Shown here: one piece after another, positions 1 through 64,000 of the stretch
Position numbering within the stretch: position 1 is the first letter of the stretch
How the letters are laid out: each line of letters begins with the position of its first letter
NCBI GenBank assembly: GCA_030730365.1
Contig: JANQVJ010000056.1
Location: 1 to 64,000 of the forward strand
Reading direction: 5' to 3'
DNA from: Verrucomicrobiales bacterium
Lineage (GTDB): Bacteria; Verrucomicrobiota; Verrucomicrobiia; Verrucomicrobiales; DEV007
DNA: 64,000 bases
The notes under the pieces: generated by a model
Databases searched by the model: none
Seen by the model: the letters and a program-made list of their open reading frames with translations, nothing else
What the model was told of the DNA's origin: nothing
Made by a program: the position numbers and the translations under genes

Positions 1-55
1 GCTCCTAGCTCCTAGCTCCTAGCTCCTAGCTCCTAGCTCCTAGCTCCTAGCTCCT
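1..55. repeat. Heptanucleotide tandem repeat (GCTCCTA)n
   Basis: Seven full copies of GCTCCTA and a partial eighth run from the window edge to just before the DUF58 start, so the array may continue further left. Because 7 and 3 are coprime, TAG occurs in every frame of both strands (the reverse unit is TAGGAGC), so the tract cannot be read through as protein. Heptad periodicity fades into the next gene's start (CATGACT, CGTGACT, CCTCACG). It sits where a ribosome-binding site or leader would be expected. Confidence 0.95.
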
Positions 56-61
56 CAACTC

Positions 62-976
62 ATGACTCGTGACTCCTCACGCGATTTTCTAGATCCGGCT
101 GTTCTCGGCAAACTCCTCGGACTGCAGCTCAATGCGCGTTCCCCCATGATTGGGAATGTGTCAGGACGCCACCGCAGTCCCGTGCGGGGCTCGGCGATCG
201 AGTTTGCGCAGTATCGCAAGTATGTCCAGGGCGACGACACCCGCCGCCTCGACTGGCGCACCTGGGGCCGCACCGATCGCTATTACATTAAGGAATTCGA
301 AGCGGACACGAACCTGCGTCTCTGTCTCATCGTCGACACGAGCGGTTCGATGGGCTACGGCGAAACCGGTGCCACCCGACTCGACTACGCCCGCCGCCTC
401 TCCGGCACCCTCGCCTACCTCGCCGGTCAGCAGGGCGATGCGATCGGTCTCTACAGCGGCGCGGTCGGCTTCCAGCGCGAGACCCCGCCGCGGCGCGGCC
501 CCCAGCATCTCGGACTTGTTCTCGACCAGATTGCCAAACTCAAGGCCGGAGGCGAAACCGGGCTCATCAAGGCCATCCACGAGGCCGCGGAAAAAATCCA
601 GCAACGCGCCCTCATCGTCATCATCTCGGACTTCCTCTTTCCTCCCGAACCGCTCCGCGAAGCCTTCCAGCACCTCCGCTTCCGCAAGCACGACGTCTCG
701 GTCTTTCACCTCCTCGACCGGCAGGAGATCGACTTCACCTTTGATCGTCCTACGCGCTTCATCGATCTCGAGGGGGGCCCCTCGCTTCTCGCCGATCCCA
801 CTCTCATCCAGCGGCGCTACCGCGAGGCGGTGAAACAGTATCTCGACACGATCAACGACATCGTGAACCACTCCGCCGTCGACTACCACCGGACCTTTCT
901 CGACGAAGCCTACGATCAGGTCCTCGCGCGCTTCCTCATGGGGCGCAATCCCAAAACGGCCCGCACCGCGAGATGA
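62..976 (+). CDS. DUF58 domain protein (VWA-like fold)
   Basis: 304 residues. The N-terminal part carries the DUF58 hallmarks: FLDPAVL-like entry, a GRHRSP segment, and YVQGDDTRRLDWRTWGRTD around residues 55-75. A VWA/MIDAS-like DTSGSMGYG follows near residue 95. DUF58 proteins usually act with a MoxR AAA+ ATPase and membrane-bound BatA/VWA proteins, probably in assembly or activation of periplasmic or membrane complexes; the exact role is unknown. The end overlaps the next gene by four bases (ATGA), indicating translational coupling. A MoxR gene, if present, would lie left of the window. No clear Shine-Dalgarno precedes the ATG; the upstream sequence is the heptamer repeat. Confidence 0.93.
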   Translation: MTRDSSRDFLDPAVLGKLLGLQLNARSPMIGNVSGRHRSPVRGSAIEFAQYRKYVQGDDTRRLDWRTWGRTDRYYIKEFEADTNLRLCLIVDTSGSMGYGETGATRLDYARRLSGTLAYLAGQQGDAIGLYSGAVGFQRETPPRRGPQHLGLVLDQIAKLKAGGETGLIKAIHEAAEKIQQRALIVIISDFLFPPEPLREAFQHLRFRKHDVSVFHLLDRQEIDFTFDRPTRFIDLEGGPSLLADPTLIQRRYREAVKQYLDTINDIVNHSAVDYHRTFLDEAYDQVLARFLMGRNPKTARTAR

Positions 977-3042
977 GTTTCCTGCAGCCCATCCTCCTCA
1001 TCGGACTGCCGCTCGCGCTCTTGCCGGTCATCATTCACCTGATCAATCAGCACCGTCACCGCACCGTGCGGTGGGCGGCGATGATGTTCCTCCTTGATGC
1101 GAAGAAGATGACAAAGGGCCTCGCCCGCCTGCGGCAGATCCTCATCCTCGCGATGCGCGTCCTCGCCATCGCCACGCTCGTTTTTGCCGCGAGCCGCCCC
1201 CTCGCCGGAGGCTGGGCCGGATTCACCGGAGGGAAGGCCGACACGCTCGTCATCCTCCTCGACCGCTCCGCCAGCATGGAGCAGCAGAATCTCGAAACCG
1301 GCGAGTCGAAGCGCTCCACCGCCCTCGCCCGGCTCACCGACCTGATCGAAAAAACCGCCTCGGGCAGCGAGATCATTCTCATCGACAGCGCCACCCTCGA
1401 CCCGGTTAGGATCACCGACGCCGCCGCCCTGCGCGATCTGCCCGCGACCGCCCCCACTGCGACCTCGGCCGACATCCCGGCGATGTTGCAAAAGGCGGTC
1501 GACTTTCTCGTCACGAACGAGAGCGGACGAACCGACATCTGGGTCGCTTCGGACCTCAGCCAAAATGATTGGAAACCCGGTTCAGGTCAATGGCAGGCCC
1601 TGCGCTCCGATCTCGCCGCTCGGGAATCCGTGCGACTTTTCCTGCTCACTTTTCCCTCGATCGAGAGCAACAACCTCTCCGTCACCGTTAGTGAGGTAAA
1701 ACGTCGCCGCACCCCTGAGGGACTCCGCCTCGTCATGGACCTCGCCATTCGCCGTCAGGGCCCGGCGGCGGAAGCGGGCGATCAAACCGTCCCCGTCGAG
1801 ATCACGCTGAACGGCACCCGCACCGTCGATGAGATGACGATCAGCGGTCCCGAACTCGTCCGCCTTGGCCACACCATCGAACTGGGGACGGGCAACGAAC
1901 GCGGCTGGGGTCGCCTTGACCTGCCCGCCGACGACAATCCCGCCGACAACCACGCCTTTTTTGTCTTCGACGAACCGGCCTCCCGCCAAACCGTCATCGT
2001 CAGCGACGATCCGCCGACCGCAGAGGCGATCCGCGCCGCCGCCTCAGCCTCGACCGACCATGGTGTGACCCACGAGGCGACCATCATTGCAACCACTGAC
2101 ATCACCCGGATCCCGTGGGAAGACACCGCCCTCCTCTTCTGGCAAGCGCCCCTGCCCGCGCCGGACACCTCCACCGCCACCCTGCTGCAGCAACACATTT
2201 CGGCCGGACGGAGCCTCGTCCTCCTGCCTCCCTCCGACGAGGGCGGAGCCGAACTCTTCGGGGTCAAGTGGGGCGACTGGATCGGCGGCGGCGACTCCGC
2301 TCTCAAGGTCAACTGGTGGCGGACAGAGTCCAGTCTCCTCGCCAACACCCGCAACGGCTCGCCCCTTCCGGTAGCGGAGCTCAGCGTCTTTAAGACACGT
2401 CTTTTCAGCGGGGAAACCCAGTCACTGCTGAAACTGGAAAGCGGCGAGTCTGTCTTCAGCCGCGTCATTCCCGATGCCCCGGCCGGCGAAGAAGAGAGTG
2501 CCGCAGCAGCCTCCGCCCGCGGTCTCTACGTCTGGGGCACCCTGCCCCGCACCGATCACTCCAGTCTCGCGACTGACGGAATCGTCTTTTTTGTGATGAC
2601 CCACCGCGCCCTCGAAGAAGGAGCCAACGCCGTCTCCCGCGCGCAGGCCCGCGGGGCAAATTTTGCTGCTTTGTCAGGATTTCAAAAGGTGGAATCTCTC
2701 TCTCTCGGTCGGGACACGGACAAGCTCCTCGCGCCCGGTCTTGCTGCCGGAGCTTACGCCTCGGGCGCCGGTGATGAAGACCGCCGCCTCATCGCTCTCA
2801 ATCGTCCCGCCACCGAAGACGACAATCGTGTCCTCAACCCCGAAGCCCTCGAGGCCCTCCTTGCTGGCGTCGACTACCGCCAAATCAACGACGAGGTCGG
2901 GAGCGGATCCTCGCTTGCCTCGGAAGTCTGGCGCGCCTTCCTCATCGCCATGGCTCTCGCCCTCATTGCCGAAGCCGCCCTCTGCCTCCCTCCCAAACCG
3001 GAAGAGGAATCCAACCGCGTAGCACGGGCTTCCAGCCCGTAA
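973..3042 (+). CDS. BatA/VWA domain membrane protein
   Basis: 689 residues. The first about 75 residues are a BatA N-terminal domain: a membrane segment, a HLINQHRHRTVRW-like turn, then a second membrane segment. A VWA domain follows with MIDAS motif LLDRSASM near residue 95. A long extracytoplasmic part follows, and a C-terminal membrane helix (about residues 650-675) precedes the stop. It is coupled to the DUF58 gene by a four-base overlap. The last residues (RVARASSP) are encoded by a REP-like palindrome, so the C-terminus looks recently rewritten by that repeat. It probably works with its neighbours as a membrane-anchored VWA complex; the substrate is unknown. Confidence 0.9.
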   Translation: MSFLQPILLIGLPLALLPVIIHLINQHRHRTVRWAAMMFLLDAKKMTKGLARLRQILILAMRVLAIATLVFAASRPLAGGWAGFTGGKADTLVILLDRSASMEQQNLETGESKRSTALARLTDLIEKTASGSEIILIDSATLDPVRITDAAALRDLPATAPTATSADIPAMLQKAVDFLVTNESGRTDIWVASDLSQNDWKPGSGQWQALRSDLAARESVRLFLLTFPSIESNNLSVTVSEVKRRRTPEGLRLVMDLAIRRQGPAAEAGDQTVPVEITLNGTRTVDEMTISGPELVRLGHTIELGTGNERGWGRLDLPADDNPADNHAFFVFDEPASRQTVIVSDDPPTAEAIRAAASASTDHGVTHEATIIATTDITRIPWEDTALLFWQAPLPAPDTSTATLLQQHISAGRSLVLLPPSDEGGAELFGVKWGDWIGGGDSALKVNWWRTESSLLANTRNGSPLPVAELSVFKTRLFSGETQSLLKLESGESVFSRVIPDAPAGEEESAAAASARGLYVWGTLPRTDHSSLATDGIVFFVMTHRALEEGANAVSRAQARGANFAALSGFQKVESLSLGRDTDKLLAPGLAAGAYASGAGDEDRRLIALNRPATEDDNRVLNPEALEALLAGVDYRQINDEVGSGSSLASEVWRAFLIAMALALIAEAALCLPPKPEEESNRVARASSP
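3019..3040 (+). repeat. REP-like palindrome, first of an inverted pair
   Basis: GTAGC prefix followed by ACGGGCT-TCC-AGCCCGT, a perfect 7-bp stem at 3024-3040. It overlaps the 3' end of the BatA/VWA gene and supplies its last codons. The element at 3118-3141, read on the minus strand, has the same GTAGCA prefix and the same stem-loop plan, so the two form an inverted pair. Confidence 0.8.
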
Positions 3043-3117
3043 ACCGCCCCTCGACACCCGACCACCCTTCAATCTTTTTCACGCTCTTTCCGAACGCGGC
3101 TTCACTCATCCCACGAT

Positions 3118-3141
3118 ACATGGGCAGGATGCCCATGCTAC
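3118..3141 (-). repeat. REP-like palindrome, second of an inverted pair
   Basis: CATGGGC-AGGAT-GCCCATG forms a 7-bp stem, followed on the plus strand by CTAC. Read on the minus strand it starts GTAGCATGGGC, matching the family prefix seen at 3019. The pair fills most of the gap between the BatA/VWA gene and the next VWA gene. Confidence 0.8.
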
Positions 3142-3154
3142 TTTTCTCACTACC

Positions 3155-5350
3155 TTGACCCTAACCAACAGCGAACTCACCTTTGCCTGGACACCGACGA
3201 TGGTTGTCTTCGGCATCGCCATGCTCATCGCGACCGGTGCTCTCGGGTTCATGATCTGGAAAAGGAGCCTTTACTCGACCGCGACGGGATGGCTCGAAGT
3301 CCTGCGTTTTCTCATCGTCGCCTGCGTTGCCCTCACTCTTAATCAGCCCGAATGGCGCGAGACCTTCGAGCCCGACCGCAAGCCGGTCATCGCCGTGCTG
3401 CGGGACGATTCAGGCAGCATGAAAACCGAAGACATCGTCTCACCCGATGCTGCGGAGATCGCGCCCGCGTCCCGCGAGTCCGTCGCCGCTACCCTGACCG
3501 CTCCGGAGACGTGGAACTCGCTCAACGAGGAATTCGAAATCACGATCGAACCCTTTTCGGGGGACGCCTCCGCAGGCACCGACATCGAAGGTGCCCTCTC
3601 CGGCATGCTCGACCGCTACCCGAACCTGCTCGGCCTCGTCCTCATCTCGGACGGCGACTGGAACAGCGGCGAACCGCCCGCCCGCGCCGCCTCGCGGTTT
3701 CGCATGAGCAATATTCCCGTCTTCACCGTCCCCGTCGGCAGCGAGACACGCCTCCCCGATCTCGCCGTGACGGCCTTCGACGTGCCCACCTTCGGGATCG
3801 CCGGCAAGCCGGTGCGCCTCCCCTTCACCCTCACGAGTGCCCTCTCCCGCGACCATGGTGCCGTCCTCGAAATCAAAACGAGCGAAGGCGAGACTCTCAA
3901 CAGTGACATTACGATCCCCGCGATGGGTCGTCTCCAGGACACAATTCTCTGGACGCCCCAGGCGGTCGGAGACTTTGAACTGACCCTCACCCTGCCTGCA
4001 GCGGACGAGGAACGCGATCCTGACAACAACACCCTTTCCGCCCCCATCTCGATCCGCAAAGAGGAGCTCAAAGTTCTCCTCATCGAGTCCTATCCCCGCT
4101 GGGAATACCGCTACCTCCGCAACGCCCTCGAGCGCGATCCCGGAGTCGAGGTCAGCTGCCTGCTCTTTCATCCCGACGTCAGCGCCCTCGGCGGCGGGCC
4201 CGGGTATCTCGAGGCCTTTCCCGAAGCGGAGGTGCTCTCGACCTTCGACGTCATCGTGCTCGGAGACGTCGGCGTGGCCGAAGGCCAGCTCACCCTCGAT
4301 CAGGCCAACGCCCTCAAAAATCAGGTCGCGAGTCAGGCAGCCGGACTTGTGCTCATGCCCGGCTTCCGCGGCCATCAACTCAGTCTGCTCGAGACCGAAC
4401 TCGACGACCTTTTCCCCGTCTTTCTCGACACCGCCCAGCCGCGCGGCTGGGGGTCGGCGACACCGGGACAGTTTGAGCTGACCGAACTCGGCGCCCGCAG
4501 TCTCCTCACCCGTCTCGAAGACACCGAGAACGCGAACGCCAATCTCTGGGCCTCGCTCCCCGGCTTCCAGTGGTATGCCGGAGTGACTCGCGCCAAAGCC
4601 GGATCCGAGGTCCTCGCGACGCACAGTTCCGAGACGAACCGCTACGGGCGCATCCCTCTCATTGTCACCAAAACCTACGGGACCGGCAAGATCCTCTTCA
4701 TGGGAACGGACGGAGCCTGGCGCTGGCGCAAGGGCGTCGAGGACAAATACCATTATCGATTCTGGGGCCAGGTGGCCCGCTGGATGGCCTACCAGCGGAA
4801 CATGGCGAGCGACGAACTGATGCGCCTGTTCTTCTCCCCCGACCGCCCCCGCACCGGCGACACGCTCACCCTCAATGCCAATGCCATGAGCGTGGGCGGC
4901 GAACCGCTCCAGTCCGCCACCGTCAACGTGCAGATCAAAACGCCCTCCGGAAAAATCGAGACCGTGCGGCTGCAGCCGGGCGGCGAAGAGCAGTGGGGTC
5001 TTTTCACCGGCAGCTACGTGCCCTCCGAACCGGGCGAACATCAGCTCACGATGACCTGCGCCGAAAACGGAGGCACTCTCGAGACCGCTCTCACCGTGCA
5101 GGGCACCACTCTCGAACTGGTCGGCCAACCGGCCCGCCACGACGTCATGGAAGAGATCGCCCGCATCACCCGCGGCGAGATGCTCGCCACTCCCGATCCC
5201 GTCCTCATCAAAGAACGCATCGCCGCCCTGCCCGAACCTGAACCGCTCGAACGCCGCCTCCGACTCTGGGCGCACCCGGTCTGGATCGGCTTGATCGTGC
5301 TGCTGCTGACCGGATTCTGGATCGGACGGAAGGTCGCGGGGGCGGTGTGA
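3155..5350 (+). CDS. VWA / glutamine-amidotransferase-like membrane protein
   Basis: 731 residues from a TTG at 3155; an ATG at 3200 (residue 16) is an equally good start and still keeps the first membrane helix. Two N-terminal membrane segments (about residues 15-60) precede a VWA-type region with LRDDSGSMKTED near residue 85. In the middle, around residues 305-425, lies a class-I glutamine-amidotransferase-like fold (VLLIESYPRWEYRYLRNAL, later VIVLGDVG) of the kind found in such Planctomycetes/Verrucomicrobia proteins. A membrane helix ends the protein. It is third in the DUF58/BatA operon, after a gap holding two REP-like palindromes. Function is unknown beyond a likely extracytoplasmic scaffold or stress role. 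Confidence 0.86.
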   Translation: MTLTNSELTFAWTPTMVVFGIAMLIATGALGFMIWKRSLYSTATGWLEVLRFLIVACVALTLNQPEWRETFEPDRKPVIAVLRDDSGSMKTEDIVSPDAAEIAPASRESVAATLTAPETWNSLNEEFEITIEPFSGDASAGTDIEGALSGMLDRYPNLLGLVLISDGDWNSGEPPARAASRFRMSNIPVFTVPVGSETRLPDLAVTAFDVPTFGIAGKPVRLPFTLTSALSRDHGAVLEIKTSEGETLNSDITIPAMGRLQDTILWTPQAVGDFELTLTLPAADEERDPDNNTLSAPISIRKEELKVLLIESYPRWEYRYLRNALERDPGVEVSCLLFHPDVSALGGGPGYLEAFPEAEVLSTFDVIVLGDVGVAEGQLTLDQANALKNQVASQAAGLVLMPGFRGHQLSLLETELDDLFPVFLDTAQPRGWGSATPGQFELTELGARSLLTRLEDTENANANLWASLPGFQWYAGVTRAKAGSEVLATHSSETNRYGRIPLIVTKTYGTGKILFMGTDGAWRWRKGVEDKYHYRFWGQVARWMAYQRNMASDELMRLFFSPDRPRTGDTLTLNANAMSVGGEPLQSATVNVQIKTPSGKIETVRLQPGGEEQWGLFTGSYVPSEPGEHQLTMTCAENGGTLETALTVQGTTLELVGQPARHDVMEEIARITRGEMLATPDPVLIKERIAALPEPEPLERRLRLWAHPVWIGLIVLLLTGFWIGRKVAGAV

Positions 5351-5413
5351 GGTAAGTTCGGCCGCCTCCCCTTCCCGATTGACTCCCCCTTCTCTCTCCC
5401 GCATTCTTAGCCC

Positions 5414-6724
5414 ATGACGACCGCACCTCCACGTCTGCGACGACGGGCTCTTTCACTTCTGCTCTTCATCGCCTTCGCCACCTTCCTCCTCGCTCCCGCG
5501 CTGGCGCAGACAACGGTGCCCGAGGCGACGCTCGCGCCTGCTGCTCCTCCAGCCCCGGCGGATGCGCTCCGTCTCCCGGGAGTCTCGCTCGCCGAAGGGA
5601 TTACCCAGGTCACGGGAGTGGCGATCTCGCCGCTCCTGGGCGTTTGCGGGGTGGGAACCTGGCAGTATTTCATGACGAGTCCCGAGCAGCGCCACCTGCT
5701 GCCGTGGTTCTGCCATCCCGTCGCCTGGGGCATCGGATTCGGGATCCTCGGTCTCGGTTTCACCAAAGACCTCTTCGGATCGGCGATGCCGGCGATTTTG
5801 AAAAAGCCTTTTGATCTGGTCGAACTCTTTGAGGACAAGCTCAGCGCGATCGTCGCGGGCACGGCCTTTCTTCCCTTCCTGACGAGCCAGCTCTCGCAGC
5901 ACTTTGCGGCAAAGGCTCCGGCAACGGCGGAGTTCTCGTCGGCGCTCTCCGGTTCGGGGCTGGCTTTTATCACGCCGGAACTGGCGGGATCGTCGATCTT
6001 CCTGCTCGCGGTGTTTCTACCCTTCTCCCTGATCGCCTTTTTTGCGGTCTGGCTCACGAGCCATTCGCTCAACGTCCTCCTGCTCCTCTCGCCTTTCAGC
6101 ATTCTCGACCTCCTTCTGAAGGTCTCACGAGGGATCCTCCTGGGATTCATGGGACTGCTCTATTTTATCAGTCCGGTCGTTGCCGCGGTTCTTTGCGGCA
6201 TCGTCATCGCCATCGCGATCTACCTCGCTCCGCGTTCCTTCCGCCTCTGCGTTTTCGGCACGGTCATGTCGGTCGACTTCCTGCGATCACTCGTCCGCAA
6301 TGAATCGAAAAGCGGCAAAACGCGGGCCTTTCTTGCGCGTCAGGGAAGTGCGCCCCTGCCCGCCAGGACTTTCGGCACGCTCAGGAAAGACGACGAAGGT
6401 CGGATTGTTTTTTCGAGCCGCTTCCTCCTCTTCGGTCCTGCCCGTATCCTGACACTGCCGGACGGCGAAAGCCTCTCGATGCAGAAGGGACTGCTCTTTC
6501 CCTCGGTCCGCGTGCGGCTCGATGACTCGGAGAAGACGGAGACGCTCCTCCATCTTCTCCCCCGCCATCGCCACGACCTCGAAGCGGTTGCCGCGACTCT
6601 CGGCATCGGGGCGATCCACGATCATTACGTGGGACGCGGGATGAAGGCCATCACGCGCTGGGCGGCGGAGACCTTTCCGACGAAGTCACTGCCAGGTCCG
6701 GGGGATTCGACGGTGGTTTCGTGA
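5414..6724 (+). CDS. Hypothetical multi-pass membrane protein
   Basis: 436 residues. It starts with a signal-like segment (RRALSLLLFIAF... ending ALAQ, about residues 10-32). Several hydrophobic stretches follow: about 100-116, 155-165, and a long cluster at about 195-290. The C-terminal third is soluble. I recognise no family. It follows the VWA gene by 63 bases on the same strand, so it may belong to the same transcription unit. It converges with selB, leaving only 12 bases between stop codons, with no obvious terminator there. Confidence 0.75.
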   Translation: MTTAPPRLRRRALSLLLFIAFATFLLAPALAQTTVPEATLAPAAPPAPADALRLPGVSLAEGITQVTGVAISPLLGVCGVGTWQYFMTSPEQRHLLPWFCHPVAWGIGFGILGLGFTKDLFGSAMPAILKKPFDLVELFEDKLSAIVAGTAFLPFLTSQLSQHFAAKAPATAEFSSALSGSGLAFITPELAGSSIFLLAVFLPFSLIAFFAVWLTSHSLNVLLLLSPFSILDLLLKVSRGILLGFMGLLYFISPVVAAVLCGIVIAIAIYLAPRSFRLCVFGTVMSVDFLRSLVRNESKSGKTRAFLARQGSAPLPARTFGTLRKDDEGRIVFSSRFLLFGPARILTLPDGESLSMQKGLLFPSVRVRLDDSEKTETLLHLLPRHRHDLEAVAATLGIGAIHDHYVGRGMKAITRWAAETFPTKSLPGPGDSTVVS

Positions 6725-6736
6725 GAGGGCTCCGTA

Positions 6737-8683
6737 TCACTCCGGCAAACGCCGATCATCGCCTTCTCTAACAGTCACTTTTTCCTCGTCGAGCTTTTCG
6801 AGCAGAGGCATAAGAATGCGCCTGACCGTGCCGGTGTGCTGCCGCAGATCGCTCGCGGTCGCTTTCCCGTGTGACTGGAGATACTCGACGATCTGCGTTT
6901 TGATCCTCTCATAGCCGGCGCTGGAGATGACCGTCTTCGCATCGAGATCGATCACTTCGCCCATGTTCACGAGAAAGCGGAGCGCTTTTTCCTCGGAGGC
7001 ATTCGTTGCCGTCTCGCCCTTGTTGGGCGGCGCGATGAGATCCGAGGCGAGGCGCTGACGCACGAGTTCGCCGGCCTTGATCAGTTCGGGCGGGAGCTTG
7101 GGCTGGTGATTGCGGTGGCGGATATTCGGCCCCGCCTTGGCGAAGTCCCCCCCGAGTAATCCGGCGAGGAGCGCGTCGAAAAACTTAGCCGAGGGCAGTT
7201 CGGGACTCATCATCGTGCGGAGGTCCCGCAGCGGCAACCCGAGATGGTCGGGATGCTCGCGGTGGGCGGCTTTCACCCTGTCCCCGGCGAGGCGCGAGAG
7301 ACGCTTCCACCATCCGCTTTCAAAAATCCACTCTCCGCTCTGCACCACCTCGCCGCTCCCGAGCATGGCCTCGATCCCGGCCCGAATCTGCGTGATACTG
7401 AACCGCGACCTGGCGAGGAGCGAGGCCCGATGAACGGCTTTGTCTCGGGCCAGTTGCGTCCGCAGGAGCACGTCGAGATCGTCGAAGTGATCGCGTCGCG
7501 CCTCGAGAAACTCCGCCTGAAAAGGCTTTCGAAAAGCCCTGCGGTTCGCGTCCTCGTCGAGGACGACGCCTCCGGCAAGGGTTAGCCCGGCCGAGGCATC
7601 ACGAAGGACGAAGCTGTCGCCGATGAAGACATAAACGGGATCGCGAAAGCGCAGTTCCGCGAGGACGGATTCGCCCGGCTCGAGAGCGCGCTGTCCGAGG
7701 AGATGCAGCCGGGCGGGACATCCGGTGCTGCCGTGGTGAAACATCACTTCGCGTCCGGTGCGGAGGGCGCGGGTCGATTTGCGCATCCCGCGGATTCCCC
7801 GATCCGATTTGGTGATGAGGACGTCGATCGCGGTGACGGCGGATCCGAGACTTGGCAAGGTGAGGACATCCCCACGCGCCACTCCCGTTCGTGCGGCGTC
7901 GCCGGAGTCACGGACCGCGAGGCCGGCGAGATTCAGCGCTGTGCGGGTGCCGGGAGTGACGAGATCGGTCGCGCTCCCGTGGGACTGGGCGCTGCGAACG
8001 TGGGCCGCGAGACCACCGGGCTGCACAACGAGTTCGCTGCCCGTCTTGATCGGCCCGTCGATGAGGGTTCCCGTCACGACGGTGCCGACGCCCTTGAGGG
8101 AAAAAGCGCGGTCCACCGGCAGTCTCGGTTTACCACTATCGCGGACCGGACCCGCCGCGGTGAGCAATCCCGCCATGGCGGCGCGAAGTTCGGGAATCCC
8201 CTGCCCCGTGTGGGAAGAGACGGGCACGACCGGAGCATGCTCCCACGCGCCGCCCTCGAGATTTTCCCTGAGGTCCTCCAGGACAAGCTCGAGATCGTCG
8301 GCCAGATCGACCTTGGTCAGGGCGATAACGGCCCGCTTCACCCCGAGATACTGGAGGATCTGATAGTGCTCCTCCGTCTGCGGCATCCAGCCATCGTCGG
8401 CCGCGACAATGAAAAGGGCGAGATCGATCGCCCCGACCCCGGCGACCATGTTTTTGACGAAGTCGGAATGCCCCGGCACATCGACGACCCCGACGACGAG
8501 CTTGTCCCCGCTGCCGTCGGTCGCTTCGAGATCGAGTTCGGCAAAGCCCAGTTCGATCGTCATGCCGCGTCGTTTTTCCTCGGGGAGACGATCGGGGTCT
8601 GTCCCCGTGAGCGCCACGATCAGCGAACTTTTACCGTGATCAATGTGGCCGGCGGTTCCGAGGATGAAGTGACGGGTGGACAT
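6737..8683 (-). CDS. selB: Selenocysteine-specific elongation factor SelB
   Basis: 648 residues, close to the usual SelB size. SelB delivers Sec-tRNA to the ribosome at UGA codons followed by a SECIS hairpin. The GTPase P-loop [11 protein letters not shown] starts near residue 11, switch-[14 protein letters not shown] is near residue 68, and TKVDLADD gives the guanine-specificity motif. EF-Tu-like domains follow, then the C-terminal winged-helix region that binds SECIS RNA. It is the last gene of the minus-strand selD-selA-ABC-selB operon, 39 bases after the second permease. A working SelB predicts UGA-encoded Sec in this genome, and two such genes are visible nearby. Confidence 0.97.
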
Positions 8684-8722
8684 GCGGGGGGCGAAAAGGG
8701 TGAAGGAAAAGCAGACTCGGGT

Positions 8723-9646
8723 CTACCGCAACCACCGGCGAAGCGCCATCGAAAAAAGATCCCCGATAACGATAACGGAACCGCCCAGGAGCACATAGAA
8801 GAACATCTGATCCCAGAAGAACCCCTTCGACAGCGCGATGAGTTTCCCGAGCGTCAGCAGCCCCAGCATCCCGAGGACGGTGGCGTCTTTGACGCAGGTC
8901 TCCCATCGGTAGAAAAAGTAGATGAGGAAGCGGTTAAACACGCCGGGCAGGATCGTCGTGGCAAAGGTCGAGGACCGCCCCTGGCCTGCGGCAAACGCGC
9001 GGACGGCTGGGGCATCATCGGTGTTTTCCACGACCTCGCCCCAGAGTCGCCCGAGGATCCCAAGATTGTGAATCGCCAGCGCGAGCACGAGCGGCCAGAA
9101 CTGAAGTCCGAGCATGGAGATGAGGAGAAAGGCGATGAGGTATTCCGGCACGGAGCGGGAGAGGACAAATCCGAAGCGAACGAGCGGACCGATCATTTTC
9201 CAAAACATCGCCGCGAGGGTGCCGGTATTCCCCGCCCGAAGCCCGAAGGGATCGACCCGCGCGAGGCGACGGCTTGCGAGAGGCAGCAGGGGCAGGACGA
9301 CCGTGCCCGCGAGAATAATCGCCGCCGTCGCGGCCGCGAAAGTCATAAGGAGCGCGAGAAATCCCTCGTCGATCAGGAGATTCCACGCCCAGGGCAGGGC
9401 ATCGCTCCAGTCGCCTGACTGCCGCACCGGAGCTGGAACGAGCTCATTGAGAAAGTTCTTAAAGTTCAGCCAGCGCCGTTCCGCCGGGAGCCGGCCGAGC
9501 AAGGGAGTGCTCGAAAGCCAGGCCCACACGATGCCTGACACCACCACCACCGCACTCAGCCGCAGGAAGGGACTGCGGGCGCGCTGCCGCCGCAATTCGT
9601 CCACGCGGGCGAGCCTATCGTCCGGAGAGGTCAGGGCACCGCTCAT
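8723..9646 (-). CDS. PhnE-type ABC transporter permease (second), selenium locus
   Basis: 307 residues with about six hydrophobic segments. The cytoplasmic coupling loop reads AFAAGQGRSSTFATTILPGVFNRF (EAA-like) near residues 215-240, typical of phosphonate-family (PhnE) permeases. Its start overlaps the end of the preceding permease by four bases. With the neighbouring ATPase and lipoprotein it would form an importer of a small oxyanion. The placement between selA and selB makes selenate, selenite or another selenium compound the most likely substrate; this is inferred from context, not from binding-site residues. Confidence 0.85.
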   Translation of the reverse strand: MSGALTSPDDRLARVDELRRQRARSPFLRLSAVVVVSGIVWAWLSSTPLLGRLPAERRWLNFKNFLNELVPAPVRQSGDWSDALPWAWNLLIDEGFLALLMTFAAATAAIILAGTVVLPLLPLASRRLARVDPFGLRAGNTGTLAAMFWKMIGPLVRFGFVLSRSVPEYLIAFLLISMLGLQFWPLVLALAIHNLGILGRLWGEVVENTDDAPAVRAFAAGQGRSSTFATTILPGVFNRFLIYFFYRWETCVKDATVLGMLGLLTLGKLIALSKGFFWDQMFFYVLLGGSVIVIGDLFSMALRRWLR

Positions 9647-10515
9647 ATCGCGCAGCCTCCCGTGCTCGTATGCAGCCGCCGTCGGATCGCGGCCCCCCAG
9701 AGATCGACGACGACGATCATGGCGATGAGGAGATACAGATAGGTCCAGACCTCACGGTAATAAAATTCCTCGTGCGAGAGTTCGATGTAGAGGCCTATCG
9801 TCTCGATCCCGACAAATCCCAGGACCGCCGAGGAACGCAGGGCGCATTCGAAACGATAAAAGCTGTAGCTCACGAGATTCGGCGTCGCCCGCGGGAGAAT
9901 ACCGACGAGGAAGGTCTGCACCGGGCCATGGCCGATAGCCTTGAGTGCCTGCGCCGCATCGCGGGCCTCTTCGTCAATGATTTCAGAAAAGACCTTTCCC
10001 AGCGTCCCGGAAAACGGCAGGGCGAGAGCGATCATGCCGGCGAGCGGGGAAACGCCCATCGCGGAGAGAAACAGCAGCGCCCAGATCAGCTCGTGGATGG
10101 ACCGGATCACGCTCATGAAGAGACGGCTGACGAGATAGACCGAGCGCAGGAGCACCCGCGTTCGCCTCCCGCAGGGTTCGGGCCACCAGGCCGAGGATCC
10201 GAGAAACCCTAACACCAATGCCGTTGGCACCGCCAGACTCATCGCGCCGAAGGCGAACTTGAGCGTCAGAAAGACCCCCTTGATTCCCTTCCACCAGATC
10301 GGATCGGCGTCATCGGGGACATTCCCGTCCTCGTAGTCGAAGGCCGGATCGAGCGCGGCGGCAAAGAACTCGCCGGTGCGCTCCCAATGGCCCGCGTCGG
10401 GCGGAATGAGACCTCCGGGAGTAAGTCCGAGCGCCCGGGCACAGAGGAGAAAAGCGACGATGAGGCCGAGTCCGACCCAGCGTTTCAGTCCGTATTTTCC
10501 CGTCTCCGCTTTCAT
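9643..10515 (-). CDS. PhnE-type ABC transporter permease (first), selenium locus
   Basis: 290 residues. One N-terminal helix, then a periplasmic stretch rich in acidic residues (about 45-80), then the BPD-transporter core. The EAA-like loop ALKAIGHGPVQTFLVGILPRATP lies near residues 190-212. It pairs with the adjacent permease as a probable heterodimer; the two are distinct in sequence rather than recent duplicates. Spacing to the ATPase gene is 12 bases and to the second permease a four-base overlap, so all are co-translated. Confidence 0.86.
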   Translation of the reverse strand: MKAETGKYGLKRWVGLGLIVAFLLCARALGLTPGGLIPPDAGHWERTGEFFAAALDPAFDYEDGNVPDDADPIWWKGIKGVFLTLKFAFGAMSLAVPTALVLGFLGSSAWWPEPCGRRTRVLLRSVYLVSRLFMSVIRSIHELIWALLFLSAMGVSPLAGMIALALPFSGTLGKVFSEIIDEEARDAAQALKAIGHGPVQTFLVGILPRATPNLVSYSFYRFECALRSSAVLGFVGIETIGLYIELSHEEFYYREVWTYLYLLIAMIVVVDLWGAAIRRRLHTSTGGCAI

Positions 10516-10527
10516 GGGTAAGACCAG

Positions 10528-11301
10528 TCAGGCATCCGCCATCATCTCCTCATCACTGAGATCATAAAGGGCCTGCTGATCCTCTTCGCCGAGTTCGTCC
10601 GGCGCGCCGTCGAAGACGATGCGGCCTTTTCTCATGCCGATGAGACGGGGAAAAAATTCCCGGGCTAGGGCGAGGTCGTGAAGGCTCACGCAAAGGGTGA
10701 AGCCGTGCTCGGCGGAGAGTTCGCAGAGCAGCTTGACGGTGTCACGCGCCCTCGCCGGATCGACGCTCGAGACTGGTTCGTCGGCGAGAAGAGCGGCCGG
10801 ATGCTGAAAGATCGCCCGCGCGATCGCGACGCGCTGCTGCTGACCGCCGGAGAGCCGGGCCACGCGGGTGTAAAGCTTTTCCTCGATCCCGACGCGGTCG
10901 AGGATCGTGTGAATCTCGACCGCATCGGCGCGGGAAGGCGCGAGTAGATCGCGGAGCGACCGCAGCGTCCCGCGACTGCCGCCCTGCCCGAGAATGACGT
11001 TCTGAATCGCAGTGAGGTTCGGCACGAGCCCGAGGTGCTGCGGGATCGTCGCAAGGGTCGTGCGGAGACGGCGCAGCGCCCCGGCATCGCAGGTGGCGAG
11101 ATCGGAATCAAAAACGCGAATCGAGCCCTCGTCGGGGGACAGCATTGAGTTGAGGAGGCGGATGAGAGTCGTCTTCCCGCTCCCGCTCGGCCCGATCAGA
11201 GCGACCTGCTCGCCCTTTTTGATTTCGAACGAGACTCCGTCCACGGCACGCAACGCCCCGTAGCGGCGGGTCACGTTGTCGAGGCGGAAGGCGGAGGGCA
11301 T
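10528..11301 (-). CDS. PhnC-type ABC transporter ATP-binding protein, selenium locus
   Basis: 257 residues from the ATG at 11301; a longer reading to 11472 would overlap the lipoprotein gene and adds only low-complexity shadow sequence. Walker A GPSGSGKTTLIRLLN is near residue 36, the signature LSGGQQQRVAIARAI near residue 145, Walker B/D-loop ADEPVSSVDP near residue 165, and the H-loop lies in CVSLHDLALA. It closely fits the phosphonate-importer ATPase subgroup. It would power the PhnE-like permease pair that follows it. Confidence 0.9.
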   Translation of the reverse strand: MPSAFRLDNVTRRYGALRAVDGVSFEIKKGEQVALIGPSGSGKTTLIRLLNSMLSPDEGSIRVFDSDLATCDAGALRRLRTTLATIPQHLGLVPNLTAIQNVILGQGGSRGTLRSLRDLLAPSRADAVEIHTILDRVGIEEKLYTRVARLSGGQQQRVAIARAIFQHPAALLADEPVSSVDPARARDTVKLLCELSAEHGFTLCVSLHDLALAREFFPRLIGMRKGRIVFDGAPDELGEEDQQALYDLSDEEMMADA

Positions 11302-11365
11302 GGGCAAAAAGGAAACGATCCGCCTCGTGAAAAGGGGGCCAGGAATGCCCCCCCTCCTCGTGGTC

Positions 11366-12292
11366 TCAGTAGAGGTCGAGGAGTCCGAGCTCGACGGCGG
11401 TGTTCTTGATGCCGTCGAAGTCCTCGTTCTTCGCGGAGATGATGGACTCCCGATTGATGGCTTTGAGGGCATCGGACCCGGCGGGAGCCTCGATCAGGGC
11501 GGTCTGCACTTTGGCGATGAATCCGGCGCCGAAGAGACTCTCAACCTCGGGATGGATCGTGAAATTGTAGTCGGCGTAAAACGGAGTCGTCCAGATCTTC
11601 ACCGTGTTCTCGGCGACTTTGGGATCACTCTTGACCATGTCGTCATAGGTCTTGTAGTTGACCGCGCCGACCTGATAAGTGCCGTCGGCGACTGCATTGG
11701 TCGTCGCGACGTGGCCTCCGCTCATTTGAAATCCGGGCTTCTGCGTGAACCACTTGTCGGGATCGATTCCGCCATTGTTCTGCATGATGAAGTAGGTCGG
11801 CATGAGACGGCCCGAGGTCGATCCGGGAGAACCGAAGGTGAAGGTCATGTCCTTGATCGCCGCTGGAAAAGCATCGGACGGCGCGAGCCCGGTCGATTTG
11901 TTGGCGATGAGATAGGACTTGTATTTCGGGTCCTCGGATCCCTGCGCGATTGCCTGAGCCCCTTCGACGGCGAGCCGAGCCTGCACGCCGGAGAGCCCGC
12001 CGAACCAGACGAGATGGACTTCTCCGTTTTTGAATTTGGTGACCGAGTCGGCGTAGTCTTTTGAAAAGACAAACTCCACCCCTATCCCGAGTTTTCCGCC
12101 GAGATACTCGGCGAGTTTGTCGAACTTGGCTTTCTGGTCGGTGATCTTCTCGTCGGGAATGGCGGAGAGATACAGGGTCGCGGCCGCTTTGTCGGCGGAC
12201 GCGGGATCACCGCCGCAGCCGCTCAGGGCAAAGGCGGCAACGGCACTAAGGGCGGGGAGAAGCAGGCGGGTCATCATAGGTTTAAGCATCAT
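11366..12292 (-). CDS. PhnD-like substrate-binding lipoprotein (putative selenate/Se-oxyanion ABC importer)
   Basis: 308 residues. A lipoprotein signal with lipobox LSGC ends at Cys 26. The mature protein begins with a TLYLSAIPDEK strand typical of PhnD-like binding proteins and includes VWFGGLSGVQARL and FGSPGSTSGRLMPTYF motifs of that fold. From memory, NCBI annotation uses the name 'putative selenate ABC transporter substrate-binding protein' for PhnD-like proteins near selD; this one fits by position (19 bases after selA) and by sequence type. Ligand specificity is not visible in the sequence; phosphonate or phosphite cannot be excluded by motif alone. Confidence 0.86.
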   Translation of the reverse strand: MMLKPMMTRLLLPALSAVAAFALSGCGGDPASADKAAATLYLSAIPDEKITDQKAKFDKLAEYLGGKLGIGVEFVFSKDYADSVTKFKNGEVHLVWFGGLSGVQARLAVEGAQAIAQGSEDPKYKSYLIANKSTGLAPSDAFPAAIKDMTFTFGSPGSTSGRLMPTYFIMQNNGGIDPDKWFTQKPGFQMSGGHVATTNAVADGTYQVGAVNYKTYDDMVKSDPKVAENTVKIWTTPFYADYNFTIHPEVESLFGAGFIAKVQTALIEAPAGSDALKAINRESIISAKNEDFDGIKNTAVELGLLDLY

Positions 12293-12310
12293 ATATAGAA
12301 AAGGGCTTGT

Positions 12311-13714
12311 TCACTGAATGGCAAGGAGACTTTCCACCAATACCACATCCTGCCCAGGGAAGACAGTACGTAAATCAATACGGTAGGAGTCGTCAGTGAT
12401 GTATCCCATCACGGGCAATTCACGCTTACGCAGGAGCTCCGCCATTCGGTCCACACTGAGCTGAAGCGGTCGCAAATCGAGGGCGAGCGAGGGTATCTCC
12501 GCCTTCGGCATGGTGCCGCCCCCGCAGCGCGCGACGGAGTCGACGAGGGAAACGTCATACCCGCCCGCGGCGGCGAGTCGCGCCATGATGGCTTCGCCGC
12601 GCGGCCGCAGATCCTCTTCCACCGAGGCGCTCAACATCGTCATGAGCGGCAGGTCGGGTCTTGTCCCGGGGCCGCAACGCAGGTATTCCATGACCGTCTC
12701 CTGCATCGCCGTGAGGATGAGTTTGTCGCAGCGCAGGGCGCGGAAAAAGGGCTCTTTTTTCACGCCGGCAACGAGATCGGCCCGTCCCGCGATGATCCCC
12801 GTCTGGGGACCGCCGAAGAGCTTGTCCCCGCTCACGCAGACGAGATCGACACCGCGATTAAGAACTTCCGCCGCGGTCGGTTCGTGGGGAATGGGCGCAA
12901 CGGATTCCGTCATGACGATGGCCCCGCTCCCGAGGTCCTCGACGACGGGGATGCCGTGGGCACGACCAAGCGCGACGAGATCCTCGGTCGAAGGTTCGCC
13001 GATGAATCCCTCCATAAAAAAGTTCGAGCGATGCACCTTCAGGAGCATCCCCGTGCGCGGCGTGATCGCCTTCTCGTAATCGGCGAGCGAGGTCTTGTTC
13101 GTCGCACCTACTTCGACGAGACGCGCCCCCGAGGCCTCCATGATCTCGGGCACGCGAAAGCCACCGCCGATCTCGACGAGCTCGCCACGCGAGATGATGA
13201 CCTCGTTGCGCTCGCCATTGGCGAGATGTTTGAGGATGAGAATGAGCGCCGCCGCGCAATTGTTCGTCACCGTTGCAGCGGGGGCCTCGCACACTTTAGC
13301 GAGGCAGACCTCGAGGAATCCCCCGCGCCGCCCCCGCTCACCCGTCTCGAGATCGAGTTCGAGATTATTGTAAAATTGTCCCACGTCGGCGATGGCTTTG
13401 ACCACCTCTTTCCGCAGGGGCGAGCGTCCCAGGTTCGTGTGGATGCAGACTCCCGTGCCGTTGATAACGGGATGAATACGTGAGCGATAGAGCCGCTCGA
13501 TCTCCCCCCGGATCACGGCGACGGAGTCCGCGAACTCTCCGATATTCGTCCGGCCCGCCTTCACGCCCTCGCGCATCGACTCGACGGATTGACGCACGAG
13601 ATCGGTGATGAGCGGCTGCGGCAACGGCGGGAGCCCGCTCTCTTTTTCCAGCGCAACGAGGACTTTATCAATCGCCGGAATTCGGCTGAAAGGATTGGGG
13701 CTTTTCTCGCTCAT
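12311..13714 (-). CDS. selA: L-seryl-tRNA(Sec) selenium transferase SelA
   Basis: 467 residues from ATG 13714; a GTG at 13741 would add nine residues. SelA is a PLP enzyme that converts Ser-tRNA(Sec) to Sec-tRNA(Sec) using selenophosphate. The N-terminal tRNA-binding domain opens with NPFSRIPAIDKVL. The INGTGVCIHTNLGRSPL segment near residue 85 is a SelA hallmark. The PLP lysine lies in VSGDKLFGGPQTGII (about residues 285-300). It follows selD by about 50 bases and precedes the Se-type ABC importer genes. Length agrees with bacterial SelA. Confidence 0.97.
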   Translation of the reverse strand: MSEKSPNPFSRIPAIDKVLVALEKESGLPPLPQPLITDLVRQSVESMREGVKAGRTNIGEFADSVAVIRGEIERLYRSRIHPVINGTGVCIHTNLGRSPLRKEVVKAIADVGQFYNNLELDLETGERGRRGGFLEVCLAKVCEAPAATVTNNCAAALILILKHLANGERNEVIISRGELVEIGGGFRVPEIMEASGARLVEVGATNKTSLADYEKAITPRTGMLLKVHRSNFFMEGFIGEPSTEDLVALGRAHGIPVVEDLGSGAIVMTESVAPIPHEPTAAEVLNRGVDLVCVSGDKLFGGPQTGIIAGRADLVAGVKKEPFFRALRCDKLILTAMQETVMEYLRCGPGTRPDLPLMTMLSASVEEDLRPRGEAIMARLAAAGGYDVSLVDSVARCGGGTMPKAEIPSLALDLRPLQLSVDRMAELLRKRELPVMGYITDDSYRIDLRTVFPGQDVVLVESLLAIQ

Positions 13715-13763
13715 TCGTCGGAATGGTAGCACGGAGTCCACCGTTTGGCATCCCCGAGGATGA

Positions 13764-14822
13764 TCAACTCACCGAAATCAACTTACCATCCGACCGTTTT
13801 TCCCCTATCCTCCCGATGACGGCACAGCAGAGCGTTCTTTCGCCTTCGCAGATCGCGAGAACCTCGTCGAGATGATGTGCCGGCACGCAACAAAGGAGTC
13901 CTCCGCTCGTCTGCGCATCGGCGAGGAGAAGTTTCGCCGCATCGGAAACTCCCCCGCCGAACGTTACGAAAGGCTCGGCCGTCTTCAGATTTTGCTTCGT
14001 CCCGCCCGGAACGCAGTCTTCTTCTTCGATCAGGCGAATGACCTCGGGGTCGATCGCGGGAATCGCCGTGGAATCGAGTTCGGCACTGACGCCGCTCGAC
14101 AGACAAAGGGAGCACAGATGGCCGAGCAGGCCGAAGCCCGTCACGTCTGTCGCGCACTTCACGAGTCCGCGTTCAGCCATCGCCTGACCGGGGGTGTTCA
14201 GCCGACACATCTGCAGGATGACGCGCTCGATGAGCTCCTCATTGACGAGCCCGCGCTTGATGCCGGTCGTGAGAATGCCGGTCCCGAGGGGTTTCGTTAA
14301 AACGAGTAGATCCCCAGGCTGCGCCGCGGCATTCGTGATCATGCGATCCGGGTGGACCAGTCCGGTGACGGACAATCCGTAGATCGGCTCGGGATTCTTG
14401 ATCGAATGTCCGCCGGCCAGCGAACACTGCGCCTCTTTCACCTTGTCGGCACCACCCTTGAGAATCTGATTGATGATCTCCACGCTGAGAATGTCCGCGG
14501 GCATGCCGACAATGTTCATCGCCGTGATGGGACGTCCGCCCATCGCGTAGATATCCGAAAGCGAGTTCGTCGCTGCGATCTGGCCATAGAGATACGGGTC
14601 GTCGACAATGGGAGTGAAAAAATCGACCGTCTGCACGAGCGCAAGGTCCGGGGCAATACGATAGATTGCCGCGTCGTCAGAGGTTCCGGACCCGACGAGC
14701 AGATTGCTATCTTCGAACTGTTCGAGCCCGTGCAAGACCTGCACGAGTGCCTCCTGGCTGAGCTTGGAAGCTCAACCGGCGCAGGACGACAGGGAAGTGA
14801 GTTTGATGGTGTTTTCTGACAT
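13764..14822 (-). CDS. selD: Selenophosphate synthetase SelD, itself a selenoprotein (in-frame TGA = Sec17)
   Basis: 352 residues when the in-frame TGA at 14772-14774 is read as Sec. SelD makes selenophosphate from selenide and ATP, the Se donor for SelA, SelU and SenB. The open part after TGA first offers ATG 14744 and lacks the catalytic N-terminus. Upstream in the same frame lies ATG 14822 and MSENTIKLTSLSSCAGUASK, where U17 and K20 match the catalytic Cys17 and Lys20 of the E. coli enzyme. Glycine-rich nucleotide-binding motifs (GSGTSDDAA, AGGHSIKNPE, TDVTGFGLLGHL) are intact. A SECIS-like hairpin follows the TGA. It is first gene of the selD-selA-ABC-selB operon and divergent from senB; no separate senC is present, so it probably also serves selenoneine synthesis. 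Confidence 0.96.
14724..14753 (-). promoter_or_regulatory. SECIS element in selD mRNA
   Basis: Read on the minus strand, CGTGCA-GGTCT-TGCACG (14745 down to 14729) is a perfect 6-bp stem with loop GGUCU, the same apical loop I recall for the E. coli fdhF SECIS. Outer GAG/CTC pairs extend it. The loop starts 33 bases after the UGA, inside the 16-37 base range of the published bacterial SECIS model. This supports Sec insertion at selD codon 17. Confidence 0.85.
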
Positions 14823-14835
14823 GTTACTGGGTAAA

Positions 14836-14855
14836 ATACGACTTTCGTCGCGTAT
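14836..14855 (-). promoter_or_regulatory. Stem-loop with GAAA loop in the selD leader
   Basis: On the minus strand CGAC-GAAA-GTCG forms a 4-bp stem with a GNRA tetraloop; an outer ATA/TAT pairs across a CG bulge, and TTTT follows. It lies 14 bases before the selD start, in the selD/senB divergent region. It could be an attenuator-like or protein-binding leader element, or chance. No convincing -35/-10 pair was found for either gene. Confidence 0.3.
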
Positions 14856-14912
14856 GCTCTCCTGTAGCTTTCATTTTTTTCAATCGAAATCAGCAGTCTC
14901 CCGACCGGCCGT

Positions 14913-15872
14913 ATGACAATTCTGCTTATTACTCCCGGCTCCCGTGTTCGCCATTCCGGTAACCGCTGCACCGCCTCGCAATGGGCCGACCTCCTGAAAA
15001 ATCAGGGGCACGAAGTAATCGTCTGCTACGATATCCCCGAAACCCTCCCCGTTACCCGAACCGATTTGCTCATCGCCATGCACGGCGTCAAATGCCACAA
15101 TGCCATTGCGCGCTATCGGGCTACTCAACCTGATGGGAAGATTCTCCTTGCCCTTACCGGCACCGATATCTATCCCGCACCGTCGGAGACCACATACGAA
15201 TCCATGGCGTGGGCCGACGGCCTCATCATCCTTCAGGAGAAGGCCTATGAAAAGATCCCGCAATCGTTCCACGCGAAGACCACGGTGGTGATCCAGTCCG
15301 TGCAAAAGAGAAAAGTTCACCCCGCCAGCCAGTCCCGCTATTTCGAGGTCTGTGTAGTGGGTCACTTCCGCGATGTCAAAAATCCGCTTCTCACCGCAAA
15401 GGCATCGCACCTGCTTCCACCTGAGTCCCGCCTTCGTATCCGACACGCCGGAGGCATTCTGGAATCGAAATACGGAGCCCTTGTCGCGCAGGAGCAAAGT
15501 GAAAACCCCCGCTACCACTGGCTCGGAGAACTATCCTCCGAGTCAGTCGTCGAACTCCTCGCCTCCAGCGACCTGATGGTCCTGAGCTCACACAATGAAG
15601 GCGGCGCGCGAGTGATCGGCGAAGCCATCGTGCACGGCACCCCGGTCCTTTCCACGCGAATCGACGGGGTCCTCGGACTCCTCGGTGAATCCTACCCGGG
15701 CTTCTTCCCTGATAATGATGCCGACGCTCTCAGCGCGCTGCTTTGGAGGAGCGAATCAGATCCTGCCTATTTCGCCAACCTGAATAATGCCTCCGACGGG
15801 CTTTCGAAACGCTTCGAACCCGAAGCGGAGGCACGCTCCCTGCGTGATGCCATCACGAAACTTTCCGAGTGA
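14913..15872 (+). CDS. senB: Selenosugar synthase SenB (GT4-like glycosyltransferase)
   Basis: 319 residues. SenB is the glycosyltransferase-fold enzyme of selenoneine biosynthesis that joins selenophosphate to a UDP-sugar to give a selenosugar. The sequence opens with ILLITPGSRVRHSGNRCTA, with an HSGN motif at the start of the donor half. The C-terminal Rossmann half contains CVVGHFRDVKNP, LSSHNEGGARVIGEA and GTPVLSTRIDGVLGLLG, typical GT4 donor-binding motifs. Assignment to SenB rather than a cell-wall transferase rests on length, the characteristic N-terminus and its place between selD and senA. The next gene, senA, starts four bases after its stop. Confidence 0.9.
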   Translation: MTILLITPGSRVRHSGNRCTASQWADLLKNQGHEVIVCYDIPETLPVTRTDLLIAMHGVKCHNAIARYRATQPDGKILLALTGTDIYPAPSETTYESMAWADGLIILQEKAYEKIPQSFHAKTTVVIQSVQKRKVHPASQSRYFEVCVVGHFRDVKNPLLTAKASHLLPPESRLRIRHAGGILESKYGALVAQEQSENPRYHWLGELSSESVVELLASSDLMVLSSHNEGGARVIGEAIVHGTPVLSTRIDGVLGLLGESYPGFFPDNDADALSALLWRSESDPAYFANLNNASDGLSKRFEPEAEARSLRDAITKLSE

Positions 15873-15876
15873 CGCC

Positions 15877-17172
15877 ATGATCACACAAGAATCCCTCCTT
15901 GCCGAAATCGCCCGGACCGACACGCAGATGATGATTCTGCTCGAAAGTCTTAGTGACGAAGAACTTGTTGTCCCCTGCGAACCGGGAATCAACCCGCCCG
16001 TATGGGAAGCCGGCCACGTCGCTTTTTTCTACGAATATTTTTTGCTCCGCCACCTGTATGGAGTTGAGCCCATCATGCCAGGACACGACACAGTCTGGGA
16101 TTCATTTGAGATTCCCCACCGCGAACGTTGGGAGCCGGGAATCGTGCCTGATAAAACGAAGACGCTCACTTACTACCGCCAGGTTATCAAAGAAACGATG
16201 GATCGTCTTTCCGCAGGGAACGGTCTTAGCGATGCAGAACTCTACCTCGGTCAGTATGTAGTGGCCCATCAGGACATGCACCTGGAGTCCCTCATCTGGT
16301 GTCGCCAGACTCTCGGCTACGCCGCGCCGCCATGGTCTGCAATGCTAACGGGCGCTGAGACCCGGGCAATCGTTCCACCCCTTCCTGACGCTGATATCGC
16401 CGGGGGCACCTATTACATCGGCATGCCAAAGCTGGATGACGGTTCTAAAAGTCCCTACTTCAGTTTCGACAACGAAAGGCCGGGATTCGAGCTGGCGATT
16501 GCTTCCTTTTCTCTCTCCCGCACTCTCGTCTCCCAGGGCGAATTTCTTGAGTTCGTAGAGGACCTCGGTTACGAAAGGCCTGAATTTTGGAGCGCCGGAG
16601 GGAGGTATTGGCTCCGAAAGGTTTCCCGTTCCCATCCCGCCTATTGGGCGAAACGCGACGGTCAGTGGACCGTTCGCCGTTTCAACCGGATCGAACCCCT
16701 TACCCCCTCCGCCCCCGTGATCCATGTCAGCTTCTGGGAAGCAGAGGCCTACTGCCGCTGGTCCGGACGCCGCCTTCCGAGCGAATATGAATGGGAGGCC
16801 GCCGCACGCAGCGCGGAAGCGCGCAAATTCCCCTGGGGCAACTCTCCTGACAGCCTACCCGCAGACCTCGACGCGAAACATCTCGGCACCGCTCCGGTAA
16901 CCGCTTTTCCCGAGGGCGCGACCAAGGACGGCTGCCTTCAAATGATGGGAACGGCATGGGAATGGACGACAAACCAGTATTTACCCTATGACGGATTCTG
17001 TGTCGACCTCTACGCCTACATGTCGACCCTGCAATTCGGCACCCACAAAACCACCCGCGGCGGGAGTGGCGCCACCTCGGGTTCTCTCATTCGAAACAGC
17101 TACCGTCAAGCCTACCATCCGGACCGGTTTGATGTTTTCACGGGATTCCGTACCTGCAAGGACGCCCCGTGA
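15877..17172 (+). CDS. senA: Selenoneine synthase SenA (EgtB-like nonheme iron enzyme)
   Basis: 431 residues from ATG 15877, four bases after senB; a longer upstream reading would overlap senB. SenA is an EgtB relative that couples the selenosugar to hercynine with O2. A DinB-like N-terminal domain provides the probable iron ligands H47 (WEAGHVAFFYEY), H131 and H135 (VAHQDMHLESLIW, an HxxxHxE motif). An FGE-sulfatase-like domain follows from about residue 165, with WEAEAYCRWSGRRLPSEYEWEAAAR and ending TRGGSG...RNSYRQ...GFR. EgtB is the alternative, but the senB neighbour favours SenA. No egtD (hercynine source) is in the window, so it must be elsewhere if the pathway works. Confidence 0.9.
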   Translation: MITQESLLAEIARTDTQMMILLESLSDEELVVPCEPGINPPVWEAGHVAFFYEYFLLRHLYGVEPIMPGHDTVWDSFEIPHRERWEPGIVPDKTKTLTYYRQVIKETMDRLSAGNGLSDAELYLGQYVVAHQDMHLESLIWCRQTLGYAAPPWSAMLTGAETRAIVPPLPDADIAGGTYYIGMPKLDDGSKSPYFSFDNERPGFELAIASFSLSRTLVSQGEFLEFVEDLGYERPEFWSAGGRYWLRKVSRSHPAYWAKRDGQWTVRRFNRIEPLTPSAPVIHVSFWEAEAYCRWSGRRLPSEYEWEAAARSAEARKFPWGNSPDSLPADLDAKHLGTAPVTAFPEGATKDGCLQMMGTAWEWTTNQYLPYDGFCVDLYAYMSTLQFGTHKTTRGGSGATSGSLIRNSYRQAYHPDRFDVFTGFRTCKDAP

Positions 17173-17226
17173 GCCGCACCAAGACTGGAAATTAATCTCT
17201 CCGGCACGTATTGATCTGCCGCCAAA

Positions 17227-18180
17227 ATGAATCGTTTTACGGAACAACTCGCCCGCCACCACCTACCTCTGCGGCGCGGTCCCTTTCGCACCCTCCAGAT
17301 CAATGTGGGCCGCAAGTGCAATCAGACCTGCACTCACTGCCACGTCGATGCAGGACCGCATCGAACCGAGATGATGGATGCGGAGACGGCGGGCAAAGTT
17401 GCCGCGTGGATCATCGAGCATCGGCCCGCCATCGTTGACATCACCGGAGGCGCGCCGGAGCTGAGCGAGCACTTCCGCACCTTCGTGGAAACAGCACGCT
17501 CTGTCGGCGCTCGTGTCATTGATCGCAACAACCTCACCATTATCGAAACCACATCCCACTCCTATCTCCCCGAGTATCTCGCCGGGCATGAGGTCGAAGT
17601 GGTGGCATCGCTACCCTGCTATCTCGAGGAAAATGTCGATGGCCAGCGTGGCAACGGGGTCTTTGCAAAAAGTCTTCGGGCACTCCGCAAGCTGAACGCC
17701 GTCGGTTACGGTACCCGCCTGCCGCTCACCCTCGTTTACAATCCCACCGGCCCAAGCCTGCCTCCGGATCAGGCGGAGCTCGAGGCTGACTACAAGCACG
17801 AATTGAAAGAGCGCTACGGTATTGTTTTCACCCGTCTCATCACGATCACGAATCAGCCCATCGCGCGTTTCGCCTCTGACTTGCGCGAGCAAGGGCAGTG
17901 GGATGCCTATCTCGATCTCTTGGCGAACAGCTTTAATCCGGATACCGTCAACGGACTCATGTGCCGGGACACCATCAGTGTCGGGTGGCGAGGCGAAGTC
18001 TACGACTGCGATTTTAATCAAATGCTAGGGATGCAACTCCGCCAGGGCAGAGACCTCTACCTTTGGGACGTGACACCGGGGAATCTCGGCGATCACTCCA
18101 TCCGCACCGCCAACCATTGCCTCGCCTGCACCGCCGGCGCAGGGAGCAGTTGCGGAGGCTCTCTCGTTACAACCAGCTGA
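17227..18180 (+). CDS. ArsS-like radical SAM/Cys-rich protein
   Basis: 317 residues. The radical SAM cluster motif CNQTCTHCH lies at residues 31-39, followed by HVDAGPHRTEMM and an ITGGAPE segment. The C-terminal half has further cysteines: a CRDTISVGWRGEVYDCDFNQ SPASM-like part and a terminal CLACTAGAGSSCGG. This is the ArsS / 'rSAM_SeCys' family, in which, from memory, many members carry Sec in the C-terminal motif; here all positions are Cys. Known ArsS makes the 5'-deoxyadenosyl arsenical that leads to arsenosugars. It starts 54 bases after senA, so a selenium substrate is conceivable but unproven. No arsM is visible in the window. Confidence 0.85.
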   Translation: MNRFTEQLARHHLPLRRGPFRTLQINVGRKCNQTCTHCHVDAGPHRTEMMDAETAGKVAAWIIEHRPAIVDITGGAPELSEHFRTFVETARSVGARVIDRNNLTIIETTSHSYLPEYLAGHEVEVVASLPCYLEENVDGQRGNGVFAKSLRALRKLNAVGYGTRLPLTLVYNPTGPSLPPDQAELEADYKHELKERYGIVFTRLITITNQPIARFASDLREQGQWDAYLDLLANSFNPDTVNGLMCRDTISVGWRGEVYDCDFNQMLGMQLRQGRDLYLWDVTPGNLGDHSIRTANHCLACTAGAGSSCGGSLVTTS

Positions 18181-18189
18181 TCCTCTCCG

Positions 18190-19011
18190 ATGAACCTTGC
18201 GGAACTGAGACCCTATCTTTCCTTCGGACTGCTTCTGCTCCTGCTGCTCTGGGAGACCCTCTTGCCCTTTTTCTCTTTCCCGCGGGGACGGACGCGCCTC
18301 GTGCATGGCGGACGCAACCTCATCCTCGGAATCAGTAACGGTCTCATCACCGCACTGCTCTTTGCCGGACTCTGGTGGGTCGCTGCTGATATTTCGGCTG
18401 AACGCGGATTCGGACTGCTGCACCAGTTCTCGTGGCATCCTCACATCGAGACAGTGATCGCGCTGCTCCTCCTCGATGTCTGGACTTATACCTGGCACCG
18501 GCTCAATCACCGCATCCCCTTACTCTGGCGCTTTCACCGCGTCCACCATTCCGATCCTCACATGGATGTCACGACCGCAAGCCGCTTCCACACAGGCGAG
18601 ATCGTCCTCTCCTCGATCCTGCGTATCCCACTGATCTTTCTCCTTGGTGTCAGTGCATGGCAACTGGCTCTCTACGAGGTCCTCCTTTTCGCGGTGGTGC
18701 AGTTTCATCACGCCAACGTCGGGCTGGGGGAAAAAGTCGACAGGGTCCTGAGTTGGTTCATCGTCACTCCGTTTCTTCACAAGGTCCATCACTCCCACTG
18801 GCAGCCCGAGACGGACTCGAACTACGCCTCCCTCCTCTCCATCTGGGACCGAATCTTCAGGACTTTCCGCTTTCCGAACGATCCTTCCCGACTGCGGTTT
18901 GGCCTGGACGAATTCACCTCCCCACAGACCCAAAGCCTCGGAGGGATGCTAAGCACCCCCCTCGCCCCAACCCGCCCCCTCGAGACCGGGAAAACGAAAT
19001 CTCCTGAATAA
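18190..19011 (+). CDS. Fatty acid hydroxylase / sterol desaturase family membrane protein
   Basis: 273 residues with about four to six hydrophobic segments. The diiron histidine clusters are complete: WHRLNH near residue 103, RVHHSD near residue 118, FHHANVG near residue 175 and HKVHHSHW near residue 197. Family members hydroxylate or desaturate lipids or sterols using O2. The start is nine bases after the radical SAM stop, so it is the last gene of the senB-senA-ArsS-like operon. Whether it acts on a selenium- or arsenic-containing lipid, or is unrelated, cannot be told. Confidence 0.9.
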   Translation: MNLAELRPYLSFGLLLLLLLWETLLPFFSFPRGRTRLVHGGRNLILGISNGLITALLFAGLWWVAADISAERGFGLLHQFSWHPHIETVIALLLLDVWTYTWHRLNHRIPLLWRFHRVHHSDPHMDVTTASRFHTGEIVLSSILRIPLIFLLGVSAWQLALYEVLLFAVVQFHHANVGLGEKVDRVLSWFIVTPFLHKVHHSHWQPETDSNYASLLSIWDRIFRTFRFPNDPSRLRFGLDEFTSPQTQSLGGMLSTPLAPTRPLETGKTKSPE

Positions 19012-19148
19012 AAACGGCTTCCCGCGTTTTTACGCATTCCCCCCAAGCAGGAACCGCCCGGACCCGCCATGGCATCGTTCGGGCTAGTGCCTCTTGAAGC
19101 TCTGCGGCGCGGCGTCCCCACCCTAGAGGCTCGCAGAGTGGTGCGAAA

Positions 19149-19244
19149 TGGCGGAGAGGGAAGGAATCGAACCAACCCCGGCAAGGATCACTCGCCGACA
19201 ACGGTTTTGAAGACCGCGGAGCCCACCAGGACCCATCTCTCTCC
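19149..19244 (-). tRNA. selC: tRNA-Sec (anticodon TCA)
   Basis: 96 bases with encoded CCA. Acceptor GGAGAG pairs with CTCTCC, the discriminator is G. The anticodon loop CTTCAAA (anticodon TCA) sits on GCGGT/ACCGT. The long variable arm forms CGGCGAG-TGATC-CTTGCCG. T-loop TTCGATT is canonical. Total length matches bacterial tRNA-Sec (about 95). Odd points: T-stem GTTGG/CCTTC has two T-T oppositions, acceptor pair 7 is A-C, and the D-stem has one mismatch. It lies 45 bases after the NifS-like gene on the same strand and may be co-transcribed with selU and that gene. Confidence 0.93.
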
Positions 19245-19289
19245 AATAGAGAGGGGAATCTTCATGCCGTCAGGCGAAAAGGTCAATCC

Positions 19290-20450
19290 TCATGATGCGG
19301 CGCGAAGTCGTTTCAGCACCTTGATGATCTTTCCGACCGCCTCATCCACCTCTTCCTCCGTCGTAAAGATGGAGAGCGACAAGCGCAGACTGCTAAAAGC
19401 TCGCTCGTCGCTAAAACCCATCGCCTTCTGGACATGGCTGGGCTGACTTTTCCCTGCCATGCAGGCGCTCCCGGCAGAGCATTCCACTCCGAACGCATCG
19501 AGGGCGGGGAGGAGTTCCGCAGCGGTGCAGCCGGCGAAGGAAAGGTGGGCGACATTTCCCGTGCGGTGCTCCCGCGATCCGTTGCACGTGACCCTGTCAG
19601 GTCCCTCACCCAACCCTGTCAGGAGCCCACCCTCGAGCCGGTCTCTGAGACGAGTGACCCGCGCCATCCCCCCGCCGGAAATCTCCTCCCGCATCAGCGC
19701 GGCGGCGGCTCCGAGCCCGACGAGGTAGGGCACATTCTCCGTCCCGCTGCGCCGCCCCGACTCCTGCCCTCCTCCCCGTATCATGGGCTCAATCGGACTT
19801 CCTCGACGGATAAAAAGGGCGCCCACTCCTTTGGGCGCGTGGAACTTATGACCACTTATTGAAAGGTAATCGACAGCCACTTCGTCAACCCGCACAGGAA
19901 TCTTGCCAACCGCCTGTATCGCATCGGTATGGAAAAACCATCCGGCCTTTTTTGCGATCTCGCAGGCTTCCGCGATCGGCTGGATCACGCCCGTCTCGTT
20001 GTTTGCCCACATCACCGAGGCGAATCCGGGACAGGTATCGACAACGACCGAGGCGAAGTCATCCAGATCGAGACGGCCGTCTTCCCCGACCCTCGCCGTT
20101 TTCACCTCGAACCCGACCGCCGCCATCGCCTCGACCGGGCGGATCACCGCACTGTGCTCGATCGCACTGACGACGACGCGGGAGTGGCGACGCCCGATCT
20201 CCCGGGCGAGGGATTTAATCACGGTGCTATTTGCCTCAGTCCCGCTCCCGGTGAAGACAATCTCGTCGGGATGAGCTCCAATGAGAGCGGCGACCTGTTC
20301 CCGGGCAATCTCGATTGCGTTGCGCACGTCCCTTCCCGCGGCGTAGTTGCTCGAGGGATTGTGCCAGTGTCCGGTGAGAAATGGCATCATCGCCTCGACC
20401 ACTCTGGGATGGACCTTAGTCGTGGCATTAGAGTCAAGATAGATCGCCAT
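19290..20450 (-). CDS. Cysteine desulfurase, NifS/IscS type (possible Se donor enzyme)
   Basis: 386 residues. A PLP enzyme that removes S from cysteine, or Se from selenocysteine, as a persulfide/perselenide. The start MAIYLDSNATTKV, an IEHSAV histidine near residue 100, the PLP lysine in SISGHKFHAPKG (near 200) and GGGQESGRRSGTENV are group-I NifS features. The active Cys loop reads ECSAGSACMAGKSQPSHV near residue 325. It sits between selU (36 bases upstream) and tRNA-Sec on the same strand, which suggests delivery of Se to SelD rather than, or besides, Fe-S assembly; no iscU or sufB is nearby. Confidence 0.93.
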   Translation of the reverse strand: MAIYLDSNATTKVHPRVVEAMMPFLTGHWHNPSSNYAAGRDVRNAIEIAREQVAALIGAHPDEIVFTGSGTEANSTVIKSLAREIGRRHSRVVVSAIEHSAVIRPVEAMAAVGFEVKTARVGEDGRLDLDDFASVVVDTCPGFASVMWANNETGVIQPIAEACEIAKKAGWFFHTDAIQAVGKIPVRVDEVAVDYLSISGHKFHAPKGVGALFIRRGSPIEPMIRGGGQESGRRSGTENVPYLVGLGAAAALMREEISGGGMARVTRLRDRLEGGLLTGLGEGPDRVTCNGSREHRTGNVAHLSFAGCTAAELLPALDAFGVECSAGSACMAGKSQPSHVQKAMGFSDERAFSSLRLSLSIFTTEEEVDEAVGKIIKVLKRLRAAS

Positions 20451-20486
20451 GCGTTGAAGAAAGAATAGAGACCCGAGAATAGCAAG

Positions 20487-21569
20487 TCACCGAAAGGCTC
20501 CCGACGCGGTGATTGATGCCGCTCTTTCCGCGAGAATATCCGCGCAGGCGGATACGGTGGCTTTATCATGACCCGGAAGTTCCAGCGTCAGGGAAGGTTT
20601 TTCGAAATAACCACTTCCGCCCACGGAGTAGCGTCTGTCATAGTGCTCGGCAAGGAGTCGCGTCACGAGCGTCACCCAGTCACCGCGATCCGCGAGCGTC
20701 TTCCACTCAACGATTACTTGCGCAGGCTGGTATTCCCTGAGACGGTCTATCGTGTTTCGCACCCGCTCCGAGTCCGTGACCCATTTGGCATAGTCGGCGG
20801 TGAGATAATCGGCCCGTGCCGCCAGTGGGGACGAGATCTCGATGACCGGCGCGACTTTCATCCGCTGCCAGAGCGGATTGGGAAGGTTCAGCCTCCCGAT
20901 CTTGGCGCTCTCGGCTTCGAGGAAGACGGGGCGCGACGTCTCGAATCGGGATATCCTGTCAAAGAGGAGTGACTCGAACCGCTTCTGCGCCGGCTGGGGA
21001 CTCTCGCGGTCGCCGCCGAAGACGGACCCCTTGTGACAAGCGAGTCCCTCGAGATCGAGGACCTGCTCACCGGATCGGGCAAGCGATTTGAGAAGAAGCG
21101 TTTTCCCTGCTCCGGTGAATCCGTTGAGAATGACGAAATTCAGCTCCTCCGCGCCCCGCCGTATCGTCTCGATGACATGACCGCGGTAGCTGCGGTAGCC
21201 GCCCTCGATCACCGAAGTGGACCACCCGATGTCGGCGAGTACGGTCGCGAGGCTGCCCGAGCGCTGTCCACCGCGCCAGCAATAGACGAGCGGGCGGTAA
21301 TCTTTCCCCTTGGACAAAAAGTGCGACTCGAGATGAGCCGAGATGTTTTTCGAGACGAGTGACGCCCCGATTTTACGTGCGTCAAAGGGCGAGACCTGTT
21401 TGTAGATCGTCCCGACACGGACGCGCTCCTCGTCATTCAGGACAGGGAGATTAATCGCCCCGGTGAGGTGGTCCTCGTGAAATTCCACGGGCGCGCGCAC
21501 GTCGATGATCTCGTGAAAGGGAGATTCGGCGGAGAGGGGGAAATGGATTCTTTCGATGAGACGACTCAT
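20487..21569 (-). CDS. selU: tRNA 2-selenouridine synthase SelU (MnmH)
   Basis: 360 residues from ATG 21569; a GTG at 21614 would add 15 residues of poor fit. SelU replaces S by Se at the wobble 2-thiouridine of Lys, Glu and Gln tRNAs via a geranylated intermediate, using selenophosphate. The rhodanese domain opens with EIIDVRAPVEFHEDHLTGAIN, and the catalytic Cys97 lies in VYCWRGGQRSGS. A P-loop GFTGAGKT at residues 150-157 starts the second domain. Length is typical. It is first of the selU-nifS-selC unit and divergent from the small selenoprotein gene. Confidence 0.96.
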   Translation of the reverse strand: MSRLIERIHFPLSAESPFHEIIDVRAPVEFHEDHLTGAINLPVLNDEERVRVGTIYKQVSPFDARKIGASLVSKNISAHLESHFLSKGKDYRPLVYCWRGGQRSGSLATVLADIGWSTSVIEGGYRSYRGHVIETIRRGAEELNFVILNGFTGAGKTLLLKSLARSGEQVLDLEGLACHKGSVFGGDRESPQPAQKRFESLLFDRISRFETSRPVFLEAESAKIGRLNLPNPLWQRMKVAPVIEISSPLAARADYLTADYAKWVTDSERVRNTIDRLREYQPAQVIVEWKTLADRGDWVTLVTRLLAEHYDRRYSVGGSGYFEKPSLTLELPGHDKATVSACADILAERAASITASGAFR

Positions 21570-21653
21570 GTCTGCGATCTCAACGCTCCGTCGCTCGCGG
21601 CGGAGTGGGGACACCTGCCTTACATGGATGAGGGGACGGAAATGCGCAATGAT

Positions 21654-21684
21654 TTGTCACAAAACCTTTTCGAAAACGTATTAG
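21654..21684 (+). promoter_or_regulatory. Weak candidate promoter for the small selenoprotein gene
   Basis: TTGTCA at 21654-21659 and TATTAG at 21679-21684 could be -35 and -10 boxes, but the 19-base spacing is long. The site is in the A/T-richer divergent region between selU and the selenoprotein gene. Proposed by eye only. Confidence 0.25.
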
Positions 21685-21728
21685 GGTATGTTGGCGGTTC
21701 GGTTTCGGACTGCTGACTATCCAAAAAA

Positions 21729-22037
21729 ATGAAAAAACTAATTCTATCCATGACCGTGGCCGTCATGGCCTTCGCGACATCCGCGATGGCCGACGTGACC
21801 TATGTTGCCGGGATGACCGGTGTTACTTGAGGAGGCTGCAAAAGAGACGTCAGTTCGGCGTTCGGCAGTCTTAAGGGCTTCAAATCCATTACTGTAGAGA
21901 ATGGAGCGGAAGCAGATACCCAGCTCGTGACGGTTTCCTTCGAAGAAGGCACCAAAGTGACCAAAGAGGCGGCAGTCGCTTCGCTTGGTGACAAGGCTGG
22001 GAAGTATGTTGTCAAAACCTGGGAAGCCAAGAAGTAA
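21729..22037 (+). CDS. Small exported HMA-like selenoprotein (in-frame TGA = Sec34)
   Basis: 102 residues if the TGA at 21828-21830 is read as Sec. MKKLILSMTVAVMAFATSAMA is a signal peptide, cleaved near residue 21. The mature protein starts DVTYVAGMTGVTUGGCKRDV, like the heavy-metal-associated fold (GMTCxxC of MerP/CopZ) with the first metal-site Cys replaced by U34 and C37 kept. After the TGA the frame continues through an HMA-like pattern (SLKGFKSITVENG, LVTVSFEEGTKVT, AVASLGDKAGKYVVKTW) to TAA at 22035. A SECIS-like hairpin follows the TGA, and a terminator follows the stop. It is divergent from selU at the edge of the selenium island. A metal- or selenol-based redox role is possible; not known. 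Confidence 0.88.
21833..21871 (+). promoter_or_regulatory. SECIS-like hairpin of the small selenoprotein
   Basis: Lower stem AGGCTGC (21833-21839) pairs with GCAGTCT (21865-21871), including one G-T. Upper stem GACGTC (21846-21851) pairs with GGCGTT (21857-21862), with G-T wobbles, leaving loop AGTTC. The loop starts 21 bases after the UGA and has G as its second base, as the published bacterial SECIS model requires. It is weaker than the selD hairpin because of its wobble pairs. Confidence 0.65.
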
Positions 22038-22100
22038 GGGTCCGCCCCGATTCTGATCGGTGGCACCCCGGGTGTTCCCCGATCATTTTCCCGAAAAATC

Positions 22101-22134
22101 GAGCCCCGCTGCCCCGGCAGCGGGGCTCATTTTG
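22101..22134 (+). terminator. Intrinsic terminator after the small selenoprotein gene
   Basis: GAGCCCCGCTGCC at 22101-22113 pairs perfectly over 13 bp with 22116-22128, followed by ATTTTG. It lies 63 bases after the TAA of the selenoprotein, showing that transcription is meant to continue past the in-frame TGA, and it separates the selenium island from the DUF4175 operon. Confidence 0.85.
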
Positions 22135-22201
22135 TGTCTGGTGCAGACGTCTCCGCGTGTCGCAAGGCCCCTGAATTGGGCATAGCGGAAAGCGGCGGAC
22201 T

Positions 22202-25200
22202 ATGGTTAAATGGGGGTCGTTAATGGGCGAGACACAAAAAAGACACCAGCCCGGGCAGCCGTCGAACCACGACCTGCCCCTCCCGCCGCGTCTTCAGGAA
22301 AAGCTCGAGCACTTTCGTGAAAGGCTCTGGTCGGTCAAAATCGCCGAAGGTGCCCTCGCCGGAATCGTCGGTCTCGGGATCTCCTACCTGCTTGTCTTCG
22401 GCCTCGACCGCTTCTTCGACACCCCTCTCTGGCTGAGGCTAACCCTGCTGCTTACCGGCTTCTCCGTTCCTGCGCTCGGCATCCCCCTGCTCTGGCATCG
22501 CTGGGTCTGGCGCCAGCGCACTCTCGCCGAAGCAGCCCGATTTTTGAAGAAGCGATTCCCACGCCTCGGCGACGAGTTGCTCGGGATCATCGAACTCGCC
22601 CACCATCACTCGGGGAACATGAGCCTCGTCCTCATCGAGGCCGCGATGCGACAAGTCGACGAACGGGCCGAGGCGCAGGATTTCGCCGAAGCGGTCCCCG
22701 CCAACAGCTATGGACGTCTCCTCGGCAGCGCGCTTGGTCTTCTTCTCGTCGCGGGGCTGCTGCTCATTCTCGCTTCCGACGCAGCGCAGAATGCCCTCGC
22801 CCGCTGGATCTCGCCGTGGAAGCCGGTGGATCGCTACACCTTCGCTCAACTTGAAGCCATCCCCGACATCCTCGTCGTCCCCTACGCCGAGCCCTTTTCT
22901 CTCTCCCCCACTCTCTCCGCCACGACTGAATGGCAGCCCGAAGCGGCCACCGTCAATCTACGAGGGAAGACGAGACTCTCCTCACCGCGGATAGACGGTA
23001 AATATGGCTTTGAGATTCCCCCGCAAAAAGAGGAGGGCACCCTCTCGCTCCGTGTCGGCGACGCCCGCGAGAAAATCATCGTCGAGCCCCTGACCCGGCC
23101 CGAGCTCACCTCACTTGAGGCAATCATCCGCCTGCCCGACTATCTCCGTTACGAGCAGGACCCGATCCTTCCCGTGCGCGGCGGCACGCTCTCCGTTGTG
23201 GAGGGCGCGACTACGACGATACGGGGGACAACCTCGCGCGAACTGGCCCGGGCGCACTCCGATGGCGAACCCGCGACTCTCGACGGGATGACCTTTTCGA
23301 CGAGCCCCTTCCCCGTCTCCGCGCCGGTGACCCGCAGCTTCACCTGGAGCGACATCCACGGGCTCGAGGCCAAGGCACCTCTGGAACTGAAGATCAATCC
23401 GGTGAGCGACGAGGCGCCCGATCTTTTCGCCAATCAAGTCGGGACCAGGCGAATCGTGCTCGAAGACGAGGTCGTCGGCTTTGACATCTCCGCCAGTGAC
23501 GACTTCGGCATTCGTGAAGTTGGTCTCGAATGGCGTGCCATGGGTGGCGCATTGCCTACAGAGGCGCCTCTCCTTGGGGAAAAACCCGTCGCGGCCGGCG
23601 CGCCCGAAACCACGAGTGTGCAGACCCGCGGCACCTTTTCCGCGAAGCGTGAGGGCATCGCGCCGCAGACCCTCCAGGTGCGGGCCTTTGCGACCGACTT
23701 CCTCCCCGATCGGGAAAGGACCTACTCCCCGACCTTCATCCTGCAAGTCCTCAATCCGCAGGACCACGCCAAATGGCTCACCGAAGAGTTTTCGAAATGG
23801 TTCCGCAACGCCCGCGAAATTTACGAGCGCGAGCAGCAGTTGCACGAGGGCAACCGCGCCCTCCGTAGTCTCAGTAGCGCGGAACTCGACTCGCCGGAAA
23901 ACCGCCGCCGTCTCCAGGAGCAAGCCTCGGCCGAGTCGAGCAACGCACGCCGTCTCGACTCCCTCACTCAGGGGGGGCGCGGACTCGTCGAGGAAGCGAC
24001 AAAGAATCCCGAATTCGATGCCGAGCGCCTTGAATCGTGGGCTGGAATGATGAAGTCCCTCGACCAGATTGCACGAGAGCGCATGCCATCAGTCGCCGAC
24101 CTGCTCCAGCAGGCTTCGCGGGCCGCGGGCAGCCCACCGTCGGCAGCCGGCGGAGAGAAAGAGGCGGAGAAAACAGAGGACAAGTCCAAGCCCGCTGAAT
24201 CCGCCCCGGCCGGTCCCTCCCTTTCCGACAAGGAAAAAGGTTTCGTCGGGAAAAAGCCCGAAGACTCCGCCGCGGAAAAAGACGCCGCCACTCCGTCGGG
24301 CCCAACGCCCCTGCGCCTCCCGACGACCTCCCTCGATGCTGCTCCGGGCGATGGTGAAAAGAGCCCGCCTCCGGCGACCACTCCGGTGGAGAAAAAAGTC
24401 GACGAGGCTATCGCAGAGCAAAAGGAACTCCTTGCCGAGTTCGCCCGCGTCGCCGACGAATTGCAACAGATCCTCTCCAGCCTCGAGGCGAGTACTTTTG
24501 TGAAACGACTCAAGGCCGCCTCGCGCAAGCAGACCGAGATCGCCGTTTCACTCAACCTCACCCTCAAGAACGGTTTCGGCCTCTCAAAGCATCGCGTCGA
24601 GCAGCAACTCCGCGAGGTCGCCGCGGCGACCGCACAGAGTCAGGACGAGCAAAGCCGTTTCGTCTACGCCATCCAGACCGATCTTGAGGCCTACTTTCAA
24701 CGCAAGCAGGAACCGATTTACAAAAACGTCCTCGATCAGATGAAAGACCGCTCCGTCGTCTCGAGCATCAAGACGATAGGGCAGGATTCGCTCATCAATC
24801 TCAACGGCCGCTCCATCGCCGCGTCCGAATTCTGGGCCGACACGCTCGACCGCTGGGCCGAGGAACTCGTCGCGGCGGCCTCCGGGGAACAACAGCAGCA
24901 ACAGGAGCAGGGTGACACCAAAAGCCTCCCGCCCGAACTTGTCCTCCGCATCATGAAAGCGCTGAACGACGAGATGCAACTCCGCGACGAGACCCGCGAG
25001 ATGGAGAGCACCCGTCCCGTCTTCGCCCCCGATGTCTATGCCTCGAAGGTGCGACCGCTCGAATACACCCAGACCGACATCCGCGAGCGCCTCGACGAAG
25101 TCGTTGCCGACATCGACGCCCTCCCCGGGGGAGCCGATCAATTCGGGCGCGAAATCCAACTGCTCTCACACGTCTCGGACATCATGCGACAGGCCCACGC

Positions 25201-25510
25201 CGTTCTGGCGAGACCTGAAACCGGTCCCGAAGTCATCGCAGCCCAGACCGAGGCGATTGAACTGCTTCTCCAGTCAAAACGTAACCAATCCGGTGGAGGG
25301 GGCGGCGGTTCCAGCGACGGGAGCGGCAGCAGTGCCTCCTCAGGCGGGGGGTCCAATCTTAGCGACATCGGGCCCAGAGGTAGTGCGTCCACTCCCGGCA
25401 CCGAAGGTGGCAGTGACGCCGAACAGGCCACGGGCAAAGCCGGACGCGAACTCCCCGAAGAGTTCCGACGCGGACTCGACACATATTTTAATCAATTGGA
25501 ATCGAACTAG
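22202..25510 (+). CDS. DUF4175-like giant membrane protein
   Basis: 1102 residues; ATG 22223 (residue 8) is an alternative start. After a basic N-terminus, two helices at about residues 55-100 and one at about 175-192 anchor it; a long extracytoplasmic part with beta-sandwich-like repeats follows (residues 220-520, for example the ISASDDFGIREVGLEWRAMG segment). The C-terminal half is helical and charged, with low-complexity linkers (QQQQQ, GGGGSSDGSGSS). The DDFGI segment and layout resemble DUF4175-type proteins encoded in MoxR/DUF58/VWA clusters of Planctomycetes and Verrucomicrobia. Function unknown. It starts an operon with the next three genes. Confidence 0.8.
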   Translation: MVKWGSLMGETQKRHQPGQPSNHDLPLPPRLQEKLEHFRERLWSVKIAEGALAGIVGLGISYLLVFGLDRFFDTPLWLRLTLLLTGFSVPALGIPLLWHRWVWRQRTLAEAARFLKKRFPRLGDELLGIIELAHHHSGNMSLVLIEAAMRQVDERAEAQDFAEAVPANSYGRLLGSALGLLLVAGLLLILASDAAQNALARWISPWKPVDRYTFAQLEAIPDILVVPYAEPFSLSPTLSATTEWQPEAATVNLRGKTRLSSPRIDGKYGFEIPPQKEEGTLSLRVGDAREKIIVEPLTRPELTSLEAIIRLPDYLRYEQDPILPVRGGTLSVVEGATTTIRGTTSRELARAHSDGEPATLDGMTFSTSPFPVSAPVTRSFTWSDIHGLEAKAPLELKINPVSDEAPDLFANQVGTRRIVLEDEVVGFDISASDDFGIREVGLEWRAMGGALPTEAPLLGEKPVAAGAPETTSVQTRGTFSAKREGIAPQTLQVRAFATDFLPDRERTYSPTFILQVLNPQDHAKWLTEEFSKWFRNAREIYEREQQLHEGNRALRSLSSAELDSPENRRRLQEQASAESSNARRLDSLTQGGRGLVEEATKNPEFDAERLESWAGMMKSLDQIARERMPSVADLLQQASRAAGSPPSAAGGEKEAEKTEDKSKPAESAPAGPSLSDKEKGFVGKKPEDSAAEKDAATPSGPTPLRLPTTSLDAAPGDGEKSPPPATTPVEKKVDEAIAEQKELLAEFARVADELQQILSSLEASTFVKRLKAASRKQTEIAVSLNLTLKNGFGLSKHRVEQQLREVAAATAQSQDEQSRFVYAIQTDLEAYFQRKQEPIYKNVLDQMKDRSVVSSIKTIGQDSLINLNGRSIAASEFWADTLDRWAEELVAAASGEQQQQQEQGDTKSLPPELVLRIMKALNDEMQLRDETREMESTRPVFAPDVYASKVRPLEYTQTDIRERLDEVVADIDALPGGADQFGREIQLLSHVSDIMRQAHAVLARPETGPEVIAAQTEAIELLLQSKRNQSGGGGGGSSDGSGSSASSGGGSNLSDIGPRGSASTPGTEGGSDAEQATGKAGRELPEEFRRGLDTYFNQLESN

Positions 25511-25519
25511 GACATCGCC

Positions 25520-26539
25520 ATGAGACCACTTTACCTGCCTTTTTTCACCCTTCTCTCCCCCGCTCTTTCTGCCGGACTGGTCCTCATCGCGTCCGGTCTC
25601 TCCGCGCAGGAAGGCGACGATGAGCCCGATCCCTTCGTCGTCATCGGGGAAAAACCCGGCGATCCCGCGGCCGACGCGGACAAGCCAGCCCCTGGAAAAC
25701 CGGTTGTTCCCCCGGCCGTGAAACCGCCCGAGCCGCTCAGCGCCCAGATATCCGCGCACATTCAAAAACTCGCCGAAGCAGAGCGGGAAAAACGACTCAG
25801 TTTCATGAGAGTCGTCATCGACGATATCGTGCGTCTTTGCCAGCTCGACAATGAGCAGGAGGAAAAACTGATCCTTGCCGCCAAGGGCGCGTCCGAGCGC
25901 TCGATGAAGGAATGGCACGAGCAGGCAGAGCGTTACTTTCGCACCCGTCTCGAAAGCACCGAGGGCGACGCCGCCAAAGAGGTGCTCGAAGGCATGGGCA
26001 GCGTGAACTTCGGAGGGAACCGCTCCGAAGAGGAAGGGGAATCACTCGGCCTCTGGAAAGACTCGCTTAAGGACGTCCTCACCGGCGAGCAGATCACCCA
26101 TTACGAAGGGGTTCTCGCCCAGCGGCGTCTTGATCGCATCGACGCCTTTGCCCGCATGTCTATCTCGACGATCGATGGACATCTCCGCCTCACTCCGGAA
26201 CAAAAGTCAAAGATGGCCGAGCTCGTCCACACATCCGCCGCCACTTACCTCGATGATGTGCAGACTTACTGGGGAGACTATTTTGAGAGAGGCATGCTAA
26301 TGTCGCTCGCCAACGCAGCCGAAGAAAATCAGCTCCGCGCCATCCTCACCGAGCCGCAGTTCGACAGGCTCCGCGAGGCGACTTCGAACTTCGATCACTT
26401 CTGGGATCAGAAACGCCGGCTCAAGCGAGCCAAGGAAAAGGCCGCCGAGCGGCGCAAGACACAGAACGAGGAAGAGGAATACCAAGACAAAGAAGCCGCT
26501 CCCGCCGCCGGAGAAGCGGAAAAAGCCGAAGAATCCTGA
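25520..26539 (+). CDS. Hypothetical secreted helical protein
   Basis: 339 residues. A signal peptide ends about residue 30 (SGLSAQEG). A Pro/Ala/Asp-rich linker (about 35-75) is followed by mostly helical, charged sequence containing two similar stretches: 'RLSFMRVVIDDIVRLCQLDNEQEEKL' and 'RIDAFARMSISTIDGHLRLTPEQKSKM', each followed by a D/E-rich helix, suggesting an internal duplication. The tail is Glu/Lys/Ala-rich. It lies nine bases after the DUF4175-like gene and shares one base with the next. No family recognised. Confidence 0.75.
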   Translation: MRPLYLPFFTLLSPALSAGLVLIASGLSAQEGDDEPDPFVVIGEKPGDPAADADKPAPGKPVVPPAVKPPEPLSAQISAHIQKLAEAEREKRLSFMRVVIDDIVRLCQLDNEQEEKLILAAKGASERSMKEWHEQAERYFRTRLESTEGDAAKEVLEGMGSVNFGGNRSEEEGESLGLWKDSLKDVLTGEQITHYEGVLAQRRLDRIDAFARMSISTIDGHLRLTPEQKSKMAELVHTSAATYLDDVQTYWGDYFERGMLMSLANAAEENQLRAILTEPQFDRLREATSNFDHFWDQKRRLKRAKEKAAERRKTQNEEEEYQDKEAAPAAGEAEKAEES

Positions 26540-27582
26540 TGTCGCGAAGCCCTCATTTTCTTGCCCTCTTTTTCCTCACGGTATCACTGCCGTTGTCGGG
26601 CTACACCCAGGATCCGTCGATCCGTCTCGGGAACGAAATCCCGCCTGAGGTCGATACCATTTACGAGCGCGGGCTCGGCTACCTCAGCCGCGCCCAGAGC
26701 GAGGACGGTAGCTGGCGCAGCCGGACCGAGCACGGCATCACCGGGATCTGCCTGATGGCCTTCCTCGCGAGCGGCGAGGACCCGAACTTCGGCAGCTACC
26801 GCCACCACATCAAGGGCGCGATCCGCTCCATCATCACGGGGCAGGAGACCGACACGGGCTTTTTCCCCAACAGCATGTATCACCACGGCTTCGCCATGCT
26901 CGCCCTCGCCGAGGCCTACGGTGTCGTCGACGAGGAGATGCTCTGGGACGGCACGGAAAAGGAAGGGACACGACGCTCCATCGCCGAGAGCCTCGAACTC
27001 GCGATTCAGCTCACCGTCACAGCACAGCAGGCGAACCGCTGGGGTGGTTGGCGCTACTCCCCCACCTCGACCGATGCCGACACCTCCGTGACCGGTTCCG
27101 TCCTCATGGGGCTACTCGCGTGCCGCAACGCCGGTCTCGAAGTGCCTGATGCAGTCATCGAGACCGCGATCACCTACATGCAGCGAAACACCGCCTCGTC
27201 CGGGTTTGTCGCTTATAGCGGAGGCCTTGGCGGCGGTGGCGAATCGATGGCCCGCTCGGCCGTCGCAACCCTGGTCTATGCCGTCAGCCACAAGCGTGAG
27301 ACCACTGAATTCATCGCCGCCCTTACTCACATCGGCGATCGCCTCGATCATATAGAGACCGCCCATACCCAATACTTTTACTACTACATGGCCCAGGCCC
27401 TCTACCAGGGGAATCCCGAGAGCTGGGAGAAATGGAATCGCAGCACCGCCACCGCGCTCGCCGAGCAGCAGTCTGCCGACGGCAGCTTTCCCGGCAGTTA
27501 TGGCGAAGCCTACGGAACCGCGATGTCCCTCCTTTCCCTCGCGCTGAACTACCGCTTTCTTCCCATCTACGAGCGGTTCTGA
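26539..27582 (+). CDS. Prenyltransferase/squalene-oxidase repeat secreted protein
   Basis: 347 residues. A signal peptide ends near residue 23 (SLPLSGYTQ). Repeated QxxDGSW-type turns (SRAQSEDGSWRSR near 55, AEQQSADGSFPGSYG near 310) and GxxxMALLA-like helices mark the alpha/alpha-toroid of terpene-cyclase and prenyltransferase proteins. Catalytic DxDD is not evident, so a binding or scaffold role is more likely than cyclisation. The start codon overlaps the preceding stop by one base (TGATG). Such proteins often accompany DUF58/VWA clusters in these phyla. Confidence 0.85.
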   Translation: MSRSPHFLALFFLTVSLPLSGYTQDPSIRLGNEIPPEVDTIYERGLGYLSRAQSEDGSWRSRTEHGITGICLMAFLASGEDPNFGSYRHHIKGAIRSIITGQETDTGFFPNSMYHHGFAMLALAEAYGVVDEEMLWDGTEKEGTRRSIAESLELAIQLTVTAQQANRWGGWRYSPTSTDADTSVTGSVLMGLLACRNAGLEVPDAVIETAITYMQRNTASSGFVAYSGGLGGGGESMARSAVATLVYAVSHKRETTEFIAALTHIGDRLDHIETAHTQYFYYYMAQALYQGNPESWEKWNRSTATALAEQQSADGSFPGSYGEAYGTAMSLLSLALNYRFLPIYERF

Positions 27583-30500
27583 ATGATGATTTTTTCCTCT
27601 ATGTCCCTCTGCCCAGTGAGACACTCAACCCTTTCGGGTCCGGGACTTTTTGCCGTCATGACGGCGATGGCCTTACTCGCATGCAAGGGGGTAAAGGCCT
27701 CGCCGGAGGAAGAAGTCAGCCTCACCTGGCGGAACGGCGATGAACTCACCGGTCAGATCCTTCCCGATGGCGCCGGCGAGACGATACGCTTCGAGGCGCG
27801 CCCTTTCAGCACTCCGCTCGATTTGAGACTGGGACAGCTCAGCGGCATCCGATTTCCCTCCGCAATCGCGAAGTCCGACCCGATATCCGAGCCCAGCTTC
27901 GAAGTATCCCTCCGCAACGGCGACCGACTGCAGGGAAAATTGCTCGCCCTCGATGCCGACGGGATCACTCTCGATTGCTCCCCCTACCTCGGCACCGTCG
28001 TGATTCGGCGCGAAGCCATTGCCCGCCTTGGCACCTCGAGCGGCGGACGCATGAGCTTCTCGGGACTCGGCGCACTGAGCGAGTGGACCTCGACGGGACG
28101 TGATCGCAAGCCGGGCGACTGGTTTACCGATCTGCGGGGAGAACTCACGACCCACCAGTGGTCGGGCAATCTTTATCGCGAGATCGATTTTCCCGAAAAG
28201 GTCGAGATTCACTTCCGTGCCGCCTTTCCCTCGGGTAATCCGAGCCTCGACGTGGGTCTCCTCCGCAATCCGGAAGAGGGCCCTATGCTCGAGACCTGGG
28301 ACGACATCCTCGTCCTCACGTATCGCTCACGCTTTGTCCCGGTGATGCAAATGACAGCGGCGACGAAGGAGCTCGATCTCCGTCTTTTCTGGGATCAGGC
28401 CACCGGCGAGGTTCGCCTCTGCTCCCCCTCGGGCGACGAACTCGCCACCCTCAGCGAAGCAACGCCCGACGATCCCGAAGCGGAAAAACGGCGCGTCTCG
28501 GATCCGCTCCATCGCGGCTTTTTCGTCCTCAACCGCAATCCCGAGATGCGGCTGCTCTCACTCCATGTGAGGCCTTGGGACGGCCGGGCGGTCCCTGTCA
28601 TCGACCTTTCCCGCCCTCGCCTTCATTTGCGCAACGAGGCCATTCGTTTCCGAATCGACGACGTGACCTACACGGGCTCCGGACAGAACTTTAAGGTCGG
28701 CGCGAAGTCCGTCCCTCTAACCGATCTGCTCGAAATGACTTTCCCACCGGCGGCGGCCGGCACCGCATTTCCCGAACCTTCTTCGTCGACCCGCATCGCC
28801 TGGCATACCGGCACGACCCTGAGCGGGCGCTTTCTCCGAATAGGTCCCGGGGAACTCATCATTGCTCCGCCCTGGGCAGCGGAACCCGTTGTCGCTCGTC
28901 TCACGGGAGCCCGAGAGGTCCGCTTCCCCGAAAATGCCGAGCCCTTCGAAGTCGCCTCCGATACGCTCACGGCCGCCGGACTCTCACTGCGGGGCACGAT
29001 GCGTCTCGCGGCGGGTGGAGTTAGCGGACCCGGCCTGATCTCGTGGCAGCCCGCAGGTGCCCTCACTGCCGTGCCGCTGCGGCAAGAGGAAAACATCTCC
29101 ATTTCCCGCAATCCTCTCGCCGAAGAAGTCGCAGGTCAGCAGGTCAGTCTCAGTCAGGCGCGACTCTACCTCGGCGATGACGAGATCATTGCCGGTCGTC
29201 TTGTCTCCGTCACTTCAGAAAAGGTTACTTTTGAGAGCCGCCTTACCGGTCGTATCGAAGTCCCCGCCACCCATCTGCGGGCGCTCGACACCGGGACTGC
29301 GGGGCGCATTCTCGAGGGCTTCAAAGACACCGAATGGGAAAAGATTGAGGATTTCGAAGCGCAGGTTGTGCTCTCCGGCGACAAAGCCACCCTCAAAGGA
29401 GGCAGCTTTGGTAATCCCTCCATCCTCCTCGGAGATCGCATCCGCTTCAATGCTGCGTGGACAGAGTCCTATGGCGCGATGACCCTGCGCTTTTTCACCT
29501 CGGGACCCGACAATAGTACGCCGTCGACCGACGTCATTATCGCCGCTCAGGGGAACCGGCTTTTTATCGGCAAACTGAACGAGAGCGGTGCCTTTTCGTT
29601 CTCGGGGGACCAGATCCCCATCGTCGCGAACCGTGCCGTCATCGACATCACCGCAACGCCCGAAAAGATCGAGGTCCGCATCGACGGGAAGAGTAGTCTC
29701 ACCGTCGATGTTGAAGCCGGCAAAGTCTCGGGGAACGGACTCTATTTTAAAATGGGCGGCGGATGGCAGGGCTGGAATCAGGAAAACAGTGTCATCGATA
29801 TCAGCAACTTTCGTATCGATAGCTCCCCCGGCAGTATCCCGCGTCGCATCATCGATCCTCGTGCCAAAGAACATCTTCTCTCGATTCCTCGCCAGCTTCG
29901 TGAAGACCTCCCAACCCATCTCCTCATTGCTCCGAATGGAGATCTCCTGCGGGGTAAACTGGAATCCGGCGACGAGAATACCCTGCGCTTTGCGGCTAAA
30001 GAGGAAACGCTCGAGATTCCTGCCAACCGCGTTTCAAACATCGTCTGGCTCACGCCTCCCCTCGCTCCGGAAACGATGGTTAAGGACAACGGTGCCGCAG
30101 AAGCACCAGCCGCGCCGACGGTGATCGCGATAGAGGATCTCAATGACGTCGAAGGCGACGACGACGAGGAACCCGCGGCCGATCCGCCCGCCCTTCCCGC
30201 CCGCGCGAGAGTGATCGAGCCGACCATCGCCAGCTTCAGCATCACCCACCAACTAGTTCTGCGTGACGGCTCGCGATTGCAGTTACTCGGAGAACGCATC
30301 GAGGGGAATCGCCTCGTCGGACGCTCTCCCGTGCTCGGGGAGTGCCGCGTGGCTATCGAGACCATTCGGGAAGTCCGCAGCGGGCCTCCCGTGCCCCTCG
30401 TCGAAGCCCCGCCGATGGACCTCGCGGTCTTCAACGACTGGCAGACCATCTACACTCCCGATCCAGTCCTCCCCGATGCCGGAGGTCCGCCCGCCTCACC

Positions 30501-30930
30501 GATGGTCGGGAAGGAAGCTCCCGACTTTGAACTGCGCGGACTCGATGACTCGAAGTTCAAGCTCTCGGACCATCGCGGCAAAGTCGTCGTCCTCGATTTC
30601 TGGGCGACCTGGTGCGGCCCCTGCATCAAGGCCATGCCCGATGTCGTATCAGCCATTGAAGCCTTTCCCCAGGGAGCGGTCGCTTTTTGCGCCATCAATC
30701 AAGCCGAGTCCGCTCCTATCGTGAGGGGATTTCTCGATGCGCGGGAGTGGGCGAGCGATGCCGTCTTCCTCGATTTCAACATGAAAGTGAGCAATGCCTA
30801 TGAAGTCGAGGGCATTCCCCATACCGTCGTGATCGATCCTCAGGGGAAAATCGCGTGGGTCCACAGTGGTTACAGCCCCGAACTGAAACGCGAGCTTTTC
30901 GAGGCGATCGCGGGCATCCTCTCACGATAG
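27583..30930 (+). CDS. Giant secreted protein with repeated NGD modules and C-terminal thioredoxin domain
   Basis: 1115 residues, starting right at the stop of the previous gene; ATG 27601 would give a tighter signal peptide (hydrophobic stretch ending MALLACKG, possibly a lipobox). The body contains about five copies of a loop such as LRNGDRLQGKLLALDADGITL (near residues 50, 110, 525, 785, 890). The last about 140 residues are a TlpA-like thioredoxin fold: VGKEAPDFELRG, FWATWCGPC with its CxxC near residue 1010, and a GIPHTVVID cis-Pro loop. It may reduce or isomerise partner disulfides outside the cytoplasm; the repeats may bind a surface. It closes the operon. Confidence 0.82.
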   Translation: MMIFSSMSLCPVRHSTLSGPGLFAVMTAMALLACKGVKASPEEEVSLTWRNGDELTGQILPDGAGETIRFEARPFSTPLDLRLGQLSGIRFPSAIAKSDPISEPSFEVSLRNGDRLQGKLLALDADGITLDCSPYLGTVVIRREAIARLGTSSGGRMSFSGLGALSEWTSTGRDRKPGDWFTDLRGELTTHQWSGNLYREIDFPEKVEIHFRAAFPSGNPSLDVGLLRNPEEGPMLETWDDILVLTYRSRFVPVMQMTAATKELDLRLFWDQATGEVRLCSPSGDELATLSEATPDDPEAEKRRVSDPLHRGFFVLNRNPEMRLLSLHVRPWDGRAVPVIDLSRPRLHLRNEAIRFRIDDVTYTGSGQNFKVGAKSVPLTDLLEMTFPPAAAGTAFPEPSSSTRIAWHTGTTLSGRFLRIGPGELIIAPPWAAEPVVARLTGAREVRFPENAEPFEVASDTLTAAGLSLRGTMRLAAGGVSGPGLISWQPAGALTAVPLRQEENISISRNPLAEEVAGQQVSLSQARLYLGDDEIIAGRLVSVTSEKVTFESRLTGRIEVPATHLRALDTGTAGRILEGFKDTEWEKIEDFEAQVVLSGDKATLKGGSFGNPSILLGDRIRFNAAWTESYGAMTLRFFTSGPDNSTPSTDVIIAAQGNRLFIGKLNESGAFSFSGDQIPIVANRAVIDITATPEKIEVRIDGKSSLTVDVEAGKVSGNGLYFKMGGGWQGWNQENSVIDISNFRIDSSPGSIPRRIIDPRAKEHLLSIPRQLREDLPTHLLIAPNGDLLRGKLESGDENTLRFAAKEETLEIPANRVSNIVWLTPPLAPETMVKDNGAAEAPAAPTVIAIEDLNDVEGDDDEEPAADPPALPARARVIEPTIASFSITHQLVLRDGSRLQLLGERIEGNRLVGRSPVLGECRVAIETIREVRSGPPVPLVEAPPMDLAVFNDWQTIYTPDPVLPDAGGPPASPMVGKEAPDFELRGLDDSKFKLSDHRGKVVVLDFWATWCGPCIKAMPDVVSAIEAFPQGAVAFCAINQAESAPIVRGFLDAREWASDAVFLDFNMKVSNAYEVEGIPHTVVIDPQGKIAWVHSGYSPELKRELFEAIAGILSR

Positions 30931-30993
30931 AGTCAGAGGAGGATCGACAGATTTTCGGAATCTTCTAGAATAACCGGAACACAAAACAGTAGC

Positions 30994-31377
30994 ATGACCC
31001 GATACCTGCCCGTAATCGCCATGACCCTGCACGTTTCGTCCGCCCTCGCCCCCGCGGCTCAAGCCGGAGGGACAGGCTTCGCCACCTGCAGCGGTCATCG
31101 TAGCTGCGCGGACAGCAAGTCCCGGACTACACAATTCAACCAACGGCTCCCCTACCGGCACTACGAGGACCGCCGGCGATACAACTCGGCCCCGTGCCAT
31201 GGGGAAGGAGTCCGATTAGAGCCCCACCTGTTAAAAACCGTCATCGTCAGCAAGAAGCGAGTTCCCCACTATACCCGCGACCCAGCCGGAAATCGCCCTT
31301 GCCACCGCGTCCTAACGATCACCTATAAAGCGCTCTACTCCGACGGCAGTTGCCACATCTGGACCGAGACTGCGTAA
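30994..31377 (+). CDS. Small secreted Cys-containing hypothetical protein
   Basis: 127 residues. A signal peptide (MTRYLPVIAMTLHVSSALAPAAQA, about 24 residues) is followed by a basic mature part with five cysteines (CSGHRSC, APCHGEG, RPCHRV, GSCHIW) and several His/Arg pairs. I know no family. It faces a competing antisense reading at 30922-31200, but the signal peptide and the Cys/His spacing favour this strand. It is convergent with the next membrane-protein gene. Confidence 0.55.
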   Translation: MTRYLPVIAMTLHVSSALAPAAQAGGTGFATCSGHRSCADSKSRTTQFNQRLPYRHYEDRRRYNSAPCHGEGVRLEPHLLKTVIVSKKRVPHYTRDPAGNRPCHRVLTITYKALYSDGSCHIWTETA

Positions 31378-31405
31378 ATCGGAAAGCCCTCAGCGTCTCA
31401 GGGCC

Positions 31406-31903
31406 TCAGGGCACCTCGGGAGAATGGGAAAACCCTTTTCCGTAAAACGCCTGTGAGGTAAAGGCGACAAAGGAAAGGATCCCGTAGGAGAGCCCGAGGA
31501 CGACACCGAAGTCGACCAATCCCCGCCACGGAGTCGGGAGATAGGCGACGAGCGTGACGAGCAAGACGATCCCGAGGGTCAGAGCGATCGCGGTGATCCG
31601 TGTCTTCCGCTTCGCATGAAAATACCCCATGCAGAAAAACGGAGCGAAAAGGACGTGACGCCAGCGCGGGTGATCATAAAGATACCTCACCCGGGCCGCC
31701 GTGCGTGGGGAGAACTTTTTCTGGAATCCCCGATAACCTTCGGCCACCAGCATGAAAACGCTGAACCCGATCAGGAAGACCCACTGCACTGTCGTGAGCG
31801 GAGTATTGAGAGCCTCGGCCGCACGCGGGGCGAGACGGTAGAGCGCATAACCCAGCAGGCCAACGACTCCCGAAAATCCCCAGAATGCTCCTATTGCTCC
31901 CAT
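31406..31903 (-). CDS. Hypothetical small membrane protein
   Basis: 165 residues from ATG 31903; upstream sequence stays open to 32146, but that part overlaps the next gene and looks like its shadow. A TTG a few codons upstream is another candidate. Four hydrophobic segments are visible: FWGFSGVVGLLGYALYRL, VQWVFLIGFSVFMLV, a segment after TRITAIALTLGIVLLVTLVA, and a last one at about residues 135-155. The middle contains YLYDHPRWRHVLFAPFFCMGYFHA. Not recognised. Confidence 0.6.
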   Translation of the reverse strand: MGAIGAFWGFSGVVGLLGYALYRLAPRAAEALNTPLTTVQWVFLIGFSVFMLVAEGYRGFQKKFSPRTAARVRYLYDHPRWRHVLFAPFFCMGYFHAKRKTRITAIALTLGIVLLVTLVAYLPTPWRGLVDFGVVLGLSYGILSFVAFTSQAFYGKGFSHSPEVP

Positions 31904-31988
31904 CAGACGCCCACTTTGGACCAAAGAAGGCGATTGTAAAGCATCGCGAAGAGGGTAAGCGAGCGGTGTGAGCCTGCCGGAGAATAGT

Positions 31989-32963
31989 TTACGCAGCCTC
32001 GGAGACGACCGCCCCGTCAGCTTCGGCGAGTTCTTCGTCCTCATCGACGATATCGACTGAGTCAAGAGCCCGCAGACTAGATTCAATGCTACGAACGAGC
32101 GCCTCGAGAGCGTCGAGCCCCTCGTCGATCTCCTCGATACGATCACTGACCTGATCGCCGAGAATCTCGCGCATCGTCAGCACACGGACCTCGACAGGGA
32201 GAGCGACCTCGAATTCTTCCGGTTCATTGACGAGAGTCCCGGGAATTTCGACGGGGGCCTCGAGCTCGGTTCCGGGCTCATTGGCGATGGCCGACTCCTC
32301 CCCAGTCACCATTTCGTCGACGACGACGGCCCCAAGCGACTCATCAAGAACGAGCCCTGACTGAGCCATAACTTCGCTTTCGTCCCCCTCGACGATACTT
32401 TCGATCACGACTTCTTCGAGCTCAGCGACGAGCACCTCAATGATCTCCTCAGATTCGCCCTCGACCAAGGCCTCGGCCGGCTCAACACCAGCTTCGATTT
32501 CGTCAATGCCGACTTCTTCAAGATCAGCCGGGATTTCGACAACGACCTCTGCGGATTCAGCCTCAGCCTCTTCGGGAGCGTAAATAACCGGCTCGCTCCG
32601 GCCGACCGGGGACGAGCGCATCAGAATGGCGAGACCGGCGGCGGCCTCCTGTAACTCGTCGAAATATTCGCTCTCGCGATTTTTCGTTTCCCCCTTCACC
32701 TCGTCTTTGATTACGGATGAGGGCGAGACCCGTTCCATCTTGAGCCCGGGGCCCGACTTTTCGCCGCCACGGGGAAGCTCGATCCTCCCCGTCTCATTCT
32801 CGATCGGCCGCGCCGCGGAGATCGTATCGTAGGGGAACATCAGCTCCACCGGCGAATGATGGAGAGATTTCTCTCTGGAGCGCGAGGCGAACCTCGCGTA
32901 AAGCATCGCCGCCGCGAGAAGCAATAAAGCAGCAATAAGAATCAAATAACCCCAAGTGTTCAT
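31989..32963 (-). CDS. Membrane-anchored highly acidic hypothetical protein
   Basis: 324 residues. One N-terminal helix (YLILIAALLLLAAAMLYARF, residues 6-25) anchors a long, strongly acidic, Val/Glu/Ala-rich tail with repeated EIxEVxVxELEEVVIES-type strings. Near the C-terminus a helical segment, REILGDQVSDRIEEIDEGLDALEALVRSIESSLRAL, looks like a coiled coil. No domain recognised; low complexity limits homology. It is divergent from the rhomboid gene. Confidence 0.7.
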   Translation of the reverse strand: MNTWGYLILIAALLLLAAAMLYARFASRSREKSLHHSPVELMFPYDTISAARPIENETGRIELPRGGEKSGPGLKMERVSPSSVIKDEVKGETKNRESEYFDELQEAAAGLAILMRSSPVGRSEPVIYAPEEAEAESAEVVVEIPADLEEVGIDEIEAGVEPAEALVEGESEEIIEVLVAELEEVVIESIVEGDESEVMAQSGLVLDESLGAVVVDEMVTGEESAIANEPGTELEAPVEIPGTLVNEPEEFEVALPVEVRVLTMREILGDQVSDRIEEIDEGLDALEALVRSIESSLRALDSVDIVDEDEELAEADGAVVSEAA

Positions 32964-33105
32964 AATTGATAATAGATCATCAGGAAATCCTAGATACTTT
33001 CAACTCTAAATTATCATCTTTTTCAGTTTTCTTCACCATCCCCTTATCTCCCTTTTGTTGCCGAAAAGGCGAAGAGGGACGTTATTGGCGGTTCCACGAG
33101 CACCG

Positions 33106-34032
33106 ATGAGCATCTACGACCGCGACTACATCCGAGAAAGCGACTCCCGTCCCCGCGGCGGAGGACCGTCGACCTGGAGTGTGGTGATCTGGCTGATCGC
33201 GCTCAACGTGGTCGTCTTCGTGGTAAACAACGTTCTCTTCTTCGACCGCGACCGGGATCTTTTCGGCCTCTCGATCCGGGCGCTGGAGTCGTTCCGGCTC
33301 TGGACTCCACTCACCTATCAGTTTGTCCACGCCAGTCCCTGGCATCTCCTCGGGAACATGCTCGGACTCTTTTTCCTCGGTCGCATGCTCCTCGAGATGA
33401 CCGGACCACGCCAGGTCGTGCGACTCTACCTGCTCGGCGGCTTCGCCGGTGGACTCCTCCAACTGATCTACAACGGTCTTGTCGGTCCCGATGCCAGCAC
33501 GGTCGGAGCCTCCGCCTCCGTCCTCGCCATTGTCATCGCCGTGGCCACCCTGATCCCGCACCGTAGCATCACGATACTGCTCTTTTTCATCATCCCAGTG
33601 ACCTTGACGTTAAAACAGGTCGCCTTCCTCATCATCGCGATCAATGCCATCACCTTTCTCTTTACCTTCGGGGCCACCGGGGACGGGGTCGCCGTGATGG
33701 CTCATTTCGGCGGCATCCTCATGGGCTGGGCCTTCATTCGATACGGCTTTCACCAGGCAGGAAGGTCACCGGCCAGGTCACGCACGAAAGCCCGACCGGG
33801 TAAAAAGAAGAACTTCGGGATTCGCGTGATCCGCGACGGAGAAGAACTCGCCCCTGACCGCAACACAAGCGATTCCGCATCAGTCAAAGGCAGGCCCTTC
33901 GTCACCGGCGACGTCGACTCCATCCTCGACAAGATCAACGAGCACGGGTTCCAGAGTCTCACAGACCTCGAGCGCCGCGTCCTCGAGCAGAGCAGCCGCA
34001 AACTTTCGGACCGAATCGACAAGAACACTTGA
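33106..34032 (+). CDS. Rhomboid-family intramembrane protease
   Basis: 308 residues from ATG 33106; an upstream TTG-type extension adds only basic residues. Rhomboids cleave membrane helices. HASPWHLLGNMLGLFFLGRMLLE (residues 75-97), the serine motif GASAS with S136, and AHFGG with H200 give the Ser-His dyad in six helices. The cytoplasmic tail ends with a VDSILDKINEHGFQSLTDLERRVLE segment (residues 270-295), a C-terminal helper motif often found in rhomboids of Bacteroidota and Verrucomicrobiota. The next gene overlaps the stop by four bases. Confidence 0.93.
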   Translation: MSIYDRDYIRESDSRPRGGGPSTWSVVIWLIALNVVVFVVNNVLFFDRDRDLFGLSIRALESFRLWTPLTYQFVHASPWHLLGNMLGLFFLGRMLLEMTGPRQVVRLYLLGGFAGGLLQLIYNGLVGPDASTVGASASVLAIVIAVATLIPHRSITILLFFIIPVTLTLKQVAFLIIAINAITFLFTFGATGDGVAVMAHFGGILMGWAFIRYGFHQAGRSPARSRTKARPGKKKNFGIRVIRDGEELAPDRNTSDSASVKGRPFVTGDVDSILDKINEHGFQSLTDLERRVLEQSSRKLSDRIDKNT

Positions 34033-34565
34033 TCGCCCCACGCCCAACCCCTCCGCCCGAATTGAACGAGACCCGCACTATCAAACAATCCCCCGCCCGT
34101 GCCGCCTACTTCCGCAGACTGAGGACGCTGGGGCGCATCGGTGGATTCGCACTTTTCTTTTCTGCCGTTTATCTTTCTGGCCGTCTTGGCGTGGAAATGG
34201 CCCGTAACCGCTTGCCGGACAAAGGAAAAGTAGAAACAGGATTCGAGAATAACTCCTCTTTGACCGTAGGGAGATCCGGCGGTCCCATCTACCTCGCGCA
34301 ATCGCCGGAATCTCTCCGTAGTTTTTTCACGAATTACCCCACTCCCGAAGAGAGAGCCAGCGTCAACCTCAGCGGCCTGGGGATTCGCCGGCTCCAGGAC
34401 TCAGTCGAAATGACAACCCTGCGTGCCGAGGCCGATGCGGTCGAAGTGAAAATTTCCTCGGGAGCCATCGCCGGAGTGGTCTATTGGATTCATAACACTC
34501 AGCTTCCTGACCCTTCCTCCTTTGACCCCATCATCTCCCCGCTTCCGGGAGATCCCGTCAATTGA
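34029..34565 (+). CDS. Hypothetical membrane-anchored protein
   Basis: 178 residues from a TTG at 34029 that overlaps the rhomboid stop. One N-terminal helix (about residues 38-55: GGFALFFSAVYLSGRLGV) is followed by an extracytoplasmic region with SVNLSGLGIRRLQDSVEMTTLRAEADAVEVKISS. Unrecognised. It is co-transcribed with the rhomboid gene and is followed directly by a terminator, so it may be a partner or substrate, which is only inference. Confidence 0.6.
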   Translation: MIAPRPTPPPELNETRTIKQSPARAAYFRRLRTLGRIGGFALFFSAVYLSGRLGVEMARNRLPDKGKVETGFENNSSLTVGRSGGPIYLAQSPESLRSFFTNYPTPEERASVNLSGLGIRRLQDSVEMTTLRAEADAVEVKISSGAIAGVVYWIHNTQLPDPSSFDPIISPLPGDPVN

Positions 34566-34568
34566 GAG

Positions 34569-34596
34569 GGGAAACCGCATTTTCCCGCTTTTTTTT
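34569..34596 (+). terminator. Intrinsic terminator after the rhomboid operon
   Basis: GGGAAA at 34569-34574 pairs with TTTCCC at 34581-34586, followed after GC by a run of eight T. It starts four bases after the stop of the second rhomboid-operon gene. Confidence 0.75.
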
Positions 34597-34633
34597 GTTT
34601 GTTCGGGAGACTTAACTACCTAAGCTGTTGCCT

Positions 34634-35551
34634 ATGCTAAAACTGGCAGTCCTCGGCAGCGGCAGTTCGGGCAACAGTGCCCTCGTCTGCCACAAAGAGA
34701 CTCGCATCCTTGTCGATGCGGGCCTCTCGGCACGCCAGCTCTGCTCCCGTCTTACTGAGATCGGGGTTGATCCCGACAGCCTCACTGCCATCGTCCTCAC
34801 CCACGAGCACGGTGATCACACCCGCGGGATCGACGTCTTTTGCCGCCAGCGTCGTCTCCCCGTCTACGCCACGACCCACACCTGCGCGATCGTGCGCGAA
34901 GGCATGAAGGCGGGCGTGACCTGGAAGCAGTTCGAAGCCGGCAACGCCTTCCAGATCGACGGAGTCAAAATCGAGTCCTTTTCCGTGCCCCACGATGCCA
35001 TCGACCCGGTCGGATTTCGCTTCGAGTGCGGCCACAGCAGTTTGGGAATTCTCAGCGATGTCGGCCATGTCACGCGAATGATCATCGATCGGCTCAGAGG
35101 TGTCGACACCCTTTTCACCGAGTCGAACTATGACGAAGCCCTCCTCCAGAACGACACGAAGCGTCCCTGGGCGACGAAGCAGCGCATCAGCAACCGCCAC
35201 GGCCACCTCTCCAACGAACAGACCGCCGAACTCATCGGTGAGATCGCCAGCCCCAGCCTCACCCGCATCATCCTCGGCCACCTCAGCAGCGACTGCAACA
35301 CGCCCGAACTCGCTGCCCGCGTCATCGCCGCGCGCCTGCGCGAGCGGGGGCACGAGGAGGTCACCGTCGAGTGCGCCGGTCGCGACCGGCCCATCCCCCT
35401 GGTTCCCGTCGTGCACGAAGCCATCTATCAGAGCCGCTTTTCCGAAGAAATTCCTGCCAAAAGTGCCCGCGTGTGCGAACCTAGCGGCGCAGCGGCCAAT
35501 TCGCCCGCCCCCATGGCTCCGGAGTGGAATCAGACGGAATGGGCGTTCTGA
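34634..35551 (+). CDS. MBL-fold metallohydrolase (YycJ/WalJ-like)
   Basis: 305 residues from ATG 34634; a TTG two codons upstream is less likely. It opens with LKLAVLGSGSSGNSALV, the classic start of the YycJ/WalJ branch. The metal motif THEHGDH is near residue 57, and later ligands fall in SDVGHVT (near 138), FTESNYD (near 155) and LGHLSSDCN (near 218). Relatives in Firmicutes affect cell-wall and DNA replication coordination; the enzyme is probably an exonuclease-like phosphodiesterase. It precedes trpE by 60 bases on the same strand. Confidence 0.9.
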   Translation: MLKLAVLGSGSSGNSALVCHKETRILVDAGLSARQLCSRLTEIGVDPDSLTAIVLTHEHGDHTRGIDVFCRQRRLPVYATTHTCAIVREGMKAGVTWKQFEAGNAFQIDGVKIESFSVPHDAIDPVGFRFECGHSSLGILSDVGHVTRMIIDRLRGVDTLFTESNYDEALLQNDTKRPWATKQRISNRHGHLSNEQTAELIGEIASPSLTRIILGHLSSDCNTPELAARVIAARLRERGHEEVTVECAGRDRPIPLVPVVHEAIYQSRFSEEIPAKSARVCEPSGAAANSPAPMAPEWNQTEWAF

Positions 35552-35611
35552 AAAAGACCGCCGCCCACCCCCGCTTTTTCCCACTCAGCCCATCGCCCAC
35601 TGCCCCGCACG

Positions 35612-37126
35612 ATGACCGTGTTAAAACCGTCTTTTGAGGAATTCTCCTCCCTCGCCGCCTCCGGGAATCTCATCCCCGTATGGACCGAACTCGCGGCCGA
35701 CTACGAGACACCCGTCTCCGTGTATCAAAAGCTCAGCGAAGGGCAGCACACCCCCAGCTTTCTCCTCGAATCGGCCGAGAACAGCGAGCAGATCGGCCGT
35801 TACTCCTTCCTCGGGACCAATCCCCGCCTCGAGATCCGCGCCCATGGCCGCACGCTCTCTCTCCGCGAGCAGGGCTGCGGCGAGTTTGTCGAGAAAGCGC
35901 TACCATCCGAGGAAGGCGATCCGCTGCACGAGCTCGAGCGGCTCATGTCCCGTTTCAAGCCGGTAGCGGTCGAGGGACTCCCCGTCTTCGCCGGAGGCGC
36001 GGTCGGCTTCATCGGCTACGACATGGTCCGCTTTTTCGAGCCCAGCGTCCCCGGTCCGCCCGATGACGGACTCGGACTGCCCGACATGGCTTTTGTCATC
36101 ACTGACACCCTCCTCATCTTCGACCATCGCTTCCGCAAGCTTCAGGTCGTGGCGAACATCTGCCTCGACGATTACCCCGACCGCGCGAGCGGCTACGAGG
36201 CGGCGCGGGAGCGCATCGACGCTATCATTGAGGCCCTCCGCAAGCCCCGCACCGTCGCGCCTTTCTCCCTCATGACGAATCCGCCCGAGGCGGAGATCCG
36301 CAGCAACACGACCCGCGAGGAATACGAAGGCATGGTCCTGGCGGCCAAGGAATACATCCTCGCCGGCGACATCTTCCAGGTCGTGCCCTCACAGCGGTTT
36401 GAGAATGACTACACCGGTCGCCCCATCGACCTCTACCGCGCCCTGCGCCACGTCAATCCCTCGCCCTATATGTTCTGTCTTCAGTTCGGAGACGAGTTCG
36501 CCCTCGTCGGCAGCTCTCCCGAAGTCCACGTCCAGGCGATCGACCGGCACATCAAGATCCGCCCCATCGCAGGGACCCGCTGGCGCGGAAAAACGCAGGA
36601 AGAAGACGACGCCCTCGCCGCTGAGCTCCTCTCCGATCCGAAAGAGCGCGCCGAGCACGTCATGCTCATCGACCTCGCCCGCAACGACGTCGGCCGTGTC
36701 GCCGAATACACTTCCGTCCAAGTGAGCGAATTCATGATCGTGGAGCGCTACAGCCACGTCATGCACATCGTCTCGAACGTCGTCGGGAGACTCCGCGAAG
36801 ACCTCAGTGCCTACGATGTGATGCGCGCCACCTTCCCTGCCGGAACCGTCAGCGGGAGCCCCAAGGTCCGCGCCATGCAGATCATCAACGAGCTCGAGAA
36901 GTCCAAGCGCGGCGCCTACGCCGGGGCCGTCGGCTACTTCGGCTTTGACGGGAATCATGACAGTTGCATCGCCCTGCGCACCGTCGTCCTCAAAGACGGC
37001 AAAGCCTACGTCCAGGCCGGAGCCGGCGTCGTCGCCGATTCCGTGCCCGCGAACGAATACGAGGAGACCGTGAACAAGGCCAAGGGCATGATGCGCGCGA
37101 TCGAGCGGGCCAAGTTGCTGGAGTGA
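35612..37126 (+). CDS. trpE: Anthranilate synthase component I
   Basis: 504 residues. TrpE converts chorismate and ammonia to anthranilate, the first step of tryptophan synthesis, with the TrpG amidotransferase. N-terminal FLLESAENSEQIGRYSFLG is the tryptophan-binding (feedback) region. Chorismate-binding signatures include FQVVPSQRF (near 255), IDLARNDVGRVAEYTSVQV (near 355), SNVVGRL, and GTVSGSPKVRAMQIINELE near residue 415. The TrpE type is favoured over PabB and Isochorismate synthase by the N-terminal LLES/SF-type motif. No trpG is adjacent in the window, and no leader-peptide attenuator was found. Confidence 0.95.
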   Translation: MTVLKPSFEEFSSLAASGNLIPVWTELAADYETPVSVYQKLSEGQHTPSFLLESAENSEQIGRYSFLGTNPRLEIRAHGRTLSLREQGCGEFVEKALPSEEGDPLHELERLMSRFKPVAVEGLPVFAGGAVGFIGYDMVRFFEPSVPGPPDDGLGLPDMAFVITDTLLIFDHRFRKLQVVANICLDDYPDRASGYEAARERIDAIIEALRKPRTVAPFSLMTNPPEAEIRSNTTREEYEGMVLAAKEYILAGDIFQVVPSQRFENDYTGRPIDLYRALRHVNPSPYMFCLQFGDEFALVGSSPEVHVQAIDRHIKIRPIAGTRWRGKTQEEDDALAAELLSDPKERAEHVMLIDLARNDVGRVAEYTSVQVSEFMIVERYSHVMHIVSNVVGRLREDLSAYDVMRATFPAGTVSGSPKVRAMQIINELEKSKRGAYAGAVGYFGFDGNHDSCIALRTVVLKDGKAYVQAGAGVVADSVPANEYEETVNKAKGMMRAIERAKLLE

Positions 37127-37151
37127 AGGCGATGTGATGTTGAAGTGCTGC

Positions 37152-37174
37152 GATGCGGTTAAAGCCGCATCTAC
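37152..37174 (-). repeat. REP-like palindrome upstream of the second DUF58 cluster
   Basis: GATGCGG-TTAAAG-CCGCATC with a 7-bp stem, then CTAC. Read on the minus strand it begins GTAGATGCGGC, sharing the GTAG prefix with the pair near 3.0 kb. It lies in the 280-base gap after trpE, where the short open frames look non-coding. Confidence 0.7.
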
Positions 37175-37200
37175 TTTCTTCAGCGACCGGCCCTACGCCA

Positions 37201-37244
37201 AAGTGGCTTCGGCTTCAGCCGAAGGAGACGGGTTCAAGCCACTT
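37201..37244 (+). repeat. Nested palindrome (cruciform-like element)
   Basis: Outer arms AAGTGGCTT (37201-37209) and AAGCCACTT (37236-37244) pair perfectly over nine bases. Inside, CTTCGGC-TTCA-GCCGAAG (37207-37224) is a perfect 7-bp hairpin whose base overlaps the outer arm, so two alternative folds compete. It is paired with the palindrome at 37152-37174 in the same gap. The rest of 37127-37406 shows no supported gene. Confidence 0.75.
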
Positions 37245-37406
37245 CGATTCCCCGTCTCTGTGGATGAAGTCGATCTCGTTGAAGCCATCGCGCTTTTCCC
37301 CAATCCCACATTTTTTTGATGTGAATCCGGCGGCAAATAGGCTTTGCTCTAGCAGTCCCACCCCTGTTAGGTCCGTGACAAGCCCCTCTCGAGTCCTCCC
37401 GCCGAC

Positions 37407-38873
37407 ATGACGCCGCCCCCTTTGCCTTCCCAGCCGGATTCGCTCGCGATGCGAATGAACGATTTCCCGGCGGGATTCAGCCCCATGCTGGTGAAAGAGC
37501 TGCGTCAGGGGATGCGGACGAATCTTTTCACGGTCGCTTTCATCCTGCTGCAGACGGTCATGATCCTGAGCCTGCTCGCGGGCCTCTCCGATCCGGGATC
37601 GTCGGAGGTGGATGGCTTTTTCTGGTTCTTCATCGTCGTCATCCTTCTCGTGGTACAGCCGCTGCGCGGGTTCAACGCGCTCAGCGCCGAATATCAGCTC
37701 AACACGATGGACCTGATCCAACTGACGAAACTGAACGGCTGGCGCATCACCCTGGGAAAATGGACCGCGCTGAATGCCCAGACGCTGCTCTTCCTCACTG
37801 GAGTGCTTCCCTATCTCGTGATGCGCTACTTCCTCGGAAACGTGAACTTCGTCATCGACCTCGCCGCGCTCGGCATGCTCGGCCTGGGATCGGCGCTCGC
37901 CAGCGCGATCACGATAGGCTGCTCGGTCTTTCGCTTTTTCATCCTCCGCGGCATCATTCTGATCGGGTTCGGGGTTGGATTCATCGGTCTCTTTTTCGGC
38001 CTGCAAGAGACGCTCTTCCGCTCGGGGCTCAGCGGCAGCAGTGATATCTGGCAACTCGGCCTGATCGCGATCTCTCTAGTCTACGGTTGTTTCTTTTTCC
38101 TCTCCTTCGGCGCGAGCCGCATCGCTCCTCTCTCGGAGAATCACTCGACGCGCAAACGTCTCGTCGCCCTCGCCTTCACCCTGATCGCGCTCGGACTCAG
38201 CCTCGCCGGAATCGAGGTCAAGACGGTCATCTTCGTGAGCGCTGTCATCCTCGGGCTCGCCGCGATCGATGCCCTGACCGAGCCGGTCCCGATCTACTCG
38301 CGGGTCCTCGCTCCGTTCCGCAGAAATGCCCTCACCCGTTTCGCGGCAGTTTTCCTCGCTCCGGGCTGGATCAGCGGGATCGGCTTTTTCTTCCTCTGCG
38401 CCGCGATCTGGGCGGTAGCGCTGCACTCGGACAACTTTTTCGCCGACCCCAGCCCGGGAGTCTCGGGCCGATTTCTGAGAATCGGCACCTTCGCGGCCGA
38501 TCAGGGGCGGGTCATCCTTTTCCTCTCGATGATCAACCTGCTGATCTTCCCGCTCATCATCATCCATCTCTTTTTCGGCAAGCAAACTTCGGGCAATTTC
38601 ACCTTTGCCCTCTACGCCTTTATCCAGTGTGTTCTCCTCTTTCTGACGATGATGATCATGACCCTCGCCAGGGCGATGTCGAGATTCGAGGAACTCATCT
38701 TCACCCTCGCACCGCTGCCGTCGGTCCTGATCTTTGCCAGTGAACCCGGCAAGGCGGACGAGTTCATTTTCCTGGTTCTCGCTCTGGCGACAACCTTCCT
38801 CAGCGTGACCATTCCCCTGCTGCGGCATCGCACGGCGTTCCGCCAGTTCCAATATCACCTCAAAAACGCCTGA
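37407..38873 (+). CDS. ABC-2-like multi-pass membrane protein
   Basis: 488 residues with about 11-12 hydrophobic segments. The cytoplasmic start SPMLVKELRQGMRTN resembles the N-terminus of ABC-2-type permeases, which have a conserved KELRQ. It is followed by GFNALSAEYQLNTMDLIQLTKLNGWRI, also typical of such permeases. No ATPase gene is present on this strand next to it. It precedes the second DUF58 gene by three bases, so it belongs to that operon, where a permease, DUF58 and a BatA protein occur together. Confidence 0.75.
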   Translation: MTPPPLPSQPDSLAMRMNDFPAGFSPMLVKELRQGMRTNLFTVAFILLQTVMILSLLAGLSDPGSSEVDGFFWFFIVVILLVVQPLRGFNALSAEYQLNTMDLIQLTKLNGWRITLGKWTALNAQTLLFLTGVLPYLVMRYFLGNVNFVIDLAALGMLGLGSALASAITIGCSVFRFFILRGIILIGFGVGFIGLFFGLQETLFRSGLSGSSDIWQLGLIAISLVYGCFFFLSFGASRIAPLSENHSTRKRLVALAFTLIALGLSLAGIEVKTVIFVSAVILGLAAIDALTEPVPIYSRVLAPFRRNALTRFAAVFLAPGWISGIGFFFLCAAIWAVALHSDNFFADPSPGVSGRFLRIGTFAADQGRVILFLSMINLLIFPLIIIHLFFGKQTSGNFTFALYAFIQCVLLFLTMMIMTLARAMSRFEELIFTLAPLPSVLIFASEPGKADEFIFLVLALATTFLSVTIPLLRHRTAFRQFQYHLKNA

Positions 38874-38876
38874 CCC

Positions 38877-39767
38877 GTGCCCCTGCCTCTCGACAGCGCC
38901 GACCTCAATGCCCTCGCGGCACGGGCGCGCGCCTACGCGGAACGCTTTTCCCTGCCGCTCAAAGACAGAAACTGGCGCGGCAGTTCGGGCGACTACGCCG
39001 GAACCGGGGTCGGGAGCTCGCTCGATTTCCAGGATCACCGATCCTACATGCCGGGGGACGATCCGCGCCACATCAACTGGCAGGCCTACGCGCGCACGGG
39101 GAATTATTCACTGAAGCTCTACCGCGAGGAGGTGCGACCTGTCGTCGAGATCCTCTTTGATGTCTCAGACTCGATGTTCGCCGAGCCTGACAAAACGACG
39201 CGAGCACTCGAACTTTTTTACTTCGCCTGGGCTTCGGGGGAAAAATCAGGAGCCTCGACCTCAGCTATTCTCGTGAAAGGCGATCACTGGAAAACGCTCG
39301 AGACGGGGGCGGTTTTCAGCCATCGCTGGCAGGATCTCGCCGCCGCTCTCCCCGACACTACTGCGTCGGCAGCCCCAAATCTAAGCGCCCTACCCCTGCG
39401 CGCGCGTTCGCTCCGGGTGCTCATCAGCGATCTGCTCTACCCGGCTAATCCCGAGCCCATCATCCGCGCTCTCCAGCGCGGCTATGGCCGGGCCATCTTA
39501 CTCGCGCCCTTTTCCCCGGCAGAGTCCGACCCCGACTGGTCAGGCAACTACGAATTCGTCGACAGCGAGAGCGGCGGCCGCCACGACCGCCGCATCGATC
39601 CGACTTTGCTGCACCGCTACCTCGATGCCTACCGTGACCATTTTGGTCGTTGGAAGGCCGCTTCCCTGCGGGCGCAGGCTCCTCTCGCTCGGATCGCGTC
39701 GGCACCGGCTTTCGCGGCCTCGCTGAGGCTCGAGGCTATCCCCGGCGGAGCCTTGCAACTCGGATGA
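38877..39767 (+). CDS. DUF58 domain protein, second copy
   Basis: 296 residues from a GTG. The core YMPGDDPRHINWQAYARTGNYSLKLYREE (near residues 55-85) and a VWA-like LFDVSDSMFAE mark DUF58. It differs from the copy at 62-976 (little identity beyond the motif), so it is a paralogous lineage rather than a recent duplicate. It starts three bases after the permease gene and precedes the second BatA protein by 26 bases. Confidence 0.9.
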   Translation: MPLPLDSADLNALAARARAYAERFSLPLKDRNWRGSSGDYAGTGVGSSLDFQDHRSYMPGDDPRHINWQAYARTGNYSLKLYREEVRPVVEILFDVSDSMFAEPDKTTRALELFYFAWASGEKSGASTSAILVKGDHWKTLETGAVFSHRWQDLAAALPDTTASAAPNLSALPLRARSLRVLISDLLYPANPEPIIRALQRGYGRAILLAPFSPAESDPDWSGNYEFVDSESGGRHDRRIDPTLLHRYLDAYRDHFGRWKAASLRAQAPLARIASAPAFAASLRLEAIPGGALQLG

Positions 39768-39793
39768 TACTCTGATTCCCCCGCCTTTCTCTC

Positions 39794-41572
39794 ATGCCAC
39801 TCATCTTCGCCAATCCTCTCGGCTTCTGGGCTCTGCTCGGAATACCGGCGGTGTTGCTGATCCATTTCCTCCAGCGCGAGTCGCGGCGGCTCGCTGTGAG
39901 CACGCTCTTTCTCCTCGAACGCATTGATCGCGAGAGCGTGAAGGGGCGCAAGTTCGACCGGCTGCGGCAATCGGTGCCGCTCTGGTTGCAGTTGCTCGGG
40001 GTTCTGATTCTGACCTGGCTACTGATCGAGCCGCGCTGGACAAGTGCCCGCTCGGTGCAGCGGGTCGTCCTCGTGCTCGACCACTCCGCCTCGATGGAGG
40101 CCTTTCAGGGCGATCTCGCAACAGCTCTGCGGCGGGAGATCCCGCCCCTCACCGCCCTTGTCGGGACGACCGAATACACACTCATCGAATCGACTCTGAC
40201 GGGCTCAAATCTCTACCGCGGCACGTCCTTTGAAGAACTGATGGCCGTGCTCGAGAACTGGTCCCCTTCAGCCAGCACCCACTCCGCCGAGAGTGCGCTG
40301 CGAGTCGGTCGCAGCCTCGCGGGTGCCGAGGGCACACTGATCTACGTGACCGATCACGTCCTGACAGAGATACCCTACGGCGCGGCACTGCTCAGCGTCG
40401 GTGAAGCGGTGGAAAATGTGGGGTTTACAGGTCTCCGCGTCGTCGAGGAGGAGGGAATCGCCACCTGGCAGGCGACCCTGCGGAACTATGCGGCGACATC
40501 GCAAAAGCGGAGCTGGTTCCTCGCCTCAGGCGAGCAGAGGACCGCGTCCCGCCCCGTCGATCTGGCCCCGGGAGAGACCCGCACCCTGCAGGGCCAGTTC
40601 CCCGCGGGTGGGGACAGGCTCCAACTCGTCCTCGAACCGGATCGCTTCACCCGCGACGATACGCTGCACGTGGTGCGCCCGGCACCGAAGCAGATTCTCG
40701 TCTCACGAACCGGCGCGGAGAACGTGGCGGAACTCATCGCCAGTCTCATCAACAGTGTCGACCACGCCACCGAGTCCAAGGCCGGGGAAGCGCCCGACCT
40801 CGTTTTTGCGACCTACAATCCTCTCCAGCCGACCGCACTCCCGGCAGTGTCGATCGTGCTCTTGAACCAGGAGGTGGTGCCGCAACAGTTTTTCGGAGGC
40901 GCCATCGTCGCGGCCAACGACCCCCTCATTGCCGATCTCGACTGGCAAGGGCTCATCGCCCGATCCACCCCGTCGATCCCGCTCGTGGACGGGGAAAGGG
41001 TGCTGCTCTGGCAGGGGGACCGGCCGCTCATTCTGGCGCGCGAAGATGGCAGGAAACGGCAACTTGTTTTCAATTTCGACGTGGTCGCCTCGAACGCCCC
41101 GCGATTGCCTGCCTTCGTCATTCTCGTGCACCGTTTCGTGAACAGGATTCGTGATCAGAAAACGGGGCTCGAGTCACTCAATGCCGAACTCCGCCAGCCC
41201 CTTGCTGTTGCCCACGATACTTCCGCAGAGGGAGGACCTCTCACTCTCGTCTCAGGAAAGGGTCGCCTCACGATCGCCCACGACAAGGTCCGCTTTCTCC
41301 GCGCGCCGGAGGAGCCGGGATTTTTCCAGATCACCCTGGGCAGCGAGCTGCTTCTCAATGCCTCAGCCAACTTCGCTGATACCAGAGAAGCTGACTTTTC
41401 AAAGGCCGCCGCCTTCTCCGACCTCGGTGCGACCGCCGCCAAAATTAGCGAACGCCGCACCGTATCCGATCCATGGTGGCAGATCTGGCTGATCACTCTG
41501 ACGGGGACCGCCTTGCTCTGCTGGTATTACCTGAACCGACCGCGCAAGTCGGATGACACGCTTACGGCGTGA
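39794..41572 (+). CDS. BatA/VWA domain membrane protein, second copy
   Basis: 592 residues. It opens with the BatA layout MPLIFANPLGFWALLGIPAVLLIHFLQRESRR, two membrane helices, and then a VWA region with MIDAS LVLDHSASMEAF near residue 95. A long extracytoplasmic segment follows, and a last helix (WLITLTGTALLCWYYL, about residues 565-580) anchors the C-terminus. Together with the DUF58 gene and the permease it forms a compact second DUF58/BatA operon. It ends convergent with the mog gene. Confidence 0.88.
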   Translation: MPLIFANPLGFWALLGIPAVLLIHFLQRESRRLAVSTLFLLERIDRESVKGRKFDRLRQSVPLWLQLLGVLILTWLLIEPRWTSARSVQRVVLVLDHSASMEAFQGDLATALRREIPPLTALVGTTEYTLIESTLTGSNLYRGTSFEELMAVLENWSPSASTHSAESALRVGRSLAGAEGTLIYVTDHVLTEIPYGAALLSVGEAVENVGFTGLRVVEEEGIATWQATLRNYAATSQKRSWFLASGEQRTASRPVDLAPGETRTLQGQFPAGGDRLQLVLEPDRFTRDDTLHVVRPAPKQILVSRTGAENVAELIASLINSVDHATESKAGEAPDLVFATYNPLQPTALPAVSIVLLNQEVVPQQFFGGAIVAANDPLIADLDWQGLIARSTPSIPLVDGERVLLWQGDRPLILAREDGRKRQLVFNFDVVASNAPRLPAFVILVHRFVNRIRDQKTGLESLNAELRQPLAVAHDTSAEGGPLTLVSGKGRLTIAHDKVRFLRAPEEPGFFQITLGSELLLNASANFADTREADFSKAAAFSDLGATAAKISERRTVSDPWWQIWLITLTGTALLCWYYLNRPRKSDDTLTA

Positions 41573-41599
41573 TGGAAGGTAAAGTGCGGCACAAGGCAC

Positions 41600-42088
41600 T
41601 TAACAGGAGGTCGGGACGCCGACAGCGAGCTTTACGGTGTGAGGAATGGCCCCTTTCACAAAATCGAGACACTCGACCGCCCCACTGGGTTTGCCCGGCA
41701 GAGCAATGACAAGGGATCTCTCCACAATCGCCGCGAGACTGCGGGAAAGGATCGCGTTCGGCGTGATCTCGAGCGAGCGCATCCGCATCGTCTCGCCAAA
41801 ACCCGGGATCTCGACCCGCATGATGCCGCGGATGGCCTCCGGAGTGACGTCCCGCAGAGCGATTCCTGTGCCGCCGGTGGTGAGAATGAGACCGCAACCC
41901 TGACGGGAGAAGGAAAGAATGGTGCGGGAGATCCGATCCTCATCATCGGGAATAACCGCTTCGGCGATGACCTCCCAACCATTTTCCGAACAGGCCTGTC
42001 GCACCGCGGGCCCACCGTGATCTTCATACTCGCCGGCGGCGGCGCGGTCAGAGACGGTGATAACACCAACCGAAATGACCTGGCTCAT
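41600..42088 (-). CDS. Molybdopterin adenylyltransferase-like protein (MogA/MoaB family)
   Basis: 162 residues, the full MogA/MoaB domain. It starts ISVGVITVSDRAAAGEYEDHGGP; the substrate motif GLILTTGGTGIALRDVTPEAI near residue 68 and ALPGKPSGAVECLDF near residue 130 are characteristic. These proteins adenylylate molybdopterin before Mo insertion. MogA versus MoaB cannot be settled by eye. Molybdenum enzymes such as formate dehydrogenase are common selenoproteins, but none is in the window. Confidence 0.93.
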   Translation of the reverse strand: MSQVISVGVITVSDRAAAGEYEDHGGPAVRQACSENGWEVIAEAVIPDDEDRISRTILSFSRQGCGLILTTGGTGIALRDVTPEAIRGIMRVEIPGFGETMRMRSLEITPNAILSRSLAAIVERSLVIALPGKPSGAVECLDFVKGAIPHTVKLAVGVPTSC

Positions 42089-42121
42089 CCGGGAAGAGAG
42101 ATAAAGGCGATTATCAAAAGA

Positions 42122-42889
42122 TCACTGTCCGAACTGGATCCGGCTGCCGTCAAAGCTGGGGACAGGATAGCTGCCACCGGGCTGGGGAGGGGCTGGAATC
42201 GCCCCCTCCCGAGGGTAGGACGTCGCGGCCGGACCTGTGGGAACCTGAATCGGAGCCGAACCGGCAGTCGGCGGTGCCGAGATCCCGCCCGACGGGTAAG
42301 GGGCGATGGGAACCGGCGCGGAAGGCACGCCCGGAGGAGCAACCGTCGGCGGGTAGGCCCCAGCCGCTGGAGAGGCGGCGGAAGAAGGAGCGCTATAACC
42401 AATACCGCCGGCAACTGGAGGCGCGTTCATCGCGAGATTGGATGGAGGAGCCGAGGTCGGGACCTGGAGGATTTTACCGGCGAAGATTTTAGTATCTTTC
42501 ATGCCATTGGCAGCCTGAATGCGGCTGATGCTCGAGTTGTATTTCCCGGCGATGCTCGAAAGACTTTCCCCTGAGACAATGAGGTGCGGAACAAGCTGCT
42601 CCCCCTCACGAAGGACAAACGGCTCGGGAGCAGAGGCGGCCGCGGTCGCCCCGTAAGTGGCAATGCCCGGCTGAACCGACGGTGTCAGAGCCTGCTGTGC
42701 CTGTGCTCCCCCAATCAATTCCCCGGGGGCGGCGTTAGAGTAATTACCCGGGCTCTGGGGATAGGTTGACGGCGGGGGCGCAACGACATTTTCGGCAACG
42801 TCTTTATTCTTATTAGAAAAACAACCCACGGAGAAGATCCCCGCCGAAATTGCCACTACCCATCCTGCAAACTGTCGTCCCTGTATCAT
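42122..42889 (-). CDS. LysM-domain lipoprotein
   Basis: 255 residues from ATG 42889; an ATG eight codons earlier is also in frame. A lipoprotein signal ends at lipobox FSVGC (Cys near residue 22). After a Pro/Ala/Tyr-rich spacer, the single LysM motif HLIVSGESLSSIAGKYNSSISRIQAANGMKDTKIFAGKILQVP lies near residues 100-145 and would bind peptidoglycan. The tail (about 110 residues) is Pro/Ala/Gly/Ser-rich low complexity. Its partner or enzymatic activity is not evident; there is no catalytic domain. Confidence 0.88.
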   Translation of the reverse strand: MIQGRQFAGWVVAISAGIFSVGCFSNKNKDVAENVVAPPPSTYPQSPGNYSNAAPGELIGGAQAQQALTPSVQPGIATYGATAAASAPEPFVLREGEQLVPHLIVSGESLSSIAGKYNSSISRIQAANGMKDTKIFAGKILQVPTSAPPSNLAMNAPPVAGGIGYSAPSSAASPAAGAYPPTVAPPGVPSAPVPIAPYPSGGISAPPTAGSAPIQVPTGPAATSYPREGAIPAPPQPGGSYPVPSFDGSRIQFGQ

Positions 42890-43036
42890 GTGAGAATTTA
42901 CCACCTTCCCCACCTCTCGAAAGCTGGATTTTTAAAATTTATCAACTTTTATTCTCAAATTTTGATATTTTCTCTATTTTAATTATAAATGCATGCCGAC
43001 TATTCATATATCTGAAAAGACCCTCCACCCGGACGC

Positions 43037-43067
43037 AAAAAAAACGGAGCATCTGCCCCGTTTTTTT
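43037..43067. terminator. Bidirectional intrinsic terminator after sucB
   Basis: A run of eight A, CGG, a short loop region, CCG and seven T form a hairpin with a U-tail in both directions. It lies 29 bases beyond the sucB stop on the minus strand, so it most likely ends the sucA-sucB transcript; the gap up to the LysM gene is A/T-rich and otherwise empty. Confidence 0.8.
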
Positions 43068-43095
43068 AATTAGATCTTCAACAACTCCTTTCGGC

Positions 43096-44304
43096 TCAAC
43101 CGAGCATAAGACGCTCGGGATTCTCGAGGCCTTCTTTCACTCTCACGAGGAAAGTGACCGCCTCTTTGCCGTCGACAAGACGGTGGTCGTAGCTGAGGGC
43201 GAGGTACATCATGGGACGGATCACGACCTGCCCGTTCAGTGCGACCGGACGCTGTTGGATGCTGTGCATCCCGAGGATACCGGACTGGGGGGGGTTGAGG
43301 ATCGGAGTGCTGAGAAGCGATCCGTAGATCCCGCCGTTAGTGATGGTGAAGACGCCGCCCTGCAGATCAGCGAGGGAGATCTTTCCGTCGCGGGCCTTGT
43401 TGGCGTATTCGACGATGTCTTTCTCGATCGCGGCAAAGGACTTCTGCTCACAATCGCGGATCACCGGAACCATGAGCCCTTTTTCGGTTCCGACGGCGAC
43501 ACCGATGTCGTAAAAGTGATTCTCGATTATCTCGTCTCCTTCAATCCGGGCGTTCACGGCGGGCACAGCCTGGAGGGCATCAACGACCGCTTTAATGAAG
43601 AAGGACATGAAGCCGAGCTTCACACTGTGCCGGGCAACGAAGTCATCCTGCACTTTCTTGCGCAGATCCATGATCCCCGTCATGTCGACTTCGTTGAAAG
43701 TGGTAAGGATGGCTGCTTCGTGCTGGGCGTTGACGAGGTGAGTGGCGATCTTACGGCGGAGGGGCGACATTTTCTTCCGCGTCGTTTTCTTTGCGGAAGA
43801 AGCGGAGGCAACGACCGGATCGGCAGCAGGTGACTTTTGCTTCGCCGCGCTGTGATCGGTCGCGGCGTCAAGGACATCCGACTTGGTGATTTTACCACCG
43901 GCCCCGGTGCCGCTGAGACTGGAGAGATCGATCCCCGACCCTTGAGCGATTTTACGGGCGACGGGAGTGGCTTTGACATCGACACTCTGCACTGATGCGG
44001 GGGCGGGGGCGGGCTCCGGCGAAGTCTTCGCGGCGGCTTCCGGCGCGGGCGCGGTCCCGGCGGGAGCTTCCCCTTCCTCGATGGCGGCGACGGGTGCACC
44101 GATGGCCAGCTCATCCCCGACCGCGGCTAGATGGTGGAGAAAGCCGTCGCGATCCGATTCCAGCTCGGTGCTGATTTTGTCCGTCTCGATCGTGAGGAGG
44201 ATATCGCCGGCTCTCACATACTCACCCTCGGCCTTGTGCCAAGTGCCCAGGGTTGCTGATGTGATGGATTCGCCTACGGAAGGAATCTTTATCTCGTGTG
44301 CCAT
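43096..44304 (-). CDS. sucB: Dihydrolipoyl succinyltransferase (E2 of 2-oxoglutarate dehydrogenase)
   Basis: 402 residues from ATG 44304, since upstream residues do not fit the lipoyl domain. The lipoyl domain opens [27 protein letters not shown] with its modified Lys in ETDKISTE (near residue 43). An Ala/Pro linker is followed by a peripheral-subunit-binding domain ([25 protein letters not shown] near 115-140) and the catalytic domain (residues 180-402) with the [12 protein letters not shown] motif containing the active His. It is downstream of sucA by 90 bases and completes the E1-E2 pair; E3 is not in the window. Confidence 0.96.
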
Positions 44305-44394
44305 TTTATTACAATCGGTTGTCGGAAAATCAGGAAAAGAAGTCAAAAATGCCCGCTCTGAAATGGATTCGAGCCGGTCTCGGTCGGGAAATGA

Positions 44395-47178
<2,784 letters not shown>

Positions 47179-47380
47179 CAAGCGGATGGTAGTGGTCTCG
47201 CACAGGGCAATCAAAGTCGCTTCATTAGGGATAACTGGCTAGAGAAAATTCAGGATTTTCCTCGCAAAAACGCGGCGTCTGTGAAAGTGCACCCTCGATT
47301 GCCTCGGGCTGGATCCCGAAGCATTCTAGAAATGACCTAAAAAAGTATTAACTAATTGTAAATCAACAAGTTGAGAAAAA

Positions 47381-48262
47381 CTAAAGTCCGACTTTAAGAC
47401 GGCAGGCTCGAATCGTATTGGCCATCAACATGGCGATGGTCATGCGTCCGACCCCGCCCGGCACGGGTGTGATGGCCTCACATTTGTCCTTCACCGCTTC
47501 GAAGTCGACGTCGCCGACGAGGCGGGATCCGCTTTTAGAAGCGGGGTCATCGATGCGATTAATGCCCACATCGATGACGACAGCACCTTCTTTGAGATGA
47601 TCAGGACCGATGAAATGGGGAATCCCGATTGCTGCAACGAGGATGTCGGCCTGGCGGGTCAGCGAGGGGAGGTCTTTCGTCCTCGAATGAGCGACAGTCA
47701 CCGTCGCGTTGGCCCCTTTTCCTTTCCCCATGAGAAGAAGGGCGAGGCTTTTCCCCACGAGGAGACTGCGTCCCACGATGACGACATGCTTCCCTTCGGT
47801 CTCGATGCCGCTCTCGAGGAGCATGCGCTGACAGCCCGACGGCGTACAGGGAGCAAAGCCGGTCGGGTCATCCATCGCGAGCTTTCCGAGATTGACCGGG
47901 TGGAGGCCGTCGACATCCTTGGCCGGGTCGATCCGGCGTATCACCTCCTCTTCATCTAGGTGGCGGGGCAGCGGCATCTGCACGAGAATGCCATGGATGG
48001 CCTCGTCAGCATTCAACTCGTCAATCACCGCGAGCAAGTCACCCTGGCTAATGTCAGCGGGCTTTTCGATCTTGACCGAATGGAGGCCCAGCTCGCGACA
48101 TTTGCGGTCTTTCGATCCGACGTAGGCTTTAGACGCCGGATCATCCCCCACGAGGACGACGGCGAGGCCGGGGAGATGGCCGGCGGCTTTCAATTCGGCG
48201 AATGAGGTCTCGCACTCGCGATAGACGACCTCGGCAATGGGGGCTCCTTCAATCAGTTTCAT
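47381..48262 (-). CDS. folD: Methylenetetrahydrofolate dehydrogenase/cyclohydrolase
   Basis: 293 residues. FolD interconverts 5,10-methylene- and 10-formyl-tetrahydrofolate with NADP. Catalytic [13 protein letters not shown] (Tyr and Lys, near residue 50), [12 protein letters not shown], and the [15 protein letters not shown] nucleotide-binding turn are all present, as is the [13 protein letters not shown] end motif. Length is typical. Its start overlaps the end of the DUF374 gene by 14 bases, so the two are translationally linked. Confidence 0.97.
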
Positions 48263-48923
48263 GGGCGGGATTCATTAAATGCTCAACGCGGAGACGCTCC
48301 GCTTCGAAGGTCTCATCATCAAGGCCGGATCGCACCTCGGTGCAGGGACCGAGGTAGACGTCGACCGTGGTAAAGGGCTTAGGTAGGCGGAAGAGATCCC
48401 AACTTTTAAAAATCCAGCTCGATCCATACTCGATCCTGACAGGGAGGATAAGGGCGCCGGTCACTTCGGCGAGCTTGATCACGCCCGGCCCCATTCGGTA
48501 GCGGGGACCGCGCGGGCCGTCAGGGACGATGGCAACATCGTAGCCATCGCGAATCCACTCGATCAGACCGAGCAGCGCAGCCGATCCGCGCCGGGAAGAC
48601 GAACCGCGGACCGCGTCGCAGCCGAAACGCGCCACGAGGGCGGCGATGATCTCCCCATCCCGGCTCGCGCTCGTGAGGACGGCGCCCTTTCGGGAAATGA
48701 GATACTTGTGGTAGACGGTCGGGAGCACAAAAATGCGGTTGTGCCAGAAGGTCCAGATCATGGGGCGTTTCGGAGGACTTCCCACAAGATCATCGGGGTC
48801 ATGAAGTCGCCAGCGCATCGTGAGGGAAAGGAGGCGAATGAGGATCGCTCCGAACCATCCGATGCGGCGGGACTTGGGGGAGAGCTCACGGACCGCGCCC
48901 TCTTTCTCGGTAGATGAAGCCAT
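48249..48923 (-). CDS. DUF374 lysophospholipid acyltransferase-family protein
   Basis: 224 residues. After an N-terminal membrane segment (residues 20-37) comes [16 protein letters not shown], with the HN in place of the HxxxxD acyltransferase motif, then [35 protein letters not shown] and [22 protein letters not shown]. These are typical of DUF374 proteins, which likely acylate lipid A or related lipids. It lies 15 bases after the xylulokinase gene and overlaps folD. Confidence 0.9.
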
Positions 48924-48938
48924 TCGCGGTTTCCTGGA

Positions 48939-50423
48939 TCAGAGGAGGCCCGCATCGCGGAGCACGGTGGTGAGGGCGATCTGTTTGTCAAGCTTATCGC
49001 GGTAAAGGGGGACGAGATCGGCGTCGGGAAGACAACGCGTTGTTTCGTCGAGCGAGACAAGCCTTGCGCAGAGGGCTTCGTAGCTCCCCTGCCCGTCGGC
49101 ATGCGCCGCCTGAATCGCCCCGCCGAGACCGGCGCCCTCGGCCGTCGCGAGACTGACGACAGGAACTCCGAAAACATCCGCCGCGATCTGCCGCCAGACC
49201 GCACTCTTGCTCCCACCGCCCGTAAGTCGAATCTCACCCGGGGTCAAGCCGAGGGCATCGAAACGCCGCAGCCCGTAGGCAAGACCGAGTGTCGCACCTT
49301 CCATCGCAGCGCGCATCAGGTAGGCCGGACTCGCCGTGGCGGGATTGAGACCGTGGATGACACCGCTGCCGTTGGGGAGATTCGGCGTGCGCTCGCCATT
49401 CAGGTAGGGCAGGAAGCTCACTCCCCCCGCGGCGGCCGGAGCAGCGGCGACCTGGCGCTCCATCTCGGCGAGATCCCATCCGAACCAGCCACGCACCTGC
49501 TCGGTCACGACAGTCACATTCATCGTGCAGGCCAGTGGCAGCCAGTGATCGGTGCTGTCGCAAAAGGAGGCGATCTCGCCGTTGGGATCGATGACGGGCT
49601 TTTCGGCGCAACCATAGAGGGTGCCCGAGGTTCCGAAACTCGCGGTGATGATGCCATTCGCGATATTGCCGGTGCCAATCGCTCCCATCATGTTATCCCC
49701 TCCCCCGGCACTGATAATGACGTCGGAGCTCAGACCCCACTCGGCGGCGAGAACCGGCAGGAGTGTCCCGTGGGCGACCTTCGAGGAACCCAGCGCAGGC
49801 AGCATCGCGTGGACCGCCGGATCGATAAACTCAACGAGCTCCGTATCCCACTCGCGCGTGCGGACATTGAGTATCCCCGTGCCCGAGGCATCTCCGAATT
49901 CCATTCGCTTCACTCCGGTGAGGAAAAAATTGATGTAATCATGCGGAAGAAGGAATGAGCGGACCCTTTTGAAGTGATCGGGCTCGTTCTGCTTCAGCCA
50001 GAGGAGCTTGGGGATGGTGTAGCCGGGAAGCATCGTGTTCCCGGCCCGGGCAATAAGGCCTTCTTTTCCACCGAAAGCATCGGCGAACTGCCCGCACTGG
50101 GGCACGGTCGATGTATCGCACCACAGCTTGGCAGGCCGGATCACTTCATCATGCTCATCGAGGACGACGAGTCCATGTTGCTGCCCGCTCACCCCGATAC
50201 CACGGACGCTCGTCCGACGTGAACCGAGCTGCTCGAGGCAACTGGATATCGTCGCTTTCACTGCGGCGATCCAATCGCCAGGGTGCTGCTCAAGATGCCC
50301 GGCGGGTAAGCCCGGGATCAATTCATAGGAGTGCGAAGCCTGAGCCACGATCGCTCCGCTTTCGAGATCGAGCACGACCGCTTTGGTGCTCTGGGTTCCG
50401 CTATCGATACCGATGTATAACAT
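48939..50423 (-). CDS. xylB: Xylulokinase
   Basis: 494 residues from ATG 50423; the longer reading from 50459 adds a poor N-terminus. XylB phosphorylates D-xylulose with ATP. MLYIGIDSGTQSTKAVVLD is the FGGY-kinase phosphate-binding start; VRGIGVSGQQHGLVVLD (near 75) and LPHDYINFFLTG are XylB-type. The ATP site includes ISAGGGDNMMGAIGTG near residue 250, and the C-terminal RLTGGGSKSAVWRQIAADVFG fits FGGY_C. No xylose isomerase or transporter is adjacent. The flanking two-component genes lie upstream on the same strand. Confidence 0.93.
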   Translation of the reverse strand: MLYIGIDSGTQSTKAVVLDLESGAIVAQASHSYELIPGLPAGHLEQHPGDWIAAVKATISSCLEQLGSRRTSVRGIGVSGQQHGLVVLDEHDEVIRPAKLWCDTSTVPQCGQFADAFGGKEGLIARAGNTMLPGYTIPKLLWLKQNEPDHFKRVRSFLLPHDYINFFLTGVKRMEFGDASGTGILNVRTREWDTELVEFIDPAVHAMLPALGSSKVAHGTLLPVLAAEWGLSSDVIISAGGGDNMMGAIGTGNIANGIITASFGTSGTLYGCAEKPVIDPNGEIASFCDSTDHWLPLACTMNVTVVTEQVRGWFGWDLAEMERQVAAAPAAAGGVSFLPYLNGERTPNLPNGSGVIHGLNPATASPAYLMRAAMEGATLGLAYGLRRFDALGLTPGEIRLTGGGSKSAVWRQIAADVFGVPVVSLATAEGAGLGGAIQAAHADGQGSYEALCARLVSLDETTRCLPDADLVPLYRDKLDKQIALTTVLRDAGLL

Positions 50424-50607
50424 GCGGTAATTGCTAGCGGCGAATCGCAACGGGATCAAGCCGCTCTTCGCGAAAGCGATTCATTTGAGGCTACCTAAGG
50501 GCAGGTGCGTAAAACCCCGAACGAAACCGAGGCGGAGGCCAGCCTCAGAAGGCCAGACTCAGAAGGGGCGCACCCGGAACGACCTCACAGAGGCGAGCCG
50601 GACGATC

Positions 50608-51288
50608 TCAACTCTTCGGCAGCAGCCCTTCTTTGAGCGCCTTGGCAACTGCTCCGGTCATCGTATTAACGTGGAGCTTGCTGTAAATCCCACGAATGTG
50701 CTTGTCGACGGTGTGGAATGAGAGGTCGAGTTGATCGGCGATCTCCTTTTTGGTGAGGCCCTCGACCATTTGCTCGAGAACTTCCTTTTCACGCTCGGTC
50801 AGCCCGTAGTCACGGCTCTGGGGAGCGAGTTCGCTGAACATGTCAAGGACACGACGGGCAATAAGCGCATTGATGGGCGCACCACCGGCGAGGATCTCGC
50901 GGATCGCATCGGGGATCTCTCCCATACTCGAAGTTTTAAGGAGATACCCGGAAGCACCGGCGCAGATTGCGTTGAAGACTTTCTCATTGTCGTCAAAGAC
51001 GGAAAAAACGAGAATCTCGATTTCGGGGAGAGCCGTTTTGATTCGGCGAATCCCTTCGATTCCGCTCATGCCGGGGAGTCCAATGTCGAAAAGCATCACA
51101 TCAGGTCGTTCGCCGGCGACGAGGGCCTCGATGGCGTCTTCGCAACGCTCATACTGATGGACACATTTCATGTCCTTCTGGCGGTCAAGAACTCGAGCCA
51201 CGGTCCGACGGAGCGTCTCGTTGTCCTCCACCATCCAAACTCTCGTCGGTGCCTTGGTGGCTTCTTCGGTCTGCGTTTCCTCACTCAT
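50608..51288 (-). CDS. NarL/LuxR-type response regulator
   Basis: 226 residues. The receiver domain (about 15-135) carries the phosphorylated Asp in VMLFDIGLPGMSG and the Lys in GYLLKTSSMGE. The LuxR-type helix-turn-helix lies in YGLTEREKEVLEQMVEGLTKKEIADQLDLSFHTVDKHIRGIYSKL (about residues 160-205). It directly follows the histidine-kinase gene by 63 bases, so the two are a pair. No binding site was identified. Confidence 0.95.
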   Translation of the reverse strand: MSEETQTEEATKAPTRVWMVEDNETLRRTVARVLDRQKDMKCVHQYERCEDAIEALVAGERPDVMLFDIGLPGMSGIEGIRRIKTALPEIEILVFSVFDDNEKVFNAICAGASGYLLKTSSMGEIPDAIREILAGGAPINALIARRVLDMFSELAPQSRDYGLTEREKEVLEQMVEGLTKKEIADQLDLSFHTVDKHIRGIYSKLHVNTMTGAVAKALKEGLLPKS

Positions 51289-51351
51289 ACTCTTGATTTG
51301 ATTTTAACTTGGCTGCAATGCAATCATTTGCATCCGAAAAATCTGACTCAT

Positions 51352-53451
51352 TTAGGGCATCGGGACCATCAACTGAACGGTCGTACCCTCGTTCAGGGAG
51401 CTGCGCACCTTGAGACTGCCACCAATGGCCTGAGCCCGCATCCGCAGGTTCCGCAGACCATTGCCCTCGCGGAACTCGTGATCGAGATTATTGAAGCCCT
51501 GTCCATTGTCGGCGATGCGCATCTGAAGCCGATTTCGCTTGCAATCAATCTCGATCTCCACCGCGTTGGCTCCGGCATGACGGACGATGTTGTTGAGGGC
51601 CTCTTTGTAAATGAGGAAGATGTCGCGTTTGAACTCGAGCGGGAGCCTGTCATCGTGGGTCTCACCATGCACAACGAAGGAGTATTCGTGAGCTCGGAGC
51701 AACTTTGAAGCCGTCTCACGGAAACGCGTCAGCATCTGCTGCCAGGTCTCTTCGCCCGGCCGGATGAGCCAGACAATGTCACGCATCGACTCGATCGTCT
51801 TGTCCGCCGTCGCCTTGATGTCGGTGAGCTCCTCGATGACGAGGTCGGGCTCGTCCACTTCCGTTTTCCCCAACTCGGCGAGCAGGGCGATGCTACTAAG
51901 ATTGCTCCCTATGTCGTCATGCAAGTCACTCGCGATGCGCTGTCGGAGCGCCTCCAGATCCCGACGACGCTTCACCCTGCCTCGAGAAAGTGCCACGAGG
52001 ACGAAAGCGAGCACGCCCGCCACCCCGCTCGCCATGTAAGTAATGCCGTGCGTCACAGTGCGGTCGACAAGATTGAGCCGCGCTTCCTCTTTATCGAGCC
52101 AGCGCCGCACGAGACGGTTGCGCTTTAACAACTCGGAAAGCCAGGTTTCGTAAGAAACGAGGTTGCGACGGCTGCTGTAGCCATCGACGAGATAATCGGG
52201 CGACCAGTTCCCGCCCACGAGCGGATGCATCGCCGTGACCGTCTTCCCGACGGAGACCTTCCGGATGCCCGAATAAACGATGAGTTCAGCAAGATCAAAC
52301 GAAATCCTCATCGGTGTCTTGTTGCCCTCGACCGAAACTCGCACGTAGCGGCCGTATCCGTCCTTGACCGGCACGATGAGCGGATTGGAGCCTATCATGC
52401 TGATCTGGGACGGGTTAAAATGTCCGACAAGCTCGGCCTCACGAAGGTCGGGCGACTCGGATATTTCAATCTTCATCGGATAGGGGAACCGCACGGTTGG
52501 ATCCGGCACCGTCGCAGGTGGATCCGCGAGGATGATCTCGACCTGGTCTATCGCCATTGCTTCACCAAGGTCGACTTGGACCCAGCTCTGGATGGCCGGC
52601 TCCTCGGACCGGGCACGGAAGCCGAGGGTGGGACTCTCGACTTCCCCGTGCGGGATCCCCAGAGTGGTGATGCCGTCGCAAAGAAACTTCTGCGACCATT
52701 GATCGGCCCGTTCCTCACTGTCGAGCGCCGTGACCGCCTTGCCTACGGCGAGGTTGCGCCCTCCCTTTAAAACCATGATTTCACTAAGAGCAAAAACCTC
52801 CTGCCCTCCTGAAGGCGAACGCCACATCCCGGTAGCTGTGACACGAATGTAGCGGCCCGAGTAGCCCTGAACTTCACGGTAGTAAGGCCATCGCTTCAAC
52901 CCCACGGCCTCATCGGATCGTCCTTCGACAATGGTCTCGTAGTTACCGAAGCCAGCCTCGTTCGAGATGTCGATACGAAACCCCTTTGGAAAACCGTAGC
53001 CGTAAATGGTCTGATCATCGACTTCGGCAGTGACAGGAAAAAGGGCGATACCGTCGGGACTGACCGGTTCCCCCATGTCGATCTGAACCCACTTCGGCCT
53101 TTGCTTGGCATTGCCCGAGTGGTAGCCAAATCCGGTGACCCGCTGGATCTCCCTCGTCACTCGAGGCAACTTATCGAGCTGGACAATGATGTCTGCCTGA
53201 GCCTCTTCGAGGTCCCTAAGCTCGCGGTTGAAGAGCCGTGCAATGCGATCCGCACTGGACTGGCGGGGATTGATGACCGGTTCAATGAGATCGGGCGGTA
53301 GAATATCGCGCAAATCACGCCCCCCGCTGAACTGGGAGCCGCTGTCGGGAAAGGGTGAGAGCTGCCCGAGCGACGGACCCGCCAATAGCAGAAGAGCCGC
53401 CGTAAGGGGCTTTCTGATCCACAAAGGAAGTCTGTAGGCAGGCGTTTTCAA
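51352..53451 (-). CDS. Sensor histidine kinase with discoidin-like sensor region (HisKA_3 type)
   Basis: 699 residues from a TTG at 53451, chosen because it yields a clean signal peptide (KTPAYRLPLWIRKPLTAALLLLAGPSLG). Other readings start up to 40 residues earlier. Three discoidin/F5-8-like patterns follow: WVQIDMGEPVSPDGIALFP, WVQVDLGEAMAIDQVEIILADP and a third near residues 395-430. A transmembrane helix (ITYMASGVAGVLAFVLVAL) precedes RIASDLHDDIGSNLSSIALLAELGK, the HisKA_3 dimer/phosphoacceptor, and the ATPase with NNIVRHAGANAVEIEI and NGQGF. Discoidin domains suggest sugar or glycan sensing, consistent with the xylulokinase next door, but this is inference. Confidence 0.9.
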   Translation of the reverse strand: MKTPAYRLPLWIRKPLTAALLLLAGPSLGQLSPFPDSGSQFSGGRDLRDILPPDLIEPVINPRQSSADRIARLFNRELRDLEEAQADIIVQLDKLPRVTREIQRVTGFGYHSGNAKQRPKWVQIDMGEPVSPDGIALFPVTAEVDDQTIYGYGFPKGFRIDISNEAGFGNYETIVEGRSDEAVGLKRWPYYREVQGYSGRYIRVTATGMWRSPSGGQEVFALSEIMVLKGGRNLAVGKAVTALDSEERADQWSQKFLCDGITTLGIPHGEVESPTLGFRARSEEPAIQSWVQVDLGEAMAIDQVEIILADPPATVPDPTVRFPYPMKIEISESPDLREAELVGHFNPSQISMIGSNPLIVPVKDGYGRYVRVSVEGNKTPMRISFDLAELIVYSGIRKVSVGKTVTAMHPLVGGNWSPDYLVDGYSSRRNLVSYETWLSELLKRNRLVRRWLDKEEARLNLVDRTVTHGITYMASGVAGVLAFVLVALSRGRVKRRRDLEALRQRIASDLHDDIGSNLSSIALLAELGKTEVDEPDLVIEELTDIKATADKTIESMRDIVWLIRPGEETWQQMLTRFRETASKLLRAHEYSFVVHGETHDDRLPLEFKRDIFLIYKEALNNIVRHAGANAVEIEIDCKRNRLQMRIADNGQGFNNLDHEFREGNGLRNLRMRAQAIGGSLKVRSSLNEGTTVQLMVPMP

Positions 53452-53569
53452 ATCGGGCCGGTTCAGGGACGGCGAAGCATACCACAAATCGGGACGGACT
53501 CCACCCCGACTGAGGCGCGACTGCGCTCTCTCCGCTCCTTGCGCGAACCGGATCACCCCTCCGAGACGC

Positions 53570-53602
53570 AAAAAACCCCGAAGAACGCTCTCCGGGGTTT
53601 TA
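53570..53602 (-). terminator. Intrinsic terminator before the histidine kinase
   Basis: AAAACCCCG at 53572-53580 pairs with CGGGGTTTT at 53593-53601, with A and T runs at the ends, so it works in both directions. On the minus strand it follows the DUF5684-like gene stop by about 30 bases and ends in six T. The remaining bases upstream of the kinase start show no other gene. Confidence 0.8.
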
Positions 53603-53631
53603 GGTGATGAGAGAGGAGAATAAACGAAAAG

Positions 53632-54039
53632 TCAGGCAGCCGCGGCGGCGGGTCCGTGATAGCGGGCGCTACCGAAGCCAAGGATGGGGTAGAAAATGGG
53701 GCTCAGGAAGATAAGCCCCATCGCAAAACCAGTCCCTTTGCCGAAACTTTTCGCCAAATCGATCGCGATGATAAAGACAAAGACCAGATTCACGAAAGGA
53801 ATCAGCAACATGACAATCCACCACAAAGGACGCCCCACGATCTCAAGGAGAACAATGAGGTTGTAGAACGGCACAAGACAAGCCCAGCCAGGCTTCCCTG
53901 CCTTAGCGAAGATCTTCCACATCGCGGCGATCAACACGGCGAGGAGAACGAAATACAAAAGAGCCCCCCCGATTGCGACGGCGGCATCGCCGCCCCCGGG
54001 TTGATAGGTCTCAGTTTGAGCGAGCGTTAGTGTATACAT
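53632..54039 (-). CDS. DUF5684-like small membrane protein
   Basis: 135 residues from ATG 54039; 16 extra residues upstream do not fit. Four hydrophobic segments: GGALLYFVLLAVLIAAMWKIF, then KAGKPGWACLVPFYNLIVLLEIVGRPLWWIVMLLIPFVNLVFVFIIAIDLAKSFGKGTGFAMGL, the KxGxPGWxxLVPxYN signature seen in DUF5684 and in signal-peptidase-I-like companions. The Ala-rich C-terminus is short. Function unknown. It is separated from the kinase by a strong terminator. Confidence 0.85.
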   Translation of the reverse strand: MYTLTLAQTETYQPGGGDAAVAIGGALLYFVLLAVLIAAMWKIFAKAGKPGWACLVPFYNLIVLLEIVGRPLWWIVMLLIPFVNLVFVFIIAIDLAKSFGKGTGFAMGLIFLSPIFYPILGFGSARYHGPAAAAA

Positions 54040-54142
54040 AGCGGTTATGAACAAGCGGGTTAGTGAATGAAACTTATGAGCCAACACTGCTATTTACTCT
54101 TTTCGGCAGCCTTTTAGCAAGAACGAAGAGCCGCTGAGTTAT

Positions 54143-55087
54143 CTACTCTTTTCTCGAAAAAACCTCCCGCGCCGCCGCCGCGTCTCTCAGGATCTGCGCC
54201 TGGAGCGCTTCAAGCCCTTCGAATTTTTGCTCGGGACGGATAAATTCGACAAACTCCACCTCGAGATCTTCGCCGTAAATCTCACTTTCGAGACCGAAGA
54301 GATGCACCTCGAGGAGTCGCTTCACCTCTCCCCCCTCGACCGTGGGACGGTAGCCGAGATTGGCGACACCGTTCCACGAGTCACCCAAACCGGTCGCCCT
54401 CACCGCATAGACTCCGGTGGGAGGGAGCTGCTCGCTGTGAACCGTGAGATTCGCGGTGGGGAATCCGATGGTGCGCCCGAGCTGGCGACCTTTGATGACG
54501 GTTCCGACGACAGTGTAGACCCGTCCCAGAAAGGCCGCCGCCACTTCAAAATCCCCTGCCGCGATTGCTTCACGGATACGGGTGCTGCTCACCCGCATGC
54601 CGCGGACCTCGACCGTCCCGACACCGGTGACGCCGAATCCGAAATATTTCCCGAGCGATTCGAGCAAAGTGATGTCGCCGGATCGACCTTTCCCAAATTG
54701 CCACCCCTGCCCCACGCAGATGCGGGCGATGCCCTCGGGCGGCGCCGCGGCGATGAGCGACTCCACAAACTGAGTTCCAGTCTGCTCGGCGAATTCACGG
54801 GTAAAAGGGACGACGAGAACGTGCCTTACTCCGTGGTGGCGCTCAAGGAGGTGCAACTTGTGAGCCGGGGCAGTGAGGAGTCGCGGGGCATTGCGCGGCG
54901 AAAGCAACTCGATGGGATGCGGGTCAAAGCTCACGACCACGACCGACCCTCCCGCCTCTCGGGCTGACTCCTGAGCCGCCTCGATGACCGCCCGATGGCC
55001 ACAATGAATCCCGTCGAATACACCGATAGCGAGATGGAGCGGCCCCCTCACTCGACGCAAATCGGCGATGTCTGTCAGTATGTCCAT
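54143..55087 (-). CDS. ribF: Bifunctional riboflavin kinase / FAD synthetase
   Basis: 314 residues. RibF phosphorylates riboflavin to FMN and adenylylates it to FAD. The N-terminal nucleotidyltransferase domain has AIGVFDGIHCGHRAVIEAA (GxFDGxHxGH, near 20-40) and VSSTRIREAIAAGDFEVAAAFLGR near 170; the C-terminal riboflavin-kinase domain has GTVIKGRQLGRTIGFPTANL and GVANLGYRPTVEGG. Spacing is 33 bases after truB, the common truB-ribF pair. Confidence 0.96.
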   Translation of the reverse strand: MDILTDIADLRRVRGPLHLAIGVFDGIHCGHRAVIEAAQESAREAGGSVVVVSFDPHPIELLSPRNAPRLLTAPAHKLHLLERHHGVRHVLVVPFTREFAEQTGTQFVESLIAAAPPEGIARICVGQGWQFGKGRSGDITLLESLGKYFGFGVTGVGTVEVRGMRVSSTRIREAIAAGDFEVAAAFLGRVYTVVGTVIKGRQLGRTIGFPTANLTVHSEQLPPTGVYAVRATGLGDSWNGVANLGYRPTVEGGEVKRLLEVHLFGLESEIYGEDLEVEFVEFIRPEQKFEGLEALQAQILRDAAAAREVFSRKE

Positions 55088-55120
55088 GCTCTGCCGTTAA
55101 AGGCCGAGCCCTGAACCCCG

Positions 55121-55840
55121 TCAGGCCCCGCGCAAGCGAGACACCTCGGGCAGGGTCAGCATTTTCGAAATGATCTCGTTGCGATCACCGTGTTTTAATT
55201 CATCGAAGGTGACGGAACGCTCAAGATTGAACTTTCCCGAGCGAGTCCGCCGCAGTGACTTGAGGTGCGCACCGCAACCAAGGAGGGCCCCGATGTCGTG
55301 AGCGTAGGTCCGCACGTAGAAACCCTTGCTGCACTTCACCGTAAAATCGACGCAAGGAAGCTCAATCCCGTCGATGCGGTAGCTGTAGACGTGGACGAAA
55401 CGCGGCTCGCGCACGACCTCCTTCCCTTGCCTCGCTAATTTATAGAGCGGCACCCCGTCCATTTTGATTGCCGAGACCATGGGAGGTATCTGGTAAAAGT
55501 CCCCTTTGAACTGCTCGAAGGCGGTATGGATCTCCTCTTCGGAAAAATCACGCACCTCGCACTCCGTCTCCACCGTACCCTCGGCGTCCTGCGTATTCGT
55601 CGTCTTACCCAGCTCGAGCGAGCCGCTGTATTCCTTGTCTTCCGACATCAGCAGATCCTGGATCTTCGTGGCCTTCCCGATTACGAGGATGAGCAGACCC
55701 GTCGCCATCGGGTCGAGCGTGCCGCAATGGCCGATTTTTTTCGTATTCAGGGTGCGCCGCGCCACCGCGACGACGTCGTGCGAGGTCATGTCCGGACCTT
55801 TATCGACCAGTAACACTCCATTGATGGGATCAGGACTCAT
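55121..55840 (-). CDS. truB: tRNA pseudouridine-55 synthase
   Basis: 239 residues. TruB isomerises U55 of tRNA T-loops. DPINGVLLVDKGPDMTSHDVVAVARR is the N-terminus; the catalytic Asp is in KIGHCGTLDPMATGLLILVIGKATKI; YSGSLELGKTTNTQDAEG and KGFYVRTYAHDIGALLGCGAHLKSLRRTRSG are conserved. Slightly shorter than the E. coli enzyme because the PUA domain is absent, which is common. It is directly upstream of ribF. Confidence 0.96.
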   Translation of the reverse strand: MSPDPINGVLLVDKGPDMTSHDVVAVARRTLNTKKIGHCGTLDPMATGLLILVIGKATKIQDLLMSEDKEYSGSLELGKTTNTQDAEGTVETECEVRDFSEEEIHTAFEQFKGDFYQIPPMVSAIKMDGVPLYKLARQGKEVVREPRFVHVYSYRIDGIELPCVDFTVKCSKGFYVRTYAHDIGALLGCGAHLKSLRRTRSGKFNLERSVTFDELKHGDRNEIISKMLTLPEVSRLRGA

Positions 55841-55980
55841 ATTTTCCGGGGATAACCGCCGGCCTAGCCGCGGGGGCGCGAAAAGTATCCCTCAGAAGGG
55901 GAATTGAAACCCTTTATTTCACCGTTTGCGCCCAGACTACCTTCAAATCTCAGCCATTGCTTAAAATCCAACCCTCTTGA

Positions 55981-56040
55981 TGAATTAATTTAATAAATTA
56001 ATAATTTATTAATAAATTTAATAATAATAAGTTTTAATTT
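55981..56040. other. A/T-only tract with 16-bp palindrome in a 381-base gene gap
   Basis: Within the gap 55841-56221 (no supported gene), 58 of these 60 bases are A or T in an otherwise GC-rich genome. It contains the perfect palindrome AATTTATTAATAAATT at 56003-56018. The tract lies 140 bases before truB (minus strand) and could be an UP-element, a nucleoid-protein site, or an origin-like or transferred remnant. No hexamer pair could be fixed. Confidence 0.8.
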
Positions 56041-56221
56041 CGCAGAATGCTTTACCGGACCATCCCCTCGCTGCCTGAATCGTGCGAAAGAGTTACCTCA
56101 TTCCGACCATCGGACACCGCATCCTTGCCCTTTCCTGAAGTTCCCAAATAGGCGCAAAGGCATGATCCTATCTTCTCATCCCCTCAGCTTCGCCCCTTCC
56201 GGAAGGATTTCTTTGCCATGG

Positions 56222-57577
56222 TCATTCCGGAACCGCCGCCCCTGATTCCGTGACCTTGCCCGAGACGTCAAAACAGATCAGCCGCGAGCCGAGTTCGTTC
56301 TGGTTGATGTAGAGACGGCCGTTGCTCACGACTGGGGGGGACCATGTCTCGGGAGCATAAAAGACCCGCGACTTATTAAGAATACGAAAGCCGGCCGCAT
56401 TCAACTCCATCCGCAAGAGATCCCCGTTTTCGCTGAGGCAGAGGAATCCCCCGTCGACGTGGATGAGATGGGCGTGACCGAGGCTGATGGGTATATCCCT
56501 CCCCTTCCACGGAATCGTCGTCTGATAAAAAGCCTCGTTCCAGAGATGACGTCCGGTCTCAACGTCATAGGCGAGCATGAGCCCGCCGTTCCCGCCGAAT
56601 CCGTAAAGCACCCCCTCGTGGTAAATAGGCGTCTGGAACTGGCAACCGAACTCCGGTGAAGTCCATCTCACCCTCGGCATGAAGTCGGGTCCATACTCCA
56701 ACATTACCCCTCCAAGCCCATAGTCCTCGCTGATGAAGACGCGGTTTTCTCCGCAAGGCACCGGCGTGGCCGCATTGACGCTGGCGAAGTTATCCGACCG
56801 CCAGGCAAAATCGCTATCAACTTTTCCGTCTTCGGGATTGATGCAGAGCAACCCGCCGTGCGGCGGCTTGACCATTCCTCCGGCGAAGACCAGGAGCCGG
56901 TCCTGCCCGTTGATTTTCATCACGACGGGAGACGCATAACTCCCGTTCCACGGGTGATCGGTCTGCCAGACGAGAGTGCCGTCTTTTTTATTCAGCGCAA
57001 CGACAACCGCCTTGTCCGCTCCGACCTGAACGATAAGTTTTTCCCCGTAGACGAGCGGAGAGGACCCGTATCCGAAGAAGAAAGGAGAAGGCCCGAAGAG
57101 ATCTGGCAGCTTGCTCTGCCAGACAATGGAACCGTCCTTTAAGTTAAAACAGATGAGATCCCCGTCATTGCCGAGGGTGTAAACCCTCATCGCCTCCGTG
57201 TCGATGACGGGACTCGAGCGAGGCGCGTCGGTGATGCCGAAATTCTGCGACACGTCGACGAGGTAGGAATGCTCCCATATTTCCTCTCCCGTCGCGGCAT
57301 CGAGGCAGCGGACCTGCTCCTTTTTCTCGACTTGGTGGATGAAGACAAGCTTGCCGTCGGCGACGACCGGACCTGCGTGCCCTTTGCCCCTCTCCACTTC
57401 CCAGATGACTTCCGGCCCCGTCTCGGAGAAATCGAAGTTCAGCCCCTTTTCTTCACTGTGCAGATCGAGGCGGGGGCCGAGAAAGTGCGGCCAGTCGGCG
57501 GCAAAGAGCGAGCCGGACCAAAGAGGAAAAAGAGCACCAATCAGAAAAGTCTGACGCAGAATTTGGGGAGTCATCAT
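56222..57577 (-). CDS. PQQ-binding-like beta-propeller secreted protein
   Basis: 451 residues from ATG 57577; ATG 57574 is just as good. The signal peptide ends near GSLFAADW. The mature sequence repeats propeller blades of the type VRCLDAATGEEIWEHSY, LICFNLKDGSIVWQSK, VVALNKKDGTLVWQTDHPW, MLAYDVETGRHLWNEAFY. Such proteins of Planctomycetes and Verrucomicrobia bind surfaces or ligands and are not known dehydrogenases; cysteine and quinone-site residues are not evident. It stands alone with no obvious partner. Confidence 0.9.
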   Translation of the reverse strand: MMTPQILRQTFLIGALFPLWSGSLFAADWPHFLGPRLDLHSEEKGLNFDFSETGPEVIWEVERGKGHAGPVVADGKLVFIHQVEKKEQVRCLDAATGEEIWEHSYLVDVSQNFGITDAPRSSPVIDTEAMRVYTLGNDGDLICFNLKDGSIVWQSKLPDLFGPSPFFFGYGSSPLVYGEKLIVQVGADKAVVVALNKKDGTLVWQTDHPWNGSYASPVVMKINGQDRLLVFAGGMVKPPHGGLLCINPEDGKVDSDFAWRSDNFASVNAATPVPCGENRVFISEDYGLGGVMLEYGPDFMPRVRWTSPEFGCQFQTPIYHEGVLYGFGGNGGLMLAYDVETGRHLWNEAFYQTTIPWKGRDIPISLGHAHLIHVDGGFLCLSENGDLLRMELNAAGFRILNKSRVFYAPETWSPPVVSNGRLYINQNELGSRLICFDVSGKVTESGAAVPE

Positions 57578-57634
57578 CGGAAAGTTACGCGAAAAGGATG
57601 GGGGCGGCGGCAATTTTCTTTCCCGTCGCCCCCC

Positions 57635-58426
57635 CTATGGCTGCCACTTGACCGCACGGCTCACCGCATACATGGGCATCCATCCCTGGAGCCGGGTCGA
57701 GTCCTCGTCCCAGTCGTCCTCATAAAATCCGGTAATGGCAAAGCCCGCCTCGCACTGACCTCCGAGCTGGTTTTCCCAACTGTGACTATATTCGAGGCTG
57801 AGCTGAGCCTCGAGCTGCTCCTCGAGCAAACCGAGATTCGTCGACTCGATGTCGGCATAGGGCAGAGCGTTGATCACGCGCAGTTCGCCGGTCTCTTCAA
57901 GGACCTCGTGGTCGAAGAGGAAAAATGCCGGATTCATGAATCCGCAGAGGAGCTGCCCGCCGGGCTTGAGAACGCGATGACACTCGCTCCAGATCGGGGC
58001 GAGATGTTCGGCAAAGACATTCGACACCGGATTAAAAATCAGATCGATCGAGCCGGAAGGAATCGCCGAGAGATCGGCCATGTCGCCCTGAATCGTCTCA
58101 ATCCTGAGACCGTGGCGGGCGCATGTCTCGCCGTCTTTTTCCAACTGCACGTCGGACGCATCATAGGAGATCACCTCTGCCCCGGCGGCAGCGAAAAGGG
58201 GTACCTGCTGCCCGCCCCCGCAGGCAAGCGCAAGAATCCTGATTCCGGTGAGATCGGGAAAAGCGGGAAACCACGTCGACGGCACCGGCTTGTTCGGAGT
58301 GAGGATGACCGACCAATCCCCGGATTTCGCCTTTTCGATGACCTCGTCCGGGTAGGGCGTGCTCCAGCGGCACCCTTCGAGAGACTGCAGGTTCCAGGCG
58401 TTGCGGTTATATTCGGTGATGTTCAT
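57635..58426 (-). CDS. Class I SAM-dependent methyltransferase
   Basis: 263 residues. Motif I reads RILALACGGGQQVPLFAAAGA (near 65-85), with YDASDVQLEKD as the acidic loop and QGDMADLSAIPSGSIDLIFNPVSNVFAEHLAPIWSECHRVLKPGGQLL as motifs II-III. The N-terminal YNRNAWNLQSLEGCRWSTPY is typical of small UbiE-like enzymes of unknown substrate. It is too short and dissimilar to be EgtD, the hercynine enzyme needed by SenA. It is eight bases from the next gene. Confidence 0.9.
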   Translation of the reverse strand: MNITEYNRNAWNLQSLEGCRWSTPYPDEVIEKAKSGDWSVILTPNKPVPSTWFPAFPDLTGIRILALACGGGQQVPLFAAAGAEVISYDASDVQLEKDGETCARHGLRIETIQGDMADLSAIPSGSIDLIFNPVSNVFAEHLAPIWSECHRVLKPGGQLLCGFMNPAFFLFDHEVLEETGELRVINALPYADIESTNLGLLEEQLEAQLSLEYSHSWENQLGGQCEAGFAITGFYEDDWDEDSTRLQGWMPMYAVSRAVKWQP

Positions 58427-58433
58427 CGGGAGA

Positions 58434-58850
58434 TCATTCGAGAGACTGGTTATCTGTACTGTCGAGCCGGAATTCCGCCTCTTCGGTGCCGGGCAGAAAG
58501 ACGGCTAGCTCGTAAGTCTCCGCAAGGCTGTTCGTTCGGTATCGCAGTCTATCCTCGCCGGCATTACCGGAATAAGGCAGACCAGTCCAGGGATTGAGGA
58601 GCGACTTTTCAACGAATCCCCCCTCCGCCAGCAGTTGCACGAGCTCGGCACCGCTCATGTGCTTTTTCGGATACAATTCTTCCGCCACATGATAGCGCTG
58701 CAGGCCCTCCTGCACCGTCAGCAACATGGCCCGGACCCGGCGCTCGGTGCGCTTCTCCGCGAGCGGCAGCCCCACCAGGATCAGTGCGGCAGCGACCACG
58801 AGAAGCAGCCCGACAAGACGAATGAAAGTTGAACGAATTGTCGACGCCAT
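58434..58850 (-). CDS. Small membrane-anchored protein with pilin-like C-terminus
   Basis: 138 residues from ATG 58850, four bases after the upstream FMN/Fe-S gene. One N-terminal helix (LVGLLLVVAAALILVGLPL) is followed by a helix-loop region and LLNPWTGLPYSGNAGEDRLRYRTNSLAETYELAVFLPG, which resembles the C-terminal disulfide-free beta part of type II secretion pseudopilins (NPWGxPY). A type IV prepilin cleavage site is not evident. It may be a pseudopilin-like orphan; no secretion genes are near. Confidence 0.65.
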   Translation of the reverse strand: MASTIRSTFIRLVGLLLVVAAALILVGLPLAEKRTERRVRAMLLTVQEGLQRYHVAEELYPKKHMSGAELVQLLAEGGFVEKSLLNPWTGLPYSGNAGEDRLRYRTNSLAETYELAVFLPGTEEAEFRLDSTDNQSLE

Positions 58851-58854
58851 GCGG

Positions 58855-60051
58855 TTAACCGAGAAAAACCCTAAGAGGCACGACGTAGAGGGCCAGAGCA
58901 AGGGCAAAAAGAACGAGCCCCATCCAATCGCGCTCCGAGAAACGGTCCTTCCCAGCGCGCCGCCTCACGAACTCGAGGAGCCAGCCCGTCGGACAGCCGA
59001 ACTTGCAGTAGGCCATGGGATAAAAAAGCGAGATCGCCAGTCCGATGAGTGCCACCGCGATCGTCGCGAGGCCGGCCCCTTTCAGCAGGTAGGCGTCAAA
59101 AGGCTCGATCCCCGCAAGGTCGAGATCCAGTTGGAGAAAGGAGACCGCCAGCACCACGGCGAGGAGCATCACCGGGATCCAGCGCGCGACCCATTTCCCG
59201 TCGTCGCGGAGCGGACGCTTCCACGTCGCCGGGATCACCTTCATGGCCAATCGCTGGAGATTGCCATGCGGGCAGATGAACTGGCAATAGACCGGCTGCT
59301 TCGTGAACCACGGCAGCAGAAAAGCCGCCGCGACGAAGAGAACGAGCCCGGGGGTCGCCTCCCACGGCACCCGGCTCTCAACCCAGCCGACGAGAAGCGA
59401 CTGCGCGATGAGATCCCCCAGCCAAAAACCGAGACCAAGAATCGTCCCAACCGAGTAAACCCAGCGCCAACGCTGAAAGGATTTTGCTTTCCAAAAAGCG
59501 AAAAGGCAGCCCAAGCCTAAGATTCCGAGCAACGCTCCATCCCGCCATCCGAATCTGAAGGGTGCGACCATCCCCTCCCCGCCCGCTGCGAGAGCGAGTC
59601 GGTGCGTGATACTCTGCGCAACCGCATCGCTCGTCCGCGTCGCGCCCGAGACCCCGTAGATGCCGGCCTCGTGCAGATCGGTGATCTCCGCAATATCATC
59701 CCAGGTTCGGCCGTTCCACCTTTCCATGAAAATAAAATCGCGCGTCACATCTTCGACGTGGCTGGGCGTGTCATAGCTGTGACGGACCGCCACCCCGATC
59801 CCCTTGTCCTCCGTATCGAAAACGACGAGTACATCACTAGGCCCCGAATAACCGACAATCTTTCGCGATTCAGGCATCGTGCGTAACGCGTAGCCAATCT
59901 TTTCACCCGCCGCATCCTCGACGAAGAGACCGGCACGCGGACCGGGATCGACCTTGAGTCGCTCGGCCATCGGCAATAAAGCCTTCACCTCCGCCACCGT
60001 GACCGGCCAGTCACCCTGCACCCGCAAGTTCGCGTGATGACTGCGCACCAT
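58855..60051 (-). CDS. NosR/RnfG-like FMN-binding and 4Fe-4S membrane protein
   Basis: 398 residues as called from ATG 60051. An FMN-binding domain ends with IYGVSGATRTSDAV (SGAT near residue 133, where Thr bears covalent FMN in this family). Five or six helices then flank CQFICPHGNLQRL and CKFGCPTGWLLEF, the two CxxxCP clusters of NosR/NapH-like proteins. It moves electrons across the membrane. The frame stays open 69 bases upstream to a TAA and encodes a plausible extra helix (AILQIYRITILFGIAWMV) but lacks ATG/GTG/TTG starts there; an ATT or CTG start is possible. It is divergent from the FNT-type channel. Confidence 0.82.
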   Translation of the reverse strand: MVRSHHANLRVQGDWPVTVAEVKALLPMAERLKVDPGPRAGLFVEDAAGEKIGYALRTMPESRKIVGYSGPSDVLVVFDTEDKGIGVAVRHSYDTPSHVEDVTRDFIFMERWNGRTWDDIAEITDLHEAGIYGVSGATRTSDAVAQSITHRLALAAGGEGMVAPFRFGWRDGALLGILGLGCLFAFWKAKSFQRWRWVYSVGTILGLGFWLGDLIAQSLLVGWVESRVPWEATPGLVLFVAAAFLLPWFTKQPVYCQFICPHGNLQRLAMKVIPATWKRPLRDDGKWVARWIPVMLLAVVLAVSFLQLDLDLAGIEPFDAYLLKGAGLATIAVALIGLAISLFYPMAYCKFGCPTGWLLEFVRRRAGKDRFSERDWMGLVLFALALALYVVPLRVFLG

Positions 60052-60241
60052 CCAGGCGATGCCGAAGAGGATCGTAATCCGATAAATCTGGAGAATAGCC
60101 GGTTTAATAGTCCGACATTAGCGCGGATTTGCCTCACGCCAAGAGGCAGGAAAAAGGAATGTCCAAAGTGGAAACTCCGTGATCGCGAATCTCGACTCGT
60201 TACGCGGGAAATGATACAAAAGCCTTTTACTCCAACCTGCC

Positions 60242-61045
60242 ATGCCCGAAATCTACGGAAGCGACGCCTATTCACCAAAAGAAATCGCCGATCGCGTCGA
60301 GTCGATCGGCGTCAGAAAGGCGAAACTCTCCCTCGTGCCCATGACCGCCCTCGGCGTTCTTGCGGGTGGCTTCATTGGGCTTGGCGCCCTCTATTTTAAC
60401 CTCGTCGCGAGCGATCCCGATCTCGGCTTTGCCGCTAAACGCGTCCTCGGCGGAGTCGCTTTTTCCCTGGGACTAATCCTCGTCGTCATTGCCGGCGCCG
60501 AGCTATTCACCGGCAACAATCTCATGGTCATGGCCCGCGTCCATGGCAAGATCACGACACGATTGATGCTGCGGAATTTCGGCGTCGTCTATGCCACGAA
60601 CTTCGCCGGAGCCGCCGGGCTCGCCTTTCTTGTCTATATGTCAGGCCACGGATCGATGAACAACGGCATCGTCGGCGAGTCCGCCATCGCCATTGGCGTC
60701 GCCAAATGTTCGATCGGATTCGCCGAGGCGTTTTTCAAAGGTATCCTCTGCAACCTCCTCGTCTGTCTCGCCGTGTGGCTGGCGATGGCGGGGCGTCAGG
60801 TTGTTGACCGCATCATCGCGATCATCTTCCCGATCTCCGCCTTCGTCGCGGCGGGGTTCGAGCACAGCATCGCGAATATGTATTTTGTGCCTCTCGCCAT
60901 TTTCCTCACCGGAGACGCCGCGCCCGAAGGACTCACCTGGGGGGCCTTTTTCCTCCACAATCTCCTCCCGGTCACCCTCGGTAACCTCGTTGGCGGAGCG
61001 GGCCTCGTTGGACTCGTTTACCATCTCATCTACGAGCGCGATTGA
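60242..61045 (+). CDS. Formate/nitrite transporter (FNT) family channel
   Basis: 267 residues, six helices. YSPKEIADRVESIGVRKAKLSLVPM is the usual start, AGAELFTGNNLMVMARVHGKI (near 95-115) includes the first conserved pore loop, and GILCNLLVCLAVWLAMAGR and GFEHSIANMYFVPLA (near 200) complete the FNT pattern with its central His. Substrate formate, nitrite or hydrosulfide cannot be decided by eye. Divergent from the NosR-like gene. Formate could feed a selenium-dependent formate dehydrogenase, but none is seen here. Confidence 0.92.
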   Translation: MPEIYGSDAYSPKEIADRVESIGVRKAKLSLVPMTALGVLAGGFIGLGALYFNLVASDPDLGFAAKRVLGGVAFSLGLILVVIAGAELFTGNNLMVMARVHGKITTRLMLRNFGVVYATNFAGAAGLAFLVYMSGHGSMNNGIVGESAIAIGVAKCSIGFAEAFFKGILCNLLVCLAVWLAMAGRQVVDRIIAIIFPISAFVAAGFEHSIANMYFVPLAIFLTGDAAPEGLTWGAFFLHNLLPVTLGNLVGGAGLVGLVYHLIYERD

Positions 61046-61243
61046 GCGGACGTTGCTTCAGACCCTACTCTTGCACCTGCCAGGCAAAAAGCCGATGTTT
61101 CACCAGGTGGAACAACAGAGACGCCCTCAACGCATTCCCGAGCAGCCCGTCGGACTTAGAGAGTCTAGGCAAGGGGACTGGAGTTCGAGTCAGAATTTTA
61201 TGAGTTTGAGGAGTTTGTGTGAACTCAAATGACGAAGGCGAGG

Positions 61244-61271
61244 GGAAATTCGGGGCGAAATCCCGATTTCC
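61244..61271. other. Stem-loop in the FNT-AttH convergent gap
   Basis: GGAAA-(T)-TCGGG at 61244-61254 pairs with CCCGA-TTTCC at 61262-61271 across a loop GCGAAAT, with one bulged T. No T-run follows in either direction, so a terminator is uncertain. Gap 61046-61306 otherwise shows no supported gene. Confidence 0.55.
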
Positions 61272-61306
61272 GCAGCCGGGCAGGATAAGGCGGTCAGGCG
61301 GCTAGA

Positions 61307-62428
61307 TCACCTTAACTTCTTCCCGATGTCATCAGCGTATCCCGTCATTTCCAGATAGGCCCGCCCCACGATCACGCCCGAGGCCTCGTCGCGCACATCA
61401 CAGGCGCCTTCCCAGTAACTCACGCCTCCGGCCGCGCCGACCATCTCCTGCCCGTCCATCAGAGGCAAGAGCCGGAGTTGCCGTTCCGCCCCACTCACCG
61501 GATCGGTCGTGCGAATGAGCGGTGAGATCGGGTAGGTTGCCCCTGTCACCGGGCTCGTCCAACTCCCCTCGTGCCGCCATTCGTAGTCCCCGTGTTTGAC
61601 GTGAGTGAGCTCGCCGTCTTCGGCAATCCAGACCAGTTTGGAAAAGTCCGACGGCTTCCCCTCCTCCGTCCGCAGCACGTAGCCCATGATCTCGCGTCCG
61701 TCGAAGAACTGGAGACAGGCCCAGTCCCAGCCGATCTGATTGCGATCGAGTTGGCTGCTCGAGATCTCGTGATCCATCCACGCCTCGCCCTTCACCTCGA
61801 TTTCCTCCCCGCCTATCATGACCGTTCCCTCCGCGATGAGCCGGGGAAAAGTGATGTAATAACTCGCCGCCGTGCCCTCTGGCCCCTTTCGCGAGATGCC
61901 CTCTTCGCCAAAGATGACGTGCCCCTTTTTCGGCACCAGTTTCAGCGACAGCGCCGCCTCGGCGTAGATCGTTCCCTCCAGTTCCATCGCCGCGTCGGTG
62001 CGGTGCAGGCTCCAGTTGCCATTGTTTACCTCAAGATCGTCCACCGTCGCTCCGGCATCCCACCCGCCGCGGTTGAGCCGCTCCTCGTGGAGAAAAGCGC
62101 CCGTCGCGGGATCGCTCAGACCCATGTGGGCGAGGTAAAACTGCTCTGTCCCGAAGTCCTCCCCCGCCGGCACCCCGACGGGCTTTTGCCCCAGCCGGAA
62201 GAAGGTCGCCTGGAATCCGAAGCGACGCTCGCCCGCAAAAAGGTGCCCCGTGAGATACCACCACTCGATCTTGAAATCGGGATGGCTTCCGTGATCGCGG
62301 GGGAAATTGAGGACGTGACCGACGCGCGGGACACTCCAATCCCCCGCCCCCAGATTCCCGGTGGAGAGTCCAAAAAGGAGCGAGGCGGCAGCCAGCCTAG
62401 GTGTCACAGTCAGGAAACGTTTTTTCAT
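61307..62428 (-). CDS. AttH/CrtC-like lipocalin-fold secreted protein
   Basis: 373 residues from ATG 62428, preceded by a good GGGAGGAG ribosome site one base after the permease stop. A signal peptide ends about residue 28. [39 protein letters not shown] is the hallmark of the AttH/CrtC hydroxyneurosporene-synthase-like family; [28 protein letters not shown] is the second conserved patch. In these clusters (AttEFGH) the protein accompanies an ABC exporter; a carotenoid hydratase role is unlikely without other carotenoid genes. Confidence 0.92.
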
Positions 62429-62429
62429 C

Positions 62430-64000
62430 TTACTCCTCCCGATCCGATTTGAGATTAGCATTCCGATAGCCCACCGCCCATGAGACCAGCGCCGCCGTCG
62501 CGAGAGTGATCACCGCGAGCGCGGCGAAAGAGGGCCAGGGCACCTGATACCGGAGCGTCCACCCGAAGCTCTGGGGATTGATCACACGGATCAGCACCCA
62601 GCCGAGAAAAAAGCTCAGGACATACCCGCCCGCGAGCCCGGCGAGAGCGAGGCCTATCCCCTCCCACATCGACGCCCTCGCGATGCCGCGCCGCGACGCC
62701 CCGAGCGCACGAAGCGTCGCGAGTTCGTTTCGCCGCTCGAGCAAAAGGCCCGCGAGAGCGAGCCCCAGCCCCGTCACCGCGATGATCACCGCGATCGCCT
62801 CGAGGGCATAGGTCACGGCGAAGGTCTGGTGAAAAATGCGGATCGACTCGGAACGCAGCTTTTCATTCGTGCGGGCGACGAGCCCGGCGGAAACCTCGCG
62901 GATCGCCCCCAGGACCGACTCGGGATCTGCTCCCGCAGCGGTGTAGATGGCCATTTGTGAAATGCGCTCGTCTTTGAACCATTGCGAAGTGAACTCGCGG
63001 CCGACGAGGATAGTTCCGGTCTCGTTGCCATACTCGGCGTAGATCCCCGTGATCTCGACCGCCTGCGATCCCGATTCCACCGGCACCTTCAGGACATCGC
63101 CTTTTTCATAGCCGAAACGGCGGGAAAACGATTCACTAACCCAGGCAGGAGGTTGCTCCCGCCCCTCGCCCGAAAGCGCCCCGGGACCCTTTTCCGCCGG
63201 AGGATCGATCCAGATGAGCTGGAGGAAACGCGAAGCGTCGTCATTGTAATCCGCCCCGCCGAGGAAGACATCTTTCCCCTCGAGACTGATCGTGTAGCGC
63301 TGCAGCTTATCGGCCCCCGCCACTCCCTTGACCGCGAGGATGCGCTTCCAGGTTTCCGGCGAGAGTGAGTTCTCGTTCGTCACCGAACTCGCCCCCGCCG
63401 CCGCCACGTAGAGATCCGCCTTCAGCAACTGCTGTATCCACGACGTCAGCGTCGTCTCGAAGCTCGCCACCAGGATGCCCATCGCCGCCGACATCCCGAT
63501 CGCCACCGCGAGACCGGCAGCGGTAAGTCGATGACGTCCCTCGGGTCGGCGCAGTTGGCTTGCCGCGTAGCCCCGCATCGCCTCGCCGCGCCCTTTGCCG
63601 AGGGCCGCCGCGACCGGACGAAAGAGCAACCCGATGAGAATGCTCGCGGCAAAGACCAGCATCATCGCCGCGAGGTAACCACCCAGAGGGACCACCGTGC
63701 CGCTAGCCATCCGCAGGGGCGGCAACATCGCACATCCTAGGGAAGCAAGCAGAAAGACCAGTCCCAGCGGCCACCGCCGCAGCAGCGTCAGACCGCCACC
63801 CTGCATCCCCTGTCGCATCGCCTGAGCCGGAGGCGTCATCGCCGCGTCGCGGGCCGGCACCAGTCCTGCGAGGACACTCGCAACTATTCCGAAGACGAGG
63901 GAAAAAATCAGTTCACCGCGCTCGAGCGTCACCGCCGAACTCGTCGTCTCATAGTAGATCGTGTTCACCGTCTTCCCGATCGCCCCGACAAGTCCGACCG
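62430..64000 (-). CDS. FtsX-type ABC transporter permease, N-terminus cut by window edge
   Basis: At least 523 residues; the frame runs open to the window edge (the GTG at 63968 is internal, since upstream codons VGLVGAIGKT continue). Two FtsX domains with helices near LIFSLVFGIVASVLAGLVPARDAAMTPPAQAMR and near ALEAIAVIIAVTGLGLALAGLLLERRNELATLRALGASRRGIARASMWEG surround a long extracytoplasmic MacB-like region. It matches the AttF/G type permease. It is followed by the AttH-like gene after one base. The ATPase is presumably beyond the window. Confidence 0.92.
   Translation of the reverse strand, partial: VGLVGAIGKTVNTIYYETTSSAVTLERGELIFSLVFGIVASVLAGLVPARDAAMTPPAQAMRQGMQGGGLTLLRRWPLGLVFLLASLGCAMLPPLRMASGTVVPLGGYLAAMMLVFAASILIGLLFRPVAAALGKGRGEAMRGYAASQLRRPEGRHRLTAAGLAVAIGMSAAMGILVASFETTLTSWIQQLLKADLYVAAAGASSVTNENSLSPETWKRILAVKGVAGADKLQRYTISLEGKDVFLGGADYNDDASRFLQLIWIDPPAEKGPGALSGEGREQPPAWVSESFSRRFGYEKGDVLKVPVESGSQAVEITGIYAEYGNETGTILVGREFTSQWFKDERISQMAIYTAAGADPESVLGAIREVSAGLVARTNEKLRSESIRIFHQTFAVTYALEAIAVIIAVTGLGLALAGLLLERRNELATLRALGASRRGIARASMWEGIGLALAGLAGGYVLSFFLGWVLIRVINPQSFGWTLRYQVPWPSFAALAVITLATAALVSWAVGYRNANLKSDREE

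Follow-up and report, generated by a model that had tools for sequence, protein, structure and literature searches.

The main finding of this work was the identification of a selenophosphate synthetase gene, selD, that almost certainly encodes a selenoprotein itself, in a window of 64,000 nucleotides (the whole stretch of DNA that was analysed) from a Verrucomicrobiales bacterium. As judged from the sequence, translation would start at ATG 14822, and the UGA at 14774-14772 would be read as selenocysteine (Sec), directed by a hairpin at 14747-14727. On the minus strand, the gene (13764-14822) runs from ATG 14822-14820 through 15 further codons to the in-frame TGA 14774-14772, beyond which the frame is open to the TGA at 13766-13764. 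Its product, of 352 amino acids with Sec at position 17 (U17), is assigned to the family by its match to TIGR00476 (387.1 bits for the readthrough protein against a cut-off of 125, with residues 7-315 covering positions 1-308 of the 311 of the model) and by its alignment to the Cys-SelD of PDB entry 3U0O; phmmer also aligned the protein to entry 2YYE. The motif around codon 17 reads LSSCAG-U-ASKL. SelD and 3U0O are collinear from Met1, with M1 on M1, U17 on C17 and K20 on K20 in a gap-free stretch, and the in-frame TGA occupies the position of Cys17 of E. coli SelD, with Lys20 in register. Both catalytic residues of the N-terminal loop, Cys/Sec17 and Lys20, are present in the window gene and are kept in its homologues, as seen in the 3U0O and homologue alignments. 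Strand reading, translation and phmmer therefore bore out the coordinates, the motif and the N-terminal alignment given in the original prediction, including the claim that a SSCAGUASK motif aligns with Cys17/Lys20 of known SelD proteins. The protein is predicted to form selenophosphate from selenide and ATP; unlike 3U0O, which has Cys in place of Sec and needs no SECIS, it would require Sec insertion in vivo.

The gene lies amid the machinery for Sec synthesis and decoding. A single run of minus-strand genes comprises selD, selA, a putative selenate ABC transporter and selB, in an order that recurs in many relatives. The run includes the Sec synthase gene selA (12311-13741; TIGR00474, 491 bits against 268) and the Sec elongation factor gene selB (6737-8683; TIGR00475, 287 bits against 242). 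Between them lie the genes of the transporter: a substrate-binding protein (11366-12292; TIGR04553, 259.8 bits against a cut-off of 250), a PhnC-like ATPase (10528-11472; TIGR02315, 232 bits, below the cut-off of 266), whose true start is probably near 11295, and two PhnE-like permeases, the first (9643-10515) with 171 bits to TIGR01097, below the cut-off of 217, and the second (8723-9646) assigned from its position, both in an operon order kept in relatives. The tRNA-Sec gene selC (19152-19245, minus strand; ARAGORN, and RF01852 with 68.7 bits against 47) is also in the window, so that selA, selB and tRNA-Sec all accompany selD, and next to selC a NifS-type cysteine desulfurase, a possible source of selenide, is encoded at 19290-20450 (minus strand; TIGR03402, 427 bits, below the cut-off of 531). 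In one relative (G011), two tRNA-Sec genes, at 4887-4979 and 5587-5681 of locus L073, were found about 0.6 kb apart.

Upstream of selD, and divergent from it, lies senB, a selenosugar synthase gene (14913-15872, plus strand), with a TIGR04348 score just under the cut-off (294.7 against 300) and matches of 136-137 bits to SenB crystal structures. The 90-nt region between the two genes (14823-14912) held no sigma-70 type site in a promoter scan. This neighbourhood bears on the function of the protein, since SelD, while containing Sec, might be a dedicated SenC-type enzyme of a metabolite branch, with another SelD serving Sec synthesis. The sen locus is defined by a selD-type gene beside two further genes (PMC9814287), and the divergent senB is only 90 nt away, in a pairing that many relatives share. 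In the sen cluster, SenC, which serves selenoneine, is likewise a SelD homologue adjoining SenB and a C-Se enzyme of the EgtB superfamily. Against such a role, the TIGR00476 profile search of the genome, which is 93.5% complete, found the window selD as the only SelD above the cut-off, and selD heads the selD-selA-transporter-selB run in many relatives, even where senB is not nearby (as in G007, G008 and G023). A SenC-type role is thus unlikely. In contrast to SenC, the window SelD contains Sec and seems to be shared with selA, selB and selU, and its neighbouring C-Se enzyme is nearer to OvsA than to SenA.

At selD, the table-11 list of open reading frames gave only GTG 14744 to 13764 (326 amino acids). 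If a functional protein started at this GTG (14742-14744, minus strand), the upstream frame would be non-coding and the product would be a shortened SelD that lacks the catalytic loop. Besides the ORF call, PDB entry 2ZAU, in which the chain of this enzyme is trimmed at the N-terminus and whose match begins at query residue 32, could be read in its favour. However, only 4 of 32 Sec homologues have GTG at this position, the others carrying GCG, ACG, TCG or GCA, and the codon is part of the hairpin stem; it was therefore ruled out as a general start. Moreover, Met1 to Lys20 align with 3U0O, and the codons upstream of the TGA are under purifying selection: over codons -10 to -1, mean pS was 0.65 and mean pN 0.18 (34 sequences), which points to constraint at the protein level. 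In a set of 32 distinct homologues with the TGA, the residues flanking this codon show strong conservation, while synonymous differences are numerous; Leu-9, Thr-8, Leu-6, Ser-4 and Gly-1 are invariant with varying codons, and Cys-3 is kept in 31. Initiation at GTG 14744 is accordingly very unlikely. As had been proposed, the plain ORF misses the true start, the reading of the TGA as Sec restores ATG 14822, in register with Met1 of 3U0O, and the frame upstream of the TGA, whose conservation had been named as a check, is conserved. Upstream of ATG 14822, the frame meets an in-frame TGA at a distance of 17 codons, with no ATG, GTG or TTG in between. In the leader, no Shine-Dalgarno sequence stands at the usual distance from this ATG, the nearest AGGAG being about 40 nt upstream.

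Downstream of the TGA, the candidate bacterial SECIS (bSECIS) element (14727-14747, minus strand) was identified by folding and covariation. It has a stem of 8 bp (CUCGUGCA/UGCACGGG; core CGTGCA-GGTCT-TGCACG) and a fold energy of -10.6 kcal/mol. Its GGUCU loop (14739-14735) occupies bases 33 to 37 downstream of the TGA, with a spacer of 32 nt, in line with the original prediction of a hairpin 33 bases downstream. These values are within the published bSECIS limits of a 3-9 nt loop, a 4-16 bp stem, a G at one of the first two loop positions and 16-37 nt from the UGA (PMC13188914). A single hairpin of this kind is by itself weak evidence: 22% of ordinary coding positions satisfy the lenient rule (3.7% at -7 kcal/mol or better), and against shuffled sequences its z was only -1.2 to -2.3. 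It is the comparison among relatives that carries the weight, and on this ground the arrangement of TGA and hairpin is not a chance pattern. Of 33 distinct Sec homologues, all but L030 and L051 satisfy the rule (31 of 33), with spacings of 32-33 nt and energies of -6.6 kcal/mol or better, and the hairpin is absent from both near Cys homologues with TGC (L027 and L046). Three of the five core stem pairs show two-sided changes (14 cells against 2.2 expected, reached in 0 of 500 shuffles); these shuffles ignore relatedness, and the weight is carried by several distinct pair types and by the slid control, where 5-63% of cells pair, against 99.4% in the core stem. The stem changes alter amino acids pairwise (Val/His, Ala/Arg, Thr/Arg, Ser/Arg and Ala/Cys), as would be expected if RNA pairing were the constraint. 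Taken together, the comparison makes a strong case for the hairpin as a SECIS. Another hairpin, on the 5' side, which pairs the UGA itself in the minimum free energy fold (columns 1-16), lacked two-sided changes, had 85% of its cells paired and was excluded from the element.

The distribution of the TGA was followed in 56 genomes drawn from the genus, family and order of this bacterium, those with names being Akkermansiaceae and Verrucomicrobiales metagenome assemblies. SelD scored above the cut-off in 35 of them, and in 30 of these 35 the gene contains one TGA. Of the five relatives whose SelD has no TGA, four were read as Cys at the codon, with TGT in G053 and G020 and TGC in G049 and G030 (G033 is not among these four); in the homologues read, codon 17 is exclusively TGA, TGC or TGT. 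In a tree of 39 proteins, the TGC pair L027/L046 is placed with the Sec sequence L023 (support 85/88) inside the Sec clade, which fits a replacement of Sec by Cys in this pair, although the deeper branching is uncertain owing to long branches. SelB was above the cut-off in 26 of the 30 genomes with TGA-SelD; truncated or split pieces were present in three (G002, G013 and G029), and none was found in G028, a genome 79% complete. None of the 21 genomes without a full-scoring SelD had SelB. A search of plasmid records returned only SelD proteins of less than 60% identity. A second, divergent type of TGA-SelD was observed in L030 (G024) and L088 (G034), with SKTCG-U-AAKIDP in L030, where no hairpin passed the simple SECIS test. 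Open frames of 760-770 amino acids without TGA that include SelD, on G024:C148, G030:C77 and G033:C2, are likely fusion proteins. G033 has a TGA-containing FdhA, yet no SelB over the cut-off.

These data also bear on the amino acid inserted, since the UGA could be read as something other than Sec, by a near-cognate tRNA or in an altered code, and a minor product with Cys or a near-cognate residue could retain some activity. TGA is, however, the ordinary stop of most genes neighbouring selD, from which the genetic code is taken as standard, and an altered code was rejected. With selA, selB and selC adjacent, SelB co-occurring with TGA-SelD, a covarying SECIS, and Cys as the replacement seen in relatives, non-Sec readthrough is extremely improbable. 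That the TGA is a disabling mutation (a pseudogene) or a sequencing error, as a multi-contig assembly might contain, is negligibly probable, with the same codon in 30 of the 35 SelD genes of relatives and in separately named assemblies (L033-L051), and a frame that is otherwise open and matches SelD with 387 bits.

As a Sec-containing SelD, the window protein is a further case of a recoding already well known in other bacteria. Haemophilus influenzae and Aquifex provide examples. The original prediction had mentioned such proteins, and they do form a standard selenoprotein family (PMC1794560, PMC4561486, PMC13188914): Sec-SelD accounts for 19% of the SelD genes in a reference set (PMC4561486), and SelD is the second most widespread of more than 110 known prokaryotic selenoprotein families (PMC13188914). 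The gene described here shares with Sec-SelD/SPS2 (Zhang 2006; Mariotti 2015) the UxxK motif, with Sec at Cys17 followed by Lys, the family and length, and the in-frame UGA with a bSECIS directly downstream; no difference in recoding was found. What differs is the host, of the Akkermansiaceae/Verrucomicrobiales, and a gene island that also contains SelU and a SenB/OvsA-like pair. In the literature searched, which was covered in part and on which no claim of a first report is based, no description of Sec-SelD together with SenB/OvsA-like genes was found.

This setting is more unusual than the gene itself: the one SelD detected in the genome lies at the centre of an unusually complete selenium island of 15 kb with SelU, a divergent SenB and an OvsA-like enzyme. 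The selU (ybbB) gene, for tRNA 2-selenouridine synthase, is at 20487-21614 (minus strand; TIGR03167, 358 bits against 220). Following senB, a gene at 15877-17172 (plus strand; start at 15877 inferred) encodes a selenoxide synthase-like protein of the EgtB/OvoA/SenA superfamily. The name SenA, suggested by the NCBIfam match, was rejected, since the protein scored 410 against the cut-off of 420 of the SenA model NF041186, and its closest characterised homologue, over its full length, is OvsA (8U41, 477 bits, query 5-431), with only 177 bits to SenA (8K5I); we therefore call it OvsA-like. OvsA attaches selenium to histidine in the making of ovoselenol. Ovoselenol is mentioned in the selenoprotein literature (PMC13188914). 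The OvsA-like enzyme is predicted to form a C-Se bond on histidine, and its closeness to OvsA makes a metabolite of the ovoselenol type more likely than selenoneine. No methyltransferase was seen beside this gene. Ten genomes have strong matches to the OvsA-like family (335 bits or more), and all ten have TGA-SelD. In four relatives, SenB is divergent from Sec-selD (L070 in G006, L073 in G011, L074 in G012 and L080 in G021), and no SenA/OvsA-like gene stands beside SenB or scores strongly elsewhere in these genomes; the SenB/selD neighbours in relatives without an OvsA-like gene are unrelated or belong to no family, and the selenosugar may have another use there. Directly after the ovsA-like gene, an arsS-type radical SAM protein is encoded at 17227-18180 (plus strand; TIGR04167, 424 bits against 300); the family is named for selenoprotein members, and this one is a Cys form with no internal TGA, linked to selenium only by position.

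Based on these observations, we hypothesize that SelB and Sec-tRNA(Sec) would decode UGA 14774-14772 as Sec under the direction of the hairpin, and that the resulting selenophosphate synthetase, of full length, would carry Sec17 and Lys20 in its active-site loop. Selenophosphate would then supply SelA for the Sec-tRNA that SelD itself requires, SelU for 2-selenouridine in tRNA, and SenB with the OvsA-like enzyme for an ovoselenol-type histidine metabolite with a C-Se bond. The original prediction had held that selenium supply depends on Sec synthesis in this way. That part is logical, given a single SelD above the cut-off in a genome 93.5% complete, and we infer from it a self-dependent loop, where the enzyme that makes selenophosphate for Sec-tRNA itself needs Sec-tRNA; a second, Cys-type SelD could be missing from the assembly. 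SelD itself may be the main reason why the Sec machinery is retained. Besides SelD, five families of the more than 110 known were covered in this respect: FdhA of this genome is a Cys form (ARVCHSPT) without TGA, the AhpC/TSA, CMD and thioredoxin matches in the genome have no TGA inside, and no SelW match was found in it. A proposal of 2006 described SelD as the single selenoprotein in species that use selenouridine, where it would maintain the Sec trait for itself and for selenouridine (PMC1794560). A wider reading, that selA, selB and selC are kept for SelD alone and that the real outputs of the loop are not proteins but tRNA selenouridine and an ovoselenol-type metabolite, is tentative and rather doubtful. 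A TGA lies inside FdhA in fourteen relatives (one a fragment), so that the group is not uniformly SelD-only. A separate observation concerns G049 (L053/L027 and L103), a Cys-SelD genome with SelB, no TGA in FdhA-type genes, no SelU, and a SelW-like gene with an internal TGA; it appears to break the rule of 2006 by which every bacterium that decodes Sec carries Sec-FdhA or Sec-SelD.

For Sec-decoding bacteria, the window is another instance where standard gene calling removes the SelD active site, in this case in a large part of a genus of uncultured bacteria of Akkermansiaceae type. If true, a SelD-only loop would extend the 2006 proposal on the Sec trait from selenouridine to small selenometabolites, and, if the wider reading holds, these bacteria would offer a natural test of whether the purpose of the costly Sec machinery is a better SelD for uses of selenium other than selenoproteins.

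Follow-up and report, generated by a model that had tools for sequence, protein, structure and literature searches.

A predicted exported HMA-fold selenoprotein with a single UxxC motif in Verrucomicrobiales

A small gene within the 64,000-nucleotide stretch of Verrucomicrobiales DNA analyzed here (the window) is predicted to encode a secreted selenoprotein of the HMA fold, named Sec-HMA below. Its in-frame UGA is almost certainly decoded as selenocysteine (Sec), as judged in silico. The protein would bind a soft metal through Sec34 and Cys37 and would act as an envelope sponge or a metallochaperone; as a whole, this reading is judged somewhat probable. The start, the TGA, the TAA, the UGGC motif and the open reading frame all lie where a previous sequence-only reading had placed them. 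The gene and its elements are as follows.

21654..21684, + strand: candidate promoter TTGTCA-N19-TATTAG, which recurs in varied form in most of 17 aligned syntenic loci
21729..22037, + strand: Sec-HMA gene, 102 aa, TGA as codon 34 and TAA as stop, supported by homologues
21729..21791, + strand: signal-peptide-like segment MKKLILSMTVAVMAFATSAMA, residues 1-21, with KK, a hydrophobic core and AMA in the sequence
21828..21830, + strand: UGA for Sec34, at the first position of the HMA CxxC by profile alignment and homologues
21837..21839, + strand: codon of Cys37, second residue of UxxC, invariant in the alignment
21846..21862, + strand: apical hairpin of a bacterial SECIS, GACGUC-AGUUC-GGCGUU, from comparative alignment
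22101..22128, + strand: terminator-like GC hairpin, symmetric, which could serve both strands

With the TGA at 21828 read through, the translation is MKKLILSMTVAVMAFATSAMADVTYVAGMTGVT-U-GGCKRDVSSAFGSL...KTWEAKK-stop. In place of the signal peptide proposed earlier, the sequence shows a signal-peptide-like MKK...A-M-A N-terminus, and a similar layout is common to most of the aligned homologues. The AlphaFold pLDDT is low over this segment. From the signal peptide, the protein is predicted to be exported to the periplasm, and the mature form would contain one Sec, one Cys (Cys37) and no His. The terminator expected after the TAA corresponds to the hairpin at 22101-22128. A strict promoter scan did not pick up TTGTCA-N19-TATTAG, with its spacer of 19; a further conserved CTTACA block lies upstream of it in the syntenic loci.

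The HMA fold was identified at the profile and the structure level. Residues 31-86 matched PF00403 at 27.8 bits against a cut-off of 24.8 when U was read as C, and the same model was matched by 35/35 family members. An AlphaFold model of the window protein, made with 35 family members, showed the beta-alpha-beta-beta-alpha-beta order with U34 directly before helix 1; its pLDDT was 86.5, with strands at 23-30, 51-58, 64-71 and 95-101 and helices at 35-46 and 79-91. Profile comparison matched the protein to the solved domains of the MerA N-terminus, CopZ, MerP and ATP7B. A fold search of the PDB returned general ferredoxin-like folds including HMA domains (E around 1e-3), which is not specific. 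In the Pfam profile, G31-V32-T33-U34-G35-G36-C37 takes the positions of the canonical G-M-T-C-x-x-C, and this places Sec34 at the first Cys. The counterpart of GMTCxxC is therefore GVTUGGC, and the earlier GMT at residues 28-30 belongs to strand beta-1. The proposal that Sec sits in the metal-binding CxxC of a MerP/CopZ fold is borne out by this alignment, and in silico Sec34 stands where the motif otherwise has its exposed first Cys.

Homologues were found on both sides of the TGA. Among 191 related genomes, 118 had a match, of which 48 carried TGA at the same codon and the others Cys. The recurrence of TGA at one codon in 48 of the 191 indicates that a TGA flanked by homology on both sides is not a matter of chance. 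The Sec and Cys homologues align without gaps across the motif; the position holds TGA or Cys, and no homologue was seen to end naturally there, the outcome that the sequence-only reading had named as refuting. The gene also follows the selenium machinery. selA was present in 46 of the 48 TGA-bearing genomes, the other two being 53% and 59% complete, and in 21 of the 143 related genomes lacking the TGA form (Fisher p 3e-25 overall and 1e-5 within the genus, where the table is 21/0 against 4/9, both uncorrected for phylogeny). Cys forms occur in family f4, which has no selA, and in one further genome (G166). Downstream of the UGA, dN was well below dS, with a dN/dS of about 0.07-0.21 after the hairpin when tested against the five nearest relatives, and this part of the protein is under purifying selection.

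The RNA element was examined comparatively. In bacterial SECIS elements, the rule used by bSECISearch is a hairpin shortly 3' of the UGA with a G at one of the two leading bases of the loop. In Sec-HMA, the hairpin starts 15 nt and its loop 21 nt downstream of the UGA; the loop is AGUUC or CGUGC in the Sec sequences, and the GU at its positions 2-3 is invariant. The hairpin had been noticed before at the right distance. In the single window sequence it is unremarkable (z -1.5, with 18/200 shuffles equally good). Folding of single sequences was uninformative, and what makes the hairpin convincing is the comparison of about 34-35 aligned Sec sequences, or 42 with additions. A lower stem predicted in the window sequence was considered and rejected as a shared feature, since the apical hairpin is mostly all that the minimum free energy folds have in common.

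Codons +7 to +10 are nearly frozen in the Sec forms (GTC 35/35, AGT 24/24, TCG 24/24 and GCG 32/35). Elsewhere in the gene, the same amino acids use varied codons, with a top-codon usage of 0.35-0.47. The run GTC-AGT-TCG-GCG is conserved beyond the need of the protein. When R-A takes the place of S-S in the protein, CGUGC takes that of AGUUC in the RNA, and the stem and the loop GU are kept. Under a synonymous-recoding null, the mean z was -2.4 for the Sec forms and +0.5 for the Cys homologues, which do not have the hairpin. The pair 21:33, the only one that varies freely, joins the wobble positions of codons +6 and +10, and was CG in 35, UA in 6, AU in 1 and unpaired in 0 of the 42 aligned sequences; the tree demands 7 or more changes of this pair. 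Substitutions at either position are mostly synonymous, so that their coupling has no explanation at the protein level; when the partner was shifted by 1-3 columns, pairing dropped from 96% to 31-49%. The claim of a SECIS-like hairpin thus holds on frozen codons and covariation, and the element illustrates cleanly how selection on the RNA acts within codons. A search of the own genome with the SECIS model gave no second element above chance. In one Cys orthologue with UGU (L069, 6064), the codons GTC CGT of the 5' SECIS arm are kept and the 3' arm is lost; the kept arm could be left over from a Sec ancestor or be due to chance.

Several readings of the TGA other than Sec were considered. Reassignment of the code was ruled out, as selA and selB themselves end in TGA, so that the codon is also used as a stop. 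If the UGA of Sec-HMA were likewise a true stop, translation would end after 33 residues, and the frame behind it would be a relic or an overlapping sequence. The single-sequence hairpin score of only -1.5 would agree with such a stop, but a stop would not account for the roughly 48 genomes that keep the TGA, the purifying selection on the frame behind it, the freezing and covariation of the SECIS codons, the alignment of Cys homologues at this column or the co-occurrence with selA; a true stop is accordingly considered highly improbable. A pseudogene or a short peptide was ruled out by the conservation, the dN/dS and the SECIS covariation. The conserved TGA, selA co-occurrence, Cys homologues, purifying selection and SECIS covariation together support reading the UGA as Sec. 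Annotation of the UGA as a stop would truncate the gene.

The machinery for Sec was found in the same window.

6746..8665, - strand: selB
12326..13687, - strand: selA
13764..14822, - strand: selD, with an in-frame TGA at codon 17 (SSCAGUASK), the second selenoprotein in the window
19150..19245, - strand: tRNA-Sec, anticodon TCA
19290..20450, - strand: NifS/IscS-like cysteine desulfurase, near selU
20487..21614, - strand: selU/mnmH, tRNA 2-selenouridine synthase, divergent neighbour of Sec-HMA, over the TIGR03167 cut-off

With selA, selB, selD and tRNA-Sec all within the window, the Sec machinery of this genome is complete. The TGA of selD (14774-14772, - strand) lies in the catalytic Cys/Sec loop; on read-through, the TIGR00476 score rises from 360 to 387 bits and the match reaches model position 1, and the plain open reading frame from 14744 is a truncated form. 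A strong hairpin, GUGCAGGUCUUGCAC, is located 3' of this TGA. The adjacency to selU noted before was verified, and selU and the NifS-like gene were each found upstream and divergent in 18 Sec-HMA loci.

Other genes in the window also relate to selenium. Between selB and selA, an ABC transporter is encoded at 8723-12292 (- strand); its substrate-binding protein matched TIGR04553, 'putative selenate ABC transporter', at 259.8 against 250 bits, and its PhnC-like ATPase and two PhnE-like permeases were below cut-off. Beside selD, the region 14913-18180 (+ strand) contains SenB-like (TIGR04348) and SenA-like (NF041186) genes, both just below cut-off, and ArsS (TIGR04167), an arsenosugar radical SAM gene over cut-off. 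By these profile matches, the region would combine selenoneine-type biosynthesis and an arsenosugar radical SAM gene inside one selenium cluster. In the other genera (loci L059-L083), Sec-HMA persists without an adjacent selU and has unrelated genes nearby.

A pattern-plus-tblastn scan of 84,980 species returned 46 loci, all from Verrucomicrobiota MAGs; those with finer names were Verrucomicrobiales (Akkermansiaceae, Verrucomicrobiaceae and Prosthecobacter). In a phylum-wide sample of 388 genomes, the matches were likewise confined to Verrucomicrobiales; as this restriction to the order comes from the 388-genome sample and a pattern-based scan, distant forms may escape it. Within family f1, 42 of the 50 selA-bearing genomes have the gene, and the Sec-using relatives G002, G004, G017 and G024 have none. 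Of the earlier description as an uncommon selenoprotein, the selenoprotein part stands; among the Sec-using members of this family the protein is common. A tree of 81 rows required three changes between Sec and Cys, although with 85 columns it is poorly resolved. It sets apart a Cys-only paralogue with GIECxxC, found alongside the Sec gene in several genomes; the Cys forms from the family without selA also separate. The GIECxxC paralogues at loci L105-L139 were recovered by tblastn and are missed by regex extraction. Two genomes carry tandem Sec-HMA domains in one frame with two UGAs (L056 at 2834 and 3086; L058 at 6100 and 6352); each UGA has its own SECIS, and these would be selenoproteins with two Sec.

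The in-silico evidence shows decoding of the UGA as Sec by SelB, aided by the hairpin directly downstream. In the mechanism that we propose, after export and removal of the signal peptide, Sec34 and Cys37 on the beta1-alpha1 loop would bind a single soft metal ion, either Cu(I), Ag(I) or Hg(II), in the near-linear two-coordination of MerP, CopZ and Atx1. The exposed first Cys of HMA domains makes the first contact in ligand exchange, and a selenolate at this place should therefore favour soft metals. Being softer than sulfur and already ionised at neutral pH, the selenolate could give tighter or faster capture, and hand-over by ligand exchange, so that in selenium-replete cells the protein might work as an envelope metal sponge or metallochaperone. 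Metal binding itself is inferred from the fold, the motif and the ligand geometry. The broader proposal, that these are lineage-specific exported HMA selenoproteins selected for Sec/Cys coordination of soft metals as envelope metallochaperones or buffers, and tandem-duplicated in some genomes, is tentative and held a little short of an even chance. If Sec is the metal ligand, the protein would offer a small, soluble and testable model of what selenium contributes to a metal carrier, with natural pairs of Sec and Cys orthologues, the Cys version being among the best-studied metalloproteins.

Several observations speak against a metal role. The gene has no conserved linkage to metal genes, and within the genus it lies near selU and the cysteine desulfurase; no metal-handling gene was next to it in any conserved neighbourhood, syntenic or in the other genera. 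The protein scores well under the equivalog cut-offs for MerP and CopZ, some Sec-using relatives do without it, and UxxC could equally be redox-active. In the oxidising envelope, Sec and Cys readily form an Se-S bond, and Sec34-Cys37 might thus be a selenenylsulfide redox centre on an HMA scaffold, for disulfide, peroxide or selenium chemistry. This selenol-thiol role is the main rival to metal binding, because the known UxxC selenoproteins are mostly regarded as redox proteins (PMC13188914), and a monocistronic gene unlinked to metal genes would agree with it. Yet the fold and the motif are those of metal carriers, with 35/35 members in PF00403 and no thioredoxin-like character, and the solved structures closest in sequence are those of metal-binding domains; a redox centre is held to be rather unlikely.

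The divergent arrangement beside selU and the NifS-like gene, conserved in 18 loci, together with the selenium cluster, the selenate-type ABC transporter and the selenoneine-type genes in the same window, could instead suggest an exported selenium carrier or sink, or a reporter of selenium status. The synteny is broken in the other genera, though, where the gene persists without selU, and Cys forms persist in genomes without selA, which leaves a selenium role improbable. Other HMA proteins were also observed. The own genome has two further HMA matches. One (L086, 740-1758) is an exported Cys-type HMA protein of 115 aa with a CTGC motif, which directly follows an SCO1-like gene and is likely a copper chaperone for cytochrome oxidase; the other has 257 aa and two CxxC-like stretches. 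Two heavy-metal P-type ATPases are encoded elsewhere in this genome; no functional link between any of these and Sec-HMA was found.

Sec in HMA-like domains has precedents. The metal-transport-like selenoproteins of metagenomic surveys that the sequence-only reading mentioned can be traced to the GOS survey of marine metagenomes, whose Table 2 lists a 'Mercuric transport protein MerP' selenoprotein with 2 sequences from 1 sample and 0 Cys homologues (PMC2398784), and to the NCBIfam UxxU and MerT/CopZ-Se models. Compared by the table entry alone, which gives neither motif nor domain, the GOS protein is possibly of the same type as Sec-HMA. A 2026 review covers 119 families or subfamilies of selenoproteins, of which none has PF00403, and there is no MerP entry in its table; its related precedents are the UxxC cation ATPase, a MerT-like 'putative mercuric transport protein' and NF041115 (UxxU) (PMC13188914). 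The MerT/CopZ-Se precedent, NF045683, is found in NCBIfam only. The main texts of 'deep-Sep' and a 2016 comparative survey make no mention of an HMA or mercuric selenoprotein family.

Among the closest known systems is MerP (TIGR02052; PDB 1afi, 1osd), also an exported single HMA domain with its ligand motif on the beta1-alpha1 loop, and this model was matched by the most members (34/35). Unlike MerP, Sec-HMA has Sec in place of the first Cys, the window protein scores 20.5 bits against a cut-off of 92.55, and no merT or merA was linked to it in the adjacent window genes or the conserved neighbourhoods. NF041115 and NF045683 are likewise HMA/CopZ-like selenoprotein domains with weak profile similarity to Sec-HMA. 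Against the UxxU metal-binding (seleno)protein NF041115, the window protein scores 15.5 with a cut-off of 95, and differs by its single Sec, its UxxC and its signal peptide. NF045683, a MerT/CopZ fusion-like heavy metal transport selenoprotein, matched only 1/35 members weakly (E 0.005), and Sec-HMA is a single exported domain of 102 aa with no MerT part. The cation-transporting ATPase E1-E2 selenoprotein (TIGR01525; PMC13188914) shares UxxC and is a heavy-metal transporter. It is a membrane P-type ATPase, in contrast to the stand-alone exported domain. Its UxxC is presumably that of its N-terminal HMA domain. The copper chaperones CopZ and Atx1 share the fold and the position of the two metal ligands with Sec-HMA, but are cytosolic and Cys/Cys, whereas Sec-HMA is predicted to be exported and Sec/Cys. 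As the window protein falls well short of the cut-off in every NCBIfam model touched, and the precedents are related ones, Sec-HMA is best described as a stand-alone exported UxxC HMA selenoprotein family.
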